This document shows positions 1 through 64,000 of a stretch of 64,000 bases of DNA, piece by piece (positions within the stretch are counted from its first letter, which is position 1; the number at the start of each line of letters is the position of its first letter). A model generated the notes under the pieces. The model saw nothing but the letters and a program-made list of their open reading frames with translations. It made no database searches and was not told the DNA's origin. The stretch covers positions 1 through 64,000 of the forward strand of contig NZ_SMSG01000008.1 in assembly GCF_004382795.1 (NCBI RefSeq). Reading direction: 5' to 3'. The stretch comes from Cumulibacter soli. Its GTDB lineage: Bacteria > Actinomycetota > Actinomycetes > Mycobacteriales > Antricoccaceae. The position numbers and the translations under genes were made by a program.

Positions 1-84
1 GGCCTCCTGTTATGCGTGAGCGGTTCCTAGACAGCTCCACTCTCGCAACGGGAGGCCTTCACCCGTCAACAGATCACGCGCGAT

Positions 85-804
85 TCACGCAACAACGTCC
101 CTGGACATCACACCTAGGTACGCCCACATGGCGGCAGCACCGGCCAGGCCGACGAACGCCACTAGGGCTGCTCCGCCGAGCGTAGCCGCGCCGTCTGTGG
201 CGAGTGCGAACCAGAGCGCCACGGGACTCATGAGTGCGACCTCGACGCCGAAGGCGGCCTGGCTAGCGAGATGGTGATGTTTGCGCAAAGCGAAATAGAC
301 CGGATACCCCAGGCAGATCACCAACGTCACCCACGAGAGCGCGGCGGTTGCAACGAGAGAAATACTGACCGCGACGATCGCGATTGCGACCGCAATCCAT
401 TGCACTCGGCTCACCGACTCGCCGAACACCACCCGACCGACGATGACCAGAGAAATTGGCAGGAGCAGGTAACCGAGTGACGCATCGAGGCCATGGCCAT
501 GCAATGGGCTCCAGGAGAACAGCCACATCTGCACACCGACGATCAAGGATGCGGCCACTATGACGATAAGGCGTCGTGGCATCTCTCGCAGCAGTCGCAT
601 GAGCGCGCGTAGAGCGCGCCGCCCGCCCGGTGACGCCAGCGCGATCAGGAAGCACGCCAGGGTAATGACGATGCGCCAGCCGAAGATGAATTCGGCAGAC
701 GCGTCTAGCGCTCCGGAAATGTAGAACATCAGCCCGAACAACACGCTGGCAGCGAGCGAAACAACGACGCCGCGCTTGGCGCTCGAGTGGTGCCGCGTGC
801 TCAC
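85..804 (-). CDS. EamA/RarD-like DMT transporter, C-terminally shortened
   Basis: Multi-spanning membrane protein of 239 aa resembling RarD-type drug/metabolite transporters; the substrate is unknown. The opening (RGVVVSLAASVLFGLMFY) and the first FGW-R motif match RarD. About eight hydrophobic segments are visible. The family is usually near 300 aa, and here the chain stops soon after MWAYLGVMSR, where the last two helices (the GYxEP-like segment) should follow. No continuation is readable in the other two frames down to base 1. The start is a GTG at 802-804 that overlaps the stop of the upstream transporter as GTGA, so the two are probably co-translated. It may be a broken gene or a short variant. 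Confidence 0.72.
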   Translation of the reverse strand: MSTRHHSSAKRGVVVSLAASVLFGLMFYISGALDASAEFIFGWRIVITLACFLIALASPGGRRALRALMRLLREMPRRLIVIVAASLIVGVQMWLFSWSPLHGHGLDASLGYLLLPISLVIVGRVVFGESVSRVQWIAVAIAIVAVSISLVATAALSWVTLVICLGYPVYFALRKHHHLASQAAFGVEVALMSPVALWFALATDGAATLGGAALVAFVGLAGAAAMWAYLGVMSRDVVA

Positions 805-1733
805 GAGCCAGTCCGCGAAGGCGCGGTGCGGGGTGCGGCGCGCTGTTGTCCGATCAGGATCCCAGCGATAATCAATAGCGCGCCGACCGGCTCGTTCCAG
901 TGCACGGACTCGGACAGGATGATCACGCCGAGCGTCACTGATACGACCGGATTCAGGTAGGTGACCATCGAGGCCGTCGTCGCGCCCATTGCCCGGACCA
1001 CGTTGACGTTGAAGACATAGGCGATTCCGGTGCCAACGCAACCGAGCAGCAGCATGCAGATCACGATGGTTGCGTTCAGATCCACATCGTGGTCAGCGGC
1101 GACCCAGCCAGTAGCGAGTAGGCAGAGTACCGATCCGATGCCGACCTGTAGCGCCGCGATCGTGATCGGCGACAGCTCGTATTTGGCAACGACACGGCGC
1201 AGCGTGACGTAACCGCCGCCATAGCAGGCTGCCGCGCCGATACTGGCCAACTGACCGAGCAGGGTGCTGCTGCCGGTGATTGTCCACGGGCTGAGCAGGA
1301 CCACGACGCCGACGAACCCTAAAGCCAGCGCGACGTACTTGCGGCCGGTCGGGCGTTCCGATGGCAGTGCCGCGATCGCGATGAGTAAGGTCCACAGCGG
1401 CGTAGTGGCGTTGTAGATGCTCATCAAGCCACTGGTGATGAACTGCCCGCCGTACGCGATCAGGAAGAACGGAACCACCGTGAGCAGCAGCGACGGCGGA
1501 ATCATCTCCAACCAGACGCGTCCGCGCGGCCAGTTTTGTCGCGTCAACACGACGATCAGAACGAGGGTGATGCCCCCAAGCACCGACCGAGCCCACGCGA
1601 CTTGCAGCGGGCTCAATCCGTCGAGACCGACCTTGATGAACAGGAAGGACGAGCCCCAGATGATCGGCAGGGCAGCGAACTGCAAGTAGGCGCGGACGCC
1701 GACCGACGTTGGCGCGCTGGTGTGCTCTGTCAT
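801..1733 (-). CDS. EamA-family DMT transporter
   Basis: Inner-membrane transporter of about 310 aa with ten predicted helices in two EamA repeats. The first repeat carries the family signature IIWGSSFLFIKVGLDGLSP, and the second starts near SIGAAACYGGGYVTLRR. The substrate (metabolite or drug efflux) cannot be read from the sequence. I take ATG at 1731-1733 because GGCGGTG lies just upstream; an in-frame GTG two codons earlier is possible. It is first of a two-gene unit with the RarD-like gene (4-base overlap). A near-perfect 13-base direct repeat (1751-1763 and 1768-1780) lies in its upstream region. Confidence 0.9.
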   Translation of the reverse strand: MTEHTSAPTSVGVRAYLQFAALPIIWGSSFLFIKVGLDGLSPLQVAWARSVLGGITLVLIVVLTRQNWPRGRVWLEMIPPSLLLTVVPFFLIAYGGQFITSGLMSIYNATTPLWTLLIAIAALPSERPTGRKYVALALGFVGVVVLLSPWTITGSSTLLGQLASIGAAACYGGGYVTLRRVVAKYELSPITIAALQVGIGSVLCLLATGWVAADHDVDLNATIVICMLLLGCVGTGIAYVFNVNVVRAMGATTASMVTYLNPVVSVTLGVIILSESVHWNEPVGALLIIAGILIGQQRAAPRTAPSRTGS

Positions 1734-1750
1734 TATCACCGCCGTCCGAC

Positions 1751-1780
1751 GACCCAGTACTTCTAACGACTCAGTACTTC
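1751..1780. repeat. Short tandem direct repeat upstream of transporter genes
   Basis: Two copies of GAC(C/T)CAGTACTTC start at 1751 and 1768, 17 bases apart, with one mismatch. Each holds the self-complementary core AGTACT. They sit 18-47 bases upstream of the DMT start, where an operator could lie, but nothing in the sequence names a regulator. Confidence 0.4.
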
Positions 1781-1831
1781 ATCGCAGCACGCTACCGGCA
1801 CGATGGCCGCAGCGTCGGACGGGGAGGGTGG

Positions 1832-3550
1832 CTATGCGGTCCCGGCGAGGACGGCGATCGTTGTACCCGACGTGATGATGTCGCCGACCTGAACGCGAAC
1901 TTCGCTCACCTCGCAGTCAAAATCGGCGCGTAGCTCGTTCTCCAACTTCATCGCCTCGACGGTTGCGATCGCAGCCCCCTTACGTACGACGTCGCCCGGG
2001 CTGACGTGCAGCCGAATGATGGTTCCCTGCATGGGGGTGACGAGAGTGGAAGCCTCACCGGCCTGCATGGTGGTGCGACTCTGCATCCCGAACCCCGATC
2101 GGCTCGGGCGGGCCACGTGCTTCCCACCGTGAATTCGGTGGAATTGCCCCGCTATCCAGACCCCGCGGTCACCCGGACCGTTAGCGTCGGGTGCCGGAGC
2201 GAGCTCAGCCGCGCGGTCAAGGGCGGGGACAATGACGGTCTCGAACCAGGTGGTCGACACGCTACCGGCCTGAAATGCCGGCGAATCGGCAAGCCACGCT
2301 GCCAGAGCGAACGTGGAGGGCACGCCGGAGATTTTCGCAGTGTCTGCTATATCGCCGAGTTTGGCGAGCGCGCGTGAGCGGGTGGCTCCGTACACGATTA
2401 CCTTGGCGATCAGACTGTCGTAGGTTGGCGGTACGGCATCACCGGCTAGATAGCCCGAGTCGACACGGAGGCCCGGGATCGGCGGAAACTCGAGCCGCTC
2501 GATCTGACCCGCGTGTGGTAGGAAGCCGCGAAGCGGGTCTTCAGCGTTAACCCGCAACTCGATGGCGTGGCCCCTCGCCTGGGGCTCGGTGGGCACGCAC
2601 TCCCCGGCGGCCAGCCTGAGTTGTTCTTCAACGAGATCGAGGCCGTATACCTCCTCGGTGACAGTGTGTTCGACCTGCAGCCGCGTGTTCATTTCGAGGA
2701 AGTAGAAGGAATCACCGTCGAGGAGAAACTCGACGGTTCCGGCGCCTAGGTAATTGACCTGTGTTGCTAGCCGGCACGCAGCCTGCGATAGTTCGCCCCG
2801 CAGGTGGTCGGACAGTCCGGGCGCCGGCGCCTCCTCGAGTAACTTTTGGTGTCGGCGTTGTATCGAACAATCACGTGAGCCAATCGATACGACAGAGCCA
2901 TATCGATCACCAAGTATCTGGATTTCGATGTGGCGGGCGTTTTCCACGAGCTTCTCGACGAACACTTCGCTACGGCCGAACGCGTGCGTGGACTCATTCC
3001 GGGCGGATTCGAGTGCAGCAGTGACGTCGACCGCGGAATCGACGCGGCGCATACCGCGACCGCCACCTCCGTGCGCTGCCTTGATCAGCACGGGCCAGCC
3101 GACCTGATCGGCGAACTCCGCGACCCGTTCGGCGGTGATGTCGCCGCTTATTCCTGGTACGAGGGGTACGTCGCCGGCCATCGCGCTGCGGCGGGCCGCG
3201 GTCTTGTCGGCCATCGTGGCAATGGCTGATGCTGATGGACCAATAAAGGAGATTCCAGTGTCCTGAAGCGCTTGAGCGAGCGCCGGGTTCTCCGAGAGGA
3301 AACCGTATCCGGGATGCAGCGCATCGCAGTTGGTACGGACGGCAGCGTCAACGATGGCTTCGACATTCAGATATGTCTCGCGCGGTGCGACGCCTGCAAG
3401 CACGACCGATTCCGTAGCCAGACGTACATGCAATGCGTCGGCGTCGTCCGGTGCGTGGACGGCGACGGTATCGATCCCAAGCCGTTCACAGGTTCGGATA
3501 ATTCGCGCGGCGATCTCGCCACGATTGGCGATGAGGACCTTCGTGTACAT
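1832..3550 (-). CDS. Biotin-dependent acyl-CoA carboxylase alpha subunit (BC + BCCP)
   Basis: Catalyses ATP- and bicarbonate-dependent carboxylation of biotin and carries the carboxybiotin to the partner carboxyltransferase. Residues 1-110 are the biotin carboxylase N-domain (KVLIANRGEIAARIIRTC). The ATP-grasp domain has the glycine loop AAHGGGGRGMR, then EMNTRLQVEHTVTE and the C-domain RVNAEDP. The last 70 residues are the biotinyl domain with K535 in EAMKLEN, where Leu replaces the usual second Met. At 572 aa it is shorter than typical PCC/MCC alpha subunits (650-670 aa). The start is supported by AAGGA six bases upstream. It lies 8 bases downstream of the beta subunit gene. The acyl-CoA substrate cannot be assigned. 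Confidence 0.95.
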   Translation of the reverse strand: MYTKVLIANRGEIAARIIRTCERLGIDTVAVHAPDDADALHVRLATESVVLAGVAPRETYLNVEAIVDAAVRTNCDALHPGYGFLSENPALAQALQDTGISFIGPSASAIATMADKTAARRSAMAGDVPLVPGISGDITAERVAEFADQVGWPVLIKAAHGGGGRGMRRVDSAVDVTAALESARNESTHAFGRSEVFVEKLVENARHIEIQILGDRYGSVVSIGSRDCSIQRRHQKLLEEAPAPGLSDHLRGELSQAACRLATQVNYLGAGTVEFLLDGDSFYFLEMNTRLQVEHTVTEEVYGLDLVEEQLRLAAGECVPTEPQARGHAIELRVNAEDPLRGFLPHAGQIERLEFPPIPGLRVDSGYLAGDAVPPTYDSLIAKVIVYGATRSRALAKLGDIADTAKISGVPSTFALAAWLADSPAFQAGSVSTTWFETVIVPALDRAAELAPAPDANGPGDRGVWIAGQFHRIHGGKHVARPSRSGFGMQSRTTMQAGEASTLVTPMQGTIIRLHVSPGDVVRKGAAIATVEAMKLENELRADFDCEVSEVRVQVGDIITSGTTIAVLAGTA

Positions 3551-3558
3551 GGTTGTCC

Positions 3559-5121
3559 TTAGATCGGCGAGATGGCGTGGATACGGGGCGCGGCCGACGA
3601 CCGATGGCGATCGGGGACCCGTTTTAGGGTGTCGATCAGTACGGCACGTGTCTCGCTGGGCATCACCAATTCGTCGAACCCGAATCCACGTGCTGCGTAG
3701 AACGGACCGACGTGTCGAGTGAATTCATCGATAAGCGCCTGGCGATGCGCAGTAGGATCGTCGGCCGCGGCGACCTCGCGCCGATAAGCCACATCCACCG
3801 CACCAGGTATTGACATGGCGCTGATTTCAGCGGTCGGCCATGCTAAAGAAGCATCGGCGTCATAGCTACGGCCACCCCCCATCGCGACGTACCCAGCCCC
3901 GTAACCCTTGCGCATCACGACGCTGAGCAGCGGCACGGTCGCTTGTCCCATCTCGAACATCAACCGACCACTGCGACGGGCGAGTTGAGTGACCGCAGAT
4001 TCGGTGCCCACCAGGAATCCGGGGATATCGATCAGGAAGAGCAGGGGCAGGCCGAAGGCGTCGCACACCGAGATGAAGTGCGCGGCCTTTTCGCAAGCGG
4101 GGCTGTCCAGCGTGCCGCCGAGGTGACTGGGCTGATTGGCGACCACCCCGATCGCGCGACCATCTAGTCGTGCAAACGCGGTCACGACGTTGCGGGCGTA
4201 CTCCTCCTTGATGCTGAAGACGCTGTCCGCATCGACGAGCCCATCGATAACGTCGTGGACGTCGTAGATGGTCTTTGGGTCGGCCGGAACCACCTCGTTA
4301 ATTCCTGCAGCGCCCGACGGCTCGCTGCTAGCGCCCGACGGCGGCGCCGTGGTCGCGTTCGACGGCAGGTAATCCAGGTAGAGACGAACCGCGTCCATGG
4401 CTTCTTCTTCCGAATTCACCGCTATGTCGGTTACGCCGAGCGCGGCCTGGATCTGTGCACCGCCGAGATCCTCATTGGAGATGTGCTCACCGGTTGCGGC
4501 CTCCACCAATGCTGGTCCCGCGATGCCCATCGTCGAGGTTCCTTTCACCATCACGACGAAATCGGCGAAAGCGGCGTGATTGGATGGGCCGGCGAACCCC
4601 GGACCCATGAGTACCGCGACGATCGGTATTGCGCCGGACAGGTCGGTCATGTCTTTGAATCCATGCGTTCCGCTCGCGAAATGATGGCTGTCTAAGCCCT
4701 CCTGGATACGGTGCCCGCCGCCGTCCATCAGCATCACGAGCGGAATGCCTTCGACACCGGCTCGTTCGACAGCGCGACCGATCTTGCGGCCACCGGCGAC
4801 GCCGCTACTACCTCCGAAGATGGAGAAGTCGTAAGAAACGATCGCCGCGGACCGCCCGTCGATCTGGCCGATCCCGGTGACGACGCCGTCGGCGGCAGCG
4901 ATGGGCTTCTCACGCCCAGGGTCGCCTTTGCCGGTGTCGACGAGAACACCGAACTCCCTGAAGGTTCCGGTATCGACGAGCATGTCGATGCGTTCACGTG
5001 CCGTGAACTTTTCGAGCTTCCGCTGCCGCTCGAGCTCGTCGGCACGTTGTGCGTCCAGCACCGCGCTGCGACGCGCACGCAGTTCGCGGGTGAGGTCCTC
5101 AAGGCTTGCATAGGTCGTCAT
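3559..5121 (-). CDS. Acyl-CoA carboxylase carboxyltransferase (beta) subunit
   Basis: Transfers the carboxyl group from carboxybiotin to an acyl-CoA. It has the two crotonase-like halves of the AccD/PccB/MccB family. The N-half shows FTARERIDMLVDTGTF and the FGGSSG and MLMDGGGHRIQEG segments. The C-half shows ANQPSHLGGTLDSPACEKAAHFI, the IDIPGFLVGTESA loop, and MRKGYGAGYVAMGG before AWPTAEISAM. The length (520 aa) is normal. It is the first gene of the carboxylase pair and is divergent from the 104-aa protein and ligase genes. The substrate is not decided by visible motifs; an MCE-like epimerase further on suggests a 2-alkylmalonyl-CoA product (inference). Confidence 0.95.
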   Translation of the reverse strand: MTTYASLEDLTRELRARRSAVLDAQRADELERQRKLEKFTARERIDMLVDTGTFREFGVLVDTGKGDPGREKPIAAADGVVTGIGQIDGRSAAIVSYDFSIFGGSSGVAGGRKIGRAVERAGVEGIPLVMLMDGGGHRIQEGLDSHHFASGTHGFKDMTDLSGAIPIVAVLMGPGFAGPSNHAAFADFVVMVKGTSTMGIAGPALVEAATGEHISNEDLGGAQIQAALGVTDIAVNSEEEAMDAVRLYLDYLPSNATTAPPSGASSEPSGAAGINEVVPADPKTIYDVHDVIDGLVDADSVFSIKEEYARNVVTAFARLDGRAIGVVANQPSHLGGTLDSPACEKAAHFISVCDAFGLPLLFLIDIPGFLVGTESAVTQLARRSGRLMFEMGQATVPLLSVVMRKGYGAGYVAMGGGRSYDADASLAWPTAEISAMSIPGAVDVAYRREVAAADDPTAHRQALIDEFTRHVGPFYAARGFGFDELVMPSETRAVLIDTLKRVPDRHRSSAAPRIHAISPI

Positions 5122-5278
5122 CGTTACCCGTTCGTCCGTTCTGCTTCACAGCCGTGTGAGTCGGTGGAGTAAACATTAGTCGGTCAGCGGGCAGATTTCG
5201 AGACCGAAGGACGAATTCACCAATGCTCAAGAAGCCAATGATAAGTGCGAAGTGGTTCTCGACGTATGGGTGATTGGC

Positions 5279-5307
5279 TTGACATAGTCGGGCATGCGCC
5301 CGATTAT
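5279..5307 (+). promoter_or_regulatory. Sigma70-type promoter with inverted repeat in its spacer
   Basis: TTGACA (5279-5284), a 17-base spacer and GATTAT (5302-5307). The spacer holds TCGGGC-ATGC-GCCCGA (5288-5303), a 6-base inverted repeat, as an operator would. It points to the 104-aa protein gene and the acyl-CoA ligase. The start codon lies about 90 bases further on. Confidence 0.5.
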
Positions 5308-5397
5308 TGGCAATCGAAGACACGCAATTGCCGCGGCGCATTGCGGCGGGCAGCGCTCTCGCCGGAGTGGCCTTCGCGGTACGACGGAGGGGACTAC

Positions 5398-5712
5398 ATG
5401 AAGCTGACGGTTGGGCAGGCCTTGGTGAGCCGTACCGATTCGACCCACGTGGTCGTCGTACGGGCGCCGGATCGCGAAATAGAGATTGCTTGTGGTGGAC
5501 CGCCGATGGCGGATGCAAAGTCAGCGGATGCCGATGCCGCTCGGCAGGAGCCCGCTGCTGAATGGCTCAATGGCTCGCTCGTCGGCAAGCGGTATATCAG
5601 CTCGGATGAGGAGACCGAGGTACTTTGCACTCGCCCCGGTCCGGCATCGCTAGCGGTCGATGGTGTCCCGATGGACGTGAAGGCGGCTAAGTCGCTGCCG
5701 TCCTCAGACTGA
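5398..5712 (+). CDS. Uncharacterised 104-aa protein ahead of acyl-CoA ligase
   Basis: I cannot assign a function. The chain begins MKLTVGQALVSRTDSTHVVVV, continues with a CGGPPM motif near residue 35, has a low-complexity D/A-rich stretch, and ends with GKRYISSDEETEVLCTRPG and a polar tail. Two cysteines (CGGPPM and LCTRPG) are the most striking residues and could bind a metal or form a disulfide, but this is only inference. There is no signal peptide or membrane helix. The ATG at 5398 is chosen because the preceding in-frame residues look non-coding and GGAGGGGA lies just upstream. It ends 18 bases before the acyl-CoA ligase start, so the two are probably one operon. It does not resemble the AccE/PccE epsilon subunits of actinobacterial carboxylases. 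Confidence 0.7.
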   Translation: MKLTVGQALVSRTDSTHVVVVRAPDREIEIACGGPPMADAKSADADAARQEPAAEWLNGSLVGKRYISSDEETEVLCTRPGPASLAVDGVPMDVKAAKSLPSSD

Positions 5713-5730
5713 ATCGGCGACGGGGTACGC

Positions 5731-7224
5731 ATGAATCTGCAACTGATCCTGGATATGGCCGTCGGTTCATTTGGGAATCGAGTCGTACTAGGTAGACGCG
5801 ATGGTGGGATTACCGCCGCGGACCTGCAGCGCTCTGCCCAGGGTGGAGCCGATGAGATTCGTGAGCGTGGTGCGGATTCCCTGGTCTTCCTCGCGCCGAA
5901 CGGGCCAGCATTTGTCCTGGCTATATTCGCCGCAGCGTACGCCGGTGTGCCGATGATTCCGCTCAACTACCGACTCGGCGCCGAGGCGATCAACGAATTG
6001 CTCAGTCGCCATCCCGGCGCGTTATTGGTGAGCGAAGAGCGTCGCAGCACTGTTGCCACGGGTAACTGCCTTACCCCACAGCAATGGGTTGATACGTGCG
6101 CGCAGCGCGGAGCGGATGATCTGCATGCCGAAGAGGTGCCATCAAACGACGCCGGTGACCCGACGGCAGTAATCATTTATACGAGCGGTACGACTGCGGC
6201 ACCGAAGGGGGTGCTACTTGGACACCAGAATCTGATGTCCTACGTGATCGGTACGGTCGAGTTCGGTGCGGCTGAGGAAAACGATGCCGCGTTGGTGAGC
6301 CTTCCGCCCTACCACGTGGCGGCTGTCGCGAACGCCTTGACCAATCTGTACGCAGGTCGTCGGGTCGTCTCGCTGGAATCGTTCACCCCAGATGAGTGGA
6401 TCGACACCGCCCGCGCCGAGGCAATCACGAACGCGCTCATCGTGCCGACCATGCTTAGCCGGCTTATCGATGCCGAGCGGCTCGATCTTCCGTCGCTGCG
6501 CACCCTGTCCTACGGCGGCGCGCCGATGCCGACAGCGTTACTGGAGCGCGCCTTACGGCGCCTGCCTGCGGTCGACTTCGTTAATGCGTACGGGCTCACC
6601 GAGACCAGTTCAACGATCACCCTGTTGAGCCCGGCCGATCACCGCACCGCAGTGTCGAGTGACGACCTGGCCGTCCGTCGGCGGCTCGGATCGGTAGGCA
6701 CGGCACTTCCGGGAGTGGACATCGAAATTCGCGATGCGCACGGGCAGGGCGTGCCGAACGGGGTCAGCGGGCGGATTTGGGTTCGTGGCGAGCAGGTGTC
6801 CGGGCGGTACGCCGAAACGGGGAGTGTCCTGGACGCCGACGGCTACTTCGATACTCGCGATCGCGGAACGGTTGACGATGCCGGCTATCTGTTCATCGAA
6901 GGGCGGGACGACGACACGATTATTCGCGGCGGGGAGAATATCGCCCCAGTCGAGATCGAGGACGCGTTGTTGTGTCACGAGGATGTGGAAGACGCAGTCG
7001 TCGTAGGAGTCCCTGACGAGGAATGGGGGCACCGTATCGAGGCAATGGTGGTCATCCGTGATGGTGCCGTAGTTGATAACGGCGAGTTGCGCGAGTACGT
7101 ACGAAGCAAGCTGCGTAGCAGTAAGACGCCCGAGCGAATCACTGCGGTCGCGTCAATACCGCGCACAGATACGGGCAAACTGTTGCGCCGCGAGGTACGG
7201 CGCACGCTGGCTGAGGATCATTGA
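5731..7224 (+). CDS. Acyl-CoA synthetase (AMP-forming, class I adenylate-forming)
   Basis: Activates a carboxylic acid to its CoA thioester through an acyl-adenylate. The P-loop motif A3 is IIYTSGTTAAPKG near residue 150, the A5 motif is NAYGLTETSS near 290, and the C-terminal domain has GYFDTRDRGTVDD (A7), the hinge GRDDDTIIRGGENIAPVEIE (A8), and the catalytic lysine in the closing RTDTGKLLRREV (A10). The length of 497 aa is usual for medium-size acid ligases. It follows the 104-aa protein by 18 bases and converges on the amidohydrolase with a 7-base overlap of 3' ends. The substrate is unknown; the neighbouring carboxylase, crotonase and VOC genes suggest a shared pathway. Confidence 0.93.
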   Translation: MNLQLILDMAVGSFGNRVVLGRRDGGITAADLQRSAQGGADEIRERGADSLVFLAPNGPAFVLAIFAAAYAGVPMIPLNYRLGAEAINELLSRHPGALLVSEERRSTVATGNCLTPQQWVDTCAQRGADDLHAEEVPSNDAGDPTAVIIYTSGTTAAPKGVLLGHQNLMSYVIGTVEFGAAEENDAALVSLPPYHVAAVANALTNLYAGRRVVSLESFTPDEWIDTARAEAITNALIVPTMLSRLIDAERLDLPSLRTLSYGGAPMPTALLERALRRLPAVDFVNAYGLTETSSTITLLSPADHRTAVSSDDLAVRRRLGSVGTALPGVDIEIRDAHGQGVPNGVSGRIWVRGEQVSGRYAETGSVLDADGYFDTRDRGTVDDAGYLFIEGRDDDTIIRGGENIAPVEIEDALLCHEDVEDAVVVGVPDEEWGHRIEAMVVIRDGAVVDNGELREYVRSKLRSSKTPERITAVASIPRTDTGKLLRREVRRTLAEDH

Positions 7225-8609
7225 TCGCTCAGATATCGGATGCGACCTTGCCCGATGGTCGCGCGTACTGGGTCGGGATCCTCGGAGGCGATGACGTCTT
7301 CCAAAGGAGCACGCAGTAAACAAAGGTCGGCGCGACCGCCGACCGAGACCGTTCGTGCGGGCCCGCCCGGATCCACGGGATGAGTCAAGAACCCGCGTAG
7401 CGCCTCCCGATACGGCACGCGCTCGCGCGCACCCAAGATGGCGCCTGAGGCCGTTTTCCTAGTGACAGCTGCAGCAATGCTGCGCCAGGGGTTGAGGTCG
7501 CCGTACGGGGCGTCAGAGGACGGCGCCACTGCGATACCCGCATCAAGTAGAGATGCGTAGCGGTACAGGTGCGGCAGGTCCGCGTGCTCTACCTCGGCGA
7601 GGTAGGTGTCGCCTCGTTGCGGGATGAATGATGGCTGCGTTACGACGGTTAGCCCTAGGCGTCGAATCATGTCGTGGGTTTCGGGCGGCGTGACTGCGGC
7701 GTGCTCGAGTCGGTCACCAGCGATAACGCCGGCCGCTTGCATGGCAATGAGCACGAGTAGTAGTGACTCTCGAGTGACCGTGTGTATGGCCACCGCACGG
7801 CGGCGTGCTCCACGCGCCTGCCGGATCCGATCGATTACTGTGTCGAGGCCCGGAAGTTCGTGGTCTGAAATGACTATCTTGCGGGGGACTCGCCGCGGCT
7901 GATGCCAGATGTCGTCGTGGTCGGTCCCCAACAACATCAGCCGCGACGGGATCATCCCTTCGCACGCGGCCGCGACCAGGTACGCCGCAGCCGATTTGTC
8001 GAGATCAGGCGTGGCATCGGTGACTCCGGTGATGCCGTATGAACTCAATACCTGTCCCAGTCGTGCCAGCGGAGGGAACCGGCGTTCGATTCCGTGCAAG
8101 AGGTGATCGCGACGCCATAGACGCCCGGCCGCAACTTCTAGATCAGCGTGAGCGGGGTCGTCGGCCTCGAGTGTGCGAAGAAGCTCCGCCAGGCCGAGAG
8201 AGTTCAGATACCACAATGAACCACCCCGGTGCTGGATTCGGACGGGGCGATCGGCCACGATGCGGTCAAGGTCAAGGCGATTAAAATGGCCGGCGATGTC
8301 CTCGTGATAGTTGACCACCCGCAGCCACACTCCCGGCGCAGCGGAGTTGCTGGCTTCGCGCACGACTCGCAGGAACGTATCGCCAACCGCCCGGTCAGGG
8401 CAGTGGACCGATTCTGCGGCAGCTGCGGATGCGAGTAGGTGGATGTGGTGATCGTGCAGGCCCGGGAGAAGAGTGCCCCCGTCAGCATCGATGACGCGGT
8501 CACCGGCTTTACGGGCCACATGCGCTTCGATGAGCACGACCCGGTCGTCTTCGAGGCGAACGTCGGCGAGGTGGCCGCCGATCCGCGCCCGCCGGATGAG
8601 CACGCTCAA
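7218..8609 (-). CDS. Amidohydrolase-superfamily protein (YtcJ-like)
   Basis: Metal-dependent hydrolase of the amidohydrolase-3 group, acting on a cyclic amide, ester or similar bond; the substrate is not known. The family hallmark GGTLLPGLHDHHIHLLASA near residue 60 supplies the HxH metal ligands, followed by WLRVVNYHEDIAG. Further metal/active-site candidates are HTVTRESLLLVL and EHAAVTPPE near 270-300, and SSDAPYGDLNPW near 370, which carries the conserved Asp. I prefer the TTG at 8607-8609 because it overlaps the upstream stop as TTGA, matching neighbouring overlaps; a TTG at 8621 is an alternative. It is last of a minus-strand unit with the CoA-transferase, crotonase and VOC genes. Confidence 0.85.
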   Translation of the reverse strand: MSVLIRRARIGGHLADVRLEDDRVVLIEAHVARKAGDRVIDADGGTLLPGLHDHHIHLLASAAAAESVHCPDRAVGDTFLRVVREASNSAAPGVWLRVVNYHEDIAGHFNRLDLDRIVADRPVRIQHRGGSLWYLNSLGLAELLRTLEADDPAHADLEVAAGRLWRRDHLLHGIERRFPPLARLGQVLSSYGITGVTDATPDLDKSAAAYLVAAACEGMIPSRLMLLGTDHDDIWHQPRRVPRKIVISDHELPGLDTVIDRIRQARGARRRAVAIHTVTRESLLLVLIAMQAAGVIAGDRLEHAAVTPPETHDMIRRLGLTVVTQPSFIPQRGDTYLAEVEHADLPHLYRYASLLDAGIAVAPSSDAPYGDLNPWRSIAAAVTRKTASGAILGARERVPYREALRGFLTHPVDPGGPARTVSVGGRADLCLLRAPLEDVIASEDPDPVRATIGQGRIRYLSDQ

Positions 8610-10018
8610 CTGACTAGCCAACGTCGCACGGGCTCGGTATCACGGCCGAGGTCGGGCGCCGATCCTGCTGGTGCTCGAGTCGTCGGTGGTAGGACTCTAG
8701 CGGTGCCGGACCGAGTCTCGACGATCCAGCCATGTGCAACGCGAACCACCCGGTTGTCGTCAATAGCTTCGTTCGGTCCACCTAGTGCGACGGTGCTCGC
8801 AGCAACGTCGACCATTGGTATGTCGAGCATCCGTCCGCGATCGGAGCGAAGCGCGGCTAGAGTGGCTGTGGCAGCGACGACGCCGGTCAACGGATCGGCG
8901 ATGGCATCCCCACAGGGAAAGCATCCTCGATCGGATATCCGGATGAGCCCGCCCTCCGCGGCCACATCGTCCCCGAAGCCCACCCGCTGAGCTTTGTCAC
9001 CGGATCTACCGTGAGCGGTGATAGACGTCCACACCGTGCCCGAGGCGACGAACGATTCAGCATCAAGTCCGAGTTGTCGTAGCGCGCGCGGTCTGGACGC
9101 TTCGATCACGGCATCTGCCCGTGTCAATAACTCTCGCAGGAAAACAATGCCCGTCGCCGTCGTGAGATCCACGCTGACTGATGCTTTGCCCGCATTGAGA
9201 AGATCGAAGAACCTAGGAGAGCCGTATCGCGTACCGTCGGGTCGTCGATGGCTCTCAACCTTGACGACGCGCGCACCGGCTCGTTGCAGCATCGATCCGC
9301 ACAGCGGTGCGGCCCAGAGTGATCCGAGTTCGAGAACGACCGGTCGATCTGATCGCGTGCGTCCACCGAAGGGGCGGCCGAAGCAGAACGGGGGCCGGGA
9401 TGCCTGCCTACGCGGTGAGATCGTGGCGGCAGGCAGGCCGAGTAGGACAGCGCGATCAGTGGCTTGCGAGGTCGTCGTTTCGCTAGCCCATCGTCGTACG
9501 GCGTCGACAGGATCGGTATGCACGGACTCCCCGGTGAGTGCCGGCACCAGATCGAGGTCGTCTGGGCGCGCTAGAGACAACCCGAACCAGCCGTCGATCG
9601 TGCGGTACGGCGCAAACGCGCCGCCGACCGATGCAGGACCATTGCGCTGCCATCCCATAAGTGCCGCGCGCTCGGACAATAGCTGCGAGGACAGCGGTGG
9701 TGAGTCATGGAACGAGCGAGAGCCAGCCAGGTGCTCGAACATTGCCAACGCACCGGTCATCGCAGAAGCAGGGGCGCCAGGGGCGATCATCGGAGCGGCC
9801 CTGGCATGGCCGCTGAGCCACATCGCCCCGGACGCTGCCCAGTCCGCCAGCGCATCCGGCGCGTCGGAAAGGTCCAGCGGGCGTCCATTGGCGTCAGTTG
9901 ATACGTCGGCCCCACAGATCGCCGCCAAGTTCCGTGCATATGCGGCTGCGGGGCCAGCGCCTAGAACCGGCATCGCCCATCCGGCCAACGGCGGGGAAGT
10001 GGCGTCAGTCGAGCTCAT
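8606..10018 (-). CDS. CaiB/BaiF-family (class III) CoA-transferase with compressed N-terminal lobe
   Basis: The clear family region begins near residue 230 with RPVVLELGSLWAAPLCGSML, AGARVVKVES and ADPLTGVVAATATLAAL, whose Asp aligns with the catalytic Asp of formyl-CoA transferase. The first 230 residues look like a shrunken second copy: GPAAAYARNLAAICGADV, then SAMTGALAMFEHLA, then the small-domain-like FAPYRTIDGWFGLSLA. The C-terminal part lacks its own small domain, so the two parts may complement each other. ATG at 10016-10018 is preceded by GGGGA at good spacing and overlaps the upstream crotonase stop by 14 bases. Moving CoA between acids is the expected reaction; partner acids are unknown. 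Confidence 0.85.
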   Translation of the reverse strand: MSSTDATSPPLAGWAMPVLGAGPAAAYARNLAAICGADVSTDANGRPLDLSDAPDALADWAASGAMWLSGHARAAPMIAPGAPASAMTGALAMFEHLAGSRSFHDSPPLSSQLLSERAALMGWQRNGPASVGGAFAPYRTIDGWFGLSLARPDDLDLVPALTGESVHTDPVDAVRRWASETTTSQATDRAVLLGLPAATISPRRQASRPPFCFGRPFGGRTRSDRPVVLELGSLWAAPLCGSMLQRAGARVVKVESHRRPDGTRYGSPRFFDLLNAGKASVSVDLTTATGIVFLRELLTRADAVIEASRPRALRQLGLDAESFVASGTVWTSITAHGRSGDKAQRVGFGDDVAAEGGLIRISDRGCFPCGDAIADPLTGVVAATATLAALRSDRGRMLDIPMVDVAASTVALGGPNEAIDDNRVVRVAHGWIVETRSGTARVLPPTTRAPAGSAPDLGRDTEPVRRWLVS

Positions 10019-11051
10019 CAACCAATCCCCATTCCAATGCGGTGGCGACGCCGATTGGGCGTGCGGAAAGTGCAAGGTAGGACGCGCGCCATGGCCCGAT
10101 CCGTGCGCGGATGCTCACCGTGCCACCAGATCCAGGGATGAGCCCCATCCGCAGCTCGGGCAGGGTGATCGTCGTGTTCTGTGCCGCAGTGACGCGTTTG
10201 GCGAACCCAGGCAACTCGATGCCTGCCCCGTAACAGCGTCCGTGCATCCGAACCTGCACCCGGTCGCTGAGGCGGAGCAATGACGCTGCGACGCTTCGTG
10301 CCATGCGCACGCGATGCGCCGTGGCGACGTCGCCCGCAGTCCCGAACTCATCGAGGTCGCCGCCGCTGCAGAACGTCGGACCATGTCCGCTGATGAGGAC
10401 GTCGAGAATCGTTGGATCCTGTTGCGCGATGGCAAGCGCATCGAGTAGGTGGTGGCGCATACTCGCGCTGAAGGCGTTGTGTCGCGCCGGATCGTTCAGC
10501 GCGATCACGAGTGTGCTGTCACGGCGGGTGGTCGATACTGGCGCGGAGCTTGCCGCACGACCTGAAAGTGGCGTCGCTGATCGCCAGGTGGTGAACTCTG
10601 CGGACGCGAGCAGCGTGGAGTACGCGATGGATTCCAGATGGAGACGGTCATACGCCGGTACGGAAACGGGGATTGCGAGTAGCCGATTCAGGATATGAGT
10701 GGCATGTGGGGCCGTGTGGACCGTTGTTGCGATCTGGCGGAGTTCGGTAGCGACGTCATCGACCACGACGATCCACGGAGGTACCGGATCGCGATGACGT
10801 GCCGTGGTCAGGGTGACTGTTGCCGCGTCGCCGGCAGGCATCGGAGTGTGTGGCTCGTGAATCGCGATGATGGTTCGACCCACCTGCAGCAGGCGGCGCG
10901 CTGCACCCGCGTAATCGGCACGCAGCAGCACCTCCGAGTCGACCACAAATAACTCGTCCTCGGTCACGGGCATGTCGTCGAGCTCGTACCGGTCGACTGC
11001 AGCAAGAAGTTCCGGGCCGCCTGTCAACCGTGGCGGGTAACTATCTGACAC
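10005..11051 (-). CDS. Enoyl-CoA hydratase/isomerase with ~165-aa N-terminal extension
   Basis: The crotonase core occupies roughly residues 165-348. STLVIALNDPARHNAFSASM opens it, SGHGPTFCSGGDLDEF forms the oxyanion-hole region, and GAGIELPGF plus LPELRMGLIPGSGGT hold both glutamates that match Glu144 and Glu164 of rat enoyl-CoA hydratase. It is therefore competent for hydration on motif grounds. The core is short at its C-terminus, ending soon after WGLVDELD, so the usual C-terminal helices are missing. The N-terminal 165 residues show no domain I recognise. The start is GTG at 11051, with GGGA upstream. It lies between the VOC protein (17-base gap) and the CoA-transferase (14-base overlap). 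Confidence 0.85.
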   Translation of the reverse strand: MSDSYPPRLTGGPELLAAVDRYELDDMPVTEDELFVVDSEVLLRADYAGAARRLLQVGRTIIAIHEPHTPMPAGDAATVTLTTARHRDPVPPWIVVVDDVATELRQIATTVHTAPHATHILNRLLAIPVSVPAYDRLHLESIAYSTLLASAEFTTWRSATPLSGRAASSAPVSTTRRDSTLVIALNDPARHNAFSASMRHHLLDALAIAQQDPTILDVLISGHGPTFCSGGDLDEFGTAGDVATAHRVRMARSVAASLLRLSDRVQVRMHGRCYGAGIELPGFAKRVTAAQNTTITLPELRMGLIPGSGGTVSIRARIGPWRASYLALSARPIGVATALEWGLVDELD

Positions 11052-11068
11052 GTGCTGATCCCGATGAA

Positions 11069-11506
11069 CTAGCCGGGTTCGTGGAGCCTGCGCATGGTGT
11101 TCGCATCCACGAGCTCGGTAAGTATGTTCATCGTGTCTCTGGGTAGGAAGAAGGCCGCCGCAGCATCAGGGCCCAGGTCGATCTGCCGCAGTCCCTTGTC
11201 CCGCAGTTGTGCCGCGTGCAGTGCAACATCATCGACGAGGTAGGCGAGGTGGTGAACGCTGGGCCCGCGTTTGTTGAGCCAGCGGCCCATCCCCGCGCTG
11301 GCGTCGCGCGGCAATAGCAATTCGATCCGGGTGTCGCCCGCGCCCACTTTGATGAAGTGGATATCGGCATTCTCGCGCGCCATGTAGATACCCGTGTCGG
11401 GGTTGCGCTCGGCGTCGAGGGTGAATCCCAACGTTTCCAACAGTGTGTCTGAGGCTTCCTCGTACGAACGAGCAACGATGCCTACGTGATCGATCCCAAG
11501 AATCAT
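11069..11506 (-). CDS. VOC-family protein, methylmalonyl-CoA epimerase-like
   Basis: A 145-aa single glyoxalase/VOC fold protein. Metal-ligand candidates match methylmalonyl-CoA epimerase: H7 in ILGIDHVGIV, E in RIELLLPRD, H in PSVHHLAYLVDD, and E in NILTELVD. The phrase GRWLNKRGPSVHHLAY is typical of that epimerase group. It would interconvert 2-epimers of an alkylmalonyl-CoA. ATG at 11504-11506 has AAGGGG eight bases upstream; upstream in-frame codons encode an unconvincing polar stretch. It is first of a minus-strand unit running through the crotonase, CoA-transferase and amidohydrolase genes. No B12-dependent mutase gene is in the window. Confidence 0.85.
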   Translation of the reverse strand: MILGIDHVGIVARSYEEASDTLLETLGFTLDAERNPDTGIYMARENADIHFIKVGAGDTRIELLLPRDASAGMGRWLNKRGPSVHHLAYLVDDVALHAAQLRDKGLRQIDLGPDAAAAFFLPRDTMNILTELVDANTMRRLHEPG

Positions 11507-11624
11507 CTCGCGACCCCTTGGCTGCCGTGATTCGGTCATCGGCAATCGGTTGTCTGCCAGATTAGAACTCTGGGTGGCGTTCGGCAAGCCGTGGTCGTCT
11601 TACCGGCCAGTACTTTGAAATACG

Positions 11625-11647
11625 CGCTGATTCCTCATATATCAGCG
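11625..11647. promoter_or_regulatory. Inverted repeat, candidate operator
   Basis: CGCTGAT at 11625-11631 and ATCAGCG at 11641-11647 with a 9-base spacer. It is a perfect 7-base inverted repeat located about 43 bases upstream of the -35 candidate of the crotonase/ABC operon, in a divergent promoter region. The regulator is unknown. Confidence 0.4.
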
Positions 11648-11689
11648 GTATCCGGGTCCGACTCGCGCAGAAAAACTCTGTCCCCGGTA

Positions 11690-11719
11690 TTGACACGGTT
11701 CGGGTTGTTCGCTCAAAAT
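11690..11719 (+). promoter_or_regulatory. Promoter candidate for the crotonase/ABC operon
   Basis: A perfect TTGACA (11690-11695), an 18-base spacer and CAAAAT (11714-11719; four of six match TATAAT). It lies about 100 bases before the ATG at 11822. Confidence 0.45.
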
Positions 11720-11821
11720 CGGGCCACTGACCCATTAAATGTTTTCTGAGTCACACGTCGCGTCGGCGTCGAGCGTCAGGGCTGCGAATCCGCGCGCACA
11801 CGCAATCGCTGAGGAGTGCAC

Positions 11822-12592
11822 ATGGCCGTAGTAGAGATCGAACGTCACGACAGCATCCTGGTCGTGCGGATGAATCGTCCGGAGAAGCGCAACGCGATGA
11901 ACACCGAGATGCTCACTGAGTTGGGCAAGGCATTCACCGAGTTTCGAGACGACGGCGACCTGTCGACTGCGATTCTGACCGGCAACGGTGAAGCCTTCTG
12001 CTCGGGCGAGGATCTTGTCGAGGCAGCTGAAAGAGGCACTCCAGGTTTCGATCCCGAATTGCCGTATGACCCGTTCTGGAATGACGGGATGGGGCCCGGC
12101 GAGACGATCCGTAAACCGATCATCGCGGCGGTGAACGGTTGGGCGATGGGCGGCGGGTTCATCCAAGCGTGGATGTCCGACTTCAGAGTCGCCGCGCGCA
12201 GTGCTGTCTTCGAGATTTCAGAGGCGCGCCATTGGTTGCTCGGTGCCTATCAGTACGGATTCACCGACACACTGCCGTGGGCGATCGCGTCTGAACTCGC
12301 ACTCGGCTTCCGAATGTCTGCCGAGCGCGCGTACCAAGTTGGTTTCGTGAACCGGCTCGCCGACGATGACAAGTTGCTCGACGTGGCGTTCGAAATGTGT
12401 GACCACCTGAAGGCGATTCCGCCGGCGTCGGTGGCGAACACCCTCACCATGGCCAGGGCGTTGCGCCCGCGGATACCGACCGGCGCGCGACTCTTGGGCG
12501 AAAAGCTCAAGGAGAACGGCAATCTCGATGACGTTATGGAGGCGCGCCGCGCCTTCGCTGCCAAGCGTAAGCCCGAGTTCACCGCCCTTTAG
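11822..12592 (+). CDS. Enoyl-CoA hydratase/isomerase (crotonase) family protein
   Basis: A 256-aa crotonase-fold enzyme acting on an acyl-CoA. It has RMNRPEKRNAMNTEML, the oxyanion-hole segment GNGEAFCSGEDL near residue 65, and VNGWAMGGGFIQAW near 105. The Glu144 position of rat hydratase is not acidic here (GGGFIQ instead of GAGCEL), while a Glu equivalent to Glu164 remains in FEISEARHWLLG. That pattern fits an isomerase or other crotonase chemistry rather than simple hydration (inference). The start at 11822 has GAGGAG five bases upstream. It is first in a plus-strand operon with the ABC importer. Confidence 0.9.
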   Translation: MAVVEIERHDSILVVRMNRPEKRNAMNTEMLTELGKAFTEFRDDGDLSTAILTGNGEAFCSGEDLVEAAERGTPGFDPELPYDPFWNDGMGPGETIRKPIIAAVNGWAMGGGFIQAWMSDFRVAARSAVFEISEARHWLLGAYQYGFTDTLPWAIASELALGFRMSAERAYQVGFVNRLADDDKLLDVAFEMCDHLKAIPPASVANTLTMARALRPRIPTGARLLGEKLKENGNLDDVMEARRAFAAKRKPEFTAL

Positions 12593-12638
12593 TTCAGCGA
12601 ATCCTCCGTTTTAGAGATCTAGACAGCCAGGAGATCCG

Positions 12639-14255
12639 ATGTCTCATCCAGACTCACATGACAATGCACCGGGTGCGATTCGCGCCATCGCCCAAACCGG
12701 TTTCAGTCGGCGTGGATTCCTGCGGGCAGTCGGGATCGGAGGCACCGCGATCCTCGGCAGTCAGTTACTCGCAGCATGCGGCGATAGCTCAGGTTCGGGT
12801 GCCGGCGGAACGGCAGACCCGGATGCCACGCTGAAGGCGGCATATCATCTCGCGACTACTTCGCTTGATCCGCTGCTGATGACCACGGGGCAGTTTGTGA
12901 CCTTCATGTACCCGATGTATGACACTCTCTTGCAGCTCGACGAGAACGCGGCACCCGCGCCGATGCTGGCCACTGAGTGGGAGTATTCCGGTGACGGTAA
13001 GCAACTGAAACTCACTTTGCGTGATGATGTGAAGTTCCACGATGGCACCGTATTCGACGCGGAAGCGGTCAAGGTCAATATCGAGCGCGCGTTGAAGACA
13101 GAAACGTCTTCGGTCTTCACGCAGGCGAAGTCGATCGACAGCGTTACGGTCGAGTCGCCGACAGTGGCCGTGCTCAACCTGAACACTCCTGATGCGACGC
13201 TGCTGGGCGTTCTCGCGGATCGCATTGGGGCCATGGTGAGCCCGAAGGCGATCGCAGAGGGCGTTGACCTGGGAGTAACGGACGCGGGATCCGGTGCGTA
13301 CACGATGGTGGAGTTCCAACAGGGAGCGCACACCTATTATGAGCGATTTGACGGTTATTGGAATCCCTCGGTACAAGCGGTAGAGCGCATTGAGTTGATG
13401 TCGGTGAATGATGGTCAGGCGCGGCTCAACGGGGTCCAAACCGGTTCGTACGATCTGGCCTACGTGACGCCGACGCAATTCCAGGCTGCAGACGGAGCCG
13501 GTCTCGGTACGTCCGAAGGCCAGAGCTTGTGGATCCTGAACATCGCTCTCAATCGGGAAGGCCCCTTGGCCGACCCTAAGGTGCGCCAGGCAATTAGTTA
13601 CTCGGTCGATCGAGACGAGATTGCCAAGTCGATTTACTTCGGGCTCGCCGAGCCGACTTCGGCTTGCTTTCCCGAGTGGTATTGGGCCGGCAATCCCGAT
13701 ATCCCGGTGGACTACTTCACCTACGACACCGACAAGGCGAAGCAGCTACTTCAGGAAGCTGGCCATGAAGACCTAGAGTTCGAGCTGATCTTCGCTGCCG
13801 GTTCGGACCCGTATCCGCAGTTCGCTGAGATCCTGCAATCGCAAATGAAGGGGTCCGGGATCACTCTGAAAGTCAAGGCGGTCGACATTAATCAGCTCGC
13901 CGTAGATTTCTCCGGCGGCAAAGCGCAATCACTTCTCGGCGGCGGCGGTCAAGCCACAGACCCGTCGCTGTGGCTCGAGACGATGTTTGCGGAGAACGGC
14001 TTTTTCAATCCCGCCGGCGAGATCCAGCCGGAGGTTGAGGCGGCGCTAACGGCGTTGCGCACGACGACTGACCCAGATCAGCGCACACAGGCCGCAATGG
14101 AGTTGACGGGCCTGGTGGCCGAGTTGGCGCTGAATGTACCGATCGTCATTCCGAAGGTCCTGGCGGCGTACTCGACCCAGCGGATAGCGGACTACACGAC
14201 GGCGCCACTCGGCGCGATCCTGCCGGTCGTGGGCGTCGAGGTCATGAGCGGATGA
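12639..14255 (+). CDS. ABC transporter substrate-binding lipoprotein (SBP_bac_5), Tat-exported
   Basis: Extracellular binding protein of the dipeptide/oligopeptide/nickel class (538 aa). The N-terminus has a twin-arginine motif FSRRGFLRAVG and a lipobox LLAAC with C47 as lipid anchor, followed by a Ser/Gly linker. Family features include LTLRDDVKFHDGTVFDAEAVK, DAGSGAYTMVEFQ near 220, and DPKVRQAISYSVDRDEIAKSIYFG near 310. It lies 46 bases after the crotonase gene and precedes the permease genes. The ligand is not necessarily a peptide; this class also binds opines, sugars and other small molecules. Confidence 0.95.
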   Translation: MSHPDSHDNAPGAIRAIAQTGFSRRGFLRAVGIGGTAILGSQLLAACGDSSGSGAGGTADPDATLKAAYHLATTSLDPLLMTTGQFVTFMYPMYDTLLQLDENAAPAPMLATEWEYSGDGKQLKLTLRDDVKFHDGTVFDAEAVKVNIERALKTETSSVFTQAKSIDSVTVESPTVAVLNLNTPDATLLGVLADRIGAMVSPKAIAEGVDLGVTDAGSGAYTMVEFQQGAHTYYERFDGYWNPSVQAVERIELMSVNDGQARLNGVQTGSYDLAYVTPTQFQAADGAGLGTSEGQSLWILNIALNREGPLADPKVRQAISYSVDRDEIAKSIYFGLAEPTSACFPEWYWAGNPDIPVDYFTYDTDKAKQLLQEAGHEDLEFELIFAAGSDPYPQFAEILQSQMKGSGITLKVKAVDINQLAVDFSGGKAQSLLGGGGQATDPSLWLETMFAENGFFNPAGEIQPEVEAALTALRTTTDPDQRTQAAMELTGLVAELALNVPIVIPKVLAAYSTQRIADYTTAPLGAILPVVGVEVMSG

Positions 14256-14312
14256 CGCACGAAGGCAACCGCACCGACTAATCCGACACCACATCGACAG
14301 GGGGGTTCGTGA

Positions 14313-15260
14313 ATGCTGTTGTTCATCGCCAAGCGCGTGCTCGCGATGATTCCGGTGCTTTTCATCGTCACTTTGATCACCTTCTCGCTGCTGCACATCA
14401 TTCCCGGAGACCCCGCTGTCGCGATCGCTGGGCAGAGTGCAACGAATGAGCAGATCGAGTCGATCCGGCAGATGCTCGGGCTGAATGATCCGCTGATCGT
14501 CCAGTACTTCTCGTGGCTTGGATCGGCCGTCACGGGCGATCTCGGCAATTCTCTTCTCACCCAACAGCCTGTACTGGGCTCGATTCTGGATCGTGCTCCG
14601 GTAATGCTGTCGCTGTCCGTCGGAGCATTACTGGTGGCGCTGCTGGTCGGTCTGCCCGCCGGCGTCATCGCGGCAGTACGACGCGATAGAGGTGCAGACC
14701 GCGCCGTGAGCGTCGGAGCTGCGCTGGGCCTCGCATTGCCGAACTACTTCGTGGGCATGTTGTTGATCATCGTCATATCGGTGCAACTCGGGTGGTTGCC
14801 GGCGACCGGCTACACACCCTTCGCCAGCGACCCGGCCAGTTGGTTCGCGCACCTGGTGCTGCCCTGTATCGCGCTAGGCATGGTGCCAGCGGCAGTACTC
14901 ACCCGCCAGCTGCGGGGGTCTTTGGTCGGTGCTTTGGAGCAGGACTACGTGCGCACGGCCCGGGCCAAGGGAATGTCGCGCAATATCGTCCTGCTCAAAC
15001 ACGCGCTGAAAAACGCCGCAATCGCACCGATCACTGCACTCGGCACCCAGTTTGCTGTTGTCGTAGGTGGATCTGTGGTGGTGGAGAAGGTCTTCGGTAT
15101 GCCCGGACTCGGAGACCTCGCCATCTTTGCGGTGCAGAACCGGGACATACCAATGATCCAAGGAATCGTCGTGATCACAGCGATCCTCGTGCTCATCATC
15201 AACATCCTGGTCGACATCAGCTATGGATGGCTCAATCCGAAGGTGAGGGCGACCGCATGA
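14313..15260 (+). CDS. ABC transporter permease (DppB/OppB type)
   Basis: A 315-aa inner-membrane permease with six predicted helices. The N-terminus FIAKRVLAMIPVLFIVTLI and the segment IPGDPAV are typical of DppB. The cytoplasmic EAA loop that docks the ATPase is LEQDYVRTARAKGMSRNIVLLKHALKN (given here as a landmark around residues 208-234). VVVEKVFGMPGLGDLAI follows. It forms the transmembrane pore with the next gene, whose ATG overlaps this stop as ATGA. Confidence 0.95.
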   Translation: MLLFIAKRVLAMIPVLFIVTLITFSLLHIIPGDPAVAIAGQSATNEQIESIRQMLGLNDPLIVQYFSWLGSAVTGDLGNSLLTQQPVLGSILDRAPVMLSLSVGALLVALLVGLPAGVIAAVRRDRGADRAVSVGAALGLALPNYFVGMLLIIVISVQLGWLPATGYTPFASDPASWFAHLVLPCIALGMVPAAVLTRQLRGSLVGALEQDYVRTARAKGMSRNIVLLKHALKNAAIAPITALGTQFAVVVGGSVVVEKVFGMPGLGDLAIFAVQNRDIPMIQGIVVITAILVLIINILVDISYGWLNPKVRATA

Positions 15261-16141
15261 CAAGCACGATCAAGGAACCGACCGGCGCCGAGGTTGTAAA
15301 AACTCGCAACCGGCGCAATCCATTTCTCAGTCGACTGCTCAAACAGCACTTAGCTGTTGTTTCGGCAGCGTTCATCGGACTGCTCATCGTGATCGCGGTG
15401 ATCGGACCCTGGATCACCCCGTTTGACCCGGATGCCCAGGACACCTCCGCATCGTTCGCCGCTCCATTTACCTGGCCGCACGTGTTAGGTACCGACCAGC
15501 TCGGTCGCGACACCTTGTCGCGGCTGATCGCCGCTGATCGTATCGCTTTGATTGCAGCAGCACAGGCTCTAGCAGTTGCCATGATTGTTGGTGTCCCGGT
15601 GGGCGTCGTGGCAGGTTATTGGGGTGGGTTTGCCGATCGCATTATCATGCGAGTCGCTGATGCCGTACAGAGCCTCCCGCCGCTGATCATCGCTATCGGT
15701 ATCGTCGGCGCGCTCGGACCAGGTCTGCGTAACGCAATGCTCGCCCTTGGGCTGATCTTCTCGCCAGCGTTTATTCGCATCGTCCGAGCGTCGATCATGG
15801 AGGTGCGCGAGGAGACCTATATCGAGGCGAGCCGGAGCATTGGAACGCCGTCCTGGCGAATACTGGTGCGGCGGGTCGCGCCGAATGCATTGCCGCCGGT
15901 CCTGGTCCAGATCTCATTGGTGGCCGGAATGTCGCTCACAGCAGAGGCAGCGCTGAGCCTACTGGGCCTCGGCGTTCAGCCGCCCGATGCAAGTTGGGGC
16001 AGCATGCTGGCGCAGGGATACAACTCGATGTATATGCAGCCGTGGCTCGTGGTTTTTCCAGGTATCGCCATCGCCCTTGCCGTTCTTGCATTCAACCTGG
16101 TGGGCGACGGTCTGCGCGATGCGATTGGTAGGAGGAAGTGA
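15257..16141 (+). CDS. ABC transporter permease (DppC/OppC type)
   Basis: A 294-aa permease partner of the preceding DppB-like protein. It has the N-terminal helix of this group, the periplasmic HVLGTDQLGRDTLSRLI motif near residue 75, and an EAA loop with EETYIEASRSIGTPSWRIL near 185. The C-terminal LSLLGLGVQPPDASWGSML is diagnostic of DppC/OppC. Its start overlaps the DppB stop and its stop overlaps the next ATG by one base (TGATG), so translation is coupled. Confidence 0.95.
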   Translation: MTSTIKEPTGAEVVKTRNRRNPFLSRLLKQHLAVVSAAFIGLLIVIAVIGPWITPFDPDAQDTSASFAAPFTWPHVLGTDQLGRDTLSRLIAADRIALIAAAQALAVAMIVGVPVGVVAGYWGGFADRIIMRVADAVQSLPPLIIAIGIVGALGPGLRNAMLALGLIFSPAFIRIVRASIMEVREETYIEASRSIGTPSWRILVRRVAPNALPPVLVQISLVAGMSLTAEAALSLLGLGVQPPDASWGSMLAQGYNSMYMQPWLVVFPGIAIALAVLAFNLVGDGLRDAIGRRK

Positions 16142-17175
16142 TGGCGATCGGCACCAGCAGTGCTGCGTCCGCTGCGATCGAACCGCTACTGAAGGTCGAG
16201 GGACTGTCGGTCGAGTTCGATATCAACGACGAATGGCGGCGCGTCGTCGACGATGTTTCCTTCACCATTAACCCAGGCGAGACCATGGGGCTGGTAGGAG
16301 AATCAGGATCCGGTAAGACGGTCACATCGATGGCCATCATGGGTCTGTTGTCGAAGCGGATTAGCCGAATCTCCAGTGGTCGCATCGATTTTGAAGGCAC
16401 CGACCTACTGGCGCTACCGGAGAAGAACCTCACCGCACTATGCGGCGACCGCATTTCAATGATCTTTCAGGAGCCGATGACTAGTCTCAATCCGGCCTTC
16501 ACCGTAGGGGAGCAGATCGCGGAGTCCGTTCGGCGTCACCGCAAGGTGAGTCGCAAACAGGCGAAGGCGCGCGCAGTCCAAGCCTTGTCAGATGTCGGTA
16601 TTTCGGCGGCCGAGAGGCGCGCGAACGCCTACCCATATGAATTCTCCGGCGGAATGCGTCAGCGCGTCATGATCGCCATGGCCCTGTGTTGTGAGCCGAA
16701 GTTGCTGCTCGCTGACGAACCCACAACGGCGCTGGACGTGACGATTCAGGCGCAGGTGCTCGACCTGCTGCACCATATGCGCGACACGCTCGGAATGTCG
16801 ATCCTGTTCGTCACGCATGATCTAGGCGTCATTGCGGATATCGCCGATCGAGTTGCGGTCATGTATGCGGGTCAAGTTGTCGAACGTGGCGGAGTCATCG
16901 ACACCTTTGAAGCGCCGTCGCACCCATACACTCGTGCACTGTTACGGGCGATGCCAATGAACGCCGGAGACGATGGCCGCTCGGCGCTGTATTCGATTCC
17001 TGGCAGTCCGCCGACTGCTGGAGCTTTCCCGCCAGGATGTCGTTTTGCCCCGCGCTGCGACCTAGCGAGCGATGCGTGCGAAGAATCGGAGATTGCGCTC
17101 CTCACGCACGGTGAGCGCGACTCCCGGTGTATCAAGATCGACGAAACCCTCGCGTTGCAGAGGAGTCAGGTATGA
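16141..17175 (+). CDS. ABC transporter ATP-binding protein (DppD/OppD type)
   Basis: The first of two importer ATPases (344 aa). Walker A is GESGSGKT near residue 50, the Q-loop IFQEPMTSLNPA, the signature FSGGMRQRVMIAMAL, Walker B LLLADEPTTALD, and the switch His in VTHDLGVIA. The C-terminal oligopeptide-transporter domain holds CRFAPRCDLASDAC, a cysteine-rich [4Fe-4S]-type segment seen in this subfamily. ATG at 16141 has AGGAGGA upstream. The stop overlaps the next start as ATGA. Confidence 0.95.
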   Translation: MAIGTSSAASAAIEPLLKVEGLSVEFDINDEWRRVVDDVSFTINPGETMGLVGESGSGKTVTSMAIMGLLSKRISRISSGRIDFEGTDLLALPEKNLTALCGDRISMIFQEPMTSLNPAFTVGEQIAESVRRHRKVSRKQAKARAVQALSDVGISAAERRANAYPYEFSGGMRQRVMIAMALCCEPKLLLADEPTTALDVTIQAQVLDLLHHMRDTLGMSILFVTHDLGVIADIADRVAVMYAGQVVERGGVIDTFEAPSHPYTRALLRAMPMNAGDDGRSALYSIPGSPPTAGAFPPGCRFAPRCDLASDACEESEIALLTHGERDSRCIKIDETLALQRSQV

Positions 17176-18212
17176 CCGAAACCCAGGACCCACTCCTGAC
17201 GGTGTCCGGGCTGGGCGTTGACTTCGCTTCGCGCCGCGGCCACAAACGAGTGACGGTACGAGCAGTCCGCGACGTTAGCCTTCAGATACGCCATGAGGAG
17301 ACGCTGGCGGTCGTCGGCGAGTCCGGAAGTGGGAAGTCGACGCTCGCACGCGCCGTTTTGCGACTGTTGCCCAATAGCGGTGGGACAGTCGTGCTGGATG
17401 CCACCGACCTGACAGCGTGCAAGGGCCGTGCGCTACGTGCGCAACGCAGGAATATGCAGATGGTCTTTCAGGATCCGTATTCGTCGCTGGATCCCTCCAG
17501 CACGATTCTGGGCATAGTGGGGGAACCACTACAAGAACACTTTCGGTTGCGTGGCGCGAAGCTGCGTGAGCGAGTGTGCGAACTGCTTGAGGCTGTGGGA
17601 CTCAACCGTGCGGTGGTCGATCGATACATTCATGAGTTCTCTGGCGGACAGCGCCAAAGACTTGCGATCGCACGAGCCATCGCGGTTGACCCCAGTCTCG
17701 TGGTTCTCGACGAGGCGGTCAGCGCGCTCGACGTGTCAACCCAGAATCAAATACTCGAACTGCTCATCCGGCTGCAGCGCGAGAAGGGACTGAGCTATCT
17801 GTTCATCTCCCACAACCTGGGAGTCGTGCGCTGGATCGCGGATCGCACGGCGGTCATGTACCTCGGCGAGATCGTTGAGGAGGGCCCTGCCGGGCGAGTG
17901 CACGAGTCACCGGCTCATCCATATACCCGCTCGCTGCTTGCGTCCATGCCCGTGCCGGACCCGGCGCGGCAGCGCGCGCGTGAACGCGCTGTACTGCGCG
18001 GCGAGACACCAGACCCGGCGGCCGAGCTGACGGGCTGCCCGTTCCGGGGGCGTTGTCCTGTCGAGATCGAGATCTGCGCCGAAGTCAAGCCGGACTTACG
18101 GCCCGTAGCCGGTGGCGGCAGCGCGGCGTGCCATCTGCTGCCGAGCCTCGACGGCCACTACGAACCAACACTGATCGCATCCAACGAAGGGACAACGCGC
18201 CATGAAGGATAG
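17172..18212 (+). CDS. ABC transporter ATP-binding protein (DppF/OppF type)
   Basis: The second importer ATPase (346 aa). Walker A GESGSGKST lies near residue 52, the Q-loop is MVFQDPYSSLDPS, the signature FSGGQRQRLAIARAI, Walker B LVVLDEAVSALD (Ala-Val in place of the usual Pro-Thr), and the switch His is in FISHNLGVVR. The C-terminal part has TGCPFRGRCPVEIEIC, the Cys-rich motif shared with OppF. The gene overlaps both neighbours: ATGA with DppD-like, and 11 bases with the thioesterase start. Confidence 0.95.
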   Translation: MTETQDPLLTVSGLGVDFASRRGHKRVTVRAVRDVSLQIRHEETLAVVGESGSGKSTLARAVLRLLPNSGGTVVLDATDLTACKGRALRAQRRNMQMVFQDPYSSLDPSSTILGIVGEPLQEHFRLRGAKLRERVCELLEAVGLNRAVVDRYIHEFSGGQRQRLAIARAIAVDPSLVVLDEAVSALDVSTQNQILELLIRLQREKGLSYLFISHNLGVVRWIADRTAVMYLGEIVEEGPAGRVHESPAHPYTRSLLASMPVPDPARQRARERAVLRGETPDPAAELTGCPFRGRCPVEIEICAEVKPDLRPVAGGGSAACHLLPSLDGHYEPTLIASNEGTTRHEG

Positions 18213-18558
18213 TTTGCAAGTCGGACTGAGCAACGTCGAGGAGCGTGAGATCACCGAGGACCTCACCACCGGGCATGTGGGCGGAACGCCCGTACTCAGC
18301 ACGCCGTCGATGATCGGGCTGATGGAGGGCGTCTGTCTGAATGCTGCCATCGCGCACCTCGACGATGACGAGACGACCGTCGGGATCCATGTGAACGTGT
18401 CTCATGTGGCGGGATCGGCGCTCGGCGAGCAGGTGACCGTTGCATGCCGACTTGCAGAGATCAACAAACGCCGACTCGTGTTCGAGGTGAGTGCTCGCGT
18501 GGGCGATCGGCTGCTGGGGGAGGGCACGCACCAACGAGCTGTCGTCAAGCTGAAATAG
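18202..18558 (+). CDS. Hot-dog thioesterase of the fluoroacetyl-CoA thioesterase (FlK) type
   Basis: A 118-aa hot-dog fold protein expected to hydrolyse a short acyl-CoA. It aligns without gaps across the active site of Streptomyces cattleya FlK. T34 (STPSM), E42 (GLMEGVC) and H68 (VNVSHVAG) correspond to T42, E50 and H76, with identical spacings of 8 and 26 residues. The ending GEGTHQRAVVKLK also matches the FlK ending GSGTHERAVIHL. True fluoroacetate specificity cannot be claimed; many FlK homologues act on other acyl-CoAs. It overlaps the upstream ATPase gene by 11 bases, tying it to the importer. Confidence 0.88.
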   Translation: MKDSLQVGLSNVEEREITEDLTTGHVGGTPVLSTPSMIGLMEGVCLNAAIAHLDDDETTVGIHVNVSHVAGSALGEQVTVACRLAEINKRRLVFEVSARVGDRLLGEGTHQRAVVKLK

Positions 18559-18565
18559 CGCGGTG

Positions 18566-19594
18566 ATGTCTCCGCCAAGCGGGCCGGCGACGATTACGTT
18601 GTCGACCCACCACACACGCGCGATCGTGACGGACGCATTTGCAGCGGCCGGTTTGGCCCTGGACGAGGCGTCACGGATCACCGACTCACTTCTTGAGGCC
18701 GAGTTGCGTGAAGTGCCGACACACGGGATTTTTCGGGTGCCCGGATACTTACAGCGACTGCGGGACGGATCGTTGGCGCCGGCCAGGGATCTGAGTATTG
18801 AATCGGTGACCGGCGCCTGCGGCATGATTGAAGCGCCCGGGTGTTTGGGATACCTGCCGACCTGGCTGGCCGTTGAGTCGGCGGTTCGCTCATCGCACGA
18901 GTTCGGCATCGGGGCATGCGGAGTGCGTGGCATATCCGAATTCGGTCGCGCGGCGTACTACGTCGCCCGGGCAGTGGACCTCGGCGCAGTGGCGATCGTC
19001 TGCCAGAACACGCAGCCGATACTTGCGGCACCCGGGGCCGCTGTAGCGACGCACGGTAACAACCCGATCGCGTTTGGCAGCCCGGGTGCCGATGCACCGA
19101 TCTTCGATGCGGCGCTGAGCCGTCGTTCGATGGGCGAGATTAAACGGCGATCCATGTTGGAGTTGCCGATTCCCCTGGAGTGGGGATATCTAGACGAAAC
19201 GGGTAAGCCCACGACCGATGCCGCTCGGGCCGCTGAATCGCCACAGCAAGCCGTGGGCGGCGCGAAAGGCTTCGGTATCGCCGTACTGGTCGACCTGCTA
19301 GCAGGAGTGCTCACCGGTGCTGCTAGCGGTCCAGCAGTTGTCGCCGGCGATGCGACAGTCGGCGCCATGGTCATCGCGCTCAGCCCCAAGCGCTTCGGTC
19401 TGTCTCAGGAAAATCTGGCCGATGCGTTCGGCAACAGTGCGCGGCATGTGCGTGATGCGGGCGGTCGATGGCCCGGTGACCGTGCCTCAGCAGCGGCGGA
19501 GCGGAACAGGATGGCCGAGTCGTTCGAGGTGCCGCAACCGATACTCGCGTCAGTCTGCACGTATATCCCGGAACTGGCGAACGCGGTCCGGTAA
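18566..19594 (+). CDS. Ldh2/malate-lactate dehydrogenase-like NAD(P) oxidoreductase
   Basis: A 342-aa member of the Ldh_2 family (type-2 malate/L-lactate/ureidoglycolate dehydrogenases), which reduce or oxidise a 2-keto/2-hydroxy acid. The catalytic His lies in REVPTHGIFRVPGYL near residue 50. The nucleotide-binding region follows in VRGISEFGRAAYYV and HGNNPIAFG. GAKGFGIAVLVDLLAGVLTG near residue 230 is a family landmark. A GTG one codon upstream of ATG 18566 is equally possible, and no strong ribosome site is visible. It is last in the plus-strand operon, and its 3' end converges on the CoA-transferase gene 63 bases away. Confidence 0.88.
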   Translation: MSPPSGPATITLSTHHTRAIVTDAFAAAGLALDEASRITDSLLEAELREVPTHGIFRVPGYLQRLRDGSLAPARDLSIESVTGACGMIEAPGCLGYLPTWLAVESAVRSSHEFGIGACGVRGISEFGRAAYYVARAVDLGAVAIVCQNTQPILAAPGAAVATHGNNPIAFGSPGADAPIFDAALSRRSMGEIKRRSMLELPIPLEWGYLDETGKPTTDAARAAESPQQAVGGAKGFGIAVLVDLLAGVLTGAASGPAVVAGDATVGAMVIALSPKRFGLSQENLADAFGNSARHVRDAGGRWPGDRASAAAERNRMAESFEVPQPILASVCTYIPELANAVR

Positions 19595-19657
19595 TCCTGG
19601 CACTTGGCATCAGCGGCTGGCACCTGCGGAGCCTTCACGTCCGCGGGCACTATCTCG

Positions 19658-20914
19658 TCACAGTGACAGTGGCCGATCACCGATCACATGATCGCGTTCG
19701 AGTTCCGCGTAGGTCTCAGCGGAGGTGCCCAGCTCATCACACAACACCTCGCGATTGTGTTCGCCCAGATACGGAGCACGTCGCGCATTGACGGTCGCTA
19801 ATGGAGTGTTGCGGTAGCTGAAAGGCTGACCCGGATACTGCTTGGGGCCCGTACCGGCCCGATCCTGCACGAGATAGAAGTTTCGGGCGGCGAAATGTGG
19901 ATCTTCCAGTGCGCGACGTCCATCGGCGACGACTGCCGCGATCACGCCGCGCGACTGCAATTCATACATGACGTGCTCTGCGTCTCGGGTGCTGCTCCAC
20001 TCGTTGATCATGGCATCGATTTCGTCGTGCCGCGCCATTCGTTCGTCGAGGTTGAGTTCATGCAGTGCCTGAGGTGCGCCGATGTGGGCGGCAAGCGCGG
20101 CCCACTGCTGTTGCGATTCGCAGGCTATTGCGACCCAGCTGTCCGATCCTGCGCAGCGATAGATTCCTTGTGGCGCGTGGTGCGGGCTACGGTTACCGAG
20201 CCGCCCAGGCTCGGTGGACGAGAGCTGCGCTTCGACGAGTTTGTCGCCGACGAAACTCGTCGCAGTCTCCACCTGGCTCAGGTCGACGTGCTGGCCCTCG
20301 CCGGTGGCGCGGCGATGCCGCAACGCCGCGAGAATAGCGATCGCGCCCATCAGTGCGGCTAGTTCGTCACCCCCGGTGGTACCGGTGAAAACAGGTGGTC
20401 CGTCGGCATAGCCGGTGAGGTGGCACATGGTGGACATTTGCTCGGTGGTCCACGCGAACGCCGTGTAATCCCGCCACGGACTGCTCACGCCGAATCCGGG
20501 CATGGACACCATGATCAGATCCGCACGCACGGATCTCAGGTCCGCGTAACCGAGGCCGAACCCTGTCAATACCCGGGGTGTGTAGTTCTCCACGAGTACG
20601 TCGCTGGTCGCCGCCAGTCGACGGAACAGGTCGCGGCCGCGCTCATCTTGCAGGTTGAGGGTGATTCCGCGCTTGTTGCGGTTCGCCCAATTGAAGGCGG
20701 GCGAGTTCTCCCACTGATCCTCGCCTCGACCGACACCGCGCCAGCCGTCGACTCGTTGGATGGATTCGACTTTGATGACGTCGGCGCCGAGGTCCGCCAG
20801 CGGTTGTGTCGACATCGGGCCCGACTGGAACTGAGTGAAATCGAGGACCCGCACCCCGTCAAGCGGCAGCACTCCGCGATTCGTGACAGATTCGTTTGCT
20901 GCTTCGGTGGTCAT
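19658..20914 (-). CDS. CaiB/BaiF (class III) CoA-transferase
   Basis: A 418-aa enzyme transferring CoA between carboxylic acids, through an acyl-Asp intermediate in this family. It opens with LDGVRVLDFTQFQSGPMSTQPLADLGADVIKVES. The catalytic Asp is in TTGGDELAALMGA near residue 185, followed by RHRRATGEGQHVDLSQ. LGEHNREVL near the C-terminus completes the family pattern. Its ATG overlaps the stop of the next CoA-transferase gene as ATGA. Two adjacent class III genes of equal size suggest either a heteromer or two successive transfers; the sequence does not decide. Confidence 0.94.
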   Translation of the reverse strand: MTTEAANESVTNRGVLPLDGVRVLDFTQFQSGPMSTQPLADLGADVIKVESIQRVDGWRGVGRGEDQWENSPAFNWANRNKRGITLNLQDERGRDLFRRLAATSDVLVENYTPRVLTGFGLGYADLRSVRADLIMVSMPGFGVSSPWRDYTAFAWTTEQMSTMCHLTGYADGPPVFTGTTGGDELAALMGAIAILAALRHRRATGEGQHVDLSQVETATSFVGDKLVEAQLSSTEPGRLGNRSPHHAPQGIYRCAGSDSWVAIACESQQQWAALAAHIGAPQALHELNLDERMARHDEIDAMINEWSSTRDAEHVMYELQSRGVIAAVVADGRRALEDPHFAARNFYLVQDRAGTGPKQYPGQPFSYRNTPLATVNARRAPYLGEHNREVLCDELGTSAETYAELERDHVIGDRPLSL

Positions 20915-22134
20915 CCGATGACCCCTTCTTGACGGAGTTGCTGGATGTGCGCGGCATCGAGGCCGAGCACCGATTGCATGACCGCGTCCGTCGCGTTGCC
21001 GAGCGCCGGAGGCGGCGTTGGGGCTGACGGGGATGCGCCCATCACGAACGGCACACGCGGCGTACGGATTGGCCCGACGCCGGGGATGTCGTGCGTGCAG
21101 AAGTAGTCGCGCGCCCGATGGGGGTCGAGTTCGAGGGCTTCACTCGGGGACGGGACAAGCCCAAATGGCAGTCGCCATTCCTGCGCCTCGTGGAACGCCT
21201 CATGCGTTGACTTATCGCCCAGAGCTTGCTGTGTTGCCTCGCGAATCGAATCGATCGCAGCGAGTCGCCCTTCGGCCTCGGCAAGCGATTCATCCGCGAT
21301 GAATTCGCCGCGTCCGATGAACGCGCATTGCAACTCCCACTGCGGGGTTGTGAGCACGTTGATACCCAGGTAGCCATCAGTGCACTCAACGAAGTACGAC
21401 GGGCCCGTCATGTAATCAGAATGCCGCCCGTCGAGTTCCTCCCAATATTCCCAGCGCATCGGATGCAACATGGTGCAGGTCAGCGCAGCCTCGTGGCCGC
21501 ACACATCGATGACATCGCCGCGATCGGTGCGCTCCCGGAGTTCAAGCCCGCCGATCGCGGCGAGCGCGGCGTACGCGCCGGTGACCGTGTCAGCGAGTGA
21601 GCCGCCCGGCTGTAGGGGTTCGCGGTCGGGCGCACCACAGGTCGCCGCCCAGCAACCTAGAGCAGCGAGAGCCAAGGGATTGCCCTGGAAGTCCCGATAC
21701 GGCCCGGTTGATCCAAAGGGCGACACGCACGTGATGATGAGGCGCGGAAACTTCGACGCTAACTCGTCGATAGTGAACGGACCGACGCTGCTGTCGGTGC
21801 GTCCGGCCAGGATCACAATGTCAGCTGACTCCAACAGCGGGGCGAGAATCTCTGGCGAGGCGTCGTCGGTCTGCAGCGCAACACTTCGCTTTGAGGTATT
21901 GAAATACAGGAACTCTGCAGAAGCCGGTAATTGATCTCCGTCACCGCTGCGGGACCTGCCGCGAGACGGATCGCCGCGCTCGGGCGGCTCGATCTTCAGC
22001 ACATCGGCTCCGAGGTCGCCAAGGAGTTTGGCTGCATAAGCGGTGGCGGTGGACGAGCCGAACTCAAGAACACGACTACCGGCCAGCGGTCCAGAGCGTC
22101 GTTCGGCATCCGGGCCGGTGATGGGAGTGGTCAT
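20911..22134 (-). CDS. CaiB/BaiF (class III) CoA-transferase
   Basis: A 407-aa class III CoA-transferase, the first gene of a two-gene minus-strand unit. The N-lobe begins LAGSRVLEFGSSTATAYAAK and LGADVLKIEPPERGDP. The catalytic Asp is in GSLADTVTGAYAALAAI near residue 175. The start at 22134 is supported by AGGAGG six bases upstream. A strong promoter (TTGACA-18-TATAAA) lies at 22176-22205. It is divergent from the TetR gene, the likely regulator of the pair. Confidence 0.94.
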   Translation of the reverse strand: MTTPITGPDAERRSGPLAGSRVLEFGSSTATAYAAKLLGDLGADVLKIEPPERGDPSRGRSRSGDGDQLPASAEFLYFNTSKRSVALQTDDASPEILAPLLESADIVILAGRTDSSVGPFTIDELASKFPRLIITCVSPFGSTGPYRDFQGNPLALAALGCWAATCGAPDREPLQPGGSLADTVTGAYAALAAIGGLELRERTDRGDVIDVCGHEAALTCTMLHPMRWEYWEELDGRHSDYMTGPSYFVECTDGYLGINVLTTPQWELQCAFIGRGEFIADESLAEAEGRLAAIDSIREATQQALGDKSTHEAFHEAQEWRLPFGLVPSPSEALELDPHRARDYFCTHDIPGVGPIRTPRVPFVMGASPSAPTPPPALGNATDAVMQSVLGLDAAHIQQLRQEGVIG

Positions 22135-22175
22135 CGATAGCCTCCTGCAGGGGTGAATATCGGCCAACTGCCTGA

Positions 22176-22205
22176 TTTATACGGCGCGACTCACCGTCGT
22201 GTCAA
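22176..22205 (-). promoter_or_regulatory. Strong sigma70-type promoter of CoA-transferase pair
   Basis: On the minus strand TTGACA (22205-22200), an 18-base spacer and TATAAA (22181-22176). The flanked -10, CGTATAAAT, is repeated exactly on the plus strand at 22228-22236, so the two divergent promoters carry identical -10 regions facing away from each other. Confidence 0.65.
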
Positions 22206-22227
22206 GGAGCGGGGAGGAAGAAGGACG

Positions 22228-22236
22228 CGTATAAAT
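22228..22236 (+). promoter_or_regulatory. -10 region for the tetR gene, mirror of the divergent one
   Basis: CGTATAAAT with TATAAA at 22230-22235; the -35 is weak. It forms an inverted repeat with 22175-22183. An ATG at 22235 overlaps this -10, which favours the GTG at 22268 as the true TetR start. Confidence 0.45.
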
Positions 22237-22267
22237 GCGGTTAACGAATTTCAGGAGGTCCTCCACT

Positions 22268-22876
22268 GTGCCCACGACCGCAAGTAGATCTGCCGGGCGG
22301 CCGCGCGACTCCAACGGCGAACGCACGCGGGCGCTGCTCATTGATGCGGCGATTGAGATGTTCTCGCGCCAAGGTCTCGCGCGTACCACGCTGAGAGATA
22401 TCGCCGAAGCAGCGAACCTCTCGGGCGGAACGCTGTACCACTACTTCAATTCCAAGGCGGACCTGTACCGCGCCGCCTATCTATGGGCGATTGAGGACCA
22501 GTTCACCGATATGCGTGCGGCTATCCGCGGTAAACGTACGGTGCGATCACGCATGGTAGCGGTGATTGAGCGCAACTACGAACGCTCTTTCTCGAAACCG
22601 CAAGTGATGAATTTCGTGCTTCGGGCTTGGGTCGAGCACAACGCGGAGGACCAGCAGCCGCTACCCGTGCCGGACTATGTCGGCGAACTGTATGACGCCA
22701 TCATTGGCGATGGGGTCGAGAACGGGGAGGTGAGTGCTGGCGGCGCGCAACGGGTCATTGATGCCCTGCGCTGTATGCAGTGGGGGATCTCGGCGCTGGC
22801 AGTGACCGGACGCAGCCCGAAGGAAGCGGTCGAAGGCCTGAAGGCCTTCGTGGCTGACCCGCTCGCTCGAGTGTGA
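22268..22876 (+). CDS. TetR/AcrR-family transcriptional regulator
   Basis: A 202-aa repressor-type protein. The N-terminal HTH domain has TRALLIDAAIEMFSRQGLAR, then TTLRDIAEAANLSGGTLYHY as helix-turn-helix and FNSKADLYRAAY. The C-terminal ligand domain is helical and specific to this regulator. GTG at 22268 is chosen because AGGAGGT lies eight bases upstream, while the alternative ATG at 22235 sits inside the -10. It is divergent from the CoA-transferase pair, so self-regulation plus control of that pair is the simplest reading. An acyl-CoA is the likely ligand (inference). Confidence 0.92.
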   Translation: MPTTASRSAGRPRDSNGERTRALLIDAAIEMFSRQGLARTTLRDIAEAANLSGGTLYHYFNSKADLYRAAYLWAIEDQFTDMRAAIRGKRTVRSRMVAVIERNYERSFSKPQVMNFVLRAWVEHNAEDQQPLPVPDYVGELYDAIIGDGVENGEVSAGGAQRVIDALRCMQWGISALAVTGRSPKEAVEGLKAFVADPLARV

Positions 22877-22933
22877 TGATCCAGCACGTAGTCGGGCAAG
22901 TGGCCGATTAAATGCTAATCAAGGTCTGAACTT

Positions 22934-22971
22934 GGTCTATCGCCCGGCAAAGCTACGCCGGGCGATAGACC
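22934..22971. terminator. Bidirectional hairpin terminator
   Basis: A perfect 15-base stem, GGTCTATCGCCCGGC (22934-22948) with its complement at 22957-22971, and an 8-base loop. It lies between the converging tetR and HpaB-like genes. No long U tract follows, as is common for actinobacterial hairpins. Confidence 0.8.
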
Positions 22972-22993
22972 GCTGAGAATCAGGCCGTTGTAT

Positions 22994-24391
22994 TTAGATG
23001 CCGTGGCTGGGTCCGGATGCGCCCTCGGCGAGCCCGGCGGCTTCCTTCGCGGACTGCATGGCGGCTTCCATGTCGTAGTGCTTGCGGGTCACGATGCGCT
23101 GCGCGTACAGACCCCCACCGGCCTGAATGTTCGTGACCTGCTTCCAGCCGCCGTACGAATCGGCAGTAAGGTCGCGGATCGCGTGGAACAACCGGGTGCG
23201 ATATTCGCCCTCGGAGGCTCCCGACATGTACTTCGACACGAGCGGGCCGATCTCGTCGTTCTCCAGATCGGAGATCGAAGGTGCGGTCACGATCGCGCCG
23301 CCGGCGATGTCATGCAGGTGACGCACCATCAGGTTGTAGTTCGCGGCGCCGGTGTACTTGCCGGCGTTCGTGTAGAGCTCGCTGGGGAACACCGCGCCGA
23401 GCGCGCCGGTCTCGGCGTGCGTGAGTGCGGCCTCCAGGCACGCGCGCACCGTCGTCGCGTGGATGATCATCTCCGAGATCTTCTCGCGCACGTGCGACAT
23501 CCGGCCAAGGCCATTGGCGTTCGCGATGAGCTGCGCGAGACCGACCATGACATCGGCGCCGTCCGCCATTGAGCTCAGGCCGCCCAGGCGCTCCCATAGC
23601 CCGAGTGAGTGCGCGAACACGGCGGCACTGCCGGACTCGCCGTCCAGCATGATCCGCTCATTAGGCACGAAGACGTCGTCGAAGATGACGAAGCCTTCGG
23701 GGAAGCTCTCCTGGCCCGACACGGGGAAGTCGCGGGTATCGGCATGCCGTGGCGCGTAGGTCGTGTTCACGATCTTGACGCCTTCGGCGTTCACCGGCAC
23801 CATGGCGGCGATTGCGTACTGCTCTTCACCCTGGCGCATGGACTTCGTCGGAATCGTCAGAAGTTCGTGGCCGAACGAGGCCGCCGTGATGTGCAGTTTG
23901 GCGCCGCGGATGACAACGCCATCAGCCTGGCGGTCCACGACACGGACATACTGGTCCTCGTCCTTCTGCTCTCCAGGGTGCTTCGCGCGATCACCTTTGG
24001 CGTCGGTGATGCATTGGGTGATGCGGACATCACGGTCCTGCGCGTCCTGCATGATGGCTTGGATCCGCTCGACGTAATCGGGCGCGGATTCCTTGAGGCG
24101 TCCGGCGGCAGTGGCCAGAGTCTGCAGCGATGTGTAGGTGACGTGCGCGATCATTCCCGCGTGGTGGACGAGTTCGACCGATGCGCGTAACTCCTCTTTC
24201 GTCTTCGGGATGCCGCTGAGCGGGCTCTTGCCATCGATGGCATTCGCGTTCAGCCAGTCGTACCCGTGGGCAACATTATCGACGACACCGCCGAGCAGTG
24301 GATGGTTTGGCAGGTCCTTGACTCGTTCTCCGTCAAAGAATGTTGCGCGCCCGTCATCGAGCGAATCCTTGTACTGGGCTCCGGTGAGCAT
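22994..24391 (-). CDS. HpaB / 4-hydroxybutyryl-CoA dehydratase-family flavoprotein (paralogue 1)
   Basis: A 465-aa acyl-CoA-dehydrogenase-fold flavoprotein of the 4-hydroxyphenylacetate 3-hydroxylase family. It starts MLTGAQYKDSLDDGR and carries ITDAKGDR near 128-135, VIRGAKLHITAASFGHE, and VFDDVF-like FDDVFVPNERIML near 240. Compared with the Clostridium 4-hydroxybutyryl-CoA dehydratase cluster ligands (C99, C103, H292, C299), H311 and C318 in IIHATTVRACLE keep the His-x6-Cys pair, but the N-terminal CxxxC is absent. A complete [4Fe-4S] site is therefore unlikely, and oxygenase or other flavin chemistry is possible. SD AGGAGA lies six bases upstream. It is last in a four-gene operon with two ACADs and a ligase. 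Confidence 0.88.
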   Translation of the reverse strand: MLTGAQYKDSLDDGRATFFDGERVKDLPNHPLLGGVVDNVAHGYDWLNANAIDGKSPLSGIPKTKEELRASVELVHHAGMIAHVTYTSLQTLATAAGRLKESAPDYVERIQAIMQDAQDRDVRITQCITDAKGDRAKHPGEQKDEDQYVRVVDRQADGVVIRGAKLHITAASFGHELLTIPTKSMRQGEEQYAIAAMVPVNAEGVKIVNTTYAPRHADTRDFPVSGQESFPEGFVIFDDVFVPNERIMLDGESGSAAVFAHSLGLWERLGGLSSMADGADVMVGLAQLIANANGLGRMSHVREKISEMIIHATTVRACLEAALTHAETGALGAVFPSELYTNAGKYTGAANYNLMVRHLHDIAGGAIVTAPSISDLENDEIGPLVSKYMSGASEGEYRTRLFHAIRDLTADSYGGWKQVTNIQAGGGLYAQRIVTRKHYDMEAAMQSAKEAAGLAEGASGPSHGI

Positions 24392-24409
24392 GTGTATCTC
24401 CTATATCGG

Positions 24410-25636
24410 TTACGCGCGTTTGCGCTGGTTGAAGGGAACGCCACGCTCGGGGTCCACATCGCGTGGTAGTCCGAGCACACGTTCGCTGATGATGTTCTTC
24501 TGGATTTGGGTCGTGCCCCCTGCGATGCTCGTGGTCTTCATCGCGAGGAAGTCCTGCGAGACCCGTCGTTCCTGTTCATCACTCCAGGCCAGAGCGTGCT
24601 GGGGGTCGATCTCGGCCGCGAGGGTGCCGAAGCCCTCCTCGATTGACGCGTTGACGAGTTTTCGAATCGATCCCTCGGCGCCGACGCCACCGGGCCCGAC
24701 CTCGGCGAAGGAGCGCATCGTGGTCATCTGCAGCGCGCGTTCTGTGACCACCAGCTTCAGGATCGCGTCTCGAAGCAGCGGATCGTCCCACGCGCCATTG
24801 CTGCGCGCCCGGCTGATGAGCTCATCCGAGACACCCTCGCCGACCGCCGGACGCCCGGTCAGACCGCTGCGCTCAGCCATCAGAGTCGTGATCGCGACCG
24901 ACCAGCCGCCGTTGACCTCACCGAGTACGGCGTCCGCCGGGACAACGACGTCGGTCAGAAAGACCTCATTGAACTCGGCGTTGCCCGTCATCTGGCGCAG
25001 TGGTCGCGCCTCGACGCCCGGCAGCGACATGTCCAGCAGGAAGTAGGTGATTCCCTTATGCTTCGGCGACTGCGGGTCGGTCCGCGCCATCAGCAATCCG
25101 AACTCGGACACGTGCGCGTACGAGTTCCACACCTTTTGGCCGTTGATCAGCCACGACCCATCCTCCTGCCGCACTGCGCTCGTGGAGAGCCCGGCCAGAT
25201 CCGAACCAGCGCCCGGTTCGCTAAAGAGCTGGCACCACCGATACTCGGCGCGGGCCAGCGGGCGCAGGAAGCGTGTCTTCTGTTCGGTCGTGCCGTGGGC
25301 CAGGATGGTCGACCCGGCGAGTGCGAGCCCGACGAAGTCATCCATACCCCGACCGGCGCGATAGTGCTCGAGAGCGTCGGCGATCGGCGCGGACTCATCT
25401 TGGCTGAGTTCCAGGCCACCGTATTCGCTGGGCCAGGTCGGTGTCGCTAACCCCGAGTCGCCGAGCGCCGCGAACCACGGTTTGCATACCGAATCATCGG
25501 CACGTAACTTCTCAACGGCCGCCCAATCGCGCGCTTCGGCCGCCTCGCGCCACTGCTCGGGCAGATTGCTGCGGATCCAATCGTGTGCGATCGCGCCGAT
25601 CTGTTCTTCGGTGGCGTTGGTCGGCAGTTCGATCAT
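24410..25636 (-). CDS. Acyl-CoA dehydrogenase family protein (subunit A of a pair)
   Basis: A 408-aa FAD flavoprotein introducing a 2,3-double bond into an acyl-CoA. It has ATPTWPSEYGGLELSQDES, the FAD/substrate motif CQLFSEPGAGSDLAGL near 135, GQKVWNSYAHVSEFGLL, and a C-terminus with GGTTQIQKNIISERVLGLPR, typical of the ACAD family. The start lies inside the 3' end of the preceding ACAD gene (4-base overlap). Adjacent, unequal ACAD genes in actinobacteria commonly form alpha2beta2 heterotetramers with one active-site type (established for FadE/ChsE pairs); here that is inference. Confidence 0.93.
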   Translation of the reverse strand: MIELPTNATEEQIGAIAHDWIRSNLPEQWREAAEARDWAAVEKLRADDSVCKPWFAALGDSGLATPTWPSEYGGLELSQDESAPIADALEHYRAGRGMDDFVGLALAGSTILAHGTTEQKTRFLRPLARAEYRWCQLFSEPGAGSDLAGLSTSAVRQEDGSWLINGQKVWNSYAHVSEFGLLMARTDPQSPKHKGITYFLLDMSLPGVEARPLRQMTGNAEFNEVFLTDVVVPADAVLGEVNGGWSVAITTLMAERSGLTGRPAVGEGVSDELISRARSNGAWDDPLLRDAILKLVVTERALQMTTMRSFAEVGPGGVGAEGSIRKLVNASIEEGFGTLAAEIDPQHALAWSDEQERRVSQDFLAMKTTSIAGGTTQIQKNIISERVLGLPRDVDPERGVPFNQRKRA

Positions 25637-26751
25637 GCGCTGGCTCCCTCGGTAGCCGGGGTGAGGACATCTGCTAGACGGGCGCGCCAGGACGCGGGCG
25701 TACCCAGCAGCCCGTACGCGGCGCGGGCACGACGCGCGTAGAGGTGGGCGTTGTGTTCCCAGGTAAAGCCGATCCCGCCGTGCAGCACAATGCAGTCCTT
25801 GGCCGCCTGCAGCGCTGTCTCGGATGCCTGACTGCGGGCAACTGCGGCGCCGAGTGCGAAGTCGTCAGATCCCGGCTCTTGCCAGGCCGCCCAGTATGCC
25901 GCCGAACGGGCCAATTCCAACGGTACGAGAACATCAGCCAACCCGTGTTTCACCGCTTGGAAGGACCCGATTGGCCTGCCGAACTGATGGCGGGTCTTGG
26001 CGTAGTCGGTCGTCTGCTCCAGCAGTGCGGTCGTCGCGCCGACCTGTTCGGCAGCCATCCCAATCGCGGCGGTCTGCAAGGTGCGCTCAAGGATCTTCGT
26101 GCCGTCCCCACGCGCGCCAACTCTCTTCGCTGGGGCGTCGCGCAGTTCAACGTCGCAGAGCGAGTGCGTGCCGTCGAGGGTGTCGCGGCTCAGGATCGTC
26201 GCGTCCGATGCTTGCACCGCGAATACGGAGAGTTCGCCGGCATCGAGTGCGGACACAAACAGGACGTCGGCGGCGTCGGCGTCCAGTACGAGCGTCTTCG
26301 AGCCGGAGAGCCGGTCGCCATCGGCGACAGTGGCGATGTTCGGGTCCAGCCAACCCAAGTTCGCCGCTTCGGCGGCAGCGACGGTAGCTTTCAACTCACC
26401 GGCGGCGATACCGGGCAGGTACTCCTGGCGGGTCGTCTCGTCACCGGATTCCTGCACTGCGGTGGCGGCGAGTACGACGCTCGCGAAGAAGGGGCCGCCG
26501 TACAGCACGCGGCCCATTTCCTCCAGCACGATGCAAAGATCGACCAGCGAGCCGCCCATCCCGCCGGCGTCCTCGGCTATGGCGATGGCATGAGCGCCCA
26601 GTTGGTCAGCAAGCGTCGACCACGTTCCGCGATCGGACCATCCGTCGGCGTCAAGCGCCGCGCGCGCTTGCGCGATGCACTCCTCACCACCGAGCAGCCG
26701 GCGCACCGCGTCGCGCAGCGCGTGCTGCTCATCGGTCCAGTCGAACTCCAT
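25633..26751 (-). CDS. Acyl-CoA dehydrogenase family protein (subunit B of a pair)
   Basis: A 372-aa ACAD-fold protein. N-terminal MEFDWTDEQHALRDAVRRLL and GGMGGSLVDLCIVLEEMGRV are typical of the smaller partner in heteromeric actinobacterial ACADs. The C-terminus has IVLHGGIGFTWEHNAHLYAR, the conserved His/Glu-rich segment. The central SEPG-type FAD motif is replaced by AAAEAANLGWLDP, which is divergent, so FAD binding may depend on the partner. It starts directly after the ligase stop and overlaps its partner by 4 bases. Confidence 0.93.
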   Translation of the reverse strand: MEFDWTDEQHALRDAVRRLLGGEECIAQARAALDADGWSDRGTWSTLADQLGAHAIAIAEDAGGMGGSLVDLCIVLEEMGRVLYGGPFFASVVLAATAVQESGDETTRQEYLPGIAAGELKATVAAAEAANLGWLDPNIATVADGDRLSGSKTLVLDADAADVLFVSALDAGELSVFAVQASDATILSRDTLDGTHSLCDVELRDAPAKRVGARGDGTKILERTLQTAAIGMAAEQVGATTALLEQTTDYAKTRHQFGRPIGSFQAVKHGLADVLVPLELARSAAYWAAWQEPGSDDFALGAAVARSQASETALQAAKDCIVLHGGIGFTWEHNAHLYARRARAAYGLLGTPASWRARLADVLTPATEGASA

Positions 26752-28317
26752 CTAGCCCACCTTCCATGTCCGCAGGTCTCGTTTGAGAATCTTCCCGCTG
26801 GCATTTGTCGGCATCTCGTCAATCACGATGAACTCTGCGGGCACCTTGTATCGGGCGAGGCTCGCGTTGCAGTGTTCGGTCAATTCCGCACTGCTGACTT
26901 CGGCGCTCACGGTCAGGAACGCGCGTACCGTCTCACCCCAGTGTTCGTCCGGCACACCAACGACAGCGCTCTGCACCACGGCCGGATGCTCGGCGAGCAC
27001 GTCCTCGATTTCATGCGGATAGATGTTCTCTCCACCTCGAATGATCATGTCCTTCTTGCGTCCGTGCAAGTACAGGTAGCCGTCCTCATCCAGATATCCC
27101 ATATCGCCGGCGCGGAACCATCCGTCGCGCAGCGCATACTCGGTAGCCTCGCGCATCCCGAGGTATCCGTTCATCACCTGGTCGCTGCGGGTGGCGACTT
27201 CACCGACTTCGCCCGGAGGCAGCGGGTTCATATCGTCGTCCACGATCCGCATCGCGACGCCGAACGACGGGCGGCCATTTGAGCCGAGGAGCTTGGGTTC
27301 GCCGGCCAACGCGCGACGATGATCCTCAGGGGTCAGGACCGCCTGCAGGCCGGCCTCGGTGCCAGCTCCGAAGGCCTGTAGGAAGTCGCACCCGAAGGTG
27401 TCCAATGCTCGACGAAGCAACCCCGGCGTGATGGGGGAGGCGCCGTAGGTGATCAACTCGAGGCGGTCGTAGTCGTGATCAGCCACGCCGTCGAGTTGCA
27501 GGATGGTGCTGATCATCGTCGGCACGAGAAATGCGGCGCTGAGTTCATCGCGCGCCATCAAATCCAAAACGCGGACGGGGTCGAACTGCGGCATCAGGAC
27601 CGACGTGAACCCGACTGCGATACCCATATACAGGCCGCACACGCCGGATATGTGGAAAGTGGGCGCTGCGCAGTAGCGGATGTCGTCGGCCGATGCGCGA
27701 TAGTCGACCGCGCATGACTGGGTTATGGATTTCATCATCCGTTGTGACTGGATGACGCCCTTGGGCAGACCAGTAGTTCCAGAGGTGAAGGCGAGGGCGA
27801 GGATGTCCTCGTCATTGCAGATGACATTCGGCTCTGATTGCGCACCGGTGGCCAGCAGGCGCTCATAGTCGGAGTCGGCGCCGTCGAATGTAATCCACAT
27901 GCGTATTGCGGGATGCTGCTCTCGCAGCGGCGCCAGTAAGTCGGCGTACCGCTCGTCGAAGAAGAACGCGTGTGGCTGCGCGCGTTCGAGTAGCGTGCCT
28001 ACTTCCGAGGTCATCAACCGGTAGTTCAGCGGCACGTACGCCACGCCCATCTTCATGCAGGCGAGGATGAGCTCGATGTATCGGTGCGAATCAAGGGCGA
28101 GTACGGCGATGCGATCGCCTCGCGTGAACCCCTCGCGTCGCAGTGCATCCACGAGTTGATTCACCCGCGCGTTCGTCTCGGCGAACGATTGGCAACGGCC
28201 GTCCGGAAGGATGAACGCTGCCTTGTCACGCTCCCGTTCGGCGCTCAGCGTCAGCATTTCGCCGACCGTGATGTGCGGGCGTGCAGCGAATTGCGAAGTG
28301 AGTTCGGGGGACGACAA
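26752..28317 (-). CDS. Acyl-CoA synthetase (AMP-forming)
   Basis: A 521-aa ligase making an acyl-CoA for the downstream dehydrogenase pair. It shows LAFTSGTTGLPKGV (A3) near 175, QAFGAGTEAGLQAVL in place of the usual YGxTE (A5), WFRAGDMGYLDEDGYLYL (A7), GRKKDMIIRGGENIYPHEIE (A8), and a terminal NASGKILKRDLR with the catalytic lysine. I choose TTG at 28315-28317 because GGAGG lies five bases upstream; a GTG at 28383 would add a poorly conserved, Arg-rich leader. It is first gene of the minus-strand operon running to the HpaB-like gene. The atypical A5 motif (Gly-Ala-Gly-Thr-Glu) is worth noting. Confidence 0.92.
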   Translation of the reverse strand: MSSPELTSQFAARPHITVGEMLTLSAERERDKAAFILPDGRCQSFAETNARVNQLVDALRREGFTRGDRIAVLALDSHRYIELILACMKMGVAYVPLNYRLMTSEVGTLLERAQPHAFFFDERYADLLAPLREQHPAIRMWITFDGADSDYERLLATGAQSEPNVICNDEDILALAFTSGTTGLPKGVIQSQRMMKSITQSCAVDYRASADDIRYCAAPTFHISGVCGLYMGIAVGFTSVLMPQFDPVRVLDLMARDELSAAFLVPTMISTILQLDGVADHDYDRLELITYGASPITPGLLRRALDTFGCDFLQAFGAGTEAGLQAVLTPEDHRRALAGEPKLLGSNGRPSFGVAMRIVDDDMNPLPPGEVGEVATRSDQVMNGYLGMREATEYALRDGWFRAGDMGYLDEDGYLYLHGRKKDMIIRGGENIYPHEIEDVLAEHPAVVQSAVVGVPDEHWGETVRAFLTVSAEVSSAELTEHCNASLARYKVPAEFIVIDEMPTNASGKILKRDLRTWKVG

Positions 28318-28383
28318 TCGGGCCTCCGGGTTTCCTCGACCGACGGACGACCCGGCCCTGTCGCGGGCGGGCCGACACACCAA

Positions 28384-28401
28384 GGTGACGTGCGCGTCAC
28401 C
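28384..28401. promoter_or_regulatory. Perfect inverted repeat, candidate operator
   Basis: GGTGACG-TGCG-CGTCACC, a perfect 7-base inverted repeat with a 4-base centre. It lies just downstream of the expected start of transcription from the minus promoter at 28410-28438, where a repressor would block it. Confidence 0.5.
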
Positions 28402-28409
28402 TTCCTTCG

Positions 28410-28438
28410 GTTCTACGGCGTGGTGGATGATCTGTCAA
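28410..28438 (-). promoter_or_regulatory. Promoter of the ligase/ACAD/HpaB operon
   Basis: On the minus strand TTGACA (28438-28433), a 17-base spacer, and TAGAAC (28415-28410; four of six match TATAAT). The expected leader to the TTG start at 28317 is about 85 bases. Confidence 0.55.
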
Positions 28439-28453
28439 ACATTTACGTGCATT

Positions 28454-28467
28454 TGATCGTACGTTCA
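28454..28467. promoter_or_regulatory. Near-perfect 14-base palindrome
   Basis: TGATCGTACGTTCA, symmetric except for one base pair position in each arm. It lies between the two divergent promoters, upstream of both -35 elements, and could bind an activator or a TetR-type dimer. Confidence 0.4.
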
Positions 28468-28485
28468 GTATGTGCCCTCAAGACG

Positions 28486-28513
28486 TTGACATGTCTACCC
28501 CCGCGGTGACAAT
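28486..28513 (+). promoter_or_regulatory. Promoter candidate for HpaB-like paralogue 2
   Basis: TTGACA (28486-28491), a 16-base spacer and GACAAT (28508-28513). It leaves an untranslated leader of about 100 bases before the ATG at 28619. Confidence 0.45.
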
Positions 28514-28618
28514 CTCGAATTGACCCACCTGTAAATTTCGCCCCGATTCCGCGGCGGCGTACGCGCTCCGGTGTGTGGTCTTCAGCCCCTGGGGCCGCGC
28601 ATCATGAGATGAGGTTCA

Positions 28619-29995
28619 ATGCTCACTGGACAGCAATACAAGGATTCGCTGCACGACGGTCGCAAGGTGTACTTCGAAGGCCGCCTGATCGAGGACTTCG
28701 CGGACGAGCCCGCGCTGGGCGTCCCGATGAACGTGGCGGCTGAGGGATACGACAAGTACTACGACGGCACTCCGGGCGCGGTCAATCCGCTGATTGACGC
28801 GCCCCGTAGCGTCGAGGAACTGCGCGACAAGATTCCATCTCTGATCGAGATGGACCTGCTGCTGAACACCACCTACCAATCGTTGATGACGCTGGCGGTC
28901 GCCGCACCGCAGATTGAGGGTGCGGCTCCTGAATGCGTCCCGCGGATCCATGAATACCTGCAGGCCGCCCGCGTCGGGGACATCCGGATCACCGAGTGCA
29001 TCACCGATGCAAAGGGAAACCGCAGCCGCCCGCCAGCCAAACAGGATGACCCAGACTCGTACGTGCGGGTGGTAGATCGTGGTGCGGACGGCGTCGTGAT
29101 CCGCGGCGCCAAGCTCCACATCAGCGCAGCGGCATTGGGCCATGACCTGATGGTGATGCCGACCAAGACGATGAAACCGGGCGAGGAGGACTACGCGATC
29201 GCGTGCGCCGTACCGGTCAATTCGCCGGGCGTGCACATCACGAATACGACGTACCACCCGTTGGCCGGCGACGCCCGCGACTTCCCGGTGTCCTCGCAGC
29301 ACAGCGTGCCGGACAGCATGTGCATCTTCGATGACGTGTTCGTGCCGTACGAGCGGGTCTTCCTCGATGGTCAGAGCGCACAGGCAGCGGTGTTCGCGCA
29401 TTCGCTCGGCCTCTGGGAGCGGCTGGGCGGGACGGCGTTCATGGTGCAGCAAGCTGACGAATTGGTCGGCCTCGCGCACCTGATCGCCGAAGCCAACGGG
29501 ACTCTGAAGATTTCGCACGTGCGCGAGAAGATCGACGAGATGATCATCCACGCCAGTTTGCTGCGTGCCGGCCTGGAAGCCGCGATCACCAACGCCGGAT
29601 CGACGCCCGAGGGGTACTACTACCCGGACGACATGTACACCAACGTGACCAAGTATCAGGGTGCGGTGCAGTTCAGCACGATGGTGCGACACCTGCACGA
29701 CATCTCGGGAGGTGCCGTTCTCACCGCGCCGTCGATGTCGGACTTCGACAACCCGACGCTGCGGCCATTCCTAGAGAAGTACATGTCGACCGGGAACGAT
29801 ATCGCCGGCGAGTACCGCACCAAACTGTTCCACGCGATCCGCGACACCACCGCGGATGCCTACGGCGGCTGGCATCTGGTGACCAACCTGCAGTCCGGCG
29901 GCGGGCTGTTCGCGCAGCGCTTGGTCACTCGTCGGCACTACGACATGGACCGGGCGCGCGCGTTAGGTCTGCGCGCCGCGGGCCTGGGCGACTGA
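28619..29995 (+). CDS. HpaB / 4-hydroxybutyryl-CoA dehydratase-family flavoprotein (paralogue 2)
   Basis: A 458-aa paralogue of the protein at 22994-24391. The two align colinearly with no gap over the first 320 residues (both have ITDAKG at 128-133, VVIRGAKLHI at 159-168, and the same SHVREKI segment at 299-305). Here H311 is kept in IIHASLLRAGLE, but the position equal to C318 is Gly, and the N-terminal CxxxC of 4-hydroxybutyryl-CoA dehydratase is absent. A [4Fe-4S] dehydratase is therefore unlikely; a flavin-dependent oxygenase or isomerase is more plausible. SD GAGG lies six bases upstream. It is transcribed alone, divergently from the ligase/ACAD/HpaB operon. Confidence 0.88.
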   Translation: MLTGQQYKDSLHDGRKVYFEGRLIEDFADEPALGVPMNVAAEGYDKYYDGTPGAVNPLIDAPRSVEELRDKIPSLIEMDLLLNTTYQSLMTLAVAAPQIEGAAPECVPRIHEYLQAARVGDIRITECITDAKGNRSRPPAKQDDPDSYVRVVDRGADGVVIRGAKLHISAAALGHDLMVMPTKTMKPGEEDYAIACAVPVNSPGVHITNTTYHPLAGDARDFPVSSQHSVPDSMCIFDDVFVPYERVFLDGQSAQAAVFAHSLGLWERLGGTAFMVQQADELVGLAHLIAEANGTLKISHVREKIDEMIIHASLLRAGLEAAITNAGSTPEGYYYPDDMYTNVTKYQGAVQFSTMVRHLHDISGGAVLTAPSMSDFDNPTLRPFLEKYMSTGNDIAGEYRTKLFHAIRDTTADAYGGWHLVTNLQSGGGLFAQRLVTRRHYDMDRARALGLRAAGLGD

Positions 29996-29999
29996 ACAG

Positions 30000-30854
30000 T
30001 TACCCGCGGGACTCGATCAGCGCGGCGAGTTTGTCCAGCCGGGCGAGTACGACGTCCGCCGATGCTGACGGCAAACCCAGGGTGACTTCCTCGACGCCCA
30101 TCGACTCAAGTTCATCCAGGCGCTCGTTCTGCGCGGGGACACCGAACGGCGCGATCCGCAGATGCTGCGGGTCGCGCCCGGCGTCCTCCCACAGTCGGCG
30201 CAATTCGGCGAAATCATCTGCGCCGTAGTTACGTAGCGGCATCCAGCCGTCGTACGCCTCGACGATTTGGTCATAGGCCCGAGCGCCCGCGCTTGATCCC
30301 AGTAATAACGGCACTCGAGGCGCATTATCCGCCCCGCGCTGCTCGGGCTTGGGCCAGGACCAGGACGGCTCGAAGTTCACATACTTGCCGTCGAACGATG
30401 CCTCGTCCTCGGCCCATAGCCGCGTCATGGCCAGCACGTGTTCCTGGGTGCGGGTACGGCGACGCTTCGGGTCGACTCCGTGCGCGGACATCTCTTCTTC
30501 GTTCCAGCCGTACCCGATGCCGAGTTCGACTCGTCCGCCGGAGATTCGGTCTAGAGTGGCGACCGCTTTAGCGGTCACCAGTGGATCACGCTGGGCTGCC
30601 AGCATGATCCCAGTGCCCAGGATGATCCGCTCGGTGGCGGCCGCGGCGGCGGCGAGTGCCACGAGCGGATCTACCGTACGGCGGTACCACTCGGGCAGTT
30701 CGGCGCCGCCCGGCCACGGGGTACGGCGGCTGGCGGGAATATGCGTGTGCTCCGGGAGCCAAAGACCGGAAAATCCGCGAGCCTCAACTTCTTTGGCAAC
30801 GGTGACGGGGTCGATGGATTGATCGGTGAGGAAGATCGTTACGCCGTACTTCAT
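30000..30854 (-). CDS. LLM-class F420-dependent oxidoreductase (Rv2161c-like)
   Basis: A 284-aa luciferase-like TIM-barrel protein, probably using coenzyme F420. It shows EVEARGFSGLWLPEHTHIP near 28-46, ERIILGTGIMLAAQRDPL, and RISGGRVELGIGYGWNEEEM, the family pattern of the F420-type (Rv2161c) subgroup. The substrate is unknown. SD GGAGG lies five bases upstream of the ATG at 30854. It converges on HpaB paralogue 2 (4-base gap) and is divergent from the ligase at 30973. Confidence 0.9.
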   Translation of the reverse strand: MKYGVTIFLTDQSIDPVTVAKEVEARGFSGLWLPEHTHIPASRRTPWPGGAELPEWYRRTVDPLVALAAAAAATERIILGTGIMLAAQRDPLVTAKAVATLDRISGGRVELGIGYGWNEEEMSAHGVDPKRRRTRTQEHVLAMTRLWAEDEASFDGKYVNFEPSWSWPKPEQRGADNAPRVPLLLGSSAGARAYDQIVEAYDGWMPLRNYGADDFAELRRLWEDAGRDPQHLRIAPFGVPAQNERLDELESMGVEEVTLGLPSASADVVLARLDKLAALIESRG

Positions 30855-30972
30855 GGGCCCTCCAGGGTTGCGGTATTCGACTCAGCCTACGAAAGACAGC
30901 GACCGATTCGATAGCGTGAGCAACAGACACGTTGGCGAGGTCGAAAGATCCACCAGGCCGGGGAGGGTATCG

Positions 30973-32544
30973 ATGGGCGACACATTCGATTGGGAGCGGG
31001 CAGCAACCGAGGCGGGTATGCGTGAGGGTCGGCGTTTCAACATCGCGTCGATCGACCTGCCCGAGGACCGTGCGTTGATTTGGTACCGCGAGGACGAAAG
31101 CGTCATCGAACTCAGTAAGAAGCAGGTGCGGGCGCAAGTTACCCAACTTGCGGCTGAACTCCGGGACCTCGGAATCCAGCCGGGACAGCGCGTGGCAGGC
31201 TTGTTGAGCAAACGTCCGGAATCGTTCACTGCAGCCTTGGCCACCTGGTACATCGGCGCCGTCTACGTCCCGCTATTTTCGGGATTCAGCGGGGACGGGA
31301 TCGCGGTACGACTAGGCGATAGCGGCACGTCCGCGGTGATCACCGATACCGCGAACGCTCCCGCGCTGGAAAGCATCAGCGACCAGTTCCCCCATATGCA
31401 GACGATTGTGGTCGACGCCGACGGTGATCTGTACGGTGACCTGGACGCCGAGGTCGGCGTATACGAGCCGTTCGATTCGAATATAAGCGATCTAGCGACC
31501 ATCATGTACACCTCCGGCACGACTGGAAAGCCGAAAGGCTGCATGATGAGCCACAACATCATCGTTACTTTGCGTCCCTACCTCGATCACAGTCTCGGCC
31601 TCGAGCCGGGCGAGACGCTGTTCGCTCCCTCGGACGCCGGCTGGTCCTTCGGCCTGTTCACCACCGGCCTGGGACCGCTGTCACGGGGAAACCCGCGCGT
31701 CATCTATGAAGGCCGCTTCGACCCCGCAGCGTGGTGGACCGCGATGGACCGCACCGGAGCCGGACTCATCGCCGCGGCGCCAACCGCTTACCGGCAACTG
31801 GCTGCGGCGGGGCGCGAACTCATCCCGTCCTCATTCCGTGCGGCTTCAAGCGCTGGTGAACCACTGGACGCTGCGATCGCGGCCTGGTTCGAAGAGAACC
31901 CCGGGGTAACGATCTACGACTGCTACGGGCTGTCCGAGGTCGGGATGGTGGTCGGCAACCTGCGCGGCGACGTTGGACTCGACCCCATCCCGGGATCGAT
32001 GGGTACCCCGGTCCCCGGTTTCGAGATCGAACTGCGTGCCGAGGACGGGTCGACCGTGTCGGGCATCGGGTCCGGGCGCCTGGCGATCAGGCAGAACGGA
32101 TTCTTCGGTAGCTACGGTTATTGGGAACGAGACGAAGTCTGGCAGAAGCGTTTCGACGGCGAATGGTTCGTCACCGAGGACGTCGCACGCCGCGATGCCG
32201 ACGGGCGCTACTGGTTCGAGTCCCGCAGCGATGACGTGATCGTCGCCTCGGGTATGAACGTCGGTCCGTCCGAGGTCGAGAACGCACTACTGGAGCACCC
32301 GCTGATCGATGATGCGGGCGTGGCCGGGATTCCCGACCCCACGAAGGGATCCATAGTCACTGCGCATGTGGTGCTGAATGGCGCTGCGCCTGCAGACCTG
32401 GAAAAGGAACTGCGAGCGTGGGTAACTGAGCGCGTTGGACGCCATGCGGCGCCGCGGCGGGTGAGCGTCTGGGACCAACTACCGCGAACCGCGAGCGGAA
32501 AACTGCGCCGCGTCGACTTGCGCGCCAGGCTGACGGACGAGTGA
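30973..32544 (+). CDS. Acyl-CoA/acetyl-CoA synthetase-like AMP ligase
   Basis: A 523-aa adenylate-forming ligase closer to the acetyl-CoA/medium-chain (ACSM-like) branch. It has IMYTSGTTGKPKGCMMSH (A3) near 180, SDAGWSFGLFTTGLGPL near 220 as in acetyl-CoA synthetases, YDCYGLSEVGMVVGNLRG (A5) near 318, WFVTEDVARRDADGRYWF (A7), and RSDDVIVASGMNVGPSEVE (A8), with the closing TASGKLRRVDLR lysine. ATG at 30973 is favoured because GGGGAGGG precedes it; in-frame upstream codons look non-coding. It abuts the pucR-like gene tail to tail (no gap). Confidence 0.9.
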   Translation: MGDTFDWERAATEAGMREGRRFNIASIDLPEDRALIWYREDESVIELSKKQVRAQVTQLAAELRDLGIQPGQRVAGLLSKRPESFTAALATWYIGAVYVPLFSGFSGDGIAVRLGDSGTSAVITDTANAPALESISDQFPHMQTIVVDADGDLYGDLDAEVGVYEPFDSNISDLATIMYTSGTTGKPKGCMMSHNIIVTLRPYLDHSLGLEPGETLFAPSDAGWSFGLFTTGLGPLSRGNPRVIYEGRFDPAAWWTAMDRTGAGLIAAAPTAYRQLAAAGRELIPSSFRAASSAGEPLDAAIAAWFEENPGVTIYDCYGLSEVGMVVGNLRGDVGLDPIPGSMGTPVPGFEIELRAEDGSTVSGIGSGRLAIRQNGFFGSYGYWERDEVWQKRFDGEWFVTEDVARRDADGRYWFESRSDDVIVASGMNVGPSEVENALLEHPLIDDAGVAGIPDPTKGSIVTAHVVLNGAAPADLEKELRAWVTERVGRHAAPRRVSVWDQLPRTASGKLRRVDLRARLTDE

Positions 32545-34392
32545 TCAGGCGGGCCGCAGCCCGTGCACTTGCATCACGAACCGTAGCCGGCTGACATCGC
32601 CGAGGTTCTGCAGATCAAGTCCGGTCAGCTCGCTGACGCGCTCCAATCGGTACCGCACCGTGTTCTCGTGCACCCCGAGCGTCTTGGCGCTCGCGCGTAT
32701 CTTGCCGTCCGAGGCGAGAAAGGAACGTACGGTCGGCATTAGTACATTCTCAGGATCCGCTGCACAGATGGGATCTACGAGGTCCGCGGCGTACTCCGCG
32801 GCCTGTCGCAGACCACCGGTGACGGCTGTCAGTGCGACCAAGGGCATCTGGCGCATCAGCACCGACTGAGACGCAGTGCCGAGGTCCTCCAGGGCGTTTT
32901 CGAACGCGCGAGCCTCTTCGGAATGGCGCGGCAGTTTCGCAAGCCCACACACCGGTGGGCAGACGAACAGGTATTGGGCGCCTTTTCGTTGTACACGTGG
33001 AAAGTAGGTGCTCAGCGCGGACTCGACGTGGGCTGGGCCCACCTCGTCCGGAAGCGTGATCAAGAATAAGTCCGCTCCAGGCACGCCCGTGCCGAGCAAG
33101 CTGTAGTCCCTGCCGAGTTCGTTGCGCAGTTCGGCCTCGATCTCGCCGCGCCGTGTCGTACCGGTATAACTCGCGCTTTCCACGCCGTACGAAATGCGTA
33201 CCAACACATGCTGTGCATCTGCGCGTACGCCGAACACATGCGCACGGTCGCTGAGCAGCCCCGGTTCGCGCTGCCCGTGCAGCACATCGGATAGGAAGTC
33301 TCGTCGGGCGAGATCCGCGTTTTCGCCATGTTGTATATCGGTCAGCAGCTTCAGCGCGACGGCGAAGGTAGCTTGCGCGAGGATTTTCGAGTCGAAGGCC
33401 GCGAATCGCCGCCCCTGTTCCACGAACTCCAGGAACCCTTGATGCCGGCGCCCTATCGTCATCGGGTTGATCAAGCGCCGATGGTGCGATCCGATCGCAG
33501 GTATAGGCGGAATCTCCACCGTTTCGCGCAGTCCTTGGATCACCAGGTCTTTCAGGCGCGGGACCCGCAACGCGTTACGGGGGAGCGTCGGCGGTCGCTG
33601 ATGCTCCATTCGCTCCGGGAGTGAGGCGGCGATCAATGCCAGATCCGGGCCGTACACGAGCACCGGAAGTCCGGCGATCTGCTGGACCCGGTCCAGTACC
33701 GATTGCAGATCGCCTCCGGCGAGCATAATCTCGGTCAGTTCGGTAGAGATCTGCGATAGTCGATTAAGGTTGCGGTTCTGGCTGACGATTGTCCGATGCC
33801 GCGCCTCCAACTCTTTGTGCAGCTCACCCTGCCGGATCGCGATCGCCGCCAGAATCCCGAAGGCGCGCGCCGTCGACATGTCGGCGTCGGTGTACTCATG
33901 CGGGCGTTCCTCGTTGTCGATATAGATCATGCCGATGACAGCGTCACTGACCACCAGCGGGACAACCAGTAGATCCCGAACCCCGAAGTACTTCATCGCG
34001 CGCTGGTTGGGGCGCGGATCTCGCTGCGCGTCGCGCACCAGTATCGGCTCGCGAGCGTGAACCGCCTCGGCCGTCATCCTGTCCCTGCCGGTCACCAGCG
34101 AGCGCACTTCGTCACCCATATCGCCAGCCCGGGCCCAGCCGACGTGGCATTGGAAGTTCTCTTCGTCCCGCCGCAAGTAGACCGTGCAGCGACTGACTCC
34201 GATCAACTCACAGAGCCGGCGTCCGATTAGACGCAGGACCTGTTCGAGGCCGGTATCACCGGCCATCGTCGTCAGCGCGATTTCTTCGAACGCGCTCACG
34301 ACGTTCGCGTACTGGACGGCCCGCGTGGATGCGGGGAGGGCGGTAGGGCCATCCTTTCCTGCTACCGCATTGTCGTGCTTCATCTGCGACAT
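32545..34392 (-). CDS. GAF-domain PucR/CdaR-family transcriptional regulator
   Basis: A 615-aa regulator. A GAF sensor domain spans about residues 35-195 (RLCELIGVSRCTVYLRRDEE, then RDLLVVPLVVSDAVIGMIYI). A central CdaR/PucR-type linker follows. The C-terminal PucR HTH is FLASDGKIRASAKTLGVHENTVRYRLERVSELTGLD, seen around residues 560-600 (landmarks ASAKTLGVHENTVRYRLERV). PucR proteins usually activate nearby catabolic genes in response to a substrate. It is divergent from the NTF2/LLM pair and tail to tail with the ligase, both candidate targets. No ribosome site is obvious at the chosen start. Confidence 0.92.
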   Translation of the reverse strand: MSQMKHDNAVAGKDGPTALPASTRAVQYANVVSAFEEIALTTMAGDTGLEQVLRLIGRRLCELIGVSRCTVYLRRDEENFQCHVGWARAGDMGDEVRSLVTGRDRMTAEAVHAREPILVRDAQRDPRPNQRAMKYFGVRDLLVVPLVVSDAVIGMIYIDNEERPHEYTDADMSTARAFGILAAIAIRQGELHKELEARHRTIVSQNRNLNRLSQISTELTEIMLAGGDLQSVLDRVQQIAGLPVLVYGPDLALIAASLPERMEHQRPPTLPRNALRVPRLKDLVIQGLRETVEIPPIPAIGSHHRRLINPMTIGRRHQGFLEFVEQGRRFAAFDSKILAQATFAVALKLLTDIQHGENADLARRDFLSDVLHGQREPGLLSDRAHVFGVRADAQHVLVRISYGVESASYTGTTRRGEIEAELRNELGRDYSLLGTGVPGADLFLITLPDEVGPAHVESALSTYFPRVQRKGAQYLFVCPPVCGLAKLPRHSEEARAFENALEDLGTASQSVLMRQMPLVALTAVTGGLRQAAEYAADLVDPICAADPENVLMPTVRSFLASDGKIRASAKTLGVHENTVRYRLERVSELTGLDLQNLGDVSRLRFVMQVHGLRPA

Positions 34393-34585
34393 GTTCGCAC
34401 TAAGACACTAGAGTTCGGAAGGGTGCTTTGTAGATTCCTCCAAGCCCGTGTCGCCCATCCTCATCAGGACTCATATCGCCCTCGGTAGTTTGACCGGACT
34501 GTGATCGGCCTCACCAGGGGGCCGAATGGTGGCGGTGGACGTCGATCGACATCACCCGACGATGAGCACGCATGGTGGAGGACAG

Positions 34586-34990
34586 ATGAGCCAGGAAGAC
34601 GACAATCGCAAGCTGATCGAGCGTTTTATGGTCGATTTCAGCAGCGGTGGGCCGGAAAAGATCGCCGAGTATTTAGCGGACGACGCCACCTGGTGGACAG
34701 CGGGCAGTCTGGAAGGTCTGTCCGGCACGTTGGGCAAACAGGACTGGGTCAAGGGGATCTCCGGCGTGGCGTCGCTGGTTAAGGGCGGCGCGATCACGTT
34801 GTCCCCGAAGGCGTTTACCACCGGCGGCGACCGGGTAGCCGTCGAGACCGAGTCGTACGCCGAACTGAACAACGGCCGCGTCTACCAGAACCAGTACCAC
34901 TTCTTGTTCGTGGTTCGGGACTCGAAGATCGTCGAGGCGAAGGAATACATGGACACCGATCACGCCCGAAAAGTCTTCCTGGACCCGTGA
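34586..34990 (+). CDS. NTF2-like/SnoaL-fold protein
   Basis: A 134-aa alpha+beta cone-barrel protein. NRKLIERFMVDFSSGGPEKI, the tryptophans in DDATWWTAG, and a C-terminal QNQYHFLFVVRDSKIVEAKEY are typical of SnoaL/ketosteroid-isomerase-like proteins. Such proteins act as small isomerases, dehydratases or accessory subunits; no reaction can be named. ATG at 34586 has GGAGGA upstream; an ATG at 34562 is possible. It precedes the luciferase-like gene by 70 bases and is divergent from the pucR-like gene. Confidence 0.82.
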   Translation: MSQEDDNRKLIERFMVDFSSGGPEKIAEYLADDATWWTAGSLEGLSGTLGKQDWVKGISGVASLVKGGAITLSPKAFTTGGDRVAVETESYAELNNGRVYQNQYHFLFVVRDSKIVEAKEYMDTDHARKVFLDP

Positions 34991-35060
34991 TCGCTGCCTT
35001 ACGAACGCTCCCGCGGTTCGCCCGGTACCTACCGTTGCCCACACCTTAAGGAGAAAGACC

Positions 35061-36131
35061 ATGGAAGTTGGCACTCTGCTCGTCATGCAGAACTGGTACG
35101 AAGATCGCTCTGACGAGGATGTTTTTGCCAAAGAGATCAGCCTCGGCCGAGTCGCCGAGGAAGCGGGTTTCGACTCCGTGTGGTGCGCGGAGCACCACTT
35201 CGACGACTACTCGATGTCCCCGGACAATTTCCAGATACTCGCGTACGTCGCCGGGCAGACCGAACGAGTGAAGCTCGGCCTCGGTGCGGCGATTTTGCCG
35301 TGGAATGATCCGCTGCGGGTGGTGGAGAAGGCAATTTCGCTCGATCATCTCGCCAAGGGTCGCGTCGTGATGGGCCTCGGGCGCGGTCTGGCGAAGTTGG
35401 AGTACGACGCGTTCGGCATCCCGATGGATGAGGCCCGCGGACGTTTCAACGAGTCGGCGAAGATCGTCATCGATGGGCTGTACACGGGCGTGGTGGCCTC
35501 GGATGGTGAGTTCTACAAACAGCCGAAGATCGAGGTCCGGCCGCGGCCGAACCCGGACCGTACCTGGGACGACCGGATCGTGATGGCCGCGATGTCGCCG
35601 GACTCGATTCCGATCGCGGCGGAACTCGGTGTCCGAATGATGACCTTCATGCAGTTCGACAACGAAACTCATGGCGAGACGATCAACAAGTACCGCGAGT
35701 TGTTCAAGGAGGCGCACGGCCGCTATCCGGCTGCGCCGCTGGTGCAGGACTTCGTGGTGTGCCATGAGGACGAAGAGGAGGCACGGCGTCTCGCCGAGGA
35801 ATACATCGCCAAATACTTCCTGTCGGTTATTCGGCACTATGACTTCGCCGGGTCACACTGGCGCGAAACCAAGGGATACGAGACATACCAGGTGGGCGCG
35901 GACATGATTCGTGAAGCCGGTATGGAGAACGCCGCCGCCGGCTACGTACAGGCGAATGTCTGGGGTACGCCCGAGCAGATCGTGGAGAAGTACCGCGCCC
36001 GGCGCGACATTTGGGGTTGTGACTTCAATGCGAATGCCGCGTTTTGTTTCGGCGGAATCCCGTTTGAAACCTCCGAGCACGGAATGCGGTTGTTCGGGGA
36101 GAAGGTGATCCCCGAATTGCACAAGTTCTGA
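35061..36131 (+). CDS. LLM-class flavin-dependent oxidoreductase (bacterial luciferase-like)
   Basis: A 356-aa TIM-barrel monooxygenase-like enzyme. It shows AEEAGFDSVWCAEHHFDDYS near residue 32, ERVKLGLGAAILPWNDPLRV, and AKGRVVMGLGRGLAKLEYDAF, then FVVCHEDEEEARRLAEEYIA near 240. This is the luciferase/alkanal-monooxygenase branch, which uses reduced FMN supplied by a reductase. AAGGAG lies eight bases upstream of the ATG. It follows the NTF2-like gene, probably in one transcript, and converges on the fes-like gene with a 1-base gap. The substrate is unknown. Confidence 0.9.
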   Translation: MEVGTLLVMQNWYEDRSDEDVFAKEISLGRVAEEAGFDSVWCAEHHFDDYSMSPDNFQILAYVAGQTERVKLGLGAAILPWNDPLRVVEKAISLDHLAKGRVVMGLGRGLAKLEYDAFGIPMDEARGRFNESAKIVIDGLYTGVVASDGEFYKQPKIEVRPRPNPDRTWDDRIVMAAMSPDSIPIAAELGVRMMTFMQFDNETHGETINKYRELFKEAHGRYPAAPLVQDFVVCHEDEEEARRLAEEYIAKYFLSVIRHYDFAGSHWRETKGYETYQVGADMIREAGMENAAAGYVQANVWGTPEQIVEKYRARRDIWGCDFNANAAFCFGGIPFETSEHGMRLFGEKVIPELHKF

Positions 36132-36132
36132 G

Positions 36133-37338
36133 TTACGAGCGGGCGAGCATCTGCCGAACTCCCTCGGCCCATCCGCCACGCCAGCACGCCATATCGTGTC
36201 CGCCGTTGTACTCGACGTACGTCAGTTCGTGCGGCGTCACCGTGAGCGATTCGCGTAGCGCGCGATTGGGCTCGAGCAGCACGCTTTCCTTGGTGCCAAC
36301 TGCGAGGTAGACCCGTACAGGGTGCTCGGCGCTGGCTGCGCGATCGAGCATGTCGTGCTGCCACAGCGAGGCGGACTGGCTCACCGCGCAGCCCACGCTT
36401 TGCGGGTGATCAAAGGCGACCTTGAGGGCGGTGAGTGCGCCCAAACTCTCGCCGGAGACCACGACATCAGCCGGATCCTCGCTGATTGCGAACATCGAGC
36501 GCGCCCAGGGCAAGAGATCGCGCACGATTTCTTCGGCCATCGGTCCATCGATGTGCAGGTCGGCGACGCGCTGCGCGGTCGGACCCGGATCGACCATCAG
36601 CACTAGCGGCGCTCGGATTGCGCCATCATCGATGAGCGCATCGATGGTCGTCGCGGCGTACTGGGAGGCGTGCCATACGTCGCCGTCCAGGACGACGACG
36701 ATCGGACACTCGGAGGTTGCCTCGGCCGGAAGGTACGACCAGACGCGACGGCCGGTCGCGGTGACATGTTCGGTAGCGGTGCCACGCGGGTGCGCGTGCG
36801 GATCGAAGTAGCGTTGTACTGGGGCATCTTTTAGCGCCGCCACGGAGGATCGGCGGTGTCCGTGTGCCAGGCAGGAGTGCCGATTGCGCGGATCGCACAC
36901 GCCGTGCTGGCGGATGTGCGCCATCGCCGCGCGTGGTTCCATCGAACACAAGGTGCTCAGTACGGCGGCATCGGCGGCGAGCACGGTATACGAGCCGCGC
37001 CAGTCGTTCTCCAGCAGGTACGAGGCATGCCATACGTCAGTGTGCGGAACGCGCTGCATGGTGCTGGACTCAAGGTCGTTCGTCACGCGGTTTACGGTGA
37101 CGAGTACGGCGGCGGCTTCGGCGTCCCGCCACAATAGTGTCAACGCGGTTCCGTCGGCGACCGGTTCGATCAGCGGTGTATCGGTAGCAGTCGTCGCCCA
37201 GAACTCGGCTAGCGCCTGCTCGTGTCGTGCTCGCGTTGCTGCTCGCAATTGGTCGCTGAGCGTCTTGATCGCTGGGCTCGCTGTGCGCTCGGTCGTTCTC
37301 GGGTGCGCCGCCAATGCCAACTTCGACGGAGCGTTCAT
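36133..37338 (-). CDS. fes: Enterochelin-esterase-like ferric siderophore hydrolase
   Basis: A 401-aa cytoplasmic esterase expected to cleave an imported ferric siderophore so iron can be released. The N-terminal Fes domain spans roughly residues 40-180, and the esterase_D-type alpha/beta-hydrolase domain follows. The nucleophile is in VVSGESLGALTALKVAF near residue 290, the elbow GESLG is intact, and the catalytic His is in YVEYNGGHDMACWRGGW near 380. SD AGGAGAG is six bases upstream. The ATG overlaps the stop of the monooxygenase gene by 4 bases. It is last in the siderophore operon. Enterobactin itself may not be the substrate. Confidence 0.9.
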   Translation of the reverse strand: MNAPSKLALAAHPRTTERTASPAIKTLSDQLRAATRARHEQALAEFWATTATDTPLIEPVADGTALTLLWRDAEAAAVLVTVNRVTNDLESSTMQRVPHTDVWHASYLLENDWRGSYTVLAADAAVLSTLCSMEPRAAMAHIRQHGVCDPRNRHSCLAHGHRRSSVAALKDAPVQRYFDPHAHPRGTATEHVTATGRRVWSYLPAEATSECPIVVVLDGDVWHASQYAATTIDALIDDGAIRAPLVLMVDPGPTAQRVADLHIDGPMAEEIVRDLLPWARSMFAISEDPADVVVSGESLGALTALKVAFDHPQSVGCAVSQSASLWQHDMLDRAASAEHPVRVYLAVGTKESVLLEPNRALRESLTVTPHELTYVEYNGGHDMACWRGGWAEGVRQMLARS

Positions 37339-38411
37339 CGTTGTCTCTCCTGACGGCTCGGACCTGGATGCTGTGGCGAACGGTAATGCCCGGACGCGAC
37401 CAATGCAGGGACTACCTCACTGGTGAATAGTTCTAGGGAGCGAATCGATCCGATCGGTAGCACGATCAGCCCGTCGCAGGCTTCGGTGTCGGCCCACTCG
37501 GTGATCGCGACGACCGCGTCGTCGGGCGTTCCGGTAACAGACCAATGTTGTACGTGCGCGCCAGTGCCCCGAGTGCCCGCCTCCTGGGCGAGTCGTTGCG
37601 CCTCGGCGCGAGTATCGGCCAGGCACAGTGCTAATCCCGGCAGAAGCCCCACCCGTCGACGACGCGGTTCGGCTGCTGCCCTCAACGCGGCGCGCTGCCG
37701 CTGGGAATCCTCGGGAGTCGAGGCCATCGCGAATACAAGATCGGCGTACTGCGCTGCGAACTCACGAGAGCGCGCCGAACCACCGGCGTGAACCAACGGC
37801 CACCGTCGCTGCGACACCGCCGGCACCGGAATAGGGCCGTCCGAGGCGTAGCGTCCGCGCGGCGTGGCGGTCTTGAGGGTCGATATATCGGCGAACCGAC
37901 CGTTGCGGCGGTCGACGAGCAGCGCGTCGGCAGGGAAGGTCTGGCGCAGAGCCTCAATCATCTCGACGAAGTCAGTCGCGTTCGCATAAGGATCGTCCAC
38001 CGAGGATTCAGGAAAGTTCTGCGCACCGCCGAGTGACGTGACCACGTTCCAGCCCACGCGCCCGCCGCTGAGCTGATCTAGGGACTGCAGTTGACGCGCC
38101 ACGGTATATGGGTGCGCGAAGGTGCTGGAGATCGTCGGGATAAGCCGGATCTGCGATGTCTGCGTCGCTAACGCGGTCATGAGCACGATCGAGTCCAACG
38201 CGGCGAACCCGACGCCCCTACCCAGCGGTGCGGGATCGAGAAAACCCGCGTCCGGTTTGAACAGGAAGTCCAACTGTGCGGCCTCGGCCAGCTTGGCCGG
38301 GCCCAGATAGAACTCGGTGGAGAACATCGACTCCGCGCCGCTGGCGCGTTGGCGCCATGAATCGCCACGCAGCCACGTAGGGGATAGCGATAGCCCGATC
38401 CGTAGCGTCAT
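37335..38411 (-). CDS. NtaA/SnaA/DszA-family FMN-dependent monooxygenase inside siderophore operon
   Basis: A 358-aa luciferase-like enzyme using reduced FMN. DFLFKPDAGFLDP, ALATQTSQIRLIPTISSTFAHPYTVARQ, and the family hallmark GGRVGWNVVTSLGGAQNFPES near residue 117 place it with nitrilotriacetate/EDTA monooxygenases and DszA. RWPLVHAGGSARSREFAAQYADLVF follows near 205. It is shorter than most relatives (430-450 aa), lacking internal insertions. Both ends are coupled by 4-base overlaps, to FecE upstream and to the esterase downstream. This suggests a role in siderophore processing, such as oxidative cleavage of a ligand, which is inference. Confidence 0.88.
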   Translation of the reverse strand: MTLRIGLSLSPTWLRGDSWRQRASGAESMFSTEFYLGPAKLAEAAQLDFLFKPDAGFLDPAPLGRGVGFAALDSIVLMTALATQTSQIRLIPTISSTFAHPYTVARQLQSLDQLSGGRVGWNVVTSLGGAQNFPESSVDDPYANATDFVEMIEALRQTFPADALLVDRRNGRFADISTLKTATPRGRYASDGPIPVPAVSQRRWPLVHAGGSARSREFAAQYADLVFAMASTPEDSQRQRAALRAAAEPRRRRVGLLPGLALCLADTRAEAQRLAQEAGTRGTGAHVQHWSVTGTPDDAVVAITEWADTEACDGLIVLPIGSIRSLELFTSEVVPALVASGHYRSPQHPGPSRQERQR

Positions 38412-39232
38412 CCGGCCGCCTCGTCCTCGTGCTCGCGATCGGTAAGACTCGCGATCGGGATCACCATGGGGCTCCCGAGCACCGGATCAGGTACGACCCG
38501 GCATTCGAGGTTGAACACTCGCGCCAGCAACTCCTCGGTGAGTACCTCGGCAGGGACACCGGACGCCGCGACAGCGCCGTCCTTCATCACGATCAGGTGA
38601 TCGGCGTATCGAGCAGCCTGGTTCAGATCGTGCAGCACCAGCACCATCGTGCGCCCCTCGCGTTGATTGAGCGTGCGGCACAACTCCAGCACATCGAGCT
38701 GGTGGGCGATATCGAGATAGGTCGTCGGCTCGTCCAACAACATCAACGGTGCGTCTTGGGCAAGTAGCAGCGCTATCCACACCCGTTGGCGCTGACCGCC
38801 GGAGAGTTCTTCTATGTCGCGATCAGCAAGCGCCGTGGTACCGGTAGCATCCAGTGCTCTCGCCACGGCGATCTCGTCGTCGTGTGAGAACTGCTGCAGG
38901 ATGCGTTGGTGTGGGAATCGTCCCCGCGCGACGAGGTCGGCTACCGTGATACCGAACGGCGCTACCGAGGTCTGCGGTAATAGACCGAGGCGCCGGGCAA
39001 GTTGTTTGGGACCGAACTCGCGCAGGTCAGCACCGTCCAGCAACACCTGCCCGGCACTGGGTTTGAGCAGCTTCGCCAGCGCGCGCAGGAGCGTGGACTT
39101 GCCGCAGGCATTGGGGCCGATGATCGTGGTCACTTGGCCCCGCGGGATTTCGACATCCAGTCCGCGGGCGACCTCTCGAGCTTCGTAAGCGAGGGTGAGT
39201 TGCTGAGCGCTTAACTCGGCGCTGCTGTCCAT
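38408..39232 (-). CDS. Iron-siderophore ABC transporter ATPase (FecE/FepC type)
   Basis: A 274-aa cytoplasmic ATPase for siderophore import. Walker A is GPNACGKSTLL near residue 38, the Q-loop is LLPQTSVAPFGITVADLVARGRFPH (landmark LLPQTSVAP), the signature ELSGGQRQRVWIALLLAQ, Walker B MLLDEPTTYLDIAHQ, and the switch His VLHDLNQAARYADH. These are FepC/FhuC-like throughout. It lies 17 bases after the second permease gene and overlaps the monooxygenase start by 4 bases. Confidence 0.95.
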   Translation of the reverse strand: MDSSAELSAQQLTLAYEAREVARGLDVEIPRGQVTTIIGPNACGKSTLLRALAKLLKPSAGQVLLDGADLREFGPKQLARRLGLLPQTSVAPFGITVADLVARGRFPHQRILQQFSHDDEIAVARALDATGTTALADRDIEELSGGQRQRVWIALLLAQDAPLMLLDEPTTYLDIAHQLDVLELCRTLNQREGRTMVLVLHDLNQAARYADHLIVMKDGAVAASGVPAEVLTEELLARVFNLECRVVPDPVLGSPMVIPIASLTDREHEDEAAG

Positions 39233-39249
39233 GATTTCCTTCCCCGCCG

Positions 39250-40326
39250 TCAGACTTGTCGGGAGCGACTAATGAGATACAACAGGTAGACGCCGCCGAT
39301 GATGCCGGTCATTCGTCCGATCGGCACCGAAGCGCTGATCGGTAGTAATTGGGCGATGACGTCGGCGCCTACGAGCAGGCACGCGCCCATCAGGGCGGCG
39401 CTGACGACCGGCATGCCGCGGGCGGCGGTCAACCGAGCGACGATCTGCGGTGCGGCGAGCGCCACAAACGCAATGGGACCGGCGGCAGCCGTTGCGAGTG
39501 CGGCAAGCAACACCGCGGCCAACATCAGGAAGACGCGAGTACGTTCGACCGGCACTCCGAGCTGACGTGCGAGATCGTCGCCCATCTCCATCAGCGTTGC
39601 CCGGCGCGCGAGTATCGAGATCAGCGGCAGTAGGACGACGACGCCGACCATGACCGGGATCGCGTGCTCCCAAGTACGGGCGTCTAGTGACCCAGACAGC
39701 CACAAGTTTGCGGTTACCGCATCGTCAAGGTCCCCGCTGACCAGCAGCAGATCGTTGATTGCCGCGCAGATCGCGCCGACGCCGATGCCGGTCAGGATGA
39801 GGCGGTATCCGCCGCTGACCCCGTGTTTGACCGACAGCAGGTACACCACGAGCGCGGTGACGACGCCGCCGATGATGGCGCCGAGCGCTACTTGAGCAGC
39901 GGGTGCGCGGAACACGACTATCTGCAGGATCGCCCCGGTAGCCGCCCCCACGGTGAATCCGATGACGTCGGGGGAGCCGAGTGCATTGCGAGATACCGAT
40001 TGGAACACCGCTCCCGAGGCGCCGAGTGCAGCGCCTGCGAAAATCGCAGTCACCACTCGAGGTAGCCGAATATGGTGCACGACCCGTTCGTATTTGATGT
40101 CCTCGAGCCCGAACAGCGAAGCAAACACGTCCGCGAATGAGATCGGCAGTTTACCGATCGTCATCGCCCAGATCCCAAGGATGATCATGATCGCCAGCAG
40201 CACGGCGGACACGATGATCAGGCGTGGTGTGGCCGCGAGCGACACCGAGCGCGTCCGAATGATCTTCGCGCTGCCGCGGGCCGCGCGTAGTGACTCATCG
40301 CTAGGCATATTGCGCATCTGAGTCAT
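39250..40326 (-). CDS. FecCD-family iron-siderophore permease
   Basis: A 358-aa inner-membrane permease with about ten helices. Family marks are HHIRLPRVVTAIFAGAALGASGAVFQ near residue 85, NALGSPDVIGFTVGAATGA, and AAAGPIAFVALAAPQIVARL near 275, the BtuC/FecCD coupling region. It pairs with the permease encoded just upstream (4-base overlap, start overlapping that gene's stop), forming the heterodimeric channel. Confidence 0.95.
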   Translation of the reverse strand: MTQMRNMPSDESLRAARGSAKIIRTRSVSLAATPRLIIVSAVLLAIMIILGIWAMTIGKLPISFADVFASLFGLEDIKYERVVHHIRLPRVVTAIFAGAALGASGAVFQSVSRNALGSPDVIGFTVGAATGAILQIVVFRAPAAQVALGAIIGGVVTALVVYLLSVKHGVSGGYRLILTGIGVGAICAAINDLLLVSGDLDDAVTANLWLSGSLDARTWEHAIPVMVGVVVLLPLISILARRATLMEMGDDLARQLGVPVERTRVFLMLAAVLLAALATAAAGPIAFVALAAPQIVARLTAARGMPVVSAALMGACLLVGADVIAQLLPISASVPIGRMTGIIGGVYLLYLISRSRQV

Positions 40327-41351
40327 AGTTCGGCCATCCGGCGCCGTCGTACCAGGTAGATGAAGAACGGCCCGCCGATCAACGAGGCCATGATGCCCAC
40401 GCCGATCTCGCCTTGCTCTGGGATGATGCGTCCGAGAGTGTCAGCGACCACCATGAGTACGGCGGCGATCAACCCGGACAACGGTAGTACCCGCAGGTGA
40501 TTGGCGCCGACGAGTAGGCGCGCGAGATGCGGCGCGGCGAGTCCGACGAACACGATCGGTCCGGCGGCGGCGGTGGCGGCGCCGGCGAGCAAGATGACTG
40601 CCAGTCCGGCGAGTCCCCAGATCTTCGCTGGGCTGCCGCCGAGTGAGCGACTGAGATCTTCGCCCAGCATCGCCGAATCGAGCGCTCGGGCGAGGCTGAA
40701 GGCGAGCAATACGCCGATCAGAATCAGCGCCCCAGCGGCATAAACCGCATCGAACCCGCGACCGGCCAAGGAGCCGACCATCCAGTGTCGGAAACGGTCG
40801 TATACCTCGTCCGGGCTGTTAACCAGGACGAAGTGAGTGAGCGCGGTGAGTACGACGGTTAATGCCGCTCCCGCGAGCACCAATCGAACCGCGTTCGTGC
40901 CCCGGCGTACCCCACCAAGCACGTAGACCAGGCTCCCCGCGATGGCTGCGCCGATCGCGCCGAGCCACATGTAGCCGCCGACAGTCGTGATGCCGAAGAA
41001 GGAGATGCCCACGGCGATCGCGACGGCGGCGCCGGCATTGACCCCGAGCAGTCCCGGCTCAGCCAGTGGATTGCGCGTGAGGGCCTGCATCACCGCTCCA
41101 GCGACGCCGATGCCGAATCCAACGACAGCGGACAGTAGCGCCCGCGGAATGCGCTGATGGCGTACCAGGAGGTGATTGGAGTCGGCCGGATTGAACGAGA
41201 AGACCGCGTCCCAGGTGGTACTCACGGGGATGTCGAGTGTGCCCACGCACGCACTTGCGAATACCCCGACGACGAGTGCCGCGATGAGCGCGGGTACGCC
41301 AATGCGCATCGCGCGCGAACGCGATGTACGTGCGGAAGCGGTTACGGTCAT
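40323..41351 (-). CDS. FecCD-family iron-siderophore permease
   Basis: A 342-aa inner-membrane permease with about ten helices. It has HQRIPRALLSAVVGFGIGVAGAVMQALTRNPLAEPGLLG (landmarks RIPRALLSAVVG and RNPLAEPGLLG near residues 65-100) and AAAGPIVFVGLAAPHLARLL near 275, the cytoplasmic coupling loop. It is second in the operon, 51 bases after the binding protein, and partners the next permease. Confidence 0.95.
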   Translation of the reverse strand: MTVTASARTSRSRAMRIGVPALIAALVVGVFASACVGTLDIPVSTTWDAVFSFNPADSNHLLVRHQRIPRALLSAVVGFGIGVAGAVMQALTRNPLAEPGLLGVNAGAAVAIAVGISFFGITTVGGYMWLGAIGAAIAGSLVYVLGGVRRGTNAVRLVLAGAALTVVLTALTHFVLVNSPDEVYDRFRHWMVGSLAGRGFDAVYAAGALILIGVLLAFSLARALDSAMLGEDLSRSLGGSPAKIWGLAGLAVILLAGAATAAAGPIVFVGLAAPHLARLLVGANHLRVLPLSGLIAAVLMVVADTLGRIIPEQGEIGVGIMASLIGGPFFIYLVRRRRMAEL

Positions 41352-41402
41352 GAAGAACTCGCCGGTGGCGCCGACCCCGAAGGCTCGGCGCCACCAGGGG
41401 TA

Positions 41403-42428
41403 CTACTTGGCGAAGTTCTCGACGACGTCGTCGACGATCTCGGTCGCGCTGAACATGTCGACGCGGAACGAATTCACGCCGAGGCCGTATATCTGCTCGG
41501 CTTGCACGGACGGAAGATTGGCGAGCACCTCGTCGGCGGCGAAGCCATCTTCGGCGCCGGCGTTGTCCTGGCTGAGGATGAAGCTCGTATCGGCCGTGAG
41601 TTCGGTGAGGTTCTCGTACGGCGCAAATACGAAATCATCGCGGGGCTGAGGCTGCGTATGCCACTCGACCGGCGGATCTTCCACGGTGAATCCCAGGTCG
41701 GTCAGCAGTAATGCTTGAGCCGAGGTCGCGCGGGCGATCGGGTTGTCCTCGCCTGGTCCGTTGTACGAGACAATATTCGCCTCCCCATCCGGGACGTCGA
41801 TCTTCGCCGCGGCATCGGCGACGTAGGAATCGAACTCCTCAACGGTGGCGGCGGCCTCATCCTCCAAGCCAGTGGCTTCACCGAGCTGCTCGGCGAGTTC
41901 CTGCCAGGTCTGGCCGCCGTAATCGACGACGATCGTCGGCGCGATTTCGTTGAGTTCATCGACCTGGTCGGCCACCGAATCGTTGCCGGTCGCAGCCACA
42001 ACGATCAGATCTGGTTCGGCGGCGTACAGCGCCTCGATGTCCACCGATCCTGCCGGCCAGAGATTCTCCACATCGGCGGCTTCGTCCGCCCACTGCGCGA
42101 AATACTCACCATTCGCGGCCGATCCCGACGCGGCGACCGGAGCGTCGAACGCGAGCAGCGTGCCGGTGACCGTGACCGACGTGGAGGCGATCTGCTGCGG
42201 CTGCTCGGGAATTTCGGTGGTGGTGCCGTCTGCGTTCTCGAACGTCCGTGGCCAGCTCGCATCGGCCGTCGTGTCGGAGTCGGAGTCGGCGCTGGCGGAA
42301 TCGCCGGAGCCGGAATCGTTCGGTCCTTCCTCGTCCGAGGATGAACAGCCAGCGAGCGCGAGCGTGCCAGCGGTGACCAAGCAGGCGACGCCAAACAACC
42401 GGGAATGCCATGAGCGCGAATGAACCAT
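41403..42428 (-). CDS. Iron-siderophore ABC transporter binding lipoprotein (FecB/FepB type)
   Basis: A 341-aa extracytoplasmic receptor for a ferric siderophore. The signal peptide ends in the lipobox ALAGC with C28 lipidated, followed by an acidic Ser/Asp-rich linker. The mature domain has STSVTVTGTLLAFDAPVAAS near residue 90, EALYAAEPDLIVVAATGND near 140, and AEQLGEATGLEDEAAATVEEF, typical of the TroA/FepB-like class with a helical backbone. The ATG at 42426-42428 has AAAGG upstream. It is first in the operon and lies behind an IdeR-type iron box and a leader hairpin. Confidence 0.95.
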   Translation of the reverse strand: MVHSRSWHSRLFGVACLVTAGTLALAGCSSSDEEGPNDSGSGDSASADSDSDTTADASWPRTFENADGTTTEIPEQPQQIASTSVTVTGTLLAFDAPVAASGSAANGEYFAQWADEAADVENLWPAGSVDIEALYAAEPDLIVVAATGNDSVADQVDELNEIAPTIVVDYGGQTWQELAEQLGEATGLEDEAAATVEEFDSYVADAAAKIDVPDGEANIVSYNGPGEDNPIARATSAQALLLTDLGFTVEDPPVEWHTQPQPRDDFVFAPYENLTELTADTSFILSQDNAGAEDGFAADEVLANLPSVQAEQIYGLGVNSFRVDMFSATEIVDDVVENFAK

Positions 42429-42471
42429 GAGTGACCTTTCGTAGCGAATCGGTCCTCGTGGGCGCGACAAA

Positions 42472-42513
42472 ACCACGGTAGTTCCGGCAGACAGCGCGCG
42501 GAACTACCGTGGT
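42472..42513 (-). terminator. Hairpin with short U tract in the leader of the siderophore operon
   Basis: A perfect 15-base stem: ACCACGGTAGTTCCG (42472-42486) and its complement (42499-42513) with a 12-base loop. In the minus direction it is followed by TTTG. It lies downstream of the iron box and 44 bases upstream of the FecB start. It can serve as the terminator of the flavin monooxygenase gene or, if transcription starts at the iron box, as a leader attenuator. Confidence 0.7.
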
Positions 42514-42544
42514 GAATGCGTCGTACGGCGCCTCACAAGTGACT

Positions 42545-42563
42545 GTAGGTGAGCCTAGCCTAA
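42545..42563 (-). promoter_or_regulatory. IdeR/DtxR iron box
   Basis: GTAGGTGAGCCTAGCCTAA matches the 19-base DtxR/IdeR consensus TTAGGTTAGSCTAACCTAA at 16 of 19 positions. It lies 117-135 bases upstream of the FecB start and overlaps TAGGCT, a possible -10 on the minus strand. Iron-loaded IdeR would repress the six-gene siderophore operon. Confidence 0.8.
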
Positions 42564-42618
42564 CTGCGAGGACTTTACGCCGTTGTGACGCTGTGTTTTC
42601 GAGTGACCCTGATCGCGA

Positions 42619-44121
42619 CTAGGAGTACTCCAGCCCGTCGTCCAAATCTGCCACCGGCAAGGTGTGACGCTCTTGGTGGAACTCCTTCATGTGGATCCAC
42701 GGTTCACGGTCACCTTGCCGGAACATCTTGTCGCGGGTGCGCATCATGTAGCCCGAGCTGACGTCGTCCTCCTCGATGAACGGGCGCCGTTCCAGGTCCG
42801 CATCCTGCGGTCGTAACCGCGGGACGACAACCTCCGCGCCCTTGGCCTTCATGTGATCCAGGAGCCTCATGACATACCCGGAGACCATGTCCGCTCGCAG
42901 CGTCCAGCTTGCCCGGAAGTATCCGAAGACGTACGCCATGTTGGGGATATCGCTGATCATGATCCCGCGATGCGTGAGGTGCTTGGTGAAGTCGACGGGA
43001 TCACCATCGAGGTCGAACTGGATTTCGCCGAACAACGACAGGTCGAAGCCAGTAGCGGACACGACGATATCGGCATCGATATGTTCGCCCGACGAGGTCT
43101 GAATGCCGCTCTCGGTGAACCTTTCGATCGTGTCGGTGACCACCGATGCGTGACCATCGCTGATGGCCTTGAACATGTCGCCCTCAGGAACGACGGCGAT
43201 GCGCTGCTGCCACGGGCGGTACGGGGCGTTGAAATGCTTTTCGACATCGAAGCCTTCCGGCAAGAGTGCGCGCATCTCGTCGAGGAGGAACTTGCGGAAT
43301 TCGTCCGGGTTGTTCTTGGCAGTCGTGATGACCTCTTCGCCCTGCGCGAAGTACGCGCGGCGGACGATCTCGTGCGTCCACTCGTCGGGAGTATCGAGAC
43401 TGCGCAGCGTCTCAGCGAGCTCCAGTGTCCGCGGGCGTGCCAGGAAGAAGGTCGGCGTGCGCTGCAGCATCGTCACATGCTCGGCCGTACCAGCCATCGC
43501 CGGGACCAGGGTGGCGGCGGTCGCGCCGGATCCGATCACGACCACCTTCTTGCCTGCGTAGTCGAGGTCCTCGGGCCATTCCTGAGGGTGCACGATCGGC
43601 CCGTTGAAGTTCTCCATCCCCGGCCACGTCGGCTTGTAGCCCTGTTCGTGCTGGAAGTAGCCGCCGCACATCCAAAAGAACGGAGTTGTGTACTGGACCT
43701 CACCATCGTCGGTGCTCACCGTGATCGTCCACTGTTTGTCCTCCGACGACCAGGATGCGGTACGCACCTTGTGGCGGTACTTGATGTGCGGCTCGAGATC
43801 GTTTTCCTCAACCACCTCGTGCAGATAGCTGCGGATCTCCTCCGCCGTGGCGATCGAGGGGCCGCGCCAAGGCTTGAAGCTGTAGCCGAAAGTGAACAGG
43901 TCGCTGTCGGAGCGGATTCCCGGGAAGCGATGCGTCCACCAGGTGCCGCCCGCGCCATCCAACGCGTCAACAATCTCGAACGTCTTGTCCGGGAAGTGCT
44001 TCGACACGTGATACCCGGCGCCGATGCCAGAGATTCCGGCGCCGACGATCAGAATGTCAACATGACGTGTGGCGCGCGTCTGGTCGTTCGTCGACTGCGG
44101 TGCGGTGTCGATCAGAGTCAC
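42619..44121 (-). CDS. Flavin-containing monooxygenase with Baeyer-Villiger-like fingerprint
   Basis: A 500-aa FAD/NADPH monooxygenase. The FAD Rossmann motif is VDILIVGAGISGIGAGYHVS near residue 20. The BVMO fingerprint FxGxxxHxxxWP is met by FNGPIVHPQEWP near 165. The NADPH Rossmann motif is VVVIGSGATAATLVPAMAG. ATGFDLSLFGEI is the conserved C-terminal ATG motif. This class oxidises ketones to esters or hydroxylates soft heteroatoms; the substrate is unknown. I choose GTG at 44119-44121 because GAAAGG lies seven bases upstream. ATG at 44136 or 44175 lacks a ribosome site. It is divergent from the LppM-like gene. Confidence 0.9.
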   Translation of the reverse strand: MTLIDTAPQSTNDQTRATRHVDILIVGAGISGIGAGYHVSKHFPDKTFEIVDALDGAGGTWWTHRFPGIRSDSDLFTFGYSFKPWRGPSIATAEEIRSYLHEVVEENDLEPHIKYRHKVRTASWSSEDKQWTITVSTDDGEVQYTTPFFWMCGGYFQHEQGYKPTWPGMENFNGPIVHPQEWPEDLDYAGKKVVVIGSGATAATLVPAMAGTAEHVTMLQRTPTFFLARPRTLELAETLRSLDTPDEWTHEIVRRAYFAQGEEVITTAKNNPDEFRKFLLDEMRALLPEGFDVEKHFNAPYRPWQQRIAVVPEGDMFKAISDGHASVVTDTIERFTESGIQTSSGEHIDADIVVSATGFDLSLFGEIQFDLDGDPVDFTKHLTHRGIMISDIPNMAYVFGYFRASWTLRADMVSGYVMRLLDHMKAKGAEVVVPRLRPQDADLERRPFIEEDDVSSGYMMRTRDKMFRQGDREPWIHMKEFHQERHTLPVADLDDGLEYS

Positions 44122-44322
44122 GATGGAGCCTTTCATCTGGGCGGCTGTGCTTATCGTCACCAGGGTAGCGCTCATGCCGAACGATCGTTACACGACTGTC
44201 GTGGTGGCGCGGGGCGCTGATGTGCTGCTGATCGCCCTGACTGCCGGTCGGGAGGAACCGAGAGCGGAACTGGTGCCGTCGGTATCGTGGATACGACGTT
44301 CGTTTCTCGCGAGGAGTGCGCC

Positions 44323-45102
44323 ATGAAATCCGCTGTCCGGTCCCTGATGATCCTGGCGGGAGTGCTACTACTGAGTGGCTGCTTCCTGATCGATATGAAA
44401 ATGACAGTCAGCTCCGATGACACTGTTTCCGGCACGATGGTGATCGCCGTGGAGGAAAGCGCCGCGGCCGCACTGGAAGAGATGGGCGAAGGCGACGGCC
44501 TGGTCAACGGATCGGAAGATATGCCGGCCGGTGCCACGGTCGAACCGTACGAGCAAGACGGCTACGTCGGACGCCAGATTAGTTTCGACCAGGTGTCGAT
44601 CGACGAGTTCAACGAGATGTTCCAGGAGAACGGCGGCACTTTCACGCTCACCCGTGACGGTGATTCGTTCGTCTTCGAGGGCAACCTCGATACGGGGTCC
44701 GGATCCGGAGGCGCCGATCCGTCCGCAGGAGGCGCCGATCCCTCGGACCCGGCGATGCCCGATATGGACGCAATGATGGAGCAGATACTGTCCTCGGCGT
44801 CGATGTCGATGTCGATGTCGTTCCCTGGAGAGGTCACCGACACCAACGGTGAGGTCGACGGAACGACCGTGACCTGGGACCTTACGGACCTGCAGGACGG
44901 CGGTGAGGTGCACGCGACGGCACTGGCCGAAGACGGTGCAGGCAACATCGATTCAGGTGATGCCGCAGAGGCTGCCGGTACGAGCGACGATTCTGGTTTC
45001 CCGGTGCTGCCGGTCGTCATCGGTGTCGTCGCGGCCATCGTCATCATCGGCGGAATCCTCATCCTGCTGCGGATGAACAAAAAGGGCACGCCCACGATGT
45101 AA
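44323..45102 (+). CDS. LppM-like lipoprotein with C-terminal membrane helix
   Basis: A 259-aa envelope protein. The signal peptide ends in the lipobox LLLSGC with C20 as anchor. The LppM-type domain (CFLIDMKMTVSSDDTVSGTM onward) fills residues 20-220, and GFPVLPVVIGVVAAIVIIGG near 230 is a membrane helix followed by a basic RMNKK tail. The middle contains two GGADPS copies and a (TCGATG)3 run at 44800-44820 coding SMSMSMS, suggesting slippage-prone sequence. GAGGAG lies six bases upstream. Mycobacterial LppM affects phagosome handling (established for M. tuberculosis); here the role is unknown. Confidence 0.88.
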   Translation: MKSAVRSLMILAGVLLLSGCFLIDMKMTVSSDDTVSGTMVIAVEESAAAALEEMGEGDGLVNGSEDMPAGATVEPYEQDGYVGRQISFDQVSIDEFNEMFQENGGTFTLTRDGDSFVFEGNLDTGSGSGGADPSAGGADPSDPAMPDMDAMMEQILSSASMSMSMSFPGEVTDTNGEVDGTTVTWDLTDLQDGGEVHATALAEDGAGNIDSGDAAEAAGTSDDSGFPVLPVVIGVVAAIVIIGGILILLRMNKKGTPTM

Positions 45103-45136
45103 CGGCGACGGGTTGCCCGTTACCGCTGCTCGCACA

Positions 45137-45180
45137 ACAACTCGGCCGCATCCGCGCGACAACGGATGCGGCCGAGTTGT
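45137..45180. terminator. Strong hairpin terminator
   Basis: A perfect 18-base stem: ACAACTCGGCCGCATCCG (45137-45154), an 8-base loop, and the complement at 45163-45180. It follows the LppM-like gene by 34 bases and precedes the acyl-CoA synthetase gene. Confidence 0.85.
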
Positions 45181-45226
45181 GATTGAAGTAACTTGGCTGC
45201 AACTTACGAGCACAGGGAGCCGAGCC

Positions 45227-47002
45227 ATGCCCGACACCGTCCTTGACCTCTTCCACACCACAGCCGAGCAGCGCGCAGATCAGATCGCATTCCAGTCGTT
45301 AGAGCGCGACGGCGTGCCGGCCGTCAGTTACACCTGGGGAACACTGCGCACCGAGGTTGATGCTCTTGCCGCGGGGTTGCACGAACTCGGCGTCGGCGCC
45401 GGCGATGTCCTCGCGCTGATGTTGAACAATCGCCCCGAGTTTCACCTATGCGACCTCGCCGGTATGAGCCTGGGAGCGGCTACAACCTCGATATACGTGA
45501 CGCTGGCTCCGGAACAGATTGCGTATGTCCTCAATGACGCCCAGGCGAAGGTGGTCGTCACCGAATCGGCCTTCCTTCCGGTGATCGAACGGGTGCGCGC
45601 CGAGGTGCCATCGATCACCCAAGTGATCGTGGTCGATGCTCCAGCAACCGAGAACACTCTCGCGCTGGCCGATGTGCTGGAGTCCGGGCGCGCCAGTGGT
45701 GTCGACGTCGGCGCGTTATCGGCCGGGATTGATCTGGACACGGTTATTACGTTGATCTACACCTCCGGCACCACCGGTGATCCGAAAGGCGTACAGCTCA
45801 CCCACGGCAATGTGATCGGCGCCTTCCGCGCCACCGAAGGTCGCACGATCTTCCCCGAGCCGTCGCGGGTGATCAGCTGGCTGCCAGCGGCGCACATCGC
45901 CGAACGAATGGCCCACCACTACTTGCCACTGAAGTTCGGCACTGAAGTCACTACCTGTCCGGACGCCCGGCTGGTGGCCGAGTACCTGCCGCAGGTCCGA
46001 CCAACCTGGTTCTTCGCCGTACCGCGCGTGTGGGAGAAGATGAAATCCGCGCTCGAGGCCGGGCTTGCAGCGATCCCGGGCGAGCCCGGTGACCAGGCGC
46101 GTGCCGCGGTGCAGGCGGCCATCAGGAAGGTTCAGCTCGAACAAGCGAAGCAGCCGGTACCGCCGGAATTGGCCACGGCCGTCGAGCGCGCCGATGCGGC
46201 AGTGTTTGCCGGACTGAGAGCGCGCCTGGGTTTGGATGCTGTCGAGGTGGCGAACGTCGGCGCCTCACCGGTGCCTCCGGAGGTCATCGAGTTCTTCCTG
46301 GCGATCGGCGTACCGCTCGGGGAGATCTGGGGGATGAGCGAGACTGCTGGTGTCGGGGCATCCAATCCGCCGGAGGACATCCGCATCGGAACCGTCGGTA
46401 CGGCTCCGGCCGGTGTCGAGCTGAAACTTGGCGAAGACGGGGAGTTGCTGGTGCGAGGAGACGCCATCATGCGCGAATACCGCAACCGTCCAGAGCAGAC
46501 GCGTGACACCGTCGTCGACGGGTGGTTGCACACCGGCGACATCGCCACGATTGACGAGGACGGCTACGTCACGATCGTCGATCGCAAGAAGGAACTGATC
46601 ATCAATTCGATGGGCAAGAATATGTCGCCCGCACTGATCGAATCGCGGTTGAAGAGCGCATCGCCGCTGATCGGCCAGGCCGTAGCGATCGGGGACAACC
46701 GCCCGTACAACACCGCGCTGATCGTGTTGGACCCCGAATCATTGCCGGTATGGGCGGCATCGCAGGGCATCGAGGCGGCGTCGGCGGAGGAATTGGCGCA
46801 CGACGAGCGGCTGCTGTCGGCGATCGAGGACGCCGTTCAGCGCGCGAATCACCGCCTCGCGCGGGTCGAGCAGATCAAGAAGTACACGGTGCTGCCGCAC
46901 GAGTGGCTACCGTCCGGGGATGAACTCACCCCAACGATGAAACTGCGTCGGCGTCCGATCTCCCAGAAGTACGCCGAGCAGATTGACGCGATGTACGCCT
47001 GA
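45227..47002 (+). CDS. Long-chain acyl-CoA synthetase (FadD15-like)
   Basis: A 591-aa AMP-forming synthetase for long-chain fatty acids. LIYTSGTTGDPKGVQLTH (A3) lies near 180, SWLPAAHIAERM near 225 is typical of long-chain ligases, GEIWGMSETAGVGASNPP (A5) lies near 365, WLHTGDIATIDEDGYVTI (A7) follows, and KKELIINSMGKNMSPALIE (A8) near 475 is the long-chain-type linker. The terminal TPTMKLRRRPI carries the catalytic lysine. AGGGAG lies seven bases upstream. It sits alone after a strong terminator and converges on the ArsC gene with an 8-base gap. Confidence 0.93.
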   Translation: MPDTVLDLFHTTAEQRADQIAFQSLERDGVPAVSYTWGTLRTEVDALAAGLHELGVGAGDVLALMLNNRPEFHLCDLAGMSLGAATTSIYVTLAPEQIAYVLNDAQAKVVVTESAFLPVIERVRAEVPSITQVIVVDAPATENTLALADVLESGRASGVDVGALSAGIDLDTVITLIYTSGTTGDPKGVQLTHGNVIGAFRATEGRTIFPEPSRVISWLPAAHIAERMAHHYLPLKFGTEVTTCPDARLVAEYLPQVRPTWFFAVPRVWEKMKSALEAGLAAIPGEPGDQARAAVQAAIRKVQLEQAKQPVPPELATAVERADAAVFAGLRARLGLDAVEVANVGASPVPPEVIEFFLAIGVPLGEIWGMSETAGVGASNPPEDIRIGTVGTAPAGVELKLGEDGELLVRGDAIMREYRNRPEQTRDTVVDGWLHTGDIATIDEDGYVTIVDRKKELIINSMGKNMSPALIESRLKSASPLIGQAVAIGDNRPYNTALIVLDPESLPVWAASQGIEAASAEELAHDERLLSAIEDAVQRANHRLARVEQIKKYTVLPHEWLPSGDELTPTMKLRRRPISQKYAEQIDAMYA

Positions 47003-47010
47003 GTCGTCGG

Positions 47011-47358
47011 CTACTGCTCCAGGAACGCAGCGATGCGGTCGGTCGGTCGGCCAATGATCGCCGCATCGCCGCGGATCAGCACGGGACGTTCCATCAATCG
47101 AGGATGCTCGGCCAGTAGCGTGGCAACCTGCTCGGCCGAGCGGATGTCCTCCTCACGCAGGCCCAGTTCGGTGAAAAACCGGTCGCGGCGCACCAGCGCC
47201 GCGGGCTCGTCGGTGAGCTTGCTTAGCAGGTCCAAAAGTTGGGCCTCATCCAGTGGCTCCTTGAGGTACTGAACGACTCGCGCATCGTCGCCGGCAGCGT
47301 CGAGTGCGGCGCGGGATTTGGAACACCGTGGATTGTGCAGAATTGTCAACTCGGCCAT
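47011..47358 (-). CDS. arsC: ArsC-family arsenate reductase-like protein
   Basis: A 115-aa thioredoxin-fold protein of the glutaredoxin-dependent ArsC family. HNPRCSKSRAA places C12 exactly where the E. coli plasmid ArsC cysteine lies. The arginines seen in ArsC have counterparts in LMERPVLIRGDAAIIGRPTDRI near 90-110. Arsenate reduction is the usual role, but chromosomal Spx/YffB-like relatives exist, and no arsenic operon (arsB, acr3, arsR) is nearby. It converges on the long-chain acyl-CoA synthetase gene and is followed upstream by the PAS gene. Confidence 0.88.
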   Translation of the reverse strand: MAELTILHNPRCSKSRAALDAAGDDARVVQYLKEPLDEAQLLDLLSKLTDEPAALVRRDRFFTELGLREEDIRSAEQVATLLAEHPRLMERPVLIRGDAAIIGRPTDRIAAFLEQ

Positions 47359-47381
47359 GGCGCCAGATTACGCCGCGGCGG

Positions 47382-47822
47382 CTACTCGTTAGTCGCAGCG
47401 GCTGCGCGCCGCCGGGCGGCGCGTTCCTCGCGGGCCTTCAGATGGCGTTCGGTGACGTCGCGCGCTACGGCCACGGAGCCAGCAACGGCTCCGTCGGCGT
47501 CGTATACCAGCGCGAAGGACATTTCCACGTATAGAGCACGATCCGGATCGGCGTGCAGCCCTTTGGTGAGCCGAGCGCGCCGTCCGCCGGTGGTCGCGCC
47601 GCGCTCGAGTGCGGCGTCGAAACCGCGCCAGTGTGCTTCTCGGAGCTCTTCGGGGACGATGAGGTCGAGGTTCTGTCCGAGCGCCTCGCTCTGAGCAAAT
47701 CCGAAGACGGCGTGCGCTCCGTCGTTCCAGTGGCGAACTACTCCGTCGGTGTCGGCAAAGATGACCGCGTCGGCGATTGCGGCGAGGATCTGCAGGTCAG
47801 GGACCTCCGCTGAGTTACTCAT
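47382..47822 (-). CDS. Stand-alone PAS-domain protein
   Basis: A 146-aa protein made almost entirely of one PAS domain. LQILAAIADAVIFADTDGVV, NDGAHAVFGFAQSEALGQNL and PEELREAHWRGFDAALERG follow the S-box pattern, and VAVARDVTERHLKAREERAA is the PAC end. No LOV cysteine motif and no effector domain are visible; the C-terminus is Arg/Ala-rich. The start at 47820-47822 has GAGAGG five bases upstream. It lies 32 bases downstream of the E2 gene in the same direction, where an E3 (lipoamide dehydrogenase) gene often sits. Redox or ligand sensing is possible, but unproven. Confidence 0.85.
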   Translation of the reverse strand: MSNSAEVPDLQILAAIADAVIFADTDGVVRHWNDGAHAVFGFAQSEALGQNLDLIVPEELREAHWRGFDAALERGATTGGRRARLTKGLHADPDRALYVEMSFALVYDADGAVAGSVAVARDVTERHLKAREERAARRRAAAATNE

Positions 47823-47854
47823 CGTGTCCTCTCTATATTTATGAACAGTGATAT

Positions 47855-49108
47855 CTATCGATCCTGATCGAGCCACAGAAGCGCGGGCGCCTCGAGTAGT
47901 TCGATGATGCGAGCAATGAACCCGGCGGCATCCGCGCCATCGACCACGCGGTGATCGAAGGAGGACGAGAGGTTCATAACGCGGCGAGTGCGCACCTGAC
48001 CTTGGTGCAGCGTGAGTTGCTCGCGAATGCGGTTCACGCCGATGATCGCGACCTCGGGTGCGTTGATGATCGGGGTACTCACCAGACCACCGCGCGCGCC
48101 AAGGCTGGTGATGGTGATGGTGGACCCGGTGAGATCCGAGAGAGCAATTCGGGCCTCGACGGCCGCCTCGGAGAGGTCGCGGACCGCGGCGGCGTTTGTA
48201 GAAATATCAGCAGCATCGGCATTGCGAACGACAGGAACCAGCAGCCCGTTAGGGGTCTGCGTCGCGATGCCGAGGTGCACCGCGTCGTGCACCTCGAGCG
48301 TTTCGGCGTCATGGTCGTATCGGGCATTGAGCTGTGGGAAGTCTCGTAGCGCGATGCAGACTGCGCGCATCAGGAACGGCAGCAGCGTGAGCCGGGTGTC
48401 ACCGGTCGAGTTCAATCGAGCGCGGAGGTCTTCGACGGCCCCAACGTCCGCCTCCTCCACATAACTGAAGTGCGGGATCCGGTGCGCTTCCTGCATTCGC
48501 CGGGCGATGTGTCTGCGTAAACCAGTCAGTGGGACGTCAGTAACCGCGCGTGCGCCAGCGAGTGTGGGCGGCTGCGCGCGCAGCAGTGCATCCAGATCGG
48601 CGTGTACGACCCGTCCATCCGGGCCGGTGCCGGACACGTCACCGAGATCGAGCCCAAGGTCGGCCGCGCGCCGGCGTACTGCGGGGGCTGCGCGCGGGCG
48701 CGGTGCATCAGTGTCCGCGGTGGCCGCAGGGGTCGCTGTGGCAGCAGGGGATGGTGCCGGTGACGCGGGCTCCACAGGTGGTTCAACGCCGTCCGATGAT
48801 GGGTCGGCGGTCGCGGTCGTTATCGCTTCGGTTGCGGGCAGTGCGGCATCCGGCGTCGACGCGGTATCGCTCTCCTCGATCCACAGCAGAGTTCCGCCAA
48901 CGGGCACGAAATCACCGACCGCGGCAGCCAGGCGAGTGACGATCCCGCTAGCTGGCGCGGGCAGTTCCACGGTCGCCTTGTCGGTCATCACGTCGACCAT
49001 CGGCTGATCGAGTTCAAGGGTGTCCCCGGCGGCGATATGCCACTGGACTACCTCCGCTTGCGCGACACCTTCGCCGACGTCGGGGAGTTTGATCTGCGAC
49101 TCGGTCAT
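47855..49108 (-). CDS. 2-oxoacid dehydrogenase E2 (dihydrolipoyl acyltransferase)
   Basis: A 417-aa E2 core subunit. One lipoyl domain has the lipoylated K44 in VMTDKATVELPAP. A peripheral-subunit-binding domain follows at about 133-170 (AAPAVRRRAADLGLDLGDVS, then GPDGRVVHADL). The catalytic domain has the signature SFDHRVVDGADAAGFIARI near 385, with the active His and Asp. The Ala/Pro/Thr-rich linker lies between. With E1 alpha and beta encoded upstream it forms a branched-chain 2-oxoacid type complex (actinobacterial pyruvate dehydrogenase normally uses a single-chain E1). Its ATG immediately follows the E1 beta stop. Confidence 0.95.
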   Translation of the reverse strand: MTESQIKLPDVGEGVAQAEVVQWHIAAGDTLELDQPMVDVMTDKATVELPAPASGIVTRLAAAVGDFVPVGGTLLWIEESDTASTPDAALPATEAITTATADPSSDGVEPPVEPASPAPSPAATATPAATADTDAPRPRAAPAVRRRAADLGLDLGDVSGTGPDGRVVHADLDALLRAQPPTLAGARAVTDVPLTGLRRHIARRMQEAHRIPHFSYVEEADVGAVEDLRARLNSTGDTRLTLLPFLMRAVCIALRDFPQLNARYDHDAETLEVHDAVHLGIATQTPNGLLVPVVRNADAADISTNAAAVRDLSEAAVEARIALSDLTGSTITITSLGARGGLVSTPIINAPEVAIIGVNRIREQLTLHQGQVRTRRVMNLSSSFDHRVVDGADAAGFIARIIELLEAPALLWLDQDR

Positions 49109-51411
<2,303 letters not shown>

Positions 51412-52014
51412 CTAGGCCGGCCACACGCCGGAAGATCCACGCCGGTGGGATCCAAGAAGGTGCGTGTCGACGATGCCGATGGCTTCCATCAACGCGAACA
51501 TCGTCGTCGGTCCGACGAAACCGAATCCCTGTTTGCGTAGTGCTACCGCGAGCGCTTCGGACTCCGGTGAACGGGTGGGGACGTCCTGCGGCGTCTTCGG
51601 GCGAGGCGTGCGGCTCGGCTGGAACGACCACACGAACTCAGCCAGCCCACCGCTATCGCGTAGCCGGATCGTCGCCTGAGCGTTCTTGATGGCAGCACGG
51701 ATCTTGGCGTTGTTGCGGACGATCGCCGCGTCAGCCATCAGCCGGGTGACATCGGATTCGTCGAACGCAGCTACCTTCTCGGGGTCGAACTGCGCGAACG
51801 CATCGCGGAAGGCGGGACGCTTACGCAGGATGGTCGCCCAGGACAGTCCGGACTGGAACGCTTCCAAACTCAGCCGTTCGAACACGCCATGCTCGTCGCG
51901 AACCGGCATGCCCCATTCGGTGTCGTAGTAATTGCGAAGCAGTTCGTCACTGGCCGCCCACGACGGACGCGCGAGTCCATCGTCGCCGATGATCAACGCT
52001 GCCGGCTCGCTCAC
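51412..52014 (-). CDS. tag: DNA-3-methyladenine glycosylase I (TAG) lacking most zinc ligands
   Basis: A 200-aa glycosylase removing 3-methyladenine from DNA. Substrate and catalytic features of E. coli Tag remain: YYDTEWGMPVRDEHG near 30, LEAFQSGLSWATILRKRPAF with the conserved Glu and Trp, and KQGFGFVGPTTMFALMEAIG near 165. Zinc ligands seen in E. coli Tag (C4, H17, H175, C179) are largely lost: Pro stands at the C4 position (ARPSW), Tyr at H17 (YYD), and Ser at C179 (HLLGS); only the H175 equivalent remains. Start GTG at 52014 overlaps the HIT stop (GTGA). It precedes the E1 alpha gene. Confidence 0.88.
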   Translation of the reverse strand: MSEPAALIIGDDGLARPSWAASDELLRNYYDTEWGMPVRDEHGVFERLSLEAFQSGLSWATILRKRPAFRDAFAQFDPEKVAAFDESDVTRLMADAAIVRNNAKIRAAIKNAQATIRLRDSGGLAEFVWSFQPSRTPRPKTPQDVPTRSPESEALAVALRKQGFGFVGPTTMFALMEAIGIVDTHLLGSHRRGSSGVWPA

Positions 52015-52436
52015 GCGACCTCCCGCAATCCTGAGCGCACCATGCGTGCGTATTCGGCCATCTGCTCCGCGTCGCGGTATGGCTGGCGGGGCCAAAAGAA
52101 CCCACGCAACCCATCGCCCTTGGTACGGGGAACTACGTGCACGTGCAGGTGCGCGATGCTCTGGCTGACGACGTTATTCATCGCCACGAACGTACCCTGA
52201 GCGCCGAGCGCACCGGGCATGGTGCGGCTGACGCGCTGCGCTGCCTCGAGCACCAGCGGCATCACATCAGGCGGAAGGTCTGCGAACGTCACGTGATGCT
52301 CGCGCGGTACGACAAGAGTATGGCCGTGAAAGACCGGACGACGGTCCAGAAAAGCGATCACGGCAGGTTCATCCAGCACGATCTCAGCCCGGTCGGCACC
52401 GGCGATGATGGCGCAGAATGCACAGTCTCGGGACAT
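52011..52436 (-). CDS. HIT-family nucleotide-binding hydrolase
   Basis: A 141-aa histidine-triad protein hydrolysing nucleotide phosphoramidates or dinucleoside polyphosphates. CAFC at residues 5-8 is the N-terminal zinc-type cysteine pair, FHGHTLVVPREHH lies near 43-55, and the HIT motif is SIAHLHVHVVPR near residue 97. No ribosome site precedes the ATG at 52436. TACGCT at 52448-52443 sits six bases before it, so a leaderless transcript is possible. First gene of a minus-strand run with TAG and the E1 alpha, E1 beta, E2 and PAS genes. Confidence 0.92.
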   Translation of the reverse strand: MSRDCAFCAIIAGADRAEIVLDEPAVIAFLDRRPVFHGHTLVVPREHHVTFADLPPDVMPLVLEAAQRVSRTMPGALGAQGTFVAMNNVVSQSIAHLHVHVVPRTKGDGLRGFFWPRQPYRDAEQMAEYARMVRSGLREVA

Positions 52437-52508
52437 GCGCGCAGCGTAGCGCGAGTAGTTCACGAGGAGGGACACCGTCGCGCGTAGTGCGTATCTCGTG
52501 TAACACTC

Positions 52509-52523
52509 ACCGTCAGTGACGGT
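52509..52523. promoter_or_regulatory. Perfect 15-base palindrome, candidate operator
   Basis: ACCGTCA-G-TGACGGT, a perfect 7+1+7 inverted repeat, in the divergent region between the HIT gene (start 52436) and the two-lobed CoA-transferase (start 52564). It fits a TetR- or GntR-type dimer site, but the regulator is unknown. Confidence 0.5.
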
Positions 52524-52563
52524 CCGCACAGTGGCGACCGCAATGATGACTTCGGGAGGACGC

Positions 52564-54876
52564 GTGCCGCACACCACGTCGACGAGCGGGGGATCGGCAG
52601 CGTCGCCGCTGCGGGGAATGAACATCATTAGCCTCGTCGACGGCGCGTTGCCTGCGTTAGGCAAAGCGCTGGTCGATCTCGGCGCTGACGTCGAAGTACC
52701 GACTGCGTCCGGGCGTGGGCAGGACGGCGGGTTCCGCCGGATATTCCAGACGCGCGGTAAGCGACTCATCGCGCTGGAGGCAGATCAATTGGGTGCGCAT
52801 GTATCCGCGCGGCTCGACGATCTGCACGCGTTGATCGCCAGCCCAGAGGCGTTGGCCGCTGCCGGCCTGCCGAACGCCGATGACCTCGCCGCGCAGCATC
52901 CTGCGCTTGTGGTCGCCTTGGTCACCGATTTCGGACTGACCGGACCTCGGGCGAGTTGGCGCGGTACGGATGCGGTGTTTCAAGCGCTCGGCGGTGTGTT
53001 GTCGCGTTCGGGGGAACCCGGTGCGGCACCGCTGTTGCCGCCTGGCGAACTCTTTGTTCGCAGCGCCGCCATCCAGCTTGCCTGGACCGTCCTCGCGGCG
53101 ATCTACCGGGCGACTGAAGGTCGCGGGGGCGGCGTACTTGATTGCTCGGTGTTTGAGGCCGGCGCCGTCAGCCTCGACCCGGTACACGGAATGTCGGGTT
53201 CGGGCACTCCGGACATCGTGAATGCGTACGGGCGCCCGGCCGCAGAGCACCTGTACCCGATCTACCGCACGAAGGACGGCTTCGTCCGGTTGTGCGTGCT
53301 GGCGAAGGGGCAGTGGGCCGCGCTGAAGGAGTGGATGGGCAATCCGTCGTACTTCCAGGACCCCGAACTCGAGTTGACTCAGGTGCGCCAGGAGTTCCCC
53401 GAGCGGGTGCTGCCGCATATCCAGGCTTTCATCGCCGATCGCACTACCGATGACATCGTGCAGGACTGCCGCGAACACCGCATCCCGGCTTCTGGGGTGC
53501 TGTCACCGGCCGACGTCCTTGTCGAAGAGCACTTCTGCAGCAGCGGAATCCTACGCACCGTAGGTGACCTCGACGGTCGGCCGATCGTAACCGCCGAAGG
53601 GATGGCGCGGATCGACGGCGAACGCACGGGAGTGCATGCCGAGGTGCCCGCGATGCCGGTGCCGGCAGATGACCGGTTACGCACCAGCAACCCGGATGCC
53701 GGACCGTATCCGCTTTCGGGCGTCACCGTTCTCGACCTCGGCGTGATCGTCGCGGGTCCCGTGGCAAGTGAGTTGTTTGCCGAACTGGGCGCACGGGTAA
53801 TTCGGGTCGAGAACACTGGGTTTCCGGATGGGATGCGCCGCTCTTTCGACTTCAGTACGCCGAGCCAAGCGCGCGGGCACCGCGGTAAGGAGTCGCTCGG
53901 GCTAGACCTGCGCAGCGAGGCTGGGCGCGAGTTGTTCTTGCAGCTGGCTGCCCGGGCGGACGTCGTGATTTCGAATTTCAAGCCCGGCACGCTACAGCGA
54001 CTGGGGCTCGGCTACGACGACTTGCAGGCCGTCAATCCGGGGATCGTGTGCGTGGAAACGACCGCGTTCGGTGATAGCGGTCCGTGGCAAAATGCCATGG
54101 GTTACGGACCGCTGGTCCGCTCGGGTGGCGGCCACACCTGGTTGTGGCGCGCGGATGCCGACACCGAGTACTTCGCTGACGGAATCACCATCTTCCCGGA
54201 CCATCTGGTGGGACGTGTGTGTGCGTTGACCGCGCTGGCGAGCCTGCTGGATCGTCGCCGTAGCGGGCACGGCGCTCGGGTGACCGTGGCGCAGTGCGAC
54301 GTCGGATTGGTGTTGCTGGATGAGATTCTCGCCGCCGAGTCGGCACGGCCGGGTTCCGCAACACCGCCTGGAGTCATCGACAACAGGCGTCTGCTACCGA
54401 ACGTCGTACTGCCGGCGGCCGGCGAGGACCAGTGGTGCATCGTCGACCCGCAGAACGCCGAACAGTTCGACGCACTCTGCGAACTCCTCGAGGCTGATCA
54501 CTCGGATGTTCCACGTGCGCTCGCCGAGTGGGTTCGTGAACGGGTACCGGACGAAGCGGCGGCGCTGCTACAGGCGCGCGGGGTTCCGGCGGCCCGGATG
54601 ATCCGTAACGCTGAAATGGCGGCTCAACCGGCGTTGGTGGCCCGAGGTATGTACGGGACGACGTCCGTTGCTGGTAGTTACGAACACCTGCTGGTGGAGC
54701 GTTTCTCCGTGCCGAGCGAGAGTCTGGACCTGCCGGAGTTGGCGCCGATGCCAATGTTCGGCCAGCACACCCGCAGCGTGCTGAGCGAACTGGGGATCGC
54801 CCCGGAACGTATCGACGCGCTGTTTGAGCAGGGCGTCGCGCAGGCCTCAGAGTTGCTCGGCGAACCCACTGCGTGA
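52564..54876 (+). CDS. Tandem two-lobed CaiB-family CoA-transferase
   Basis: A 770-aa fusion of two class III CoA-transferase units. The N-half has SLVDGALPALGKALVDLGADVEV and the small-domain-like YRTKDGFVRLCVLAKGQWA near 240. The C-half begins near 395 with GVTVLDLGVIVAGPVASELFA and has TIFPDHLVGRVCALTAL, with the catalytic Asp. The N-half shows GELFVRSAAIQLAWTVLAAI at the matching site and has no Asp there, so only one active site is expected. Single-unit relatives form interlocked dimers; this chain may form a pseudo-dimer. Start GTG 52564 has GGGAGGA upstream. It converges on the ARH-like gene. Confidence 0.88.
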   Translation: MPHTTSTSGGSAASPLRGMNIISLVDGALPALGKALVDLGADVEVPTASGRGQDGGFRRIFQTRGKRLIALEADQLGAHVSARLDDLHALIASPEALAAAGLPNADDLAAQHPALVVALVTDFGLTGPRASWRGTDAVFQALGGVLSRSGEPGAAPLLPPGELFVRSAAIQLAWTVLAAIYRATEGRGGGVLDCSVFEAGAVSLDPVHGMSGSGTPDIVNAYGRPAAEHLYPIYRTKDGFVRLCVLAKGQWAALKEWMGNPSYFQDPELELTQVRQEFPERVLPHIQAFIADRTTDDIVQDCREHRIPASGVLSPADVLVEEHFCSSGILRTVGDLDGRPIVTAEGMARIDGERTGVHAEVPAMPVPADDRLRTSNPDAGPYPLSGVTVLDLGVIVAGPVASELFAELGARVIRVENTGFPDGMRRSFDFSTPSQARGHRGKESLGLDLRSEAGRELFLQLAARADVVISNFKPGTLQRLGLGYDDLQAVNPGIVCVETTAFGDSGPWQNAMGYGPLVRSGGGHTWLWRADADTEYFADGITIFPDHLVGRVCALTALASLLDRRRSGHGARVTVAQCDVGLVLLDEILAAESARPGSATPPGVIDNRRLLPNVVLPAAGEDQWCIVDPQNAEQFDALCELLEADHSDVPRALAEWVRERVPDEAAALLQARGVPAARMIRNAEMAAQPALVARGMYGTTSVAGSYEHLLVERFSVPSESLDLPELAPMPMFGQHTRSVLSELGIAPERIDALFEQGVAQASELLGEPTA

Positions 54877-54888
54877 TTCGTGCGGTAG

Positions 54889-55596
54889 CTATCGGACGCC
54901 GAGGATCTGCATGGACAGGTCCAGGAGGCTCACTGAGCCAGGCGCGAACGTGTCACGGACTTGCCGCTGCAGGTTGATCGGGATAGCCGAAGCCCCCCAG
55001 GTCGCCCCGGCGAGTGCGCCCACGAGCGGGCCGCAGGCGTCGGCGTTGACACACGCGTCGACGAAGGAGTCTTGCCCATCGATCGTCAACGATTCCAGGA
55101 AGGTCATCCAGCGGAGTTCGCCGTCCACATCGGTGATGTTGGCGAGACTTATCGAAAGGTCGAGTTCGCCAGTGAGAATGATGTGCCGCAGCGTCCCGGT
55201 CCACAGCGGTGCGGCCCGGACTTCTTCGCGGTTCGCCCCGGCGAGCTCACTGAGCACTATCGATGCTTCGTGCAGGCGGGGTTCGTCATCAAGGTATGCG
55301 ATCGCGAGCGGCGTCAGACTCGCCATCAGGCACTGCTCGCCCGATTTCCACTCGCGCATTACCTCCGCCTGGGTGGCTTTGGTGCAAAGGTCCTTGCCGG
55401 CCGATGCCGCGCGGGCGATTCGCATTGCGCCGGAGTGCAGCCAGTCATCGCGAGACCCGAACAGCAGGTCGCCGGCAGCGCTGCCCAGCATCAGTCCGTA
55501 TGCGCGATCGATCTGCGCTGCGGATAGGGAAAACTCAGACAGCTCATGTAGCGCAGCCCCCGATGGGGAATTGAGCGGATCGAGGTAGCGGACCAT
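54889..55596 (-). CDS. Degenerate ADP-ribosylglycohydrolase-like protein
   Basis: A 235-aa protein resembling ADP-ribosyl-glycohydrolases. The opening YGLMLGSAAGDLLFGS matches the GxxxGxAxGDxxG start, and VDACVNADACGPLVGALAGATWGASAIP near 180-207 matches the C-terminal GxDxDTxGAxxGAxxG region (landmarks NADACGPLVGALAGA). Metal-site residues are changed: the second motif has NADACGPL instead of GDxDTTGAI, and no TDDT is readable after the first. The chain is shorter than typical (about 300 aa). Binding without hydrolysis is a reasonable reading, but unproven. It is divergent from the flavin reductase gene. Confidence 0.72.
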   Translation of the reverse strand: MVRYLDPLNSPSGAALHELSEFSLSAAQIDRAYGLMLGSAAGDLLFGSRDDWLHSGAMRIARAASAGKDLCTKATQAEVMREWKSGEQCLMASLTPLAIAYLDDEPRLHEASIVLSELAGANREEVRAAPLWTGTLRHIILTGELDLSISLANITDVDGELRWMTFLESLTIDGQDSFVDACVNADACGPLVGALAGATWGASAIPINLQRQVRDTFAPGSVSLLDLSMQILGVR

Positions 55597-55722
55597 GCCT
55601 GTATTCCTGCCCGTGAGAAGGTTTAGACGCGACGATTGATTGTGCGACCTTTAAGTTTTGGAGGCGCCACTTTCGGCGATAAACCCGTACAAGCCACGTG
55701 CTCCCGAACGTTAAGAGATGAC

Positions 55723-56376
55723 ATGCATTACACGATGTCCGAGTTGACCTCACGACAGCGATACAAGATCTTGGTCTCCACGGTGACGCCTCGCCCGATT
55801 GCCTGGGTGACCACGCGAAGTGTCGACGGTGTGGTGAACGCGGCGCCGTACAGCTTCTTCAACGCTGTGGGCGACGATCCGGCATTGGTGGTGTTGGGTC
55901 TACTGCACGGTCCGGAAGAGGGCGCGGACAAGGACACCGGTACCCACATCAAGCAGACCCGGGAGTTCGTCGTCAACCTTGTCGCCGAGCACGATATGGA
56001 GCGGATGAATCTGTCCTGCGTCGACGCGCCGCGCGAGGTCAGCGAGGTCGAGTACGCGGAAATCGAGACCGTCCCGGCGAGCGCTGTCGCCGCGCCGTTG
56101 ATCGCGAGCGCGCCGGTGAGTTTCGAATGCCGGCTCGTCGAGGCGCTGGCGGTTGGTACTCACCAGACCGTGGTGTTGGGTGAAGTCGTCGTCGCGCACG
56201 TAAAAGACGAGTTCGTTTCTGACCTGGAGCGGATGCATTTCGATACGCCCGCAATGAAACTTGTCGGACGTATGCACGGATCCGGCACCTACTTGCGGAA
56301 CACAGATCGATTCACCGTGCCGCGCCCGGCGTATGACCCGCAGCGGCTGACCGAACTACGCCGTACGAAGGACTGA
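55723..56376 (+). CDS. Flavin reductase-like (flavoredoxin/FMN-binding) protein
   Basis: A 217-aa FMN-binding split-barrel protein. RYKILVSTVTPRPIAWVTTR near 13-32, NAAPYSFFNAVGDDPALVV, and a C-terminal GRMHGSGTYLRNTDRF are typical of the flavoredoxin/flavin reductase-like group. It could supply reduced FMN to the luciferase-like monooxygenases elsewhere in the window, but no operon link exists. The start at 55723 has AAGAGA upstream. It ends at a hairpin terminator. Confidence 0.88.
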   Translation: MHYTMSELTSRQRYKILVSTVTPRPIAWVTTRSVDGVVNAAPYSFFNAVGDDPALVVLGLLHGPEEGADKDTGTHIKQTREFVVNLVAEHDMERMNLSCVDAPREVSEVEYAEIETVPASAVAAPLIASAPVSFECRLVEALAVGTHQTVVLGEVVVAHVKDEFVSDLERMHFDTPAMKLVGRMHGSGTYLRNTDRFTVPRPAYDPQRLTELRRTKD

Positions 56377-56417
56377 AGGCACCGACCACGCCCTACGCGG
56401 GCCTGGTCGGTGCCTTC
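56375..56417. terminator. Bidirectional hairpin terminator
   Basis: A 14-base stem GAAGGCACCGACCA (56375-56388) and its complement at 56404-56417, with a nested GCCC/GGGC in the loop. It overlaps the flavin reductase stop and lies just before the converging racemase gene end. Confidence 0.8.
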
Positions 56418-56433
56418 AATAAGTGACGCGTGG

Positions 56434-57531
56434 CTACAGTTCGATGCCCCAGTCGGCGACGACAGCATCATTCGACGAGCCCGCCGGCAACGGCCGGGTC
56501 GGGGTCGGCGGCACGGAACGCGAGAAGTGCGGTGCCGGCCCGGCCTGCGCCGCGCCGTCGAGCTCAATGATCGACCCGCGGGCACGCAGGTGCTCGTTGG
56601 CCGCAGCTTCTTCGTAATCCAGCACCGCGGTCACGCAGGCATCCGTGTCGGCGAAGTGCGCCGCCCACTCGTCCCGGGTGCGAGTGGCGAAGATGGCTGC
56701 CAGCTTCTGGGACATATCTGCCCACGTGCTCTGGTCCATCTGCTCAGGCAGATCCGTGAGTTCCAGACCCTTGACAAGGTCAGCGTAAAACTGGGGCTCG
56801 ATCGCACCCACAGCGACGAACTTGCCGTCGGAACAGGTGTAGGTGCGGTAGAAGTGCGCGGCTCCATCAAGCAGGTTCGACTGGCGCGAGTTACGCCAGG
56901 CGCCCGAGGCGAGCAGCGACCAGATCGGCTGACCCAGCGAGCTGACGCCGTCCACGATCGCGGCGTCGACGACCTGCCCCTTGCCCGATGACTGCCGCTC
57001 GTAGAGCGCGGCGAGAATTCCCAGCACCAGATACAGCGAGCCACCGCCGAAATCGCCCACCAGGTTCAGCGGCGGAGCCGGGGGCGAGTCCGGAGTGCCC
57101 ATCGCGTTCAGCGCGCCGGTGAGTCCGATGTAGTTGATGTCGTGCCCGACGGAGTTCGCCAGCGGACCATCCTGGCCCCAGCCGGTCATGCGTGCATAGA
57201 TCAAACCGGGGTTGGACTCGGCGAAATCGTTCGGACCGTAGCCGAGCCGTTCGGTCACACCGGGGCGGAAGCCGTCAATCACGATGTCTGTCTTGGCGAT
57301 GAGCGCCTTCACCAGCGCGAGGCCCTCGTCCGTCTTGACGTTCGCGGCGACAGAGCGCACGCCACGACGGCCCCACTCCACGGACCCTTGAGGGCCGACC
57401 TTCAGCCCACCCGAAGGACGTTCGACGCGTACGACGTCCGCGCCCAGATCGGCCAGCAGCATCGCGCCGTGCGGGCCGGGGCCGATACCGCCGAGTTCGA
57501 CGACACGTAATCCTGTCAATGGGCCAGCCAT
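56434..57531 (-). CDS. Alpha-methylacyl-CoA racemase (AMACR/MCR type, CaiB family)
   Basis: A 365-aa enzyme epimerising 2-methylacyl-CoAs, as needed before beta-oxidation of branched chains. LTGLRVVELGGIGPGPHGAM and LADLGADVVRVERP open the protein. The catalytic pair seen in M. tuberculosis MCR (His126, Asp156) matches SVGHDINYIGLTGALNAMG and NLVGDFGGGSLYLVLG. The length and SSGKGQVVDAAIVDGVSSL segment are normal. It stands alone, opposite the phosphodiesterase gene. Confidence 0.93.
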   Translation of the reverse strand: MAGPLTGLRVVELGGIGPGPHGAMLLADLGADVVRVERPSGGLKVGPQGSVEWGRRGVRSVAANVKTDEGLALVKALIAKTDIVIDGFRPGVTERLGYGPNDFAESNPGLIYARMTGWGQDGPLANSVGHDINYIGLTGALNAMGTPDSPPAPPLNLVGDFGGGSLYLVLGILAALYERQSSGKGQVVDAAIVDGVSSLGQPIWSLLASGAWRNSRQSNLLDGAAHFYRTYTCSDGKFVAVGAIEPQFYADLVKGLELTDLPEQMDQSTWADMSQKLAAIFATRTRDEWAAHFADTDACVTAVLDYEEAAANEHLRARGSIIELDGAAQAGPAPHFSRSVPPTPTRPLPAGSSNDAVVADWGIEL

Positions 57532-57654
57532 ATTCTCTCCTCAGAGTCGGTAGTGCATCAGGGTGGTCATATGTCGGCGGGTTTCGTCACGCCGAATCCC
57601 TCGCGACGTTACCGGCTCGCCGTACGCCTGGTGCCAAAGGGCTGAACCGATCGC

Positions 57655-57660
57655 TAGATT
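57655..57660 (+). promoter_or_regulatory. -10 candidate for a leaderless gene
   Basis: TAGATT lies seven bases before the ATG at 57668, so transcription would start at or near the A of ATG. No ribosome site precedes the gene. The -35 region is weak. Confidence 0.4.
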
Positions 57661-57667
57661 AGTTGCC

Positions 57668-58816
57668 ATGAGCCCGTTGTTGCCCCGGTATGGCGATCGC
57701 TCCCTTGCCGAAGTGATGCCCGCGGTGCTCAGTGCGCTCGGAGTCCCGGTTCGGGAAGGGAAATCGGCAATCGTCGTACCGCCGTCGCGCGCGATCGCCG
57801 TCCTGCTCGTTGATGGTCTCGGAGCGCAGTTATTGCGGGAGAACGCCGCCGACGCGCCGTTCCTGAGTTCGCTGCGCGATATCGGCCCGCTCACGGTTGG
57901 ATTCCCATCGAGTACGTCGATCGGGCTCACCACGCTTGGCACTGGTCGCACACCCGGCACGCACGGAGTCGTCGGGATCGCGATGCGCGCCGATGACGGC
58001 ACGATGCTGGACACGCTCACGTGGAGTCGGCATGGCGAGAAGGGCCATGTGGATCTGCGGGAGCAACTCGTTCCCGAAGCCGTACAGTGCGAACAAACGA
58101 TGTGGCAATACGCTAGTGAGCACGGCATTGAGACGTACGCGGTGGCGCCGCGAACGTTCGCAGGGTCGGGCTTGACCCGCGCCGCATTGCGTGGCACCAC
58201 CTATCGCGGCACCCTGGCCATCGGTGACGTCGTCGCCGACGTGCACGCCGCGCTTCACGGCACGGGCCGTCGTCTGTGCTACGCGTACCACGCCGATCTC
58301 GACCTGATGGGTCACGTGCATGGCCCGGGATCGGCCCCATGGCGCGCGCAGTTGCGGATGGTTGATCTGCTCGCCGAACAGATCGCGACATCGTTGCCGA
58401 CCGATGCGCAGCTGCTCATTACCGGCGACCACGGAATGGTCACTATCGACGATCGCCTCGATGCGGATGTCCTCCCTGAATTGCGCGCTGGGGTGAGCGC
58501 TCTCGGCGGAGATCCTCGCTCACGGCACGTGTACGCCGAGCCCGGTGCCGCTGTGGATGTTCTCGCCGCGTGGCGCGCCACTCTGGGTGAACGTGCGTGG
58601 GTGCTCTCGCGCCAGGAGGCGTTGGCTGAAGGTTGGTTCGGTCCATCTACACCGGCGGTGCGGGGCCGCATCGGTGATGTCGTCGTGGCGATGCGCGGAA
58701 CGTCGGCGGTTGTGCGTTCGCGCGCCGAACCGCTACTGGCGAAACTCGACGGACAGCATGGCTCCTTGACCGAGGCCGAGCAGTTGGTCCCTTTGTTGCA
58801 TGCGTTGCCCGAATGA
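57668..58816 (+). CDS. Alkaline phosphatase/nucleotide pyrophosphatase-family phosphodiesterase
   Basis: A 382-aa metal-dependent phosphatase/phosphodiesterase-family protein. Residues of the two-metal site are visible: D in VLLVDGLGAQLL near residue 42, the nucleophile region PSSTSIGLTTLGTGRTPGTH near 80, YHADLDLMGHVHGPGSAPW near 208, and LITGDHGMVTIDDR near 250. The substrate (nucleotide or phospholipid) is unknown. The stop overlaps the next ATG by 4 bases. A -10 seven bases upstream suggests a leaderless message. Confidence 0.9.
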   Translation: MSPLLPRYGDRSLAEVMPAVLSALGVPVREGKSAIVVPPSRAIAVLLVDGLGAQLLRENAADAPFLSSLRDIGPLTVGFPSSTSIGLTTLGTGRTPGTHGVVGIAMRADDGTMLDTLTWSRHGEKGHVDLREQLVPEAVQCEQTMWQYASEHGIETYAVAPRTFAGSGLTRAALRGTTYRGTLAIGDVVADVHAALHGTGRRLCYAYHADLDLMGHVHGPGSAPWRAQLRMVDLLAEQIATSLPTDAQLLITGDHGMVTIDDRLDADVLPELRAGVSALGGDPRSRHVYAEPGAAVDVLAAWRATLGERAWVLSRQEALAEGWFGPSTPAVRGRIGDVVVAMRGTSAVVRSRAEPLLAKLDGQHGSLTEAEQLVPLLHALPE

Positions 58817-60570
58817 GGGCGCTGCTACGTAAGGCCGGCGACGCGGTGCTGCGTTTTGAGCAGTCCAGTTTCGGGGGACTGTCGACCGGCGGGATCATCG
58901 CCGCGCTCCTAGGCCTGTTCGCGTCGCTCTCGCCGTCGATCCTGCCGAGGCCCTGGGTTATGCAGGGCATCATCAGCGGATTGGTGCTGACGTTGTTCTA
59001 TCCGCTCGGCGTCCTCGTCGAATGGATCGTGCGACGTATCGCCGGCGCCATCGACTTTCAGTACTCGATTTCGCCCGGAGCCAAGCGAGTGCTGTCCATC
59101 GGCTGGTTTCTGCTCACGGCCGCGGTGTACCTGAGCGCCCAAGCGATTAGCCTCGGTTGGCAACGCGAGAGTGCCGCGCTGGTCGGCGCTCCGGAGCCGG
59201 GCGCTGATTACGTGCTCGGCAGTTTGCTGATGACGTCGCTCGTGTTCCTGGTGATCATGACGATTTATCGCGGGATTCACTGGGCCGTGCTGCGCGCTGA
59301 CACGCTCGGGCGCCGACTGCTCCCTGCGGCGGTATCCCGGAGTTTGGCAACGCTTGTCGTTCTGGTGCTCGCCGTTGTGCTGGTCGACCGGTTGGTGCTG
59401 GTGAACATCATCCAGGTAGCCGAACAGCGCGACGGATCACCTCCGGAGGGCGTCAGCGCCCCCACCTCTTCGTTGCGTAGCGGTGGGCCGGGCTCCAACG
59501 AGTCGTGGGCGTCGCTGGGCACCGAAGGCGCGCAATTCGTTTCCCGCGGGCCGACGGCAGCCGAGATCTCGGAGGTTACTGGCGAACCTGCGATCGAGCC
59601 GATCCGCGCGTACGCCGGACTGGGGGATTACGACTCGGATCAATCAGTTGATGCCGACCTGCTCTCCGCGGTCGCGGACGACGTCGTTGGTGAGCTCGAG
59701 CGGACGGGGGCGTTCGATCGCGCCGCGATTCTGGTCTACACGACCACGGGAACGGGGTGGGTCAACGAATGGCATGCGGCCGCCTTCGAGTATTTGGAAG
59801 GAGGGGATACGGCGATCGCCGCGATGCAGTATTCGCGCTTCCCGTCGGCATTAGCGTTGCTGACAGATACACAGACGCCGCAGTTAGCTGGGCAGTTGTT
59901 GTATTCGGCCGTCGCCGACAAGTTGGATGACCTCCCCGAGGATTCGCGTCCGAAGTTGTATCTCGGTGGGGAGTCGTTGGGCGCCTTTGGTGGTCAATCA
60001 ACATTCTCCACGCCGCAGGCTCAGCTCGCCGGAGTGGACGGCGCAGTGTGGTCAGGTACGCCGGGGTTCACGCCGCTGCATTCCGCGCTCACCGCCGAAC
60101 GGATGCCTGGGTCGACAGAGGTCAACCCAGTCATCGATAACGGCCGACACTTTCGGTTCGCGGCCCGGCAAGCTGAACTCGTTGCCGACCAGTACGGACG
60201 CCCGTTGGGGCCGTGGCTGGAGCCGCGTGTGCTGTACCTGCAGCATCCATCAGATCCGGTGGTGTGGTGGAGCATGGATCTCCTGTTCAATTCTCCGGAC
60301 TGGATCGATGAGCCTCCGGGCGCCGATGTCACGGGCCAAGTCTCGTTCACTCCGATAGCGACCTTGCTGCAGATCAGCGCCGATATGGCGGTCGCTACGA
60401 ACGTCGATTCAGGTCATGGGCACGTTTATCACGAGGAACTGGTTCCGGCGTGGGCCGCGGTCCTGGGTCAGGATCCGACTGAGGATTATTCGAAGGTGGA
60501 GATGGCGGTGTGTGCGGAGATACGACCGCTGGATCCTGCGTTGTGTGATCCAGCGCAGATAGGCGACTAG
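58813..60570 (+). CDS. Membrane alpha/beta-hydrolase family protein (DUF2319-like)
   Basis: A 585-aa actinobacterial membrane hydrolase. About five membrane helices fill residues 25-200. A soluble alpha/beta-hydrolase-like domain follows: DRAAILVYTTTGTGWVNEWH near 300, and the nucleophile elbow LYLGGESLGAFGG near 385 with GESLG. LEPRVLYLQHPSDPVVWWS near 475 and GHGHVYHEELVPAW near 535 contain the conserved acidic and His residues. The physiological substrate is unknown. The start overlaps the phosphodiesterase stop by 4 bases, implying coupled function, perhaps lipid handling (inference). Confidence 0.9.
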   Translation: MRALLRKAGDAVLRFEQSSFGGLSTGGIIAALLGLFASLSPSILPRPWVMQGIISGLVLTLFYPLGVLVEWIVRRIAGAIDFQYSISPGAKRVLSIGWFLLTAAVYLSAQAISLGWQRESAALVGAPEPGADYVLGSLLMTSLVFLVIMTIYRGIHWAVLRADTLGRRLLPAAVSRSLATLVVLVLAVVLVDRLVLVNIIQVAEQRDGSPPEGVSAPTSSLRSGGPGSNESWASLGTEGAQFVSRGPTAAEISEVTGEPAIEPIRAYAGLGDYDSDQSVDADLLSAVADDVVGELERTGAFDRAAILVYTTTGTGWVNEWHAAAFEYLEGGDTAIAAMQYSRFPSALALLTDTQTPQLAGQLLYSAVADKLDDLPEDSRPKLYLGGESLGAFGGQSTFSTPQAQLAGVDGAVWSGTPGFTPLHSALTAERMPGSTEVNPVIDNGRHFRFAARQAELVADQYGRPLGPWLEPRVLYLQHPSDPVVWWSMDLLFNSPDWIDEPPGADVTGQVSFTPIATLLQISADMAVATNVDSGHGHVYHEELVPAWAAVLGQDPTEDYSKVEMAVCAEIRPLDPALCDPAQIGD

Positions 60571-60600
60571 CGCCCCTGCAACGATGGCGGTTTCAGGAGC

Positions 60601-61422
60601 CTAGAACGGTGGGTGGGTCGCGATGCGGGTCGCGATCGCGGCGAGCCCATTGAGCGCCCAGTGCATACCCATCGGCGCCAGCAGCGATCCGGTACGTCGG
60701 CGCAACCAGATGAACCCGAGGCCGGCAACCGAGGTGGCGGCGACGACACCGAGGATGCTGACGACCTGCGCCAGCGGACCGGTCCCGAGCAGGGTGGCGA
60801 GCCCGGTGTTGCCAGAGGTCATCGCGCCCGTGGTGAGCACGTGCCACGCACCGAACGCGAGCGCCCCGACGATGTAGGCGCCGCGCTCACCAAGGTGCTC
60901 GGTCAGGGCGCCGTCGAGGACTCCGCGGAAGGCGAGTTCCTCGGGGATCACCGTGGTGAGCGGGATCAGGATGAGAGCCGCCATCGCGACGTCCGAGGCA
61001 TCGGCGTACCTGTTGTCATGGAAGAACTGGGCAGTTTGCGGGATCAGCAGCGCGATCGCTAGGACCGCTGCGGTGATTCCGGCGCACCACAGTGCTACCC
61101 GCAAACCGTGCCGTGCGTGGTCGCGATGTACGCCGAGCGCTCGACTACGTAGCCCGCTGGCCCAGGCGGCGGCAGCCAGCAGTGCCGCGCCGAGCGGAAT
61201 CACGATCTTCGCGTCCAGGTCGAACAGGTGCGCCGTGATGTTGAGTGCGGCCAACGCCACAAGCACCATGCCCGTACGGGCAGCGGCCCGCGATCGCGCC
61301 CATTTCGGTAGCCGTTGCTTGAGCGCCCAGCCGCCTGTAGCGACTCGATGCGCGAGGCGGCTGGCGCGGCGCGACAACGGGTGTGTGTCGGTAGGCGTGG
61401 TGGTCAGCGATGACTCAGTCAA
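60601..61422 (-). CDS. CPBP-family intramembrane metalloprotease (Rce1/CAAX-like)
   Basis: An intramembrane glutamic-type protease of the ABI/CPBP family with about eight helices. The catalytic motifs are present: IPEELAFRGVLDG (EExxxR) near residue 160, FGAWHVLTTG (FxxxH), and GMHWALNGLAA (HxxxN). The start is uncertain: TTG at 61422 has GGAG upstream, while ATG at 61512 and GTG at 61533 would add a low-complexity, basic leader without a ribosome site. It lies between the DUF2319-like gene (converging) and the HNH gene. Confidence 0.86.
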   Translation of the reverse strand: MTESSLTTTPTDTHPLSRRASRLAHRVATGGWALKQRLPKWARSRAAARTGMVLVALAALNITAHLFDLDAKIVIPLGAALLAAAAWASGLRSRALGVHRDHARHGLRVALWCAGITAAVLAIALLIPQTAQFFHDNRYADASDVAMAALILIPLTTVIPEELAFRGVLDGALTEHLGERGAYIVGALAFGAWHVLTTGAMTSGNTGLATLLGTGPLAQVVSILGVVAATSVAGLGFIWLRRRTGSLLAPMGMHWALNGLAAIATRIATHPPF

Positions 61423-61564
61423 CAAGGCTCCAGCGGGCGTGGATAGGCAGCATGAACGGCTGAACGGAACTGTAATCCGTGCCGTGTGAGGCCCGTATCT
61501 GACTTCGGACATCGGGAGTATGGCGCGCGACACGGGTGCTGCTCCCGTTCGGCGCCGTGCCGCA

Positions 61565-63256
61565 CTACGCAGCTGTGTGGTCGGCGAGTGTGGGGTCGGC
61601 GTTGCTGTACGCGGCGTTGGTGTAGTCGTCGAGCAGTCTGGTGGTGCGCGTGAAGGCTGCGCGTTCGTGAGGGTTGGGTATGTGGGCTGCGAGCAGGGCG
61701 ATGAGTTCGTCGGCGGGGTCTAGTCCTTCGGCCTCGTCGTTGTTTGTTGCCGGGGGTGTGGTGCTGAGCGCGGCGCGCGATTGCGTGGTCGCGTGTTCGA
61801 TCTGATGGTGATCGGGTATTGCGATCCGCGTGTTGAGGACGGGGCGTTGGTGGGGATCGATCCATGGTGGTGGGATCCACCAGGGTAGGCCGTTGATGAT
61901 GTGTGCGCGCCATCCGGATTCTTCGAAGTGTCGGTGATGGTGTCGGCACATGAGGGTGAGGTTGTTGAGGTCTGTGGTGCCGCCGTTCCACCAGGGTTTT
62001 ATGTGGTGTCGTTCGCAGCGGTCGGGGGTGGCTTGGCAGGTCGGGAATGAGCAGCCGTGGTCTCGGGCGATGAGTGCGTGAGTCTGATTCTCGGTCGCGA
62101 TGCGACGGGTGCGCCCGAACGCTACGATGCCACCGGTGTCGGTGATCCACGTGGGGATCAGCATTGCTTCGTGCGCGAGGTGTGTGAGGTCGTTGATGGT
62201 GATCCGGTCGCCGCCGGAGATGGTGCCGATCGCTGCCCAGTCGTGTGTGTCGTGGCTGGGGTCGTTGTTCGCGTGGAGGGCGGTGAGTAGGTCGTTGAGG
62301 TTGACGGTCAGGTGCACGGTGGCGGGAGTGCCTCCGGTGGCCGGTACACCGCCGGCGGTGGCCAGTAGGTATTGCAGGGCTTCGTTGAGTCCGTCGTGGG
62401 TGCGTTGTTCATAGCTGCGGGTGTCGCGGGTGCGGTCTTCGGCGGGGTGTGGTGCGCTATAGGGGCCGATGGCTGCCTCGAAGCGGGCTTTTAACTCTCG
62501 GGTGAGAAAGCCGTGAATGCGGTACGTGCCGTCGGCGCGTTCGGTGCTGATGTTGATTGCGCGTCGCGCGTGCGCGAGGTGACCTCGGGGGAGGCGCCCG
62601 TCGGGGGCGAGGACGTCGTCGATTTTTTGTGCGACGCGGTGTAGGTCGTTGGTGCCCATGCCGTGGGCGTGGTGCACGAGTGTCTGTTCTGCTGTGGTGC
62701 GGTCGGCAGGTTCGAGGTCGGCGTTGGTGCGTAGGCGGCGCATGGCGGTGCTGATGATGTCGACTTGGTCGCGAGAGAGTTCTCCGGCGCGTACTGCTGC
62801 CGCGAGCGTGGGCAGGTTGGGTGAGCCTTCGCCGGCGCTGAAGGAGTTGGTGGGAAGTATGTGGTCGGCGCGGCGGGCGCGTGCGCGCGCTTCTGCGGGC
62901 CGGATCCGCAGCAGTTGTGCGAAGGCGTGCGCGGTGCTGGATGTGCACGTGTACTTGCCGAGTTCTTCGAGTAGCCCGGCTTCGTACAGGTGGCTTTCGA
63001 TGATGATGCATCGGGCCTGCTGAGACTCGAGCTCCCGAGCGAGCGCGATCAGTCCCTCGGGGCCAAGGGCGCCGAAGTCGCCGCGGTCGCCGACCGCGAT
63101 CAACGCATCAACAGCCGCCGCCATCTGGTCGAGTGCCGAACCGATTTCCGAAGCGAGCGATTCAGCCGCACCAGCCAGGGGTGAAGACCGATCGTGGCTG
63201 GCGCTGATGGCCAGCACGTCCGCGGAGACGTACCGCGCGTGATGCGACTCCAACAC
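61565..63256 (-). CDS. DUF222 / 13E12-type HNH endonuclease
   Basis: A 563-aa protein of the actinobacterial 13E12-repeat family. The N-terminal DUF222 region (to about 330) carries LARELESQQARCIIIESHLY and LRIRPAEARARARRADHIL. The C-terminal HNH nuclease runs through CSFPTCQATPDRCERHHIKP and WNGGTTDLNNLTLMCRHHHR near 405-450, with the zinc cysteines and the active His. These genes often occur in many copies and are sometimes mobile (family knowledge). GTG at 63256 has GGGAGG six bases upstream. A near-perfect SOS box lies 46 bases upstream at 63302-63317. Confidence 0.93.
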   Translation of the reverse strand: MLESHHARYVSADVLAISASHDRSSPLAGAAESLASEIGSALDQMAAAVDALIAVGDRGDFGALGPEGLIALARELESQQARCIIIESHLYEAGLLEELGKYTCTSSTAHAFAQLLRIRPAEARARARRADHILPTNSFSAGEGSPNLPTLAAAVRAGELSRDQVDIISTAMRRLRTNADLEPADRTTAEQTLVHHAHGMGTNDLHRVAQKIDDVLAPDGRLPRGHLAHARRAINISTERADGTYRIHGFLTRELKARFEAAIGPYSAPHPAEDRTRDTRSYEQRTHDGLNEALQYLLATAGGVPATGGTPATVHLTVNLNDLLTALHANNDPSHDTHDWAAIGTISGGDRITINDLTHLAHEAMLIPTWITDTGGIVAFGRTRRIATENQTHALIARDHGCSFPTCQATPDRCERHHIKPWWNGGTTDLNNLTLMCRHHHRHFEESGWRAHIINGLPWWIPPPWIDPHQRPVLNTRIAIPDHHQIEHATTQSRAALSTTPPATNNDEAEGLDPADELIALLAAHIPNPHERAAFTRTTRLLDDYTNAAYSNADPTLADHTAA

Positions 63257-63301
63257 GACCAACCTCCCTCAGCGAATCCACGGTTCAAAGTACTGATCTC
63301 A

Positions 63302-63317
63302 TCGTACACATGTTCGA
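63302..63317 (-). promoter_or_regulatory. SOS box (LexA site) upstream of HNH gene
   Basis: TCGTACACATGTTCGA matches the actinobacterial consensus TCGAAC-N4-GTTCGA at 11 of 12 fixed positions. It overlaps TACGAT on the minus strand, a -10 candidate, so bound LexA would block the HNH gene. Confidence 0.7.
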
Positions 63318-63387
63318 ATCATGATGCATTAGTTGTAACTCCCGTCCTGGAGTACACCTCCGGTGATCGCCGTCGAGCGGTTCGAAA

Positions 63388-63966
63388 CTATGTGGACAGC
63401 AGAGGTTCGAGTCGCGCGAGATAACTCTTGATGAGCGCCAGCGCGTCACGCTCAGATAGCTGTCGCGCCATCAATAGCGACGCGACCCCATGCGCTAGTC
63501 CCATCACCTCAAGTGCGAGTCGGCGCGCGATGGTTGCGGTGAGATCGGGCCGCAGGATGTCGGCAAGTTCATCTGCGAGCCCGCTCAGGTGGGACTGATA
63601 TGCCTGGCCGGCGACCCCTGGATCCGAGATCGACAGTGCCTCTAGGGAAACTCCTAGGCGATGGAAGTCCTCGCTGACTGTATCGGTCGGCAACGCCTCG
63701 TCGAAAAACAGCTTGATCACGTCAAGTGGCGCCTTGCTGCCCTCGTGTTGGACGCGAGCCCGCCACCGTTGGACGCTCTTCTCGGCCAGGCGCTCGAGAG
63801 TCGCGCTGAGAAGTTCGTCTTTCGTGTTGCCGTAGTACTGGACGAGTCTGAGTGACACGTCTGCTTCCGCGGCCACGGCTCTCATGGTGACGGCGTTGAT
63901 CCCGCCGCGGGCTAGAAGCCGCTCTACGGCTTCCATGATCTGCGCTCTGCGTTCCTGTTCCGACAT
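63388..63966 (-). CDS. TetR/AcrR-family transcriptional regulator
   Basis: A 192-aa regulator. The HTH domain has AQIMEAVERLLARGGINAVT, MRAVAAEADVSLRLVQYY and GNTKDELLSATLERL. The C-terminal ligand-binding domain (TetR_C-type, with LDVIKLFFDEALPTDTVSED) is divergent. ATG at 63966 has GAGGGGGG upstream. It sits upstream of the SOS-box region, transcribed in the same direction as the HNH gene with a 131-base gap. Its target is not visible within the window. Confidence 0.9.
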   Translation of the reverse strand: MSEQERRAQIMEAVERLLARGGINAVTMRAVAAEADVSLRLVQYYGNTKDELLSATLERLAEKSVQRWRARVQHEGSKAPLDVIKLFFDEALPTDTVSEDFHRLGVSLEALSISDPGVAGQAYQSHLSGLADELADILRPDLTATIARRLALEVMGLAHGVASLLMARQLSERDALALIKSYLARLEPLLST

Positions 63967-64000
63967 ACGACCCCCCTCGCCGTAACGATGATACATTCGT

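Follow-up and report, generated by a model that had tools for sequence, protein, structure and literature searches.

Our analysis tentatively suggests that HpaB1 and HpaB2, two paralogues encoded in a 64,000-nucleotide stretch of Cumulibacter soli DNA (the window), are iron-free FAD enzymes that act on acyl-CoA with a glutamate as catalytic base, as a dehydrogenase, a lyase or an isomerase; we give this reading a probability of roughly 0.43. With the same caution, we regard the two as ancient paralogues, each maintained in its own right, within an iron-free clade that falls on the same side of the HpaB fold as AbfD (4-hydroxybutyryl-CoA dehydratase / vinylacetyl-CoA isomerase). A broader proposal, which we put forward a little more hesitantly, is that this clade, marked by a Trp-Glu-Arg motif, represents a third chemistry of the HpaB/AbfD family, in which an AbfD-like enzyme has lost the radical Fe-S site, an acyl-CoA dehydrogenase (ACAD)-style glutamate fills the vacated iron-ligand position, flavin chemistry on acyl-CoA does not need O2 and the paralogues serve two steps of an as yet undescribed catabolic pathway in actinobacteria.

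The original prediction of two colinear HpaB-family paralogues around an ACAD pair and a ligase is borne out by the open reading frames (Table 1) and by matches of both proteins to the Pfam domains HpaB_N and HpaB, well above the cut-off. HpaB1 and HpaB2 share 56% identity across 458 alignment columns, 2 of which contain gaps. The ligase is the first and HpaB1 the last gene of a minus-strand run, from which HpaB2 diverges, and the gaps in the order HpaB1-ACADa-ACADb-ligase-HpaB2 are 18, -4, 0 and 235 bases. The best NCBIfam score of ACADb is to IpdE2, under the cut-off. None of the 31 window proteins scanned with Pfam (bases 1-19657 lie outside the scan) is a crotonase, SDR, thiolase or LIV importer, and it is relatives that supply the pathway context.

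Table 1. Features of the HpaB1/HpaB2 locus, in window coordinates.
Feature	Position	Strand	Basis
Two family III CoA-transferases, possible alternative CoA activation	19658-22167	-	Pfam
TetR-family regulator adjoining HpaB1, possible regulator	22235-22876	+	Pfam
HpaB1 (HpaB-fold protein, 465 aa, AbfD-side clade)	22994-24391	-	ORF, Pfam, residue alignment
ACADa (acyl-CoA dehydrogenase subunit)	24410-25636	-	Pfam, alignment
ACADb (partner acyl-CoA dehydrogenase subunit)	25633-26751	-	Pfam, NCBIfam
AMP-forming acyl-CoA ligase, start possibly 28317	26752-28383	-	ORF, Pfam
Perfect 9+4+9 palindrome, candidate operator	28382-28403		Single exact copy in genome
Divergent control region	28384-28618 (28318-28618 if ligase start is 28317)		Sequence
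HpaB2 (paralogue, 458 aa)	28619-29995	+	ORF, Pfam, residue alignment

We defined the clade by a threshold of our own, at least 48% identity to either window protein, and examined 43 distinct sequences of it; rows under 48% (19 of the 64 in the larger alignment, four of them typed references) were counted as other rows. The alignments exclude repeat entries for one place as well as fragments (the frameshifted L024 and the partial L035), and G053 and L006 have an identical sequence. All 43 clade proteins carry Trp-Glu-Arg (W266-E267-R268) where AbfD has Tyr-His292-Arg, and Glu in the H292 column is found in 43/43 clade proteins versus 0/19 other rows. In a midpoint-rooted tree of 51 of the 64 rows, in which the tool flagged long branches, the clade (34 rows, support 100/99) groups with AbfD and a sister group of 31-33% identity, away from the hydroxylases. 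The HpaB1 (9 rows, 100/100) and HpaB2 (15 rows, 100/99) subclades are both recovered, and 15 near-fixed differences distinguish 6 HpaB1-type from 26 other clade rows, among them Q126 in HpaB1 versus E126 in HpaB2 at the column of H142 of T. thermophilus HpaB (TtHpaB). Surveys including the own genome found matches in 6 of 396 genomes across the phylum at E<=1e-100, two of the six being the 32% sister type, and in 5 of 394 across the class at E<=1e-120.

The proteins were aligned by MAFFT with AbfD (1u8v) and N. maritimus 4HBD (6vjr). We take the [4Fe-4S] ligands of AbfD to be C99, C103, H292 and C299, the letters being checked in the alignment, and its catalytic residues to be Y296, K300 and E455. 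None of the four ligands is present in any of the 43 distinct clade proteins, and CxxxC is absent from all of them, both window paralogues included, which confirms the predicted loss of this ligand pair; near AbfD residues 99-103 two alignments differ, and the claim there is confined to the absence of Cys. The H292 column holds E267 and the C299 column the variable residue 274 (Ser274 in HpaB1, Phe in HpaB2), and thus both paralogues lack all four ligands, not a part of the set each, as had been proposed. The residues singled out earlier, H311/C318 in HpaB1 and H311/G318 in HpaB2, are indeed there, but H311-x6-C318 aligns with AbfD L336/C343, 44 residues downstream of H292/C299, which rules it out as the counterpart of the H292-x6-C299 pair. 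Of the 43 clade proteins, 9 have Cys at position 318, and HpaB2 holds another H-x6-C, H228/C235. The catalytic columns are also changed: Y296 is replaced by Gly (42/43) or Ser (1/43), K300 by Met (38/43) or L, F or Y, and E455 by Thr (42/43) or Ser (1/43). The clade keeps an AbfD-type scaffold (D130, K132, R135, Q142, K165, H167, T/S169 and H175, common with D151, K153, R156, Q163, K186, H188, T190(S) and H196 of AbfD). Judged from these alignments, neither paralogue is able to hold an AbfD-type [4Fe-4S] cluster.

The AF2 models of HpaB1 (pLDDT 90.7) and HpaB2 have 6vjr and 1u8v as their best PDB matches, over the full-length fold (Z 43.1-44.1), at about 25% identity between AbfD and the window proteins; the CoA-ester setting is likewise shared with AbfD. 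Hydroxylase structures score Z 37.7-42.5, so that the dehydratases are ahead of the best hydroxylase by a small margin (1.0 to 1.9), and ACADs score Z about 24-25. The AF2 model places E267 at residue 15 of a helix predicted to span 253-292, the long one that comes after the beta domain. The excerpted text of PMC11153573 gives Glu291, residue 13 of helix G (279-317), as the catalytic base of LCAD and Glu254 as that of IVD. From the alignment and the predicted helix, E267 would occupy the place of an LCAD/IVD-type catalytic base. The likeness to LCAD and IVD extends to the superfamily fold, a Glu predicted to sit on the long helix, at a nearly equal position, and the catabolic context; the clade differs in being 10-17% identical to them, with the identity of the base inferred, and HpaB1 and HpaB2 match HpaB domains and no ACAD Pfam domain. 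The helix-G match draws on a sequence alignment at about 25% identity, the helix prediction and a profile match short of significance (E 0.26), in which hhalign pairs E267-R268 with E255-R256 of ACADa. This Glu-Arg lies where the helical C-terminal part of ACADa begins, and no Glu-Arg is aligned there in ACADb.

We then propose a mechanistic model. HpaB1 and HpaB2 would bind FAD and take as substrate a CoA thioester from the neighbouring ligase. E267 would remove the alpha proton and flavin N5 would accept the beta hydrogen. The outcome may be dehydrogenation or, in a redox-neutral course, an elimination or a double-bond shift; neither Fe-S nor O2 would take part. A working analogy is BbuA, which the excerpted text of PMC8364193 describes as an ACAD-like flavoenzyme of the ACAD superfamily that eliminates trimethylamine from gamma-butyrobetainyl-CoA, is about 10% identical to 4HBD and is clustered with class III CoA-transferases; the window proteins belong to a different family.

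The rival readings differ in what they make of the active site. For HpaB1 and HpaB2 to be AbfD-like Fe-S dehydratases, replacement ligands would have to come from elsewhere in the fold. This reading is very improbable, even though two AbfD-type dehydratases are the closest solved structures and C127 is Cys in 38/43 clade proteins: HpaB1 has two Cys in the whole protein, and the clade includes one protein without Cys and two with a single Cys. On these counts replacement Cys ligands, raised with the original prediction as the finding that could overturn it, were rejected. Glu at the H292 position and the replacement of Y296, K300 and E455, each in 43/43, speak against it too. It is also unlikely that one or both paralogues are non-catalytic partner subunits, for instance in a heteromer with half of the active site lost. 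In actinobacteria, ACADs frequently function in unequal pairs, the ChsE4-ChsE5 complex is among the structure matches, and HpaB1 and HpaB2 are neighbours, 239 bp apart, in Geodermatophilus (L011); but the signature residues are retained alike in HpaB1 and HpaB2, and some genomes have only the one type, others only the other.

One possible alternative, doubtful but of real weight, is that the paralogues are two-component FAD monooxygenases. They would hydroxylate an aromatic or alicyclic intermediate bound to CoA, with reduced flavin that diffuses in from an unlinked reductase. The family names, the fold and the Pfam domains are shared with the phenol hydroxylases HpaB, TftD, HadA and PnpA, whose structures are nearly as close as AbfD. 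However, R, Y and H at the columns of R100, Y104 and H142, which we take to be the substrate residues of TtHpaB (letters checked in the alignment), are found in 0/43 clade proteins, and the scores fall far under the HpaB-1/HpaB-2 equivalog cut-offs of TIGR02309/TIGR02310 (166.7 and 157.8 bits versus 480.2; 82.2 and 98.9 versus 885.2). A PF01613 flavin reductase lies within 10 kb of 0/33 clade genes in 18 genomes (G449 was outside the search), and no ring-cleavage dioxygenase is among the annotated recurring island genes. The own genome has four PF01613 reductases, one of them in the window at 55636-56376, that could serve an oxygenase, and unlinked ones are present in all 18 genomes; BLAST of three of the four (not L055) against 33 island loci gave no match. 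The sister group, exemplified by a Rhodococcus opacus PD630 gene annotated as 4-hydroxybutyryl-CoA dehydratase, shares the AbfD-side scaffold without ligand cysteines and, unlike the clade, retains Tyr-His-Arg and Lys (AbfD H292/K300). A PF01613 reductase is directly beside 2/3 of its genes (42 and 78 bp away), so this scaffold may also be that of an oxygenase; the third gene (G453), which has no reductase, is 459 bp from a contig end and says little. The earlier suggestion that one paralogue is an oxygenase, though conceivable, finds no support, as R100/Y104/H142 and a linked reductase are missing for both.

Our preferred reading of iron-free acyl-CoA enzymes was also considered in the genomic context of relatives. 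Their actinobacterial beta-oxidation-like islands contain an importer, CoA ligases, ACAD pairs, crotonases, an SDR and a thiolase. The larger islands, where HpaB1 adjoins the crotonases and HpaB2 the importer and ligases, have two ordinary ACAD pairs, and an extra dehydrogenase is therefore not obviously needed. The paralogues co-occur in other genomes, a check proposed with the original prediction: among the 18 genomes with an HpaB2-type gene, 12 also have an HpaB1-type gene. Six of the 18 lack it and four more genomes have the HpaB1-type alone, so HpaB1 and HpaB2 are not an obligate pair and such a strict rule was rejected. The Q126/E126 difference and the different island neighbours suggest that the paralogues serve one pathway at two different steps or on two different substrates.

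The control region spans 301 bases (28318-28618) when the ligase is taken to start at the TTG that ends at 28317. It holds one sigma-70-like site (28486-28513, plus strand), against a mean of 0.1 in shuffles. Among 107 loci, exact matches to the palindrome occur only in L001 and L036, which both represent the window, and once in L004, where the match is some 8 kb downstream of HpaB2; exact matches are absent from the corresponding place in related loci, and the palindrome was therefore ruled out as a conserved operator. Coordinated divergent control of the HpaB1 and HpaB2 sides is plausible from the sequence, with this palindrome in mind.

Among the literature matches listed, from a search thin on subscription papers and without bioRxiv preprints, we found no description of the clade and recognised no substrate name for it, and we likewise found none there of the actinobacterial catabolic island. 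If our reading is true, neither “4-hydroxybutyryl-CoA dehydratase” nor “4-hydroxyphenylacetate 3-hydroxylase” is a safe name in this part of the HpaB/AbfD family. A radical Fe-S enzyme's scaffold would then work as an iron-free flavoenzyme, with Glu replacing an iron-ligating His, and how Fe-S and flavin share the work in 4-hydroxybutyryl-CoA dehydratase would become testable by comparison.

HpaB1 and HpaB2 share 56% pairwise identity, score far above the Pfam cut-offs, and are the only PF03241 matches in the whole genome (E ≤ 0.001). The minus-strand run is ordered ligase, ACADb, ACADa and finally HpaB1, with gaps of 0, -4 and 18, while HpaB2 diverges from the ligase. The ORFs, Pfam domains and gene order bear out the arrangement described in the original prediction, in which two HpaB paralogues surround an ACAD pair and a ligase. 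The 301-base divergent region described there applies to a ligase start at the TTG that ends at 28317; otherwise the spacer is 235 bases. The region contains a single sigma-70-like site, directed toward HpaB2, and a perfect palindrome, a candidate operator, whose exact sequence occurs nowhere else in the genome and is not conserved in related loci.

Features of the window considered in this analysis
Feature	Coordinates	Strand	Description
HpaB1	22994-24391	minus	465 aa; ORF, Pfam HpaB_N + HpaB
HpaB2	28619-29995	plus	458 aa; ORF, Pfam HpaB_N + HpaB
Palindrome	28382-28403		perfect
Sigma-70-like site	28486-28513		toward HpaB2
GAF-PucR regulator	32545-34392		38% homologue at L042:13073-14890 (genome G032), on a stretch where a clade paralogue and several ligases also lie
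Ferric-siderophore-like locus	36133-44175		enterochelin-esterase-like protein, FecCD permease, ABC ATPase, binding protein, FMO/ornithine-hydroxylase-like protein
Branched-chain 2-oxoacid dehydrogenase-like complex genes	47855-51372		E2, E1 beta, E1 alpha
CoA-transferase family III	52516-54876		one 786 aa ORF with two matched stretches
Flavin reductase	55636-56376		nearest to HpaB2 in the window, ~26 kb away

We aligned HpaB1 and HpaB2 with AbfD (1u8v), the N. maritimus 4-hydroxybutyryl-CoA dehydratase (6vjr), the HpaB hydroxylases 2yyg and 9lft, and relatives, and then enlarged this set with further relatives. The AbfD positions C99, Q101, C103, T190, E257, H292, Y296, C299, K300 and E455 all carry the expected letters, so the numbering is sound. 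Among the 43 distinct clade proteins (at least 48% identical to HpaB1 or HpaB2), none has Cys at the C99 or C103 column, and all have Glu at the H292 column. The Y296, E455 and K300 columns hold Gly (42/43), Thr (42/43) and Met (38/43), and the C299 column, clade residue 274, varies among S, F, Y, A, E, H and Q. HpaB1 had been thought to keep the His-x6-Cys ligands as H311/C318. These letters are real, but the wrong helix was compared: they pair with AbfD L336/C343, and position 318 is Cys in only 9 of 43 clade proteins, ruling them out as the ligand pair. The predicted lack of an N-terminal CxxxC in both paralogues was confirmed, since the motif occurs nowhere in any of the 43 sequences; with two cysteines in all of HpaB1, cysteine ligands from elsewhere in the fold are likewise discounted. 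Together, the H311/C318 pairing, the missing cysteines and the Glu at H292 show that neither paralogue retains any of the AbfD ligands.

Against the HpaB equivalog models, both proteins stay well under the cut-offs. In an IQ-TREE tree of 51 rows, the clade (34 rows, support 100/99) groups with AbfD and a 31-33% identical sister group, away from the hydroxylases, under a midpoint root and a long-branch warning; the HpaB1 and HpaB2 subclades comprise 9 rows (100/100) and 15 rows (100/99). The AF2 models (pLDDT 90.7 and 91.7) best match 6vjr and 1u8v among solved structures (Z 43.1-44.1), followed by hydroxylases (Z 37.7-42.5) and ACADs (Z about 24-25), and Foldseek with HpaB1 also ranked 6vjr and 1u8v at the top. 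The sister relatives (L094, L095, L096, L047 and L048) make up a second AbfD-side type, which is Cys-less and retains Tyr-His-Arg and the K300 Lys; its member from Rhodococcus opacus PD630 bears the annotation 4-hydroxybutyryl-CoA dehydratase despite its absent ligand cysteines. Another HpaB-family type, on a long branch, has Tyr-Ser-Ala at the AbfD 291-293 columns (L044:9763-11223 and L045:9429-10898).

It had also been suggested that one paralogue may be an oxygenase. A PF01613 flavin reductase within 10 kb, as might accompany a two-component oxygenase, was found beside none of 33 clade genes in 18 genomes, the nearest lying at 20 kb and some contigs being short. In contrast, two of three sister-type genes, in two Pseudonocardia genomes, are followed by one after 42 and 78 bp; the third sits 459 bp from its contig end. 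Since flavin reductases occur elsewhere in all 18 genomes, the lack of linkage only lowers the probability of a two-component oxygenase. The TtHpaB hydroxylase residues R100, Y104 and H142 are also absent from all 43 clade proteins, with Gln (HpaB1) and Glu (HpaB2) at the H142 column.

A scan with HpaB2 returned 22 loci in Nocardioides, Actinomadura, Pseudonocardia, Geodermatophilus, Rhodococcoides and MAGs. Across these families the HpaB2-type genes share 76-82% identity with HpaB2, against mostly 54-62% for the nearest ACADa, 44-51% for ACADb and 61-66% for the ligase where the same loci carry them. The recurring islands, variable in content, carry a LIV-type ABC importer, AMP ligases, one or two ACAD pairs, several crotonases, an SDR, a thiolase, an alpha/beta hydrolase and TetR. 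Of the 31 window proteins scanned, which lie from base 19658 onward, those that would fit such a pathway are limited to the ligase and a single ACAD pair, together with CoA-transferases and another ligase nearby. Co-occurrence of the paralogues is partial: an HpaB1-type gene is present in 12 of 18 genomes with an HpaB2-type gene and absent from six, and four more genomes have the HpaB1-type only. These counts exclude L024:161-1563, an HpaB2-type gene of a Streptosporangiales MAG split over three frames by sequencing error or as a pseudogene. The two types adjoin in Geodermatophilus (L011) and lie ~20-25 kb apart on one contig in genomes G443, G444, G447 and G459. The clade is rare, occurring in 5 of the 394 genomes surveyed for the class and 4 of the 396 for the phylum (two sister-type matches excluded), counting the window genome in each.

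Where AbfD has Tyr-His292-Arg, all 43 clade proteins carry the triad W266-E267-R268, and Glu is found at this column in none of the 19 other aligned rows. In the AF2 model, a helix of 40 residues (253-292) follows the beta domain, and E267 is its residue 15. According to PMC11153573, human LCAD has its catalytic base at Glu291, the 13th residue of helix G (279-317), and IVD uses Glu254. Aligning the clade with the neighbouring ACADa type by hhalign sets E267-R268 on ACADa E255-R256, in a profile match that is not significant (E 0.26). Helix place and alignment make a base position of the LCAD/IVD type a good lead for E267, but not proof.

We favour a model of iron-free, FAD-dependent acyl-CoA chemistry in which E267 would be the base, consistent with the ligand loss, the Glu signature, the predicted fold and the catabolic setting of the relatives. 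The literature searched offers no name for the clade's substrate. BbuA (PMC8364193) demonstrates that redox-neutral elimination on an acyl-CoA is within reach of an ACAD-like flavoenzyme. We infer that HpaB1 and HpaB2 would bind FAD without iron and accept a CoA ester as substrate, and that E267 may serve as the base in the acyl-CoA reaction.
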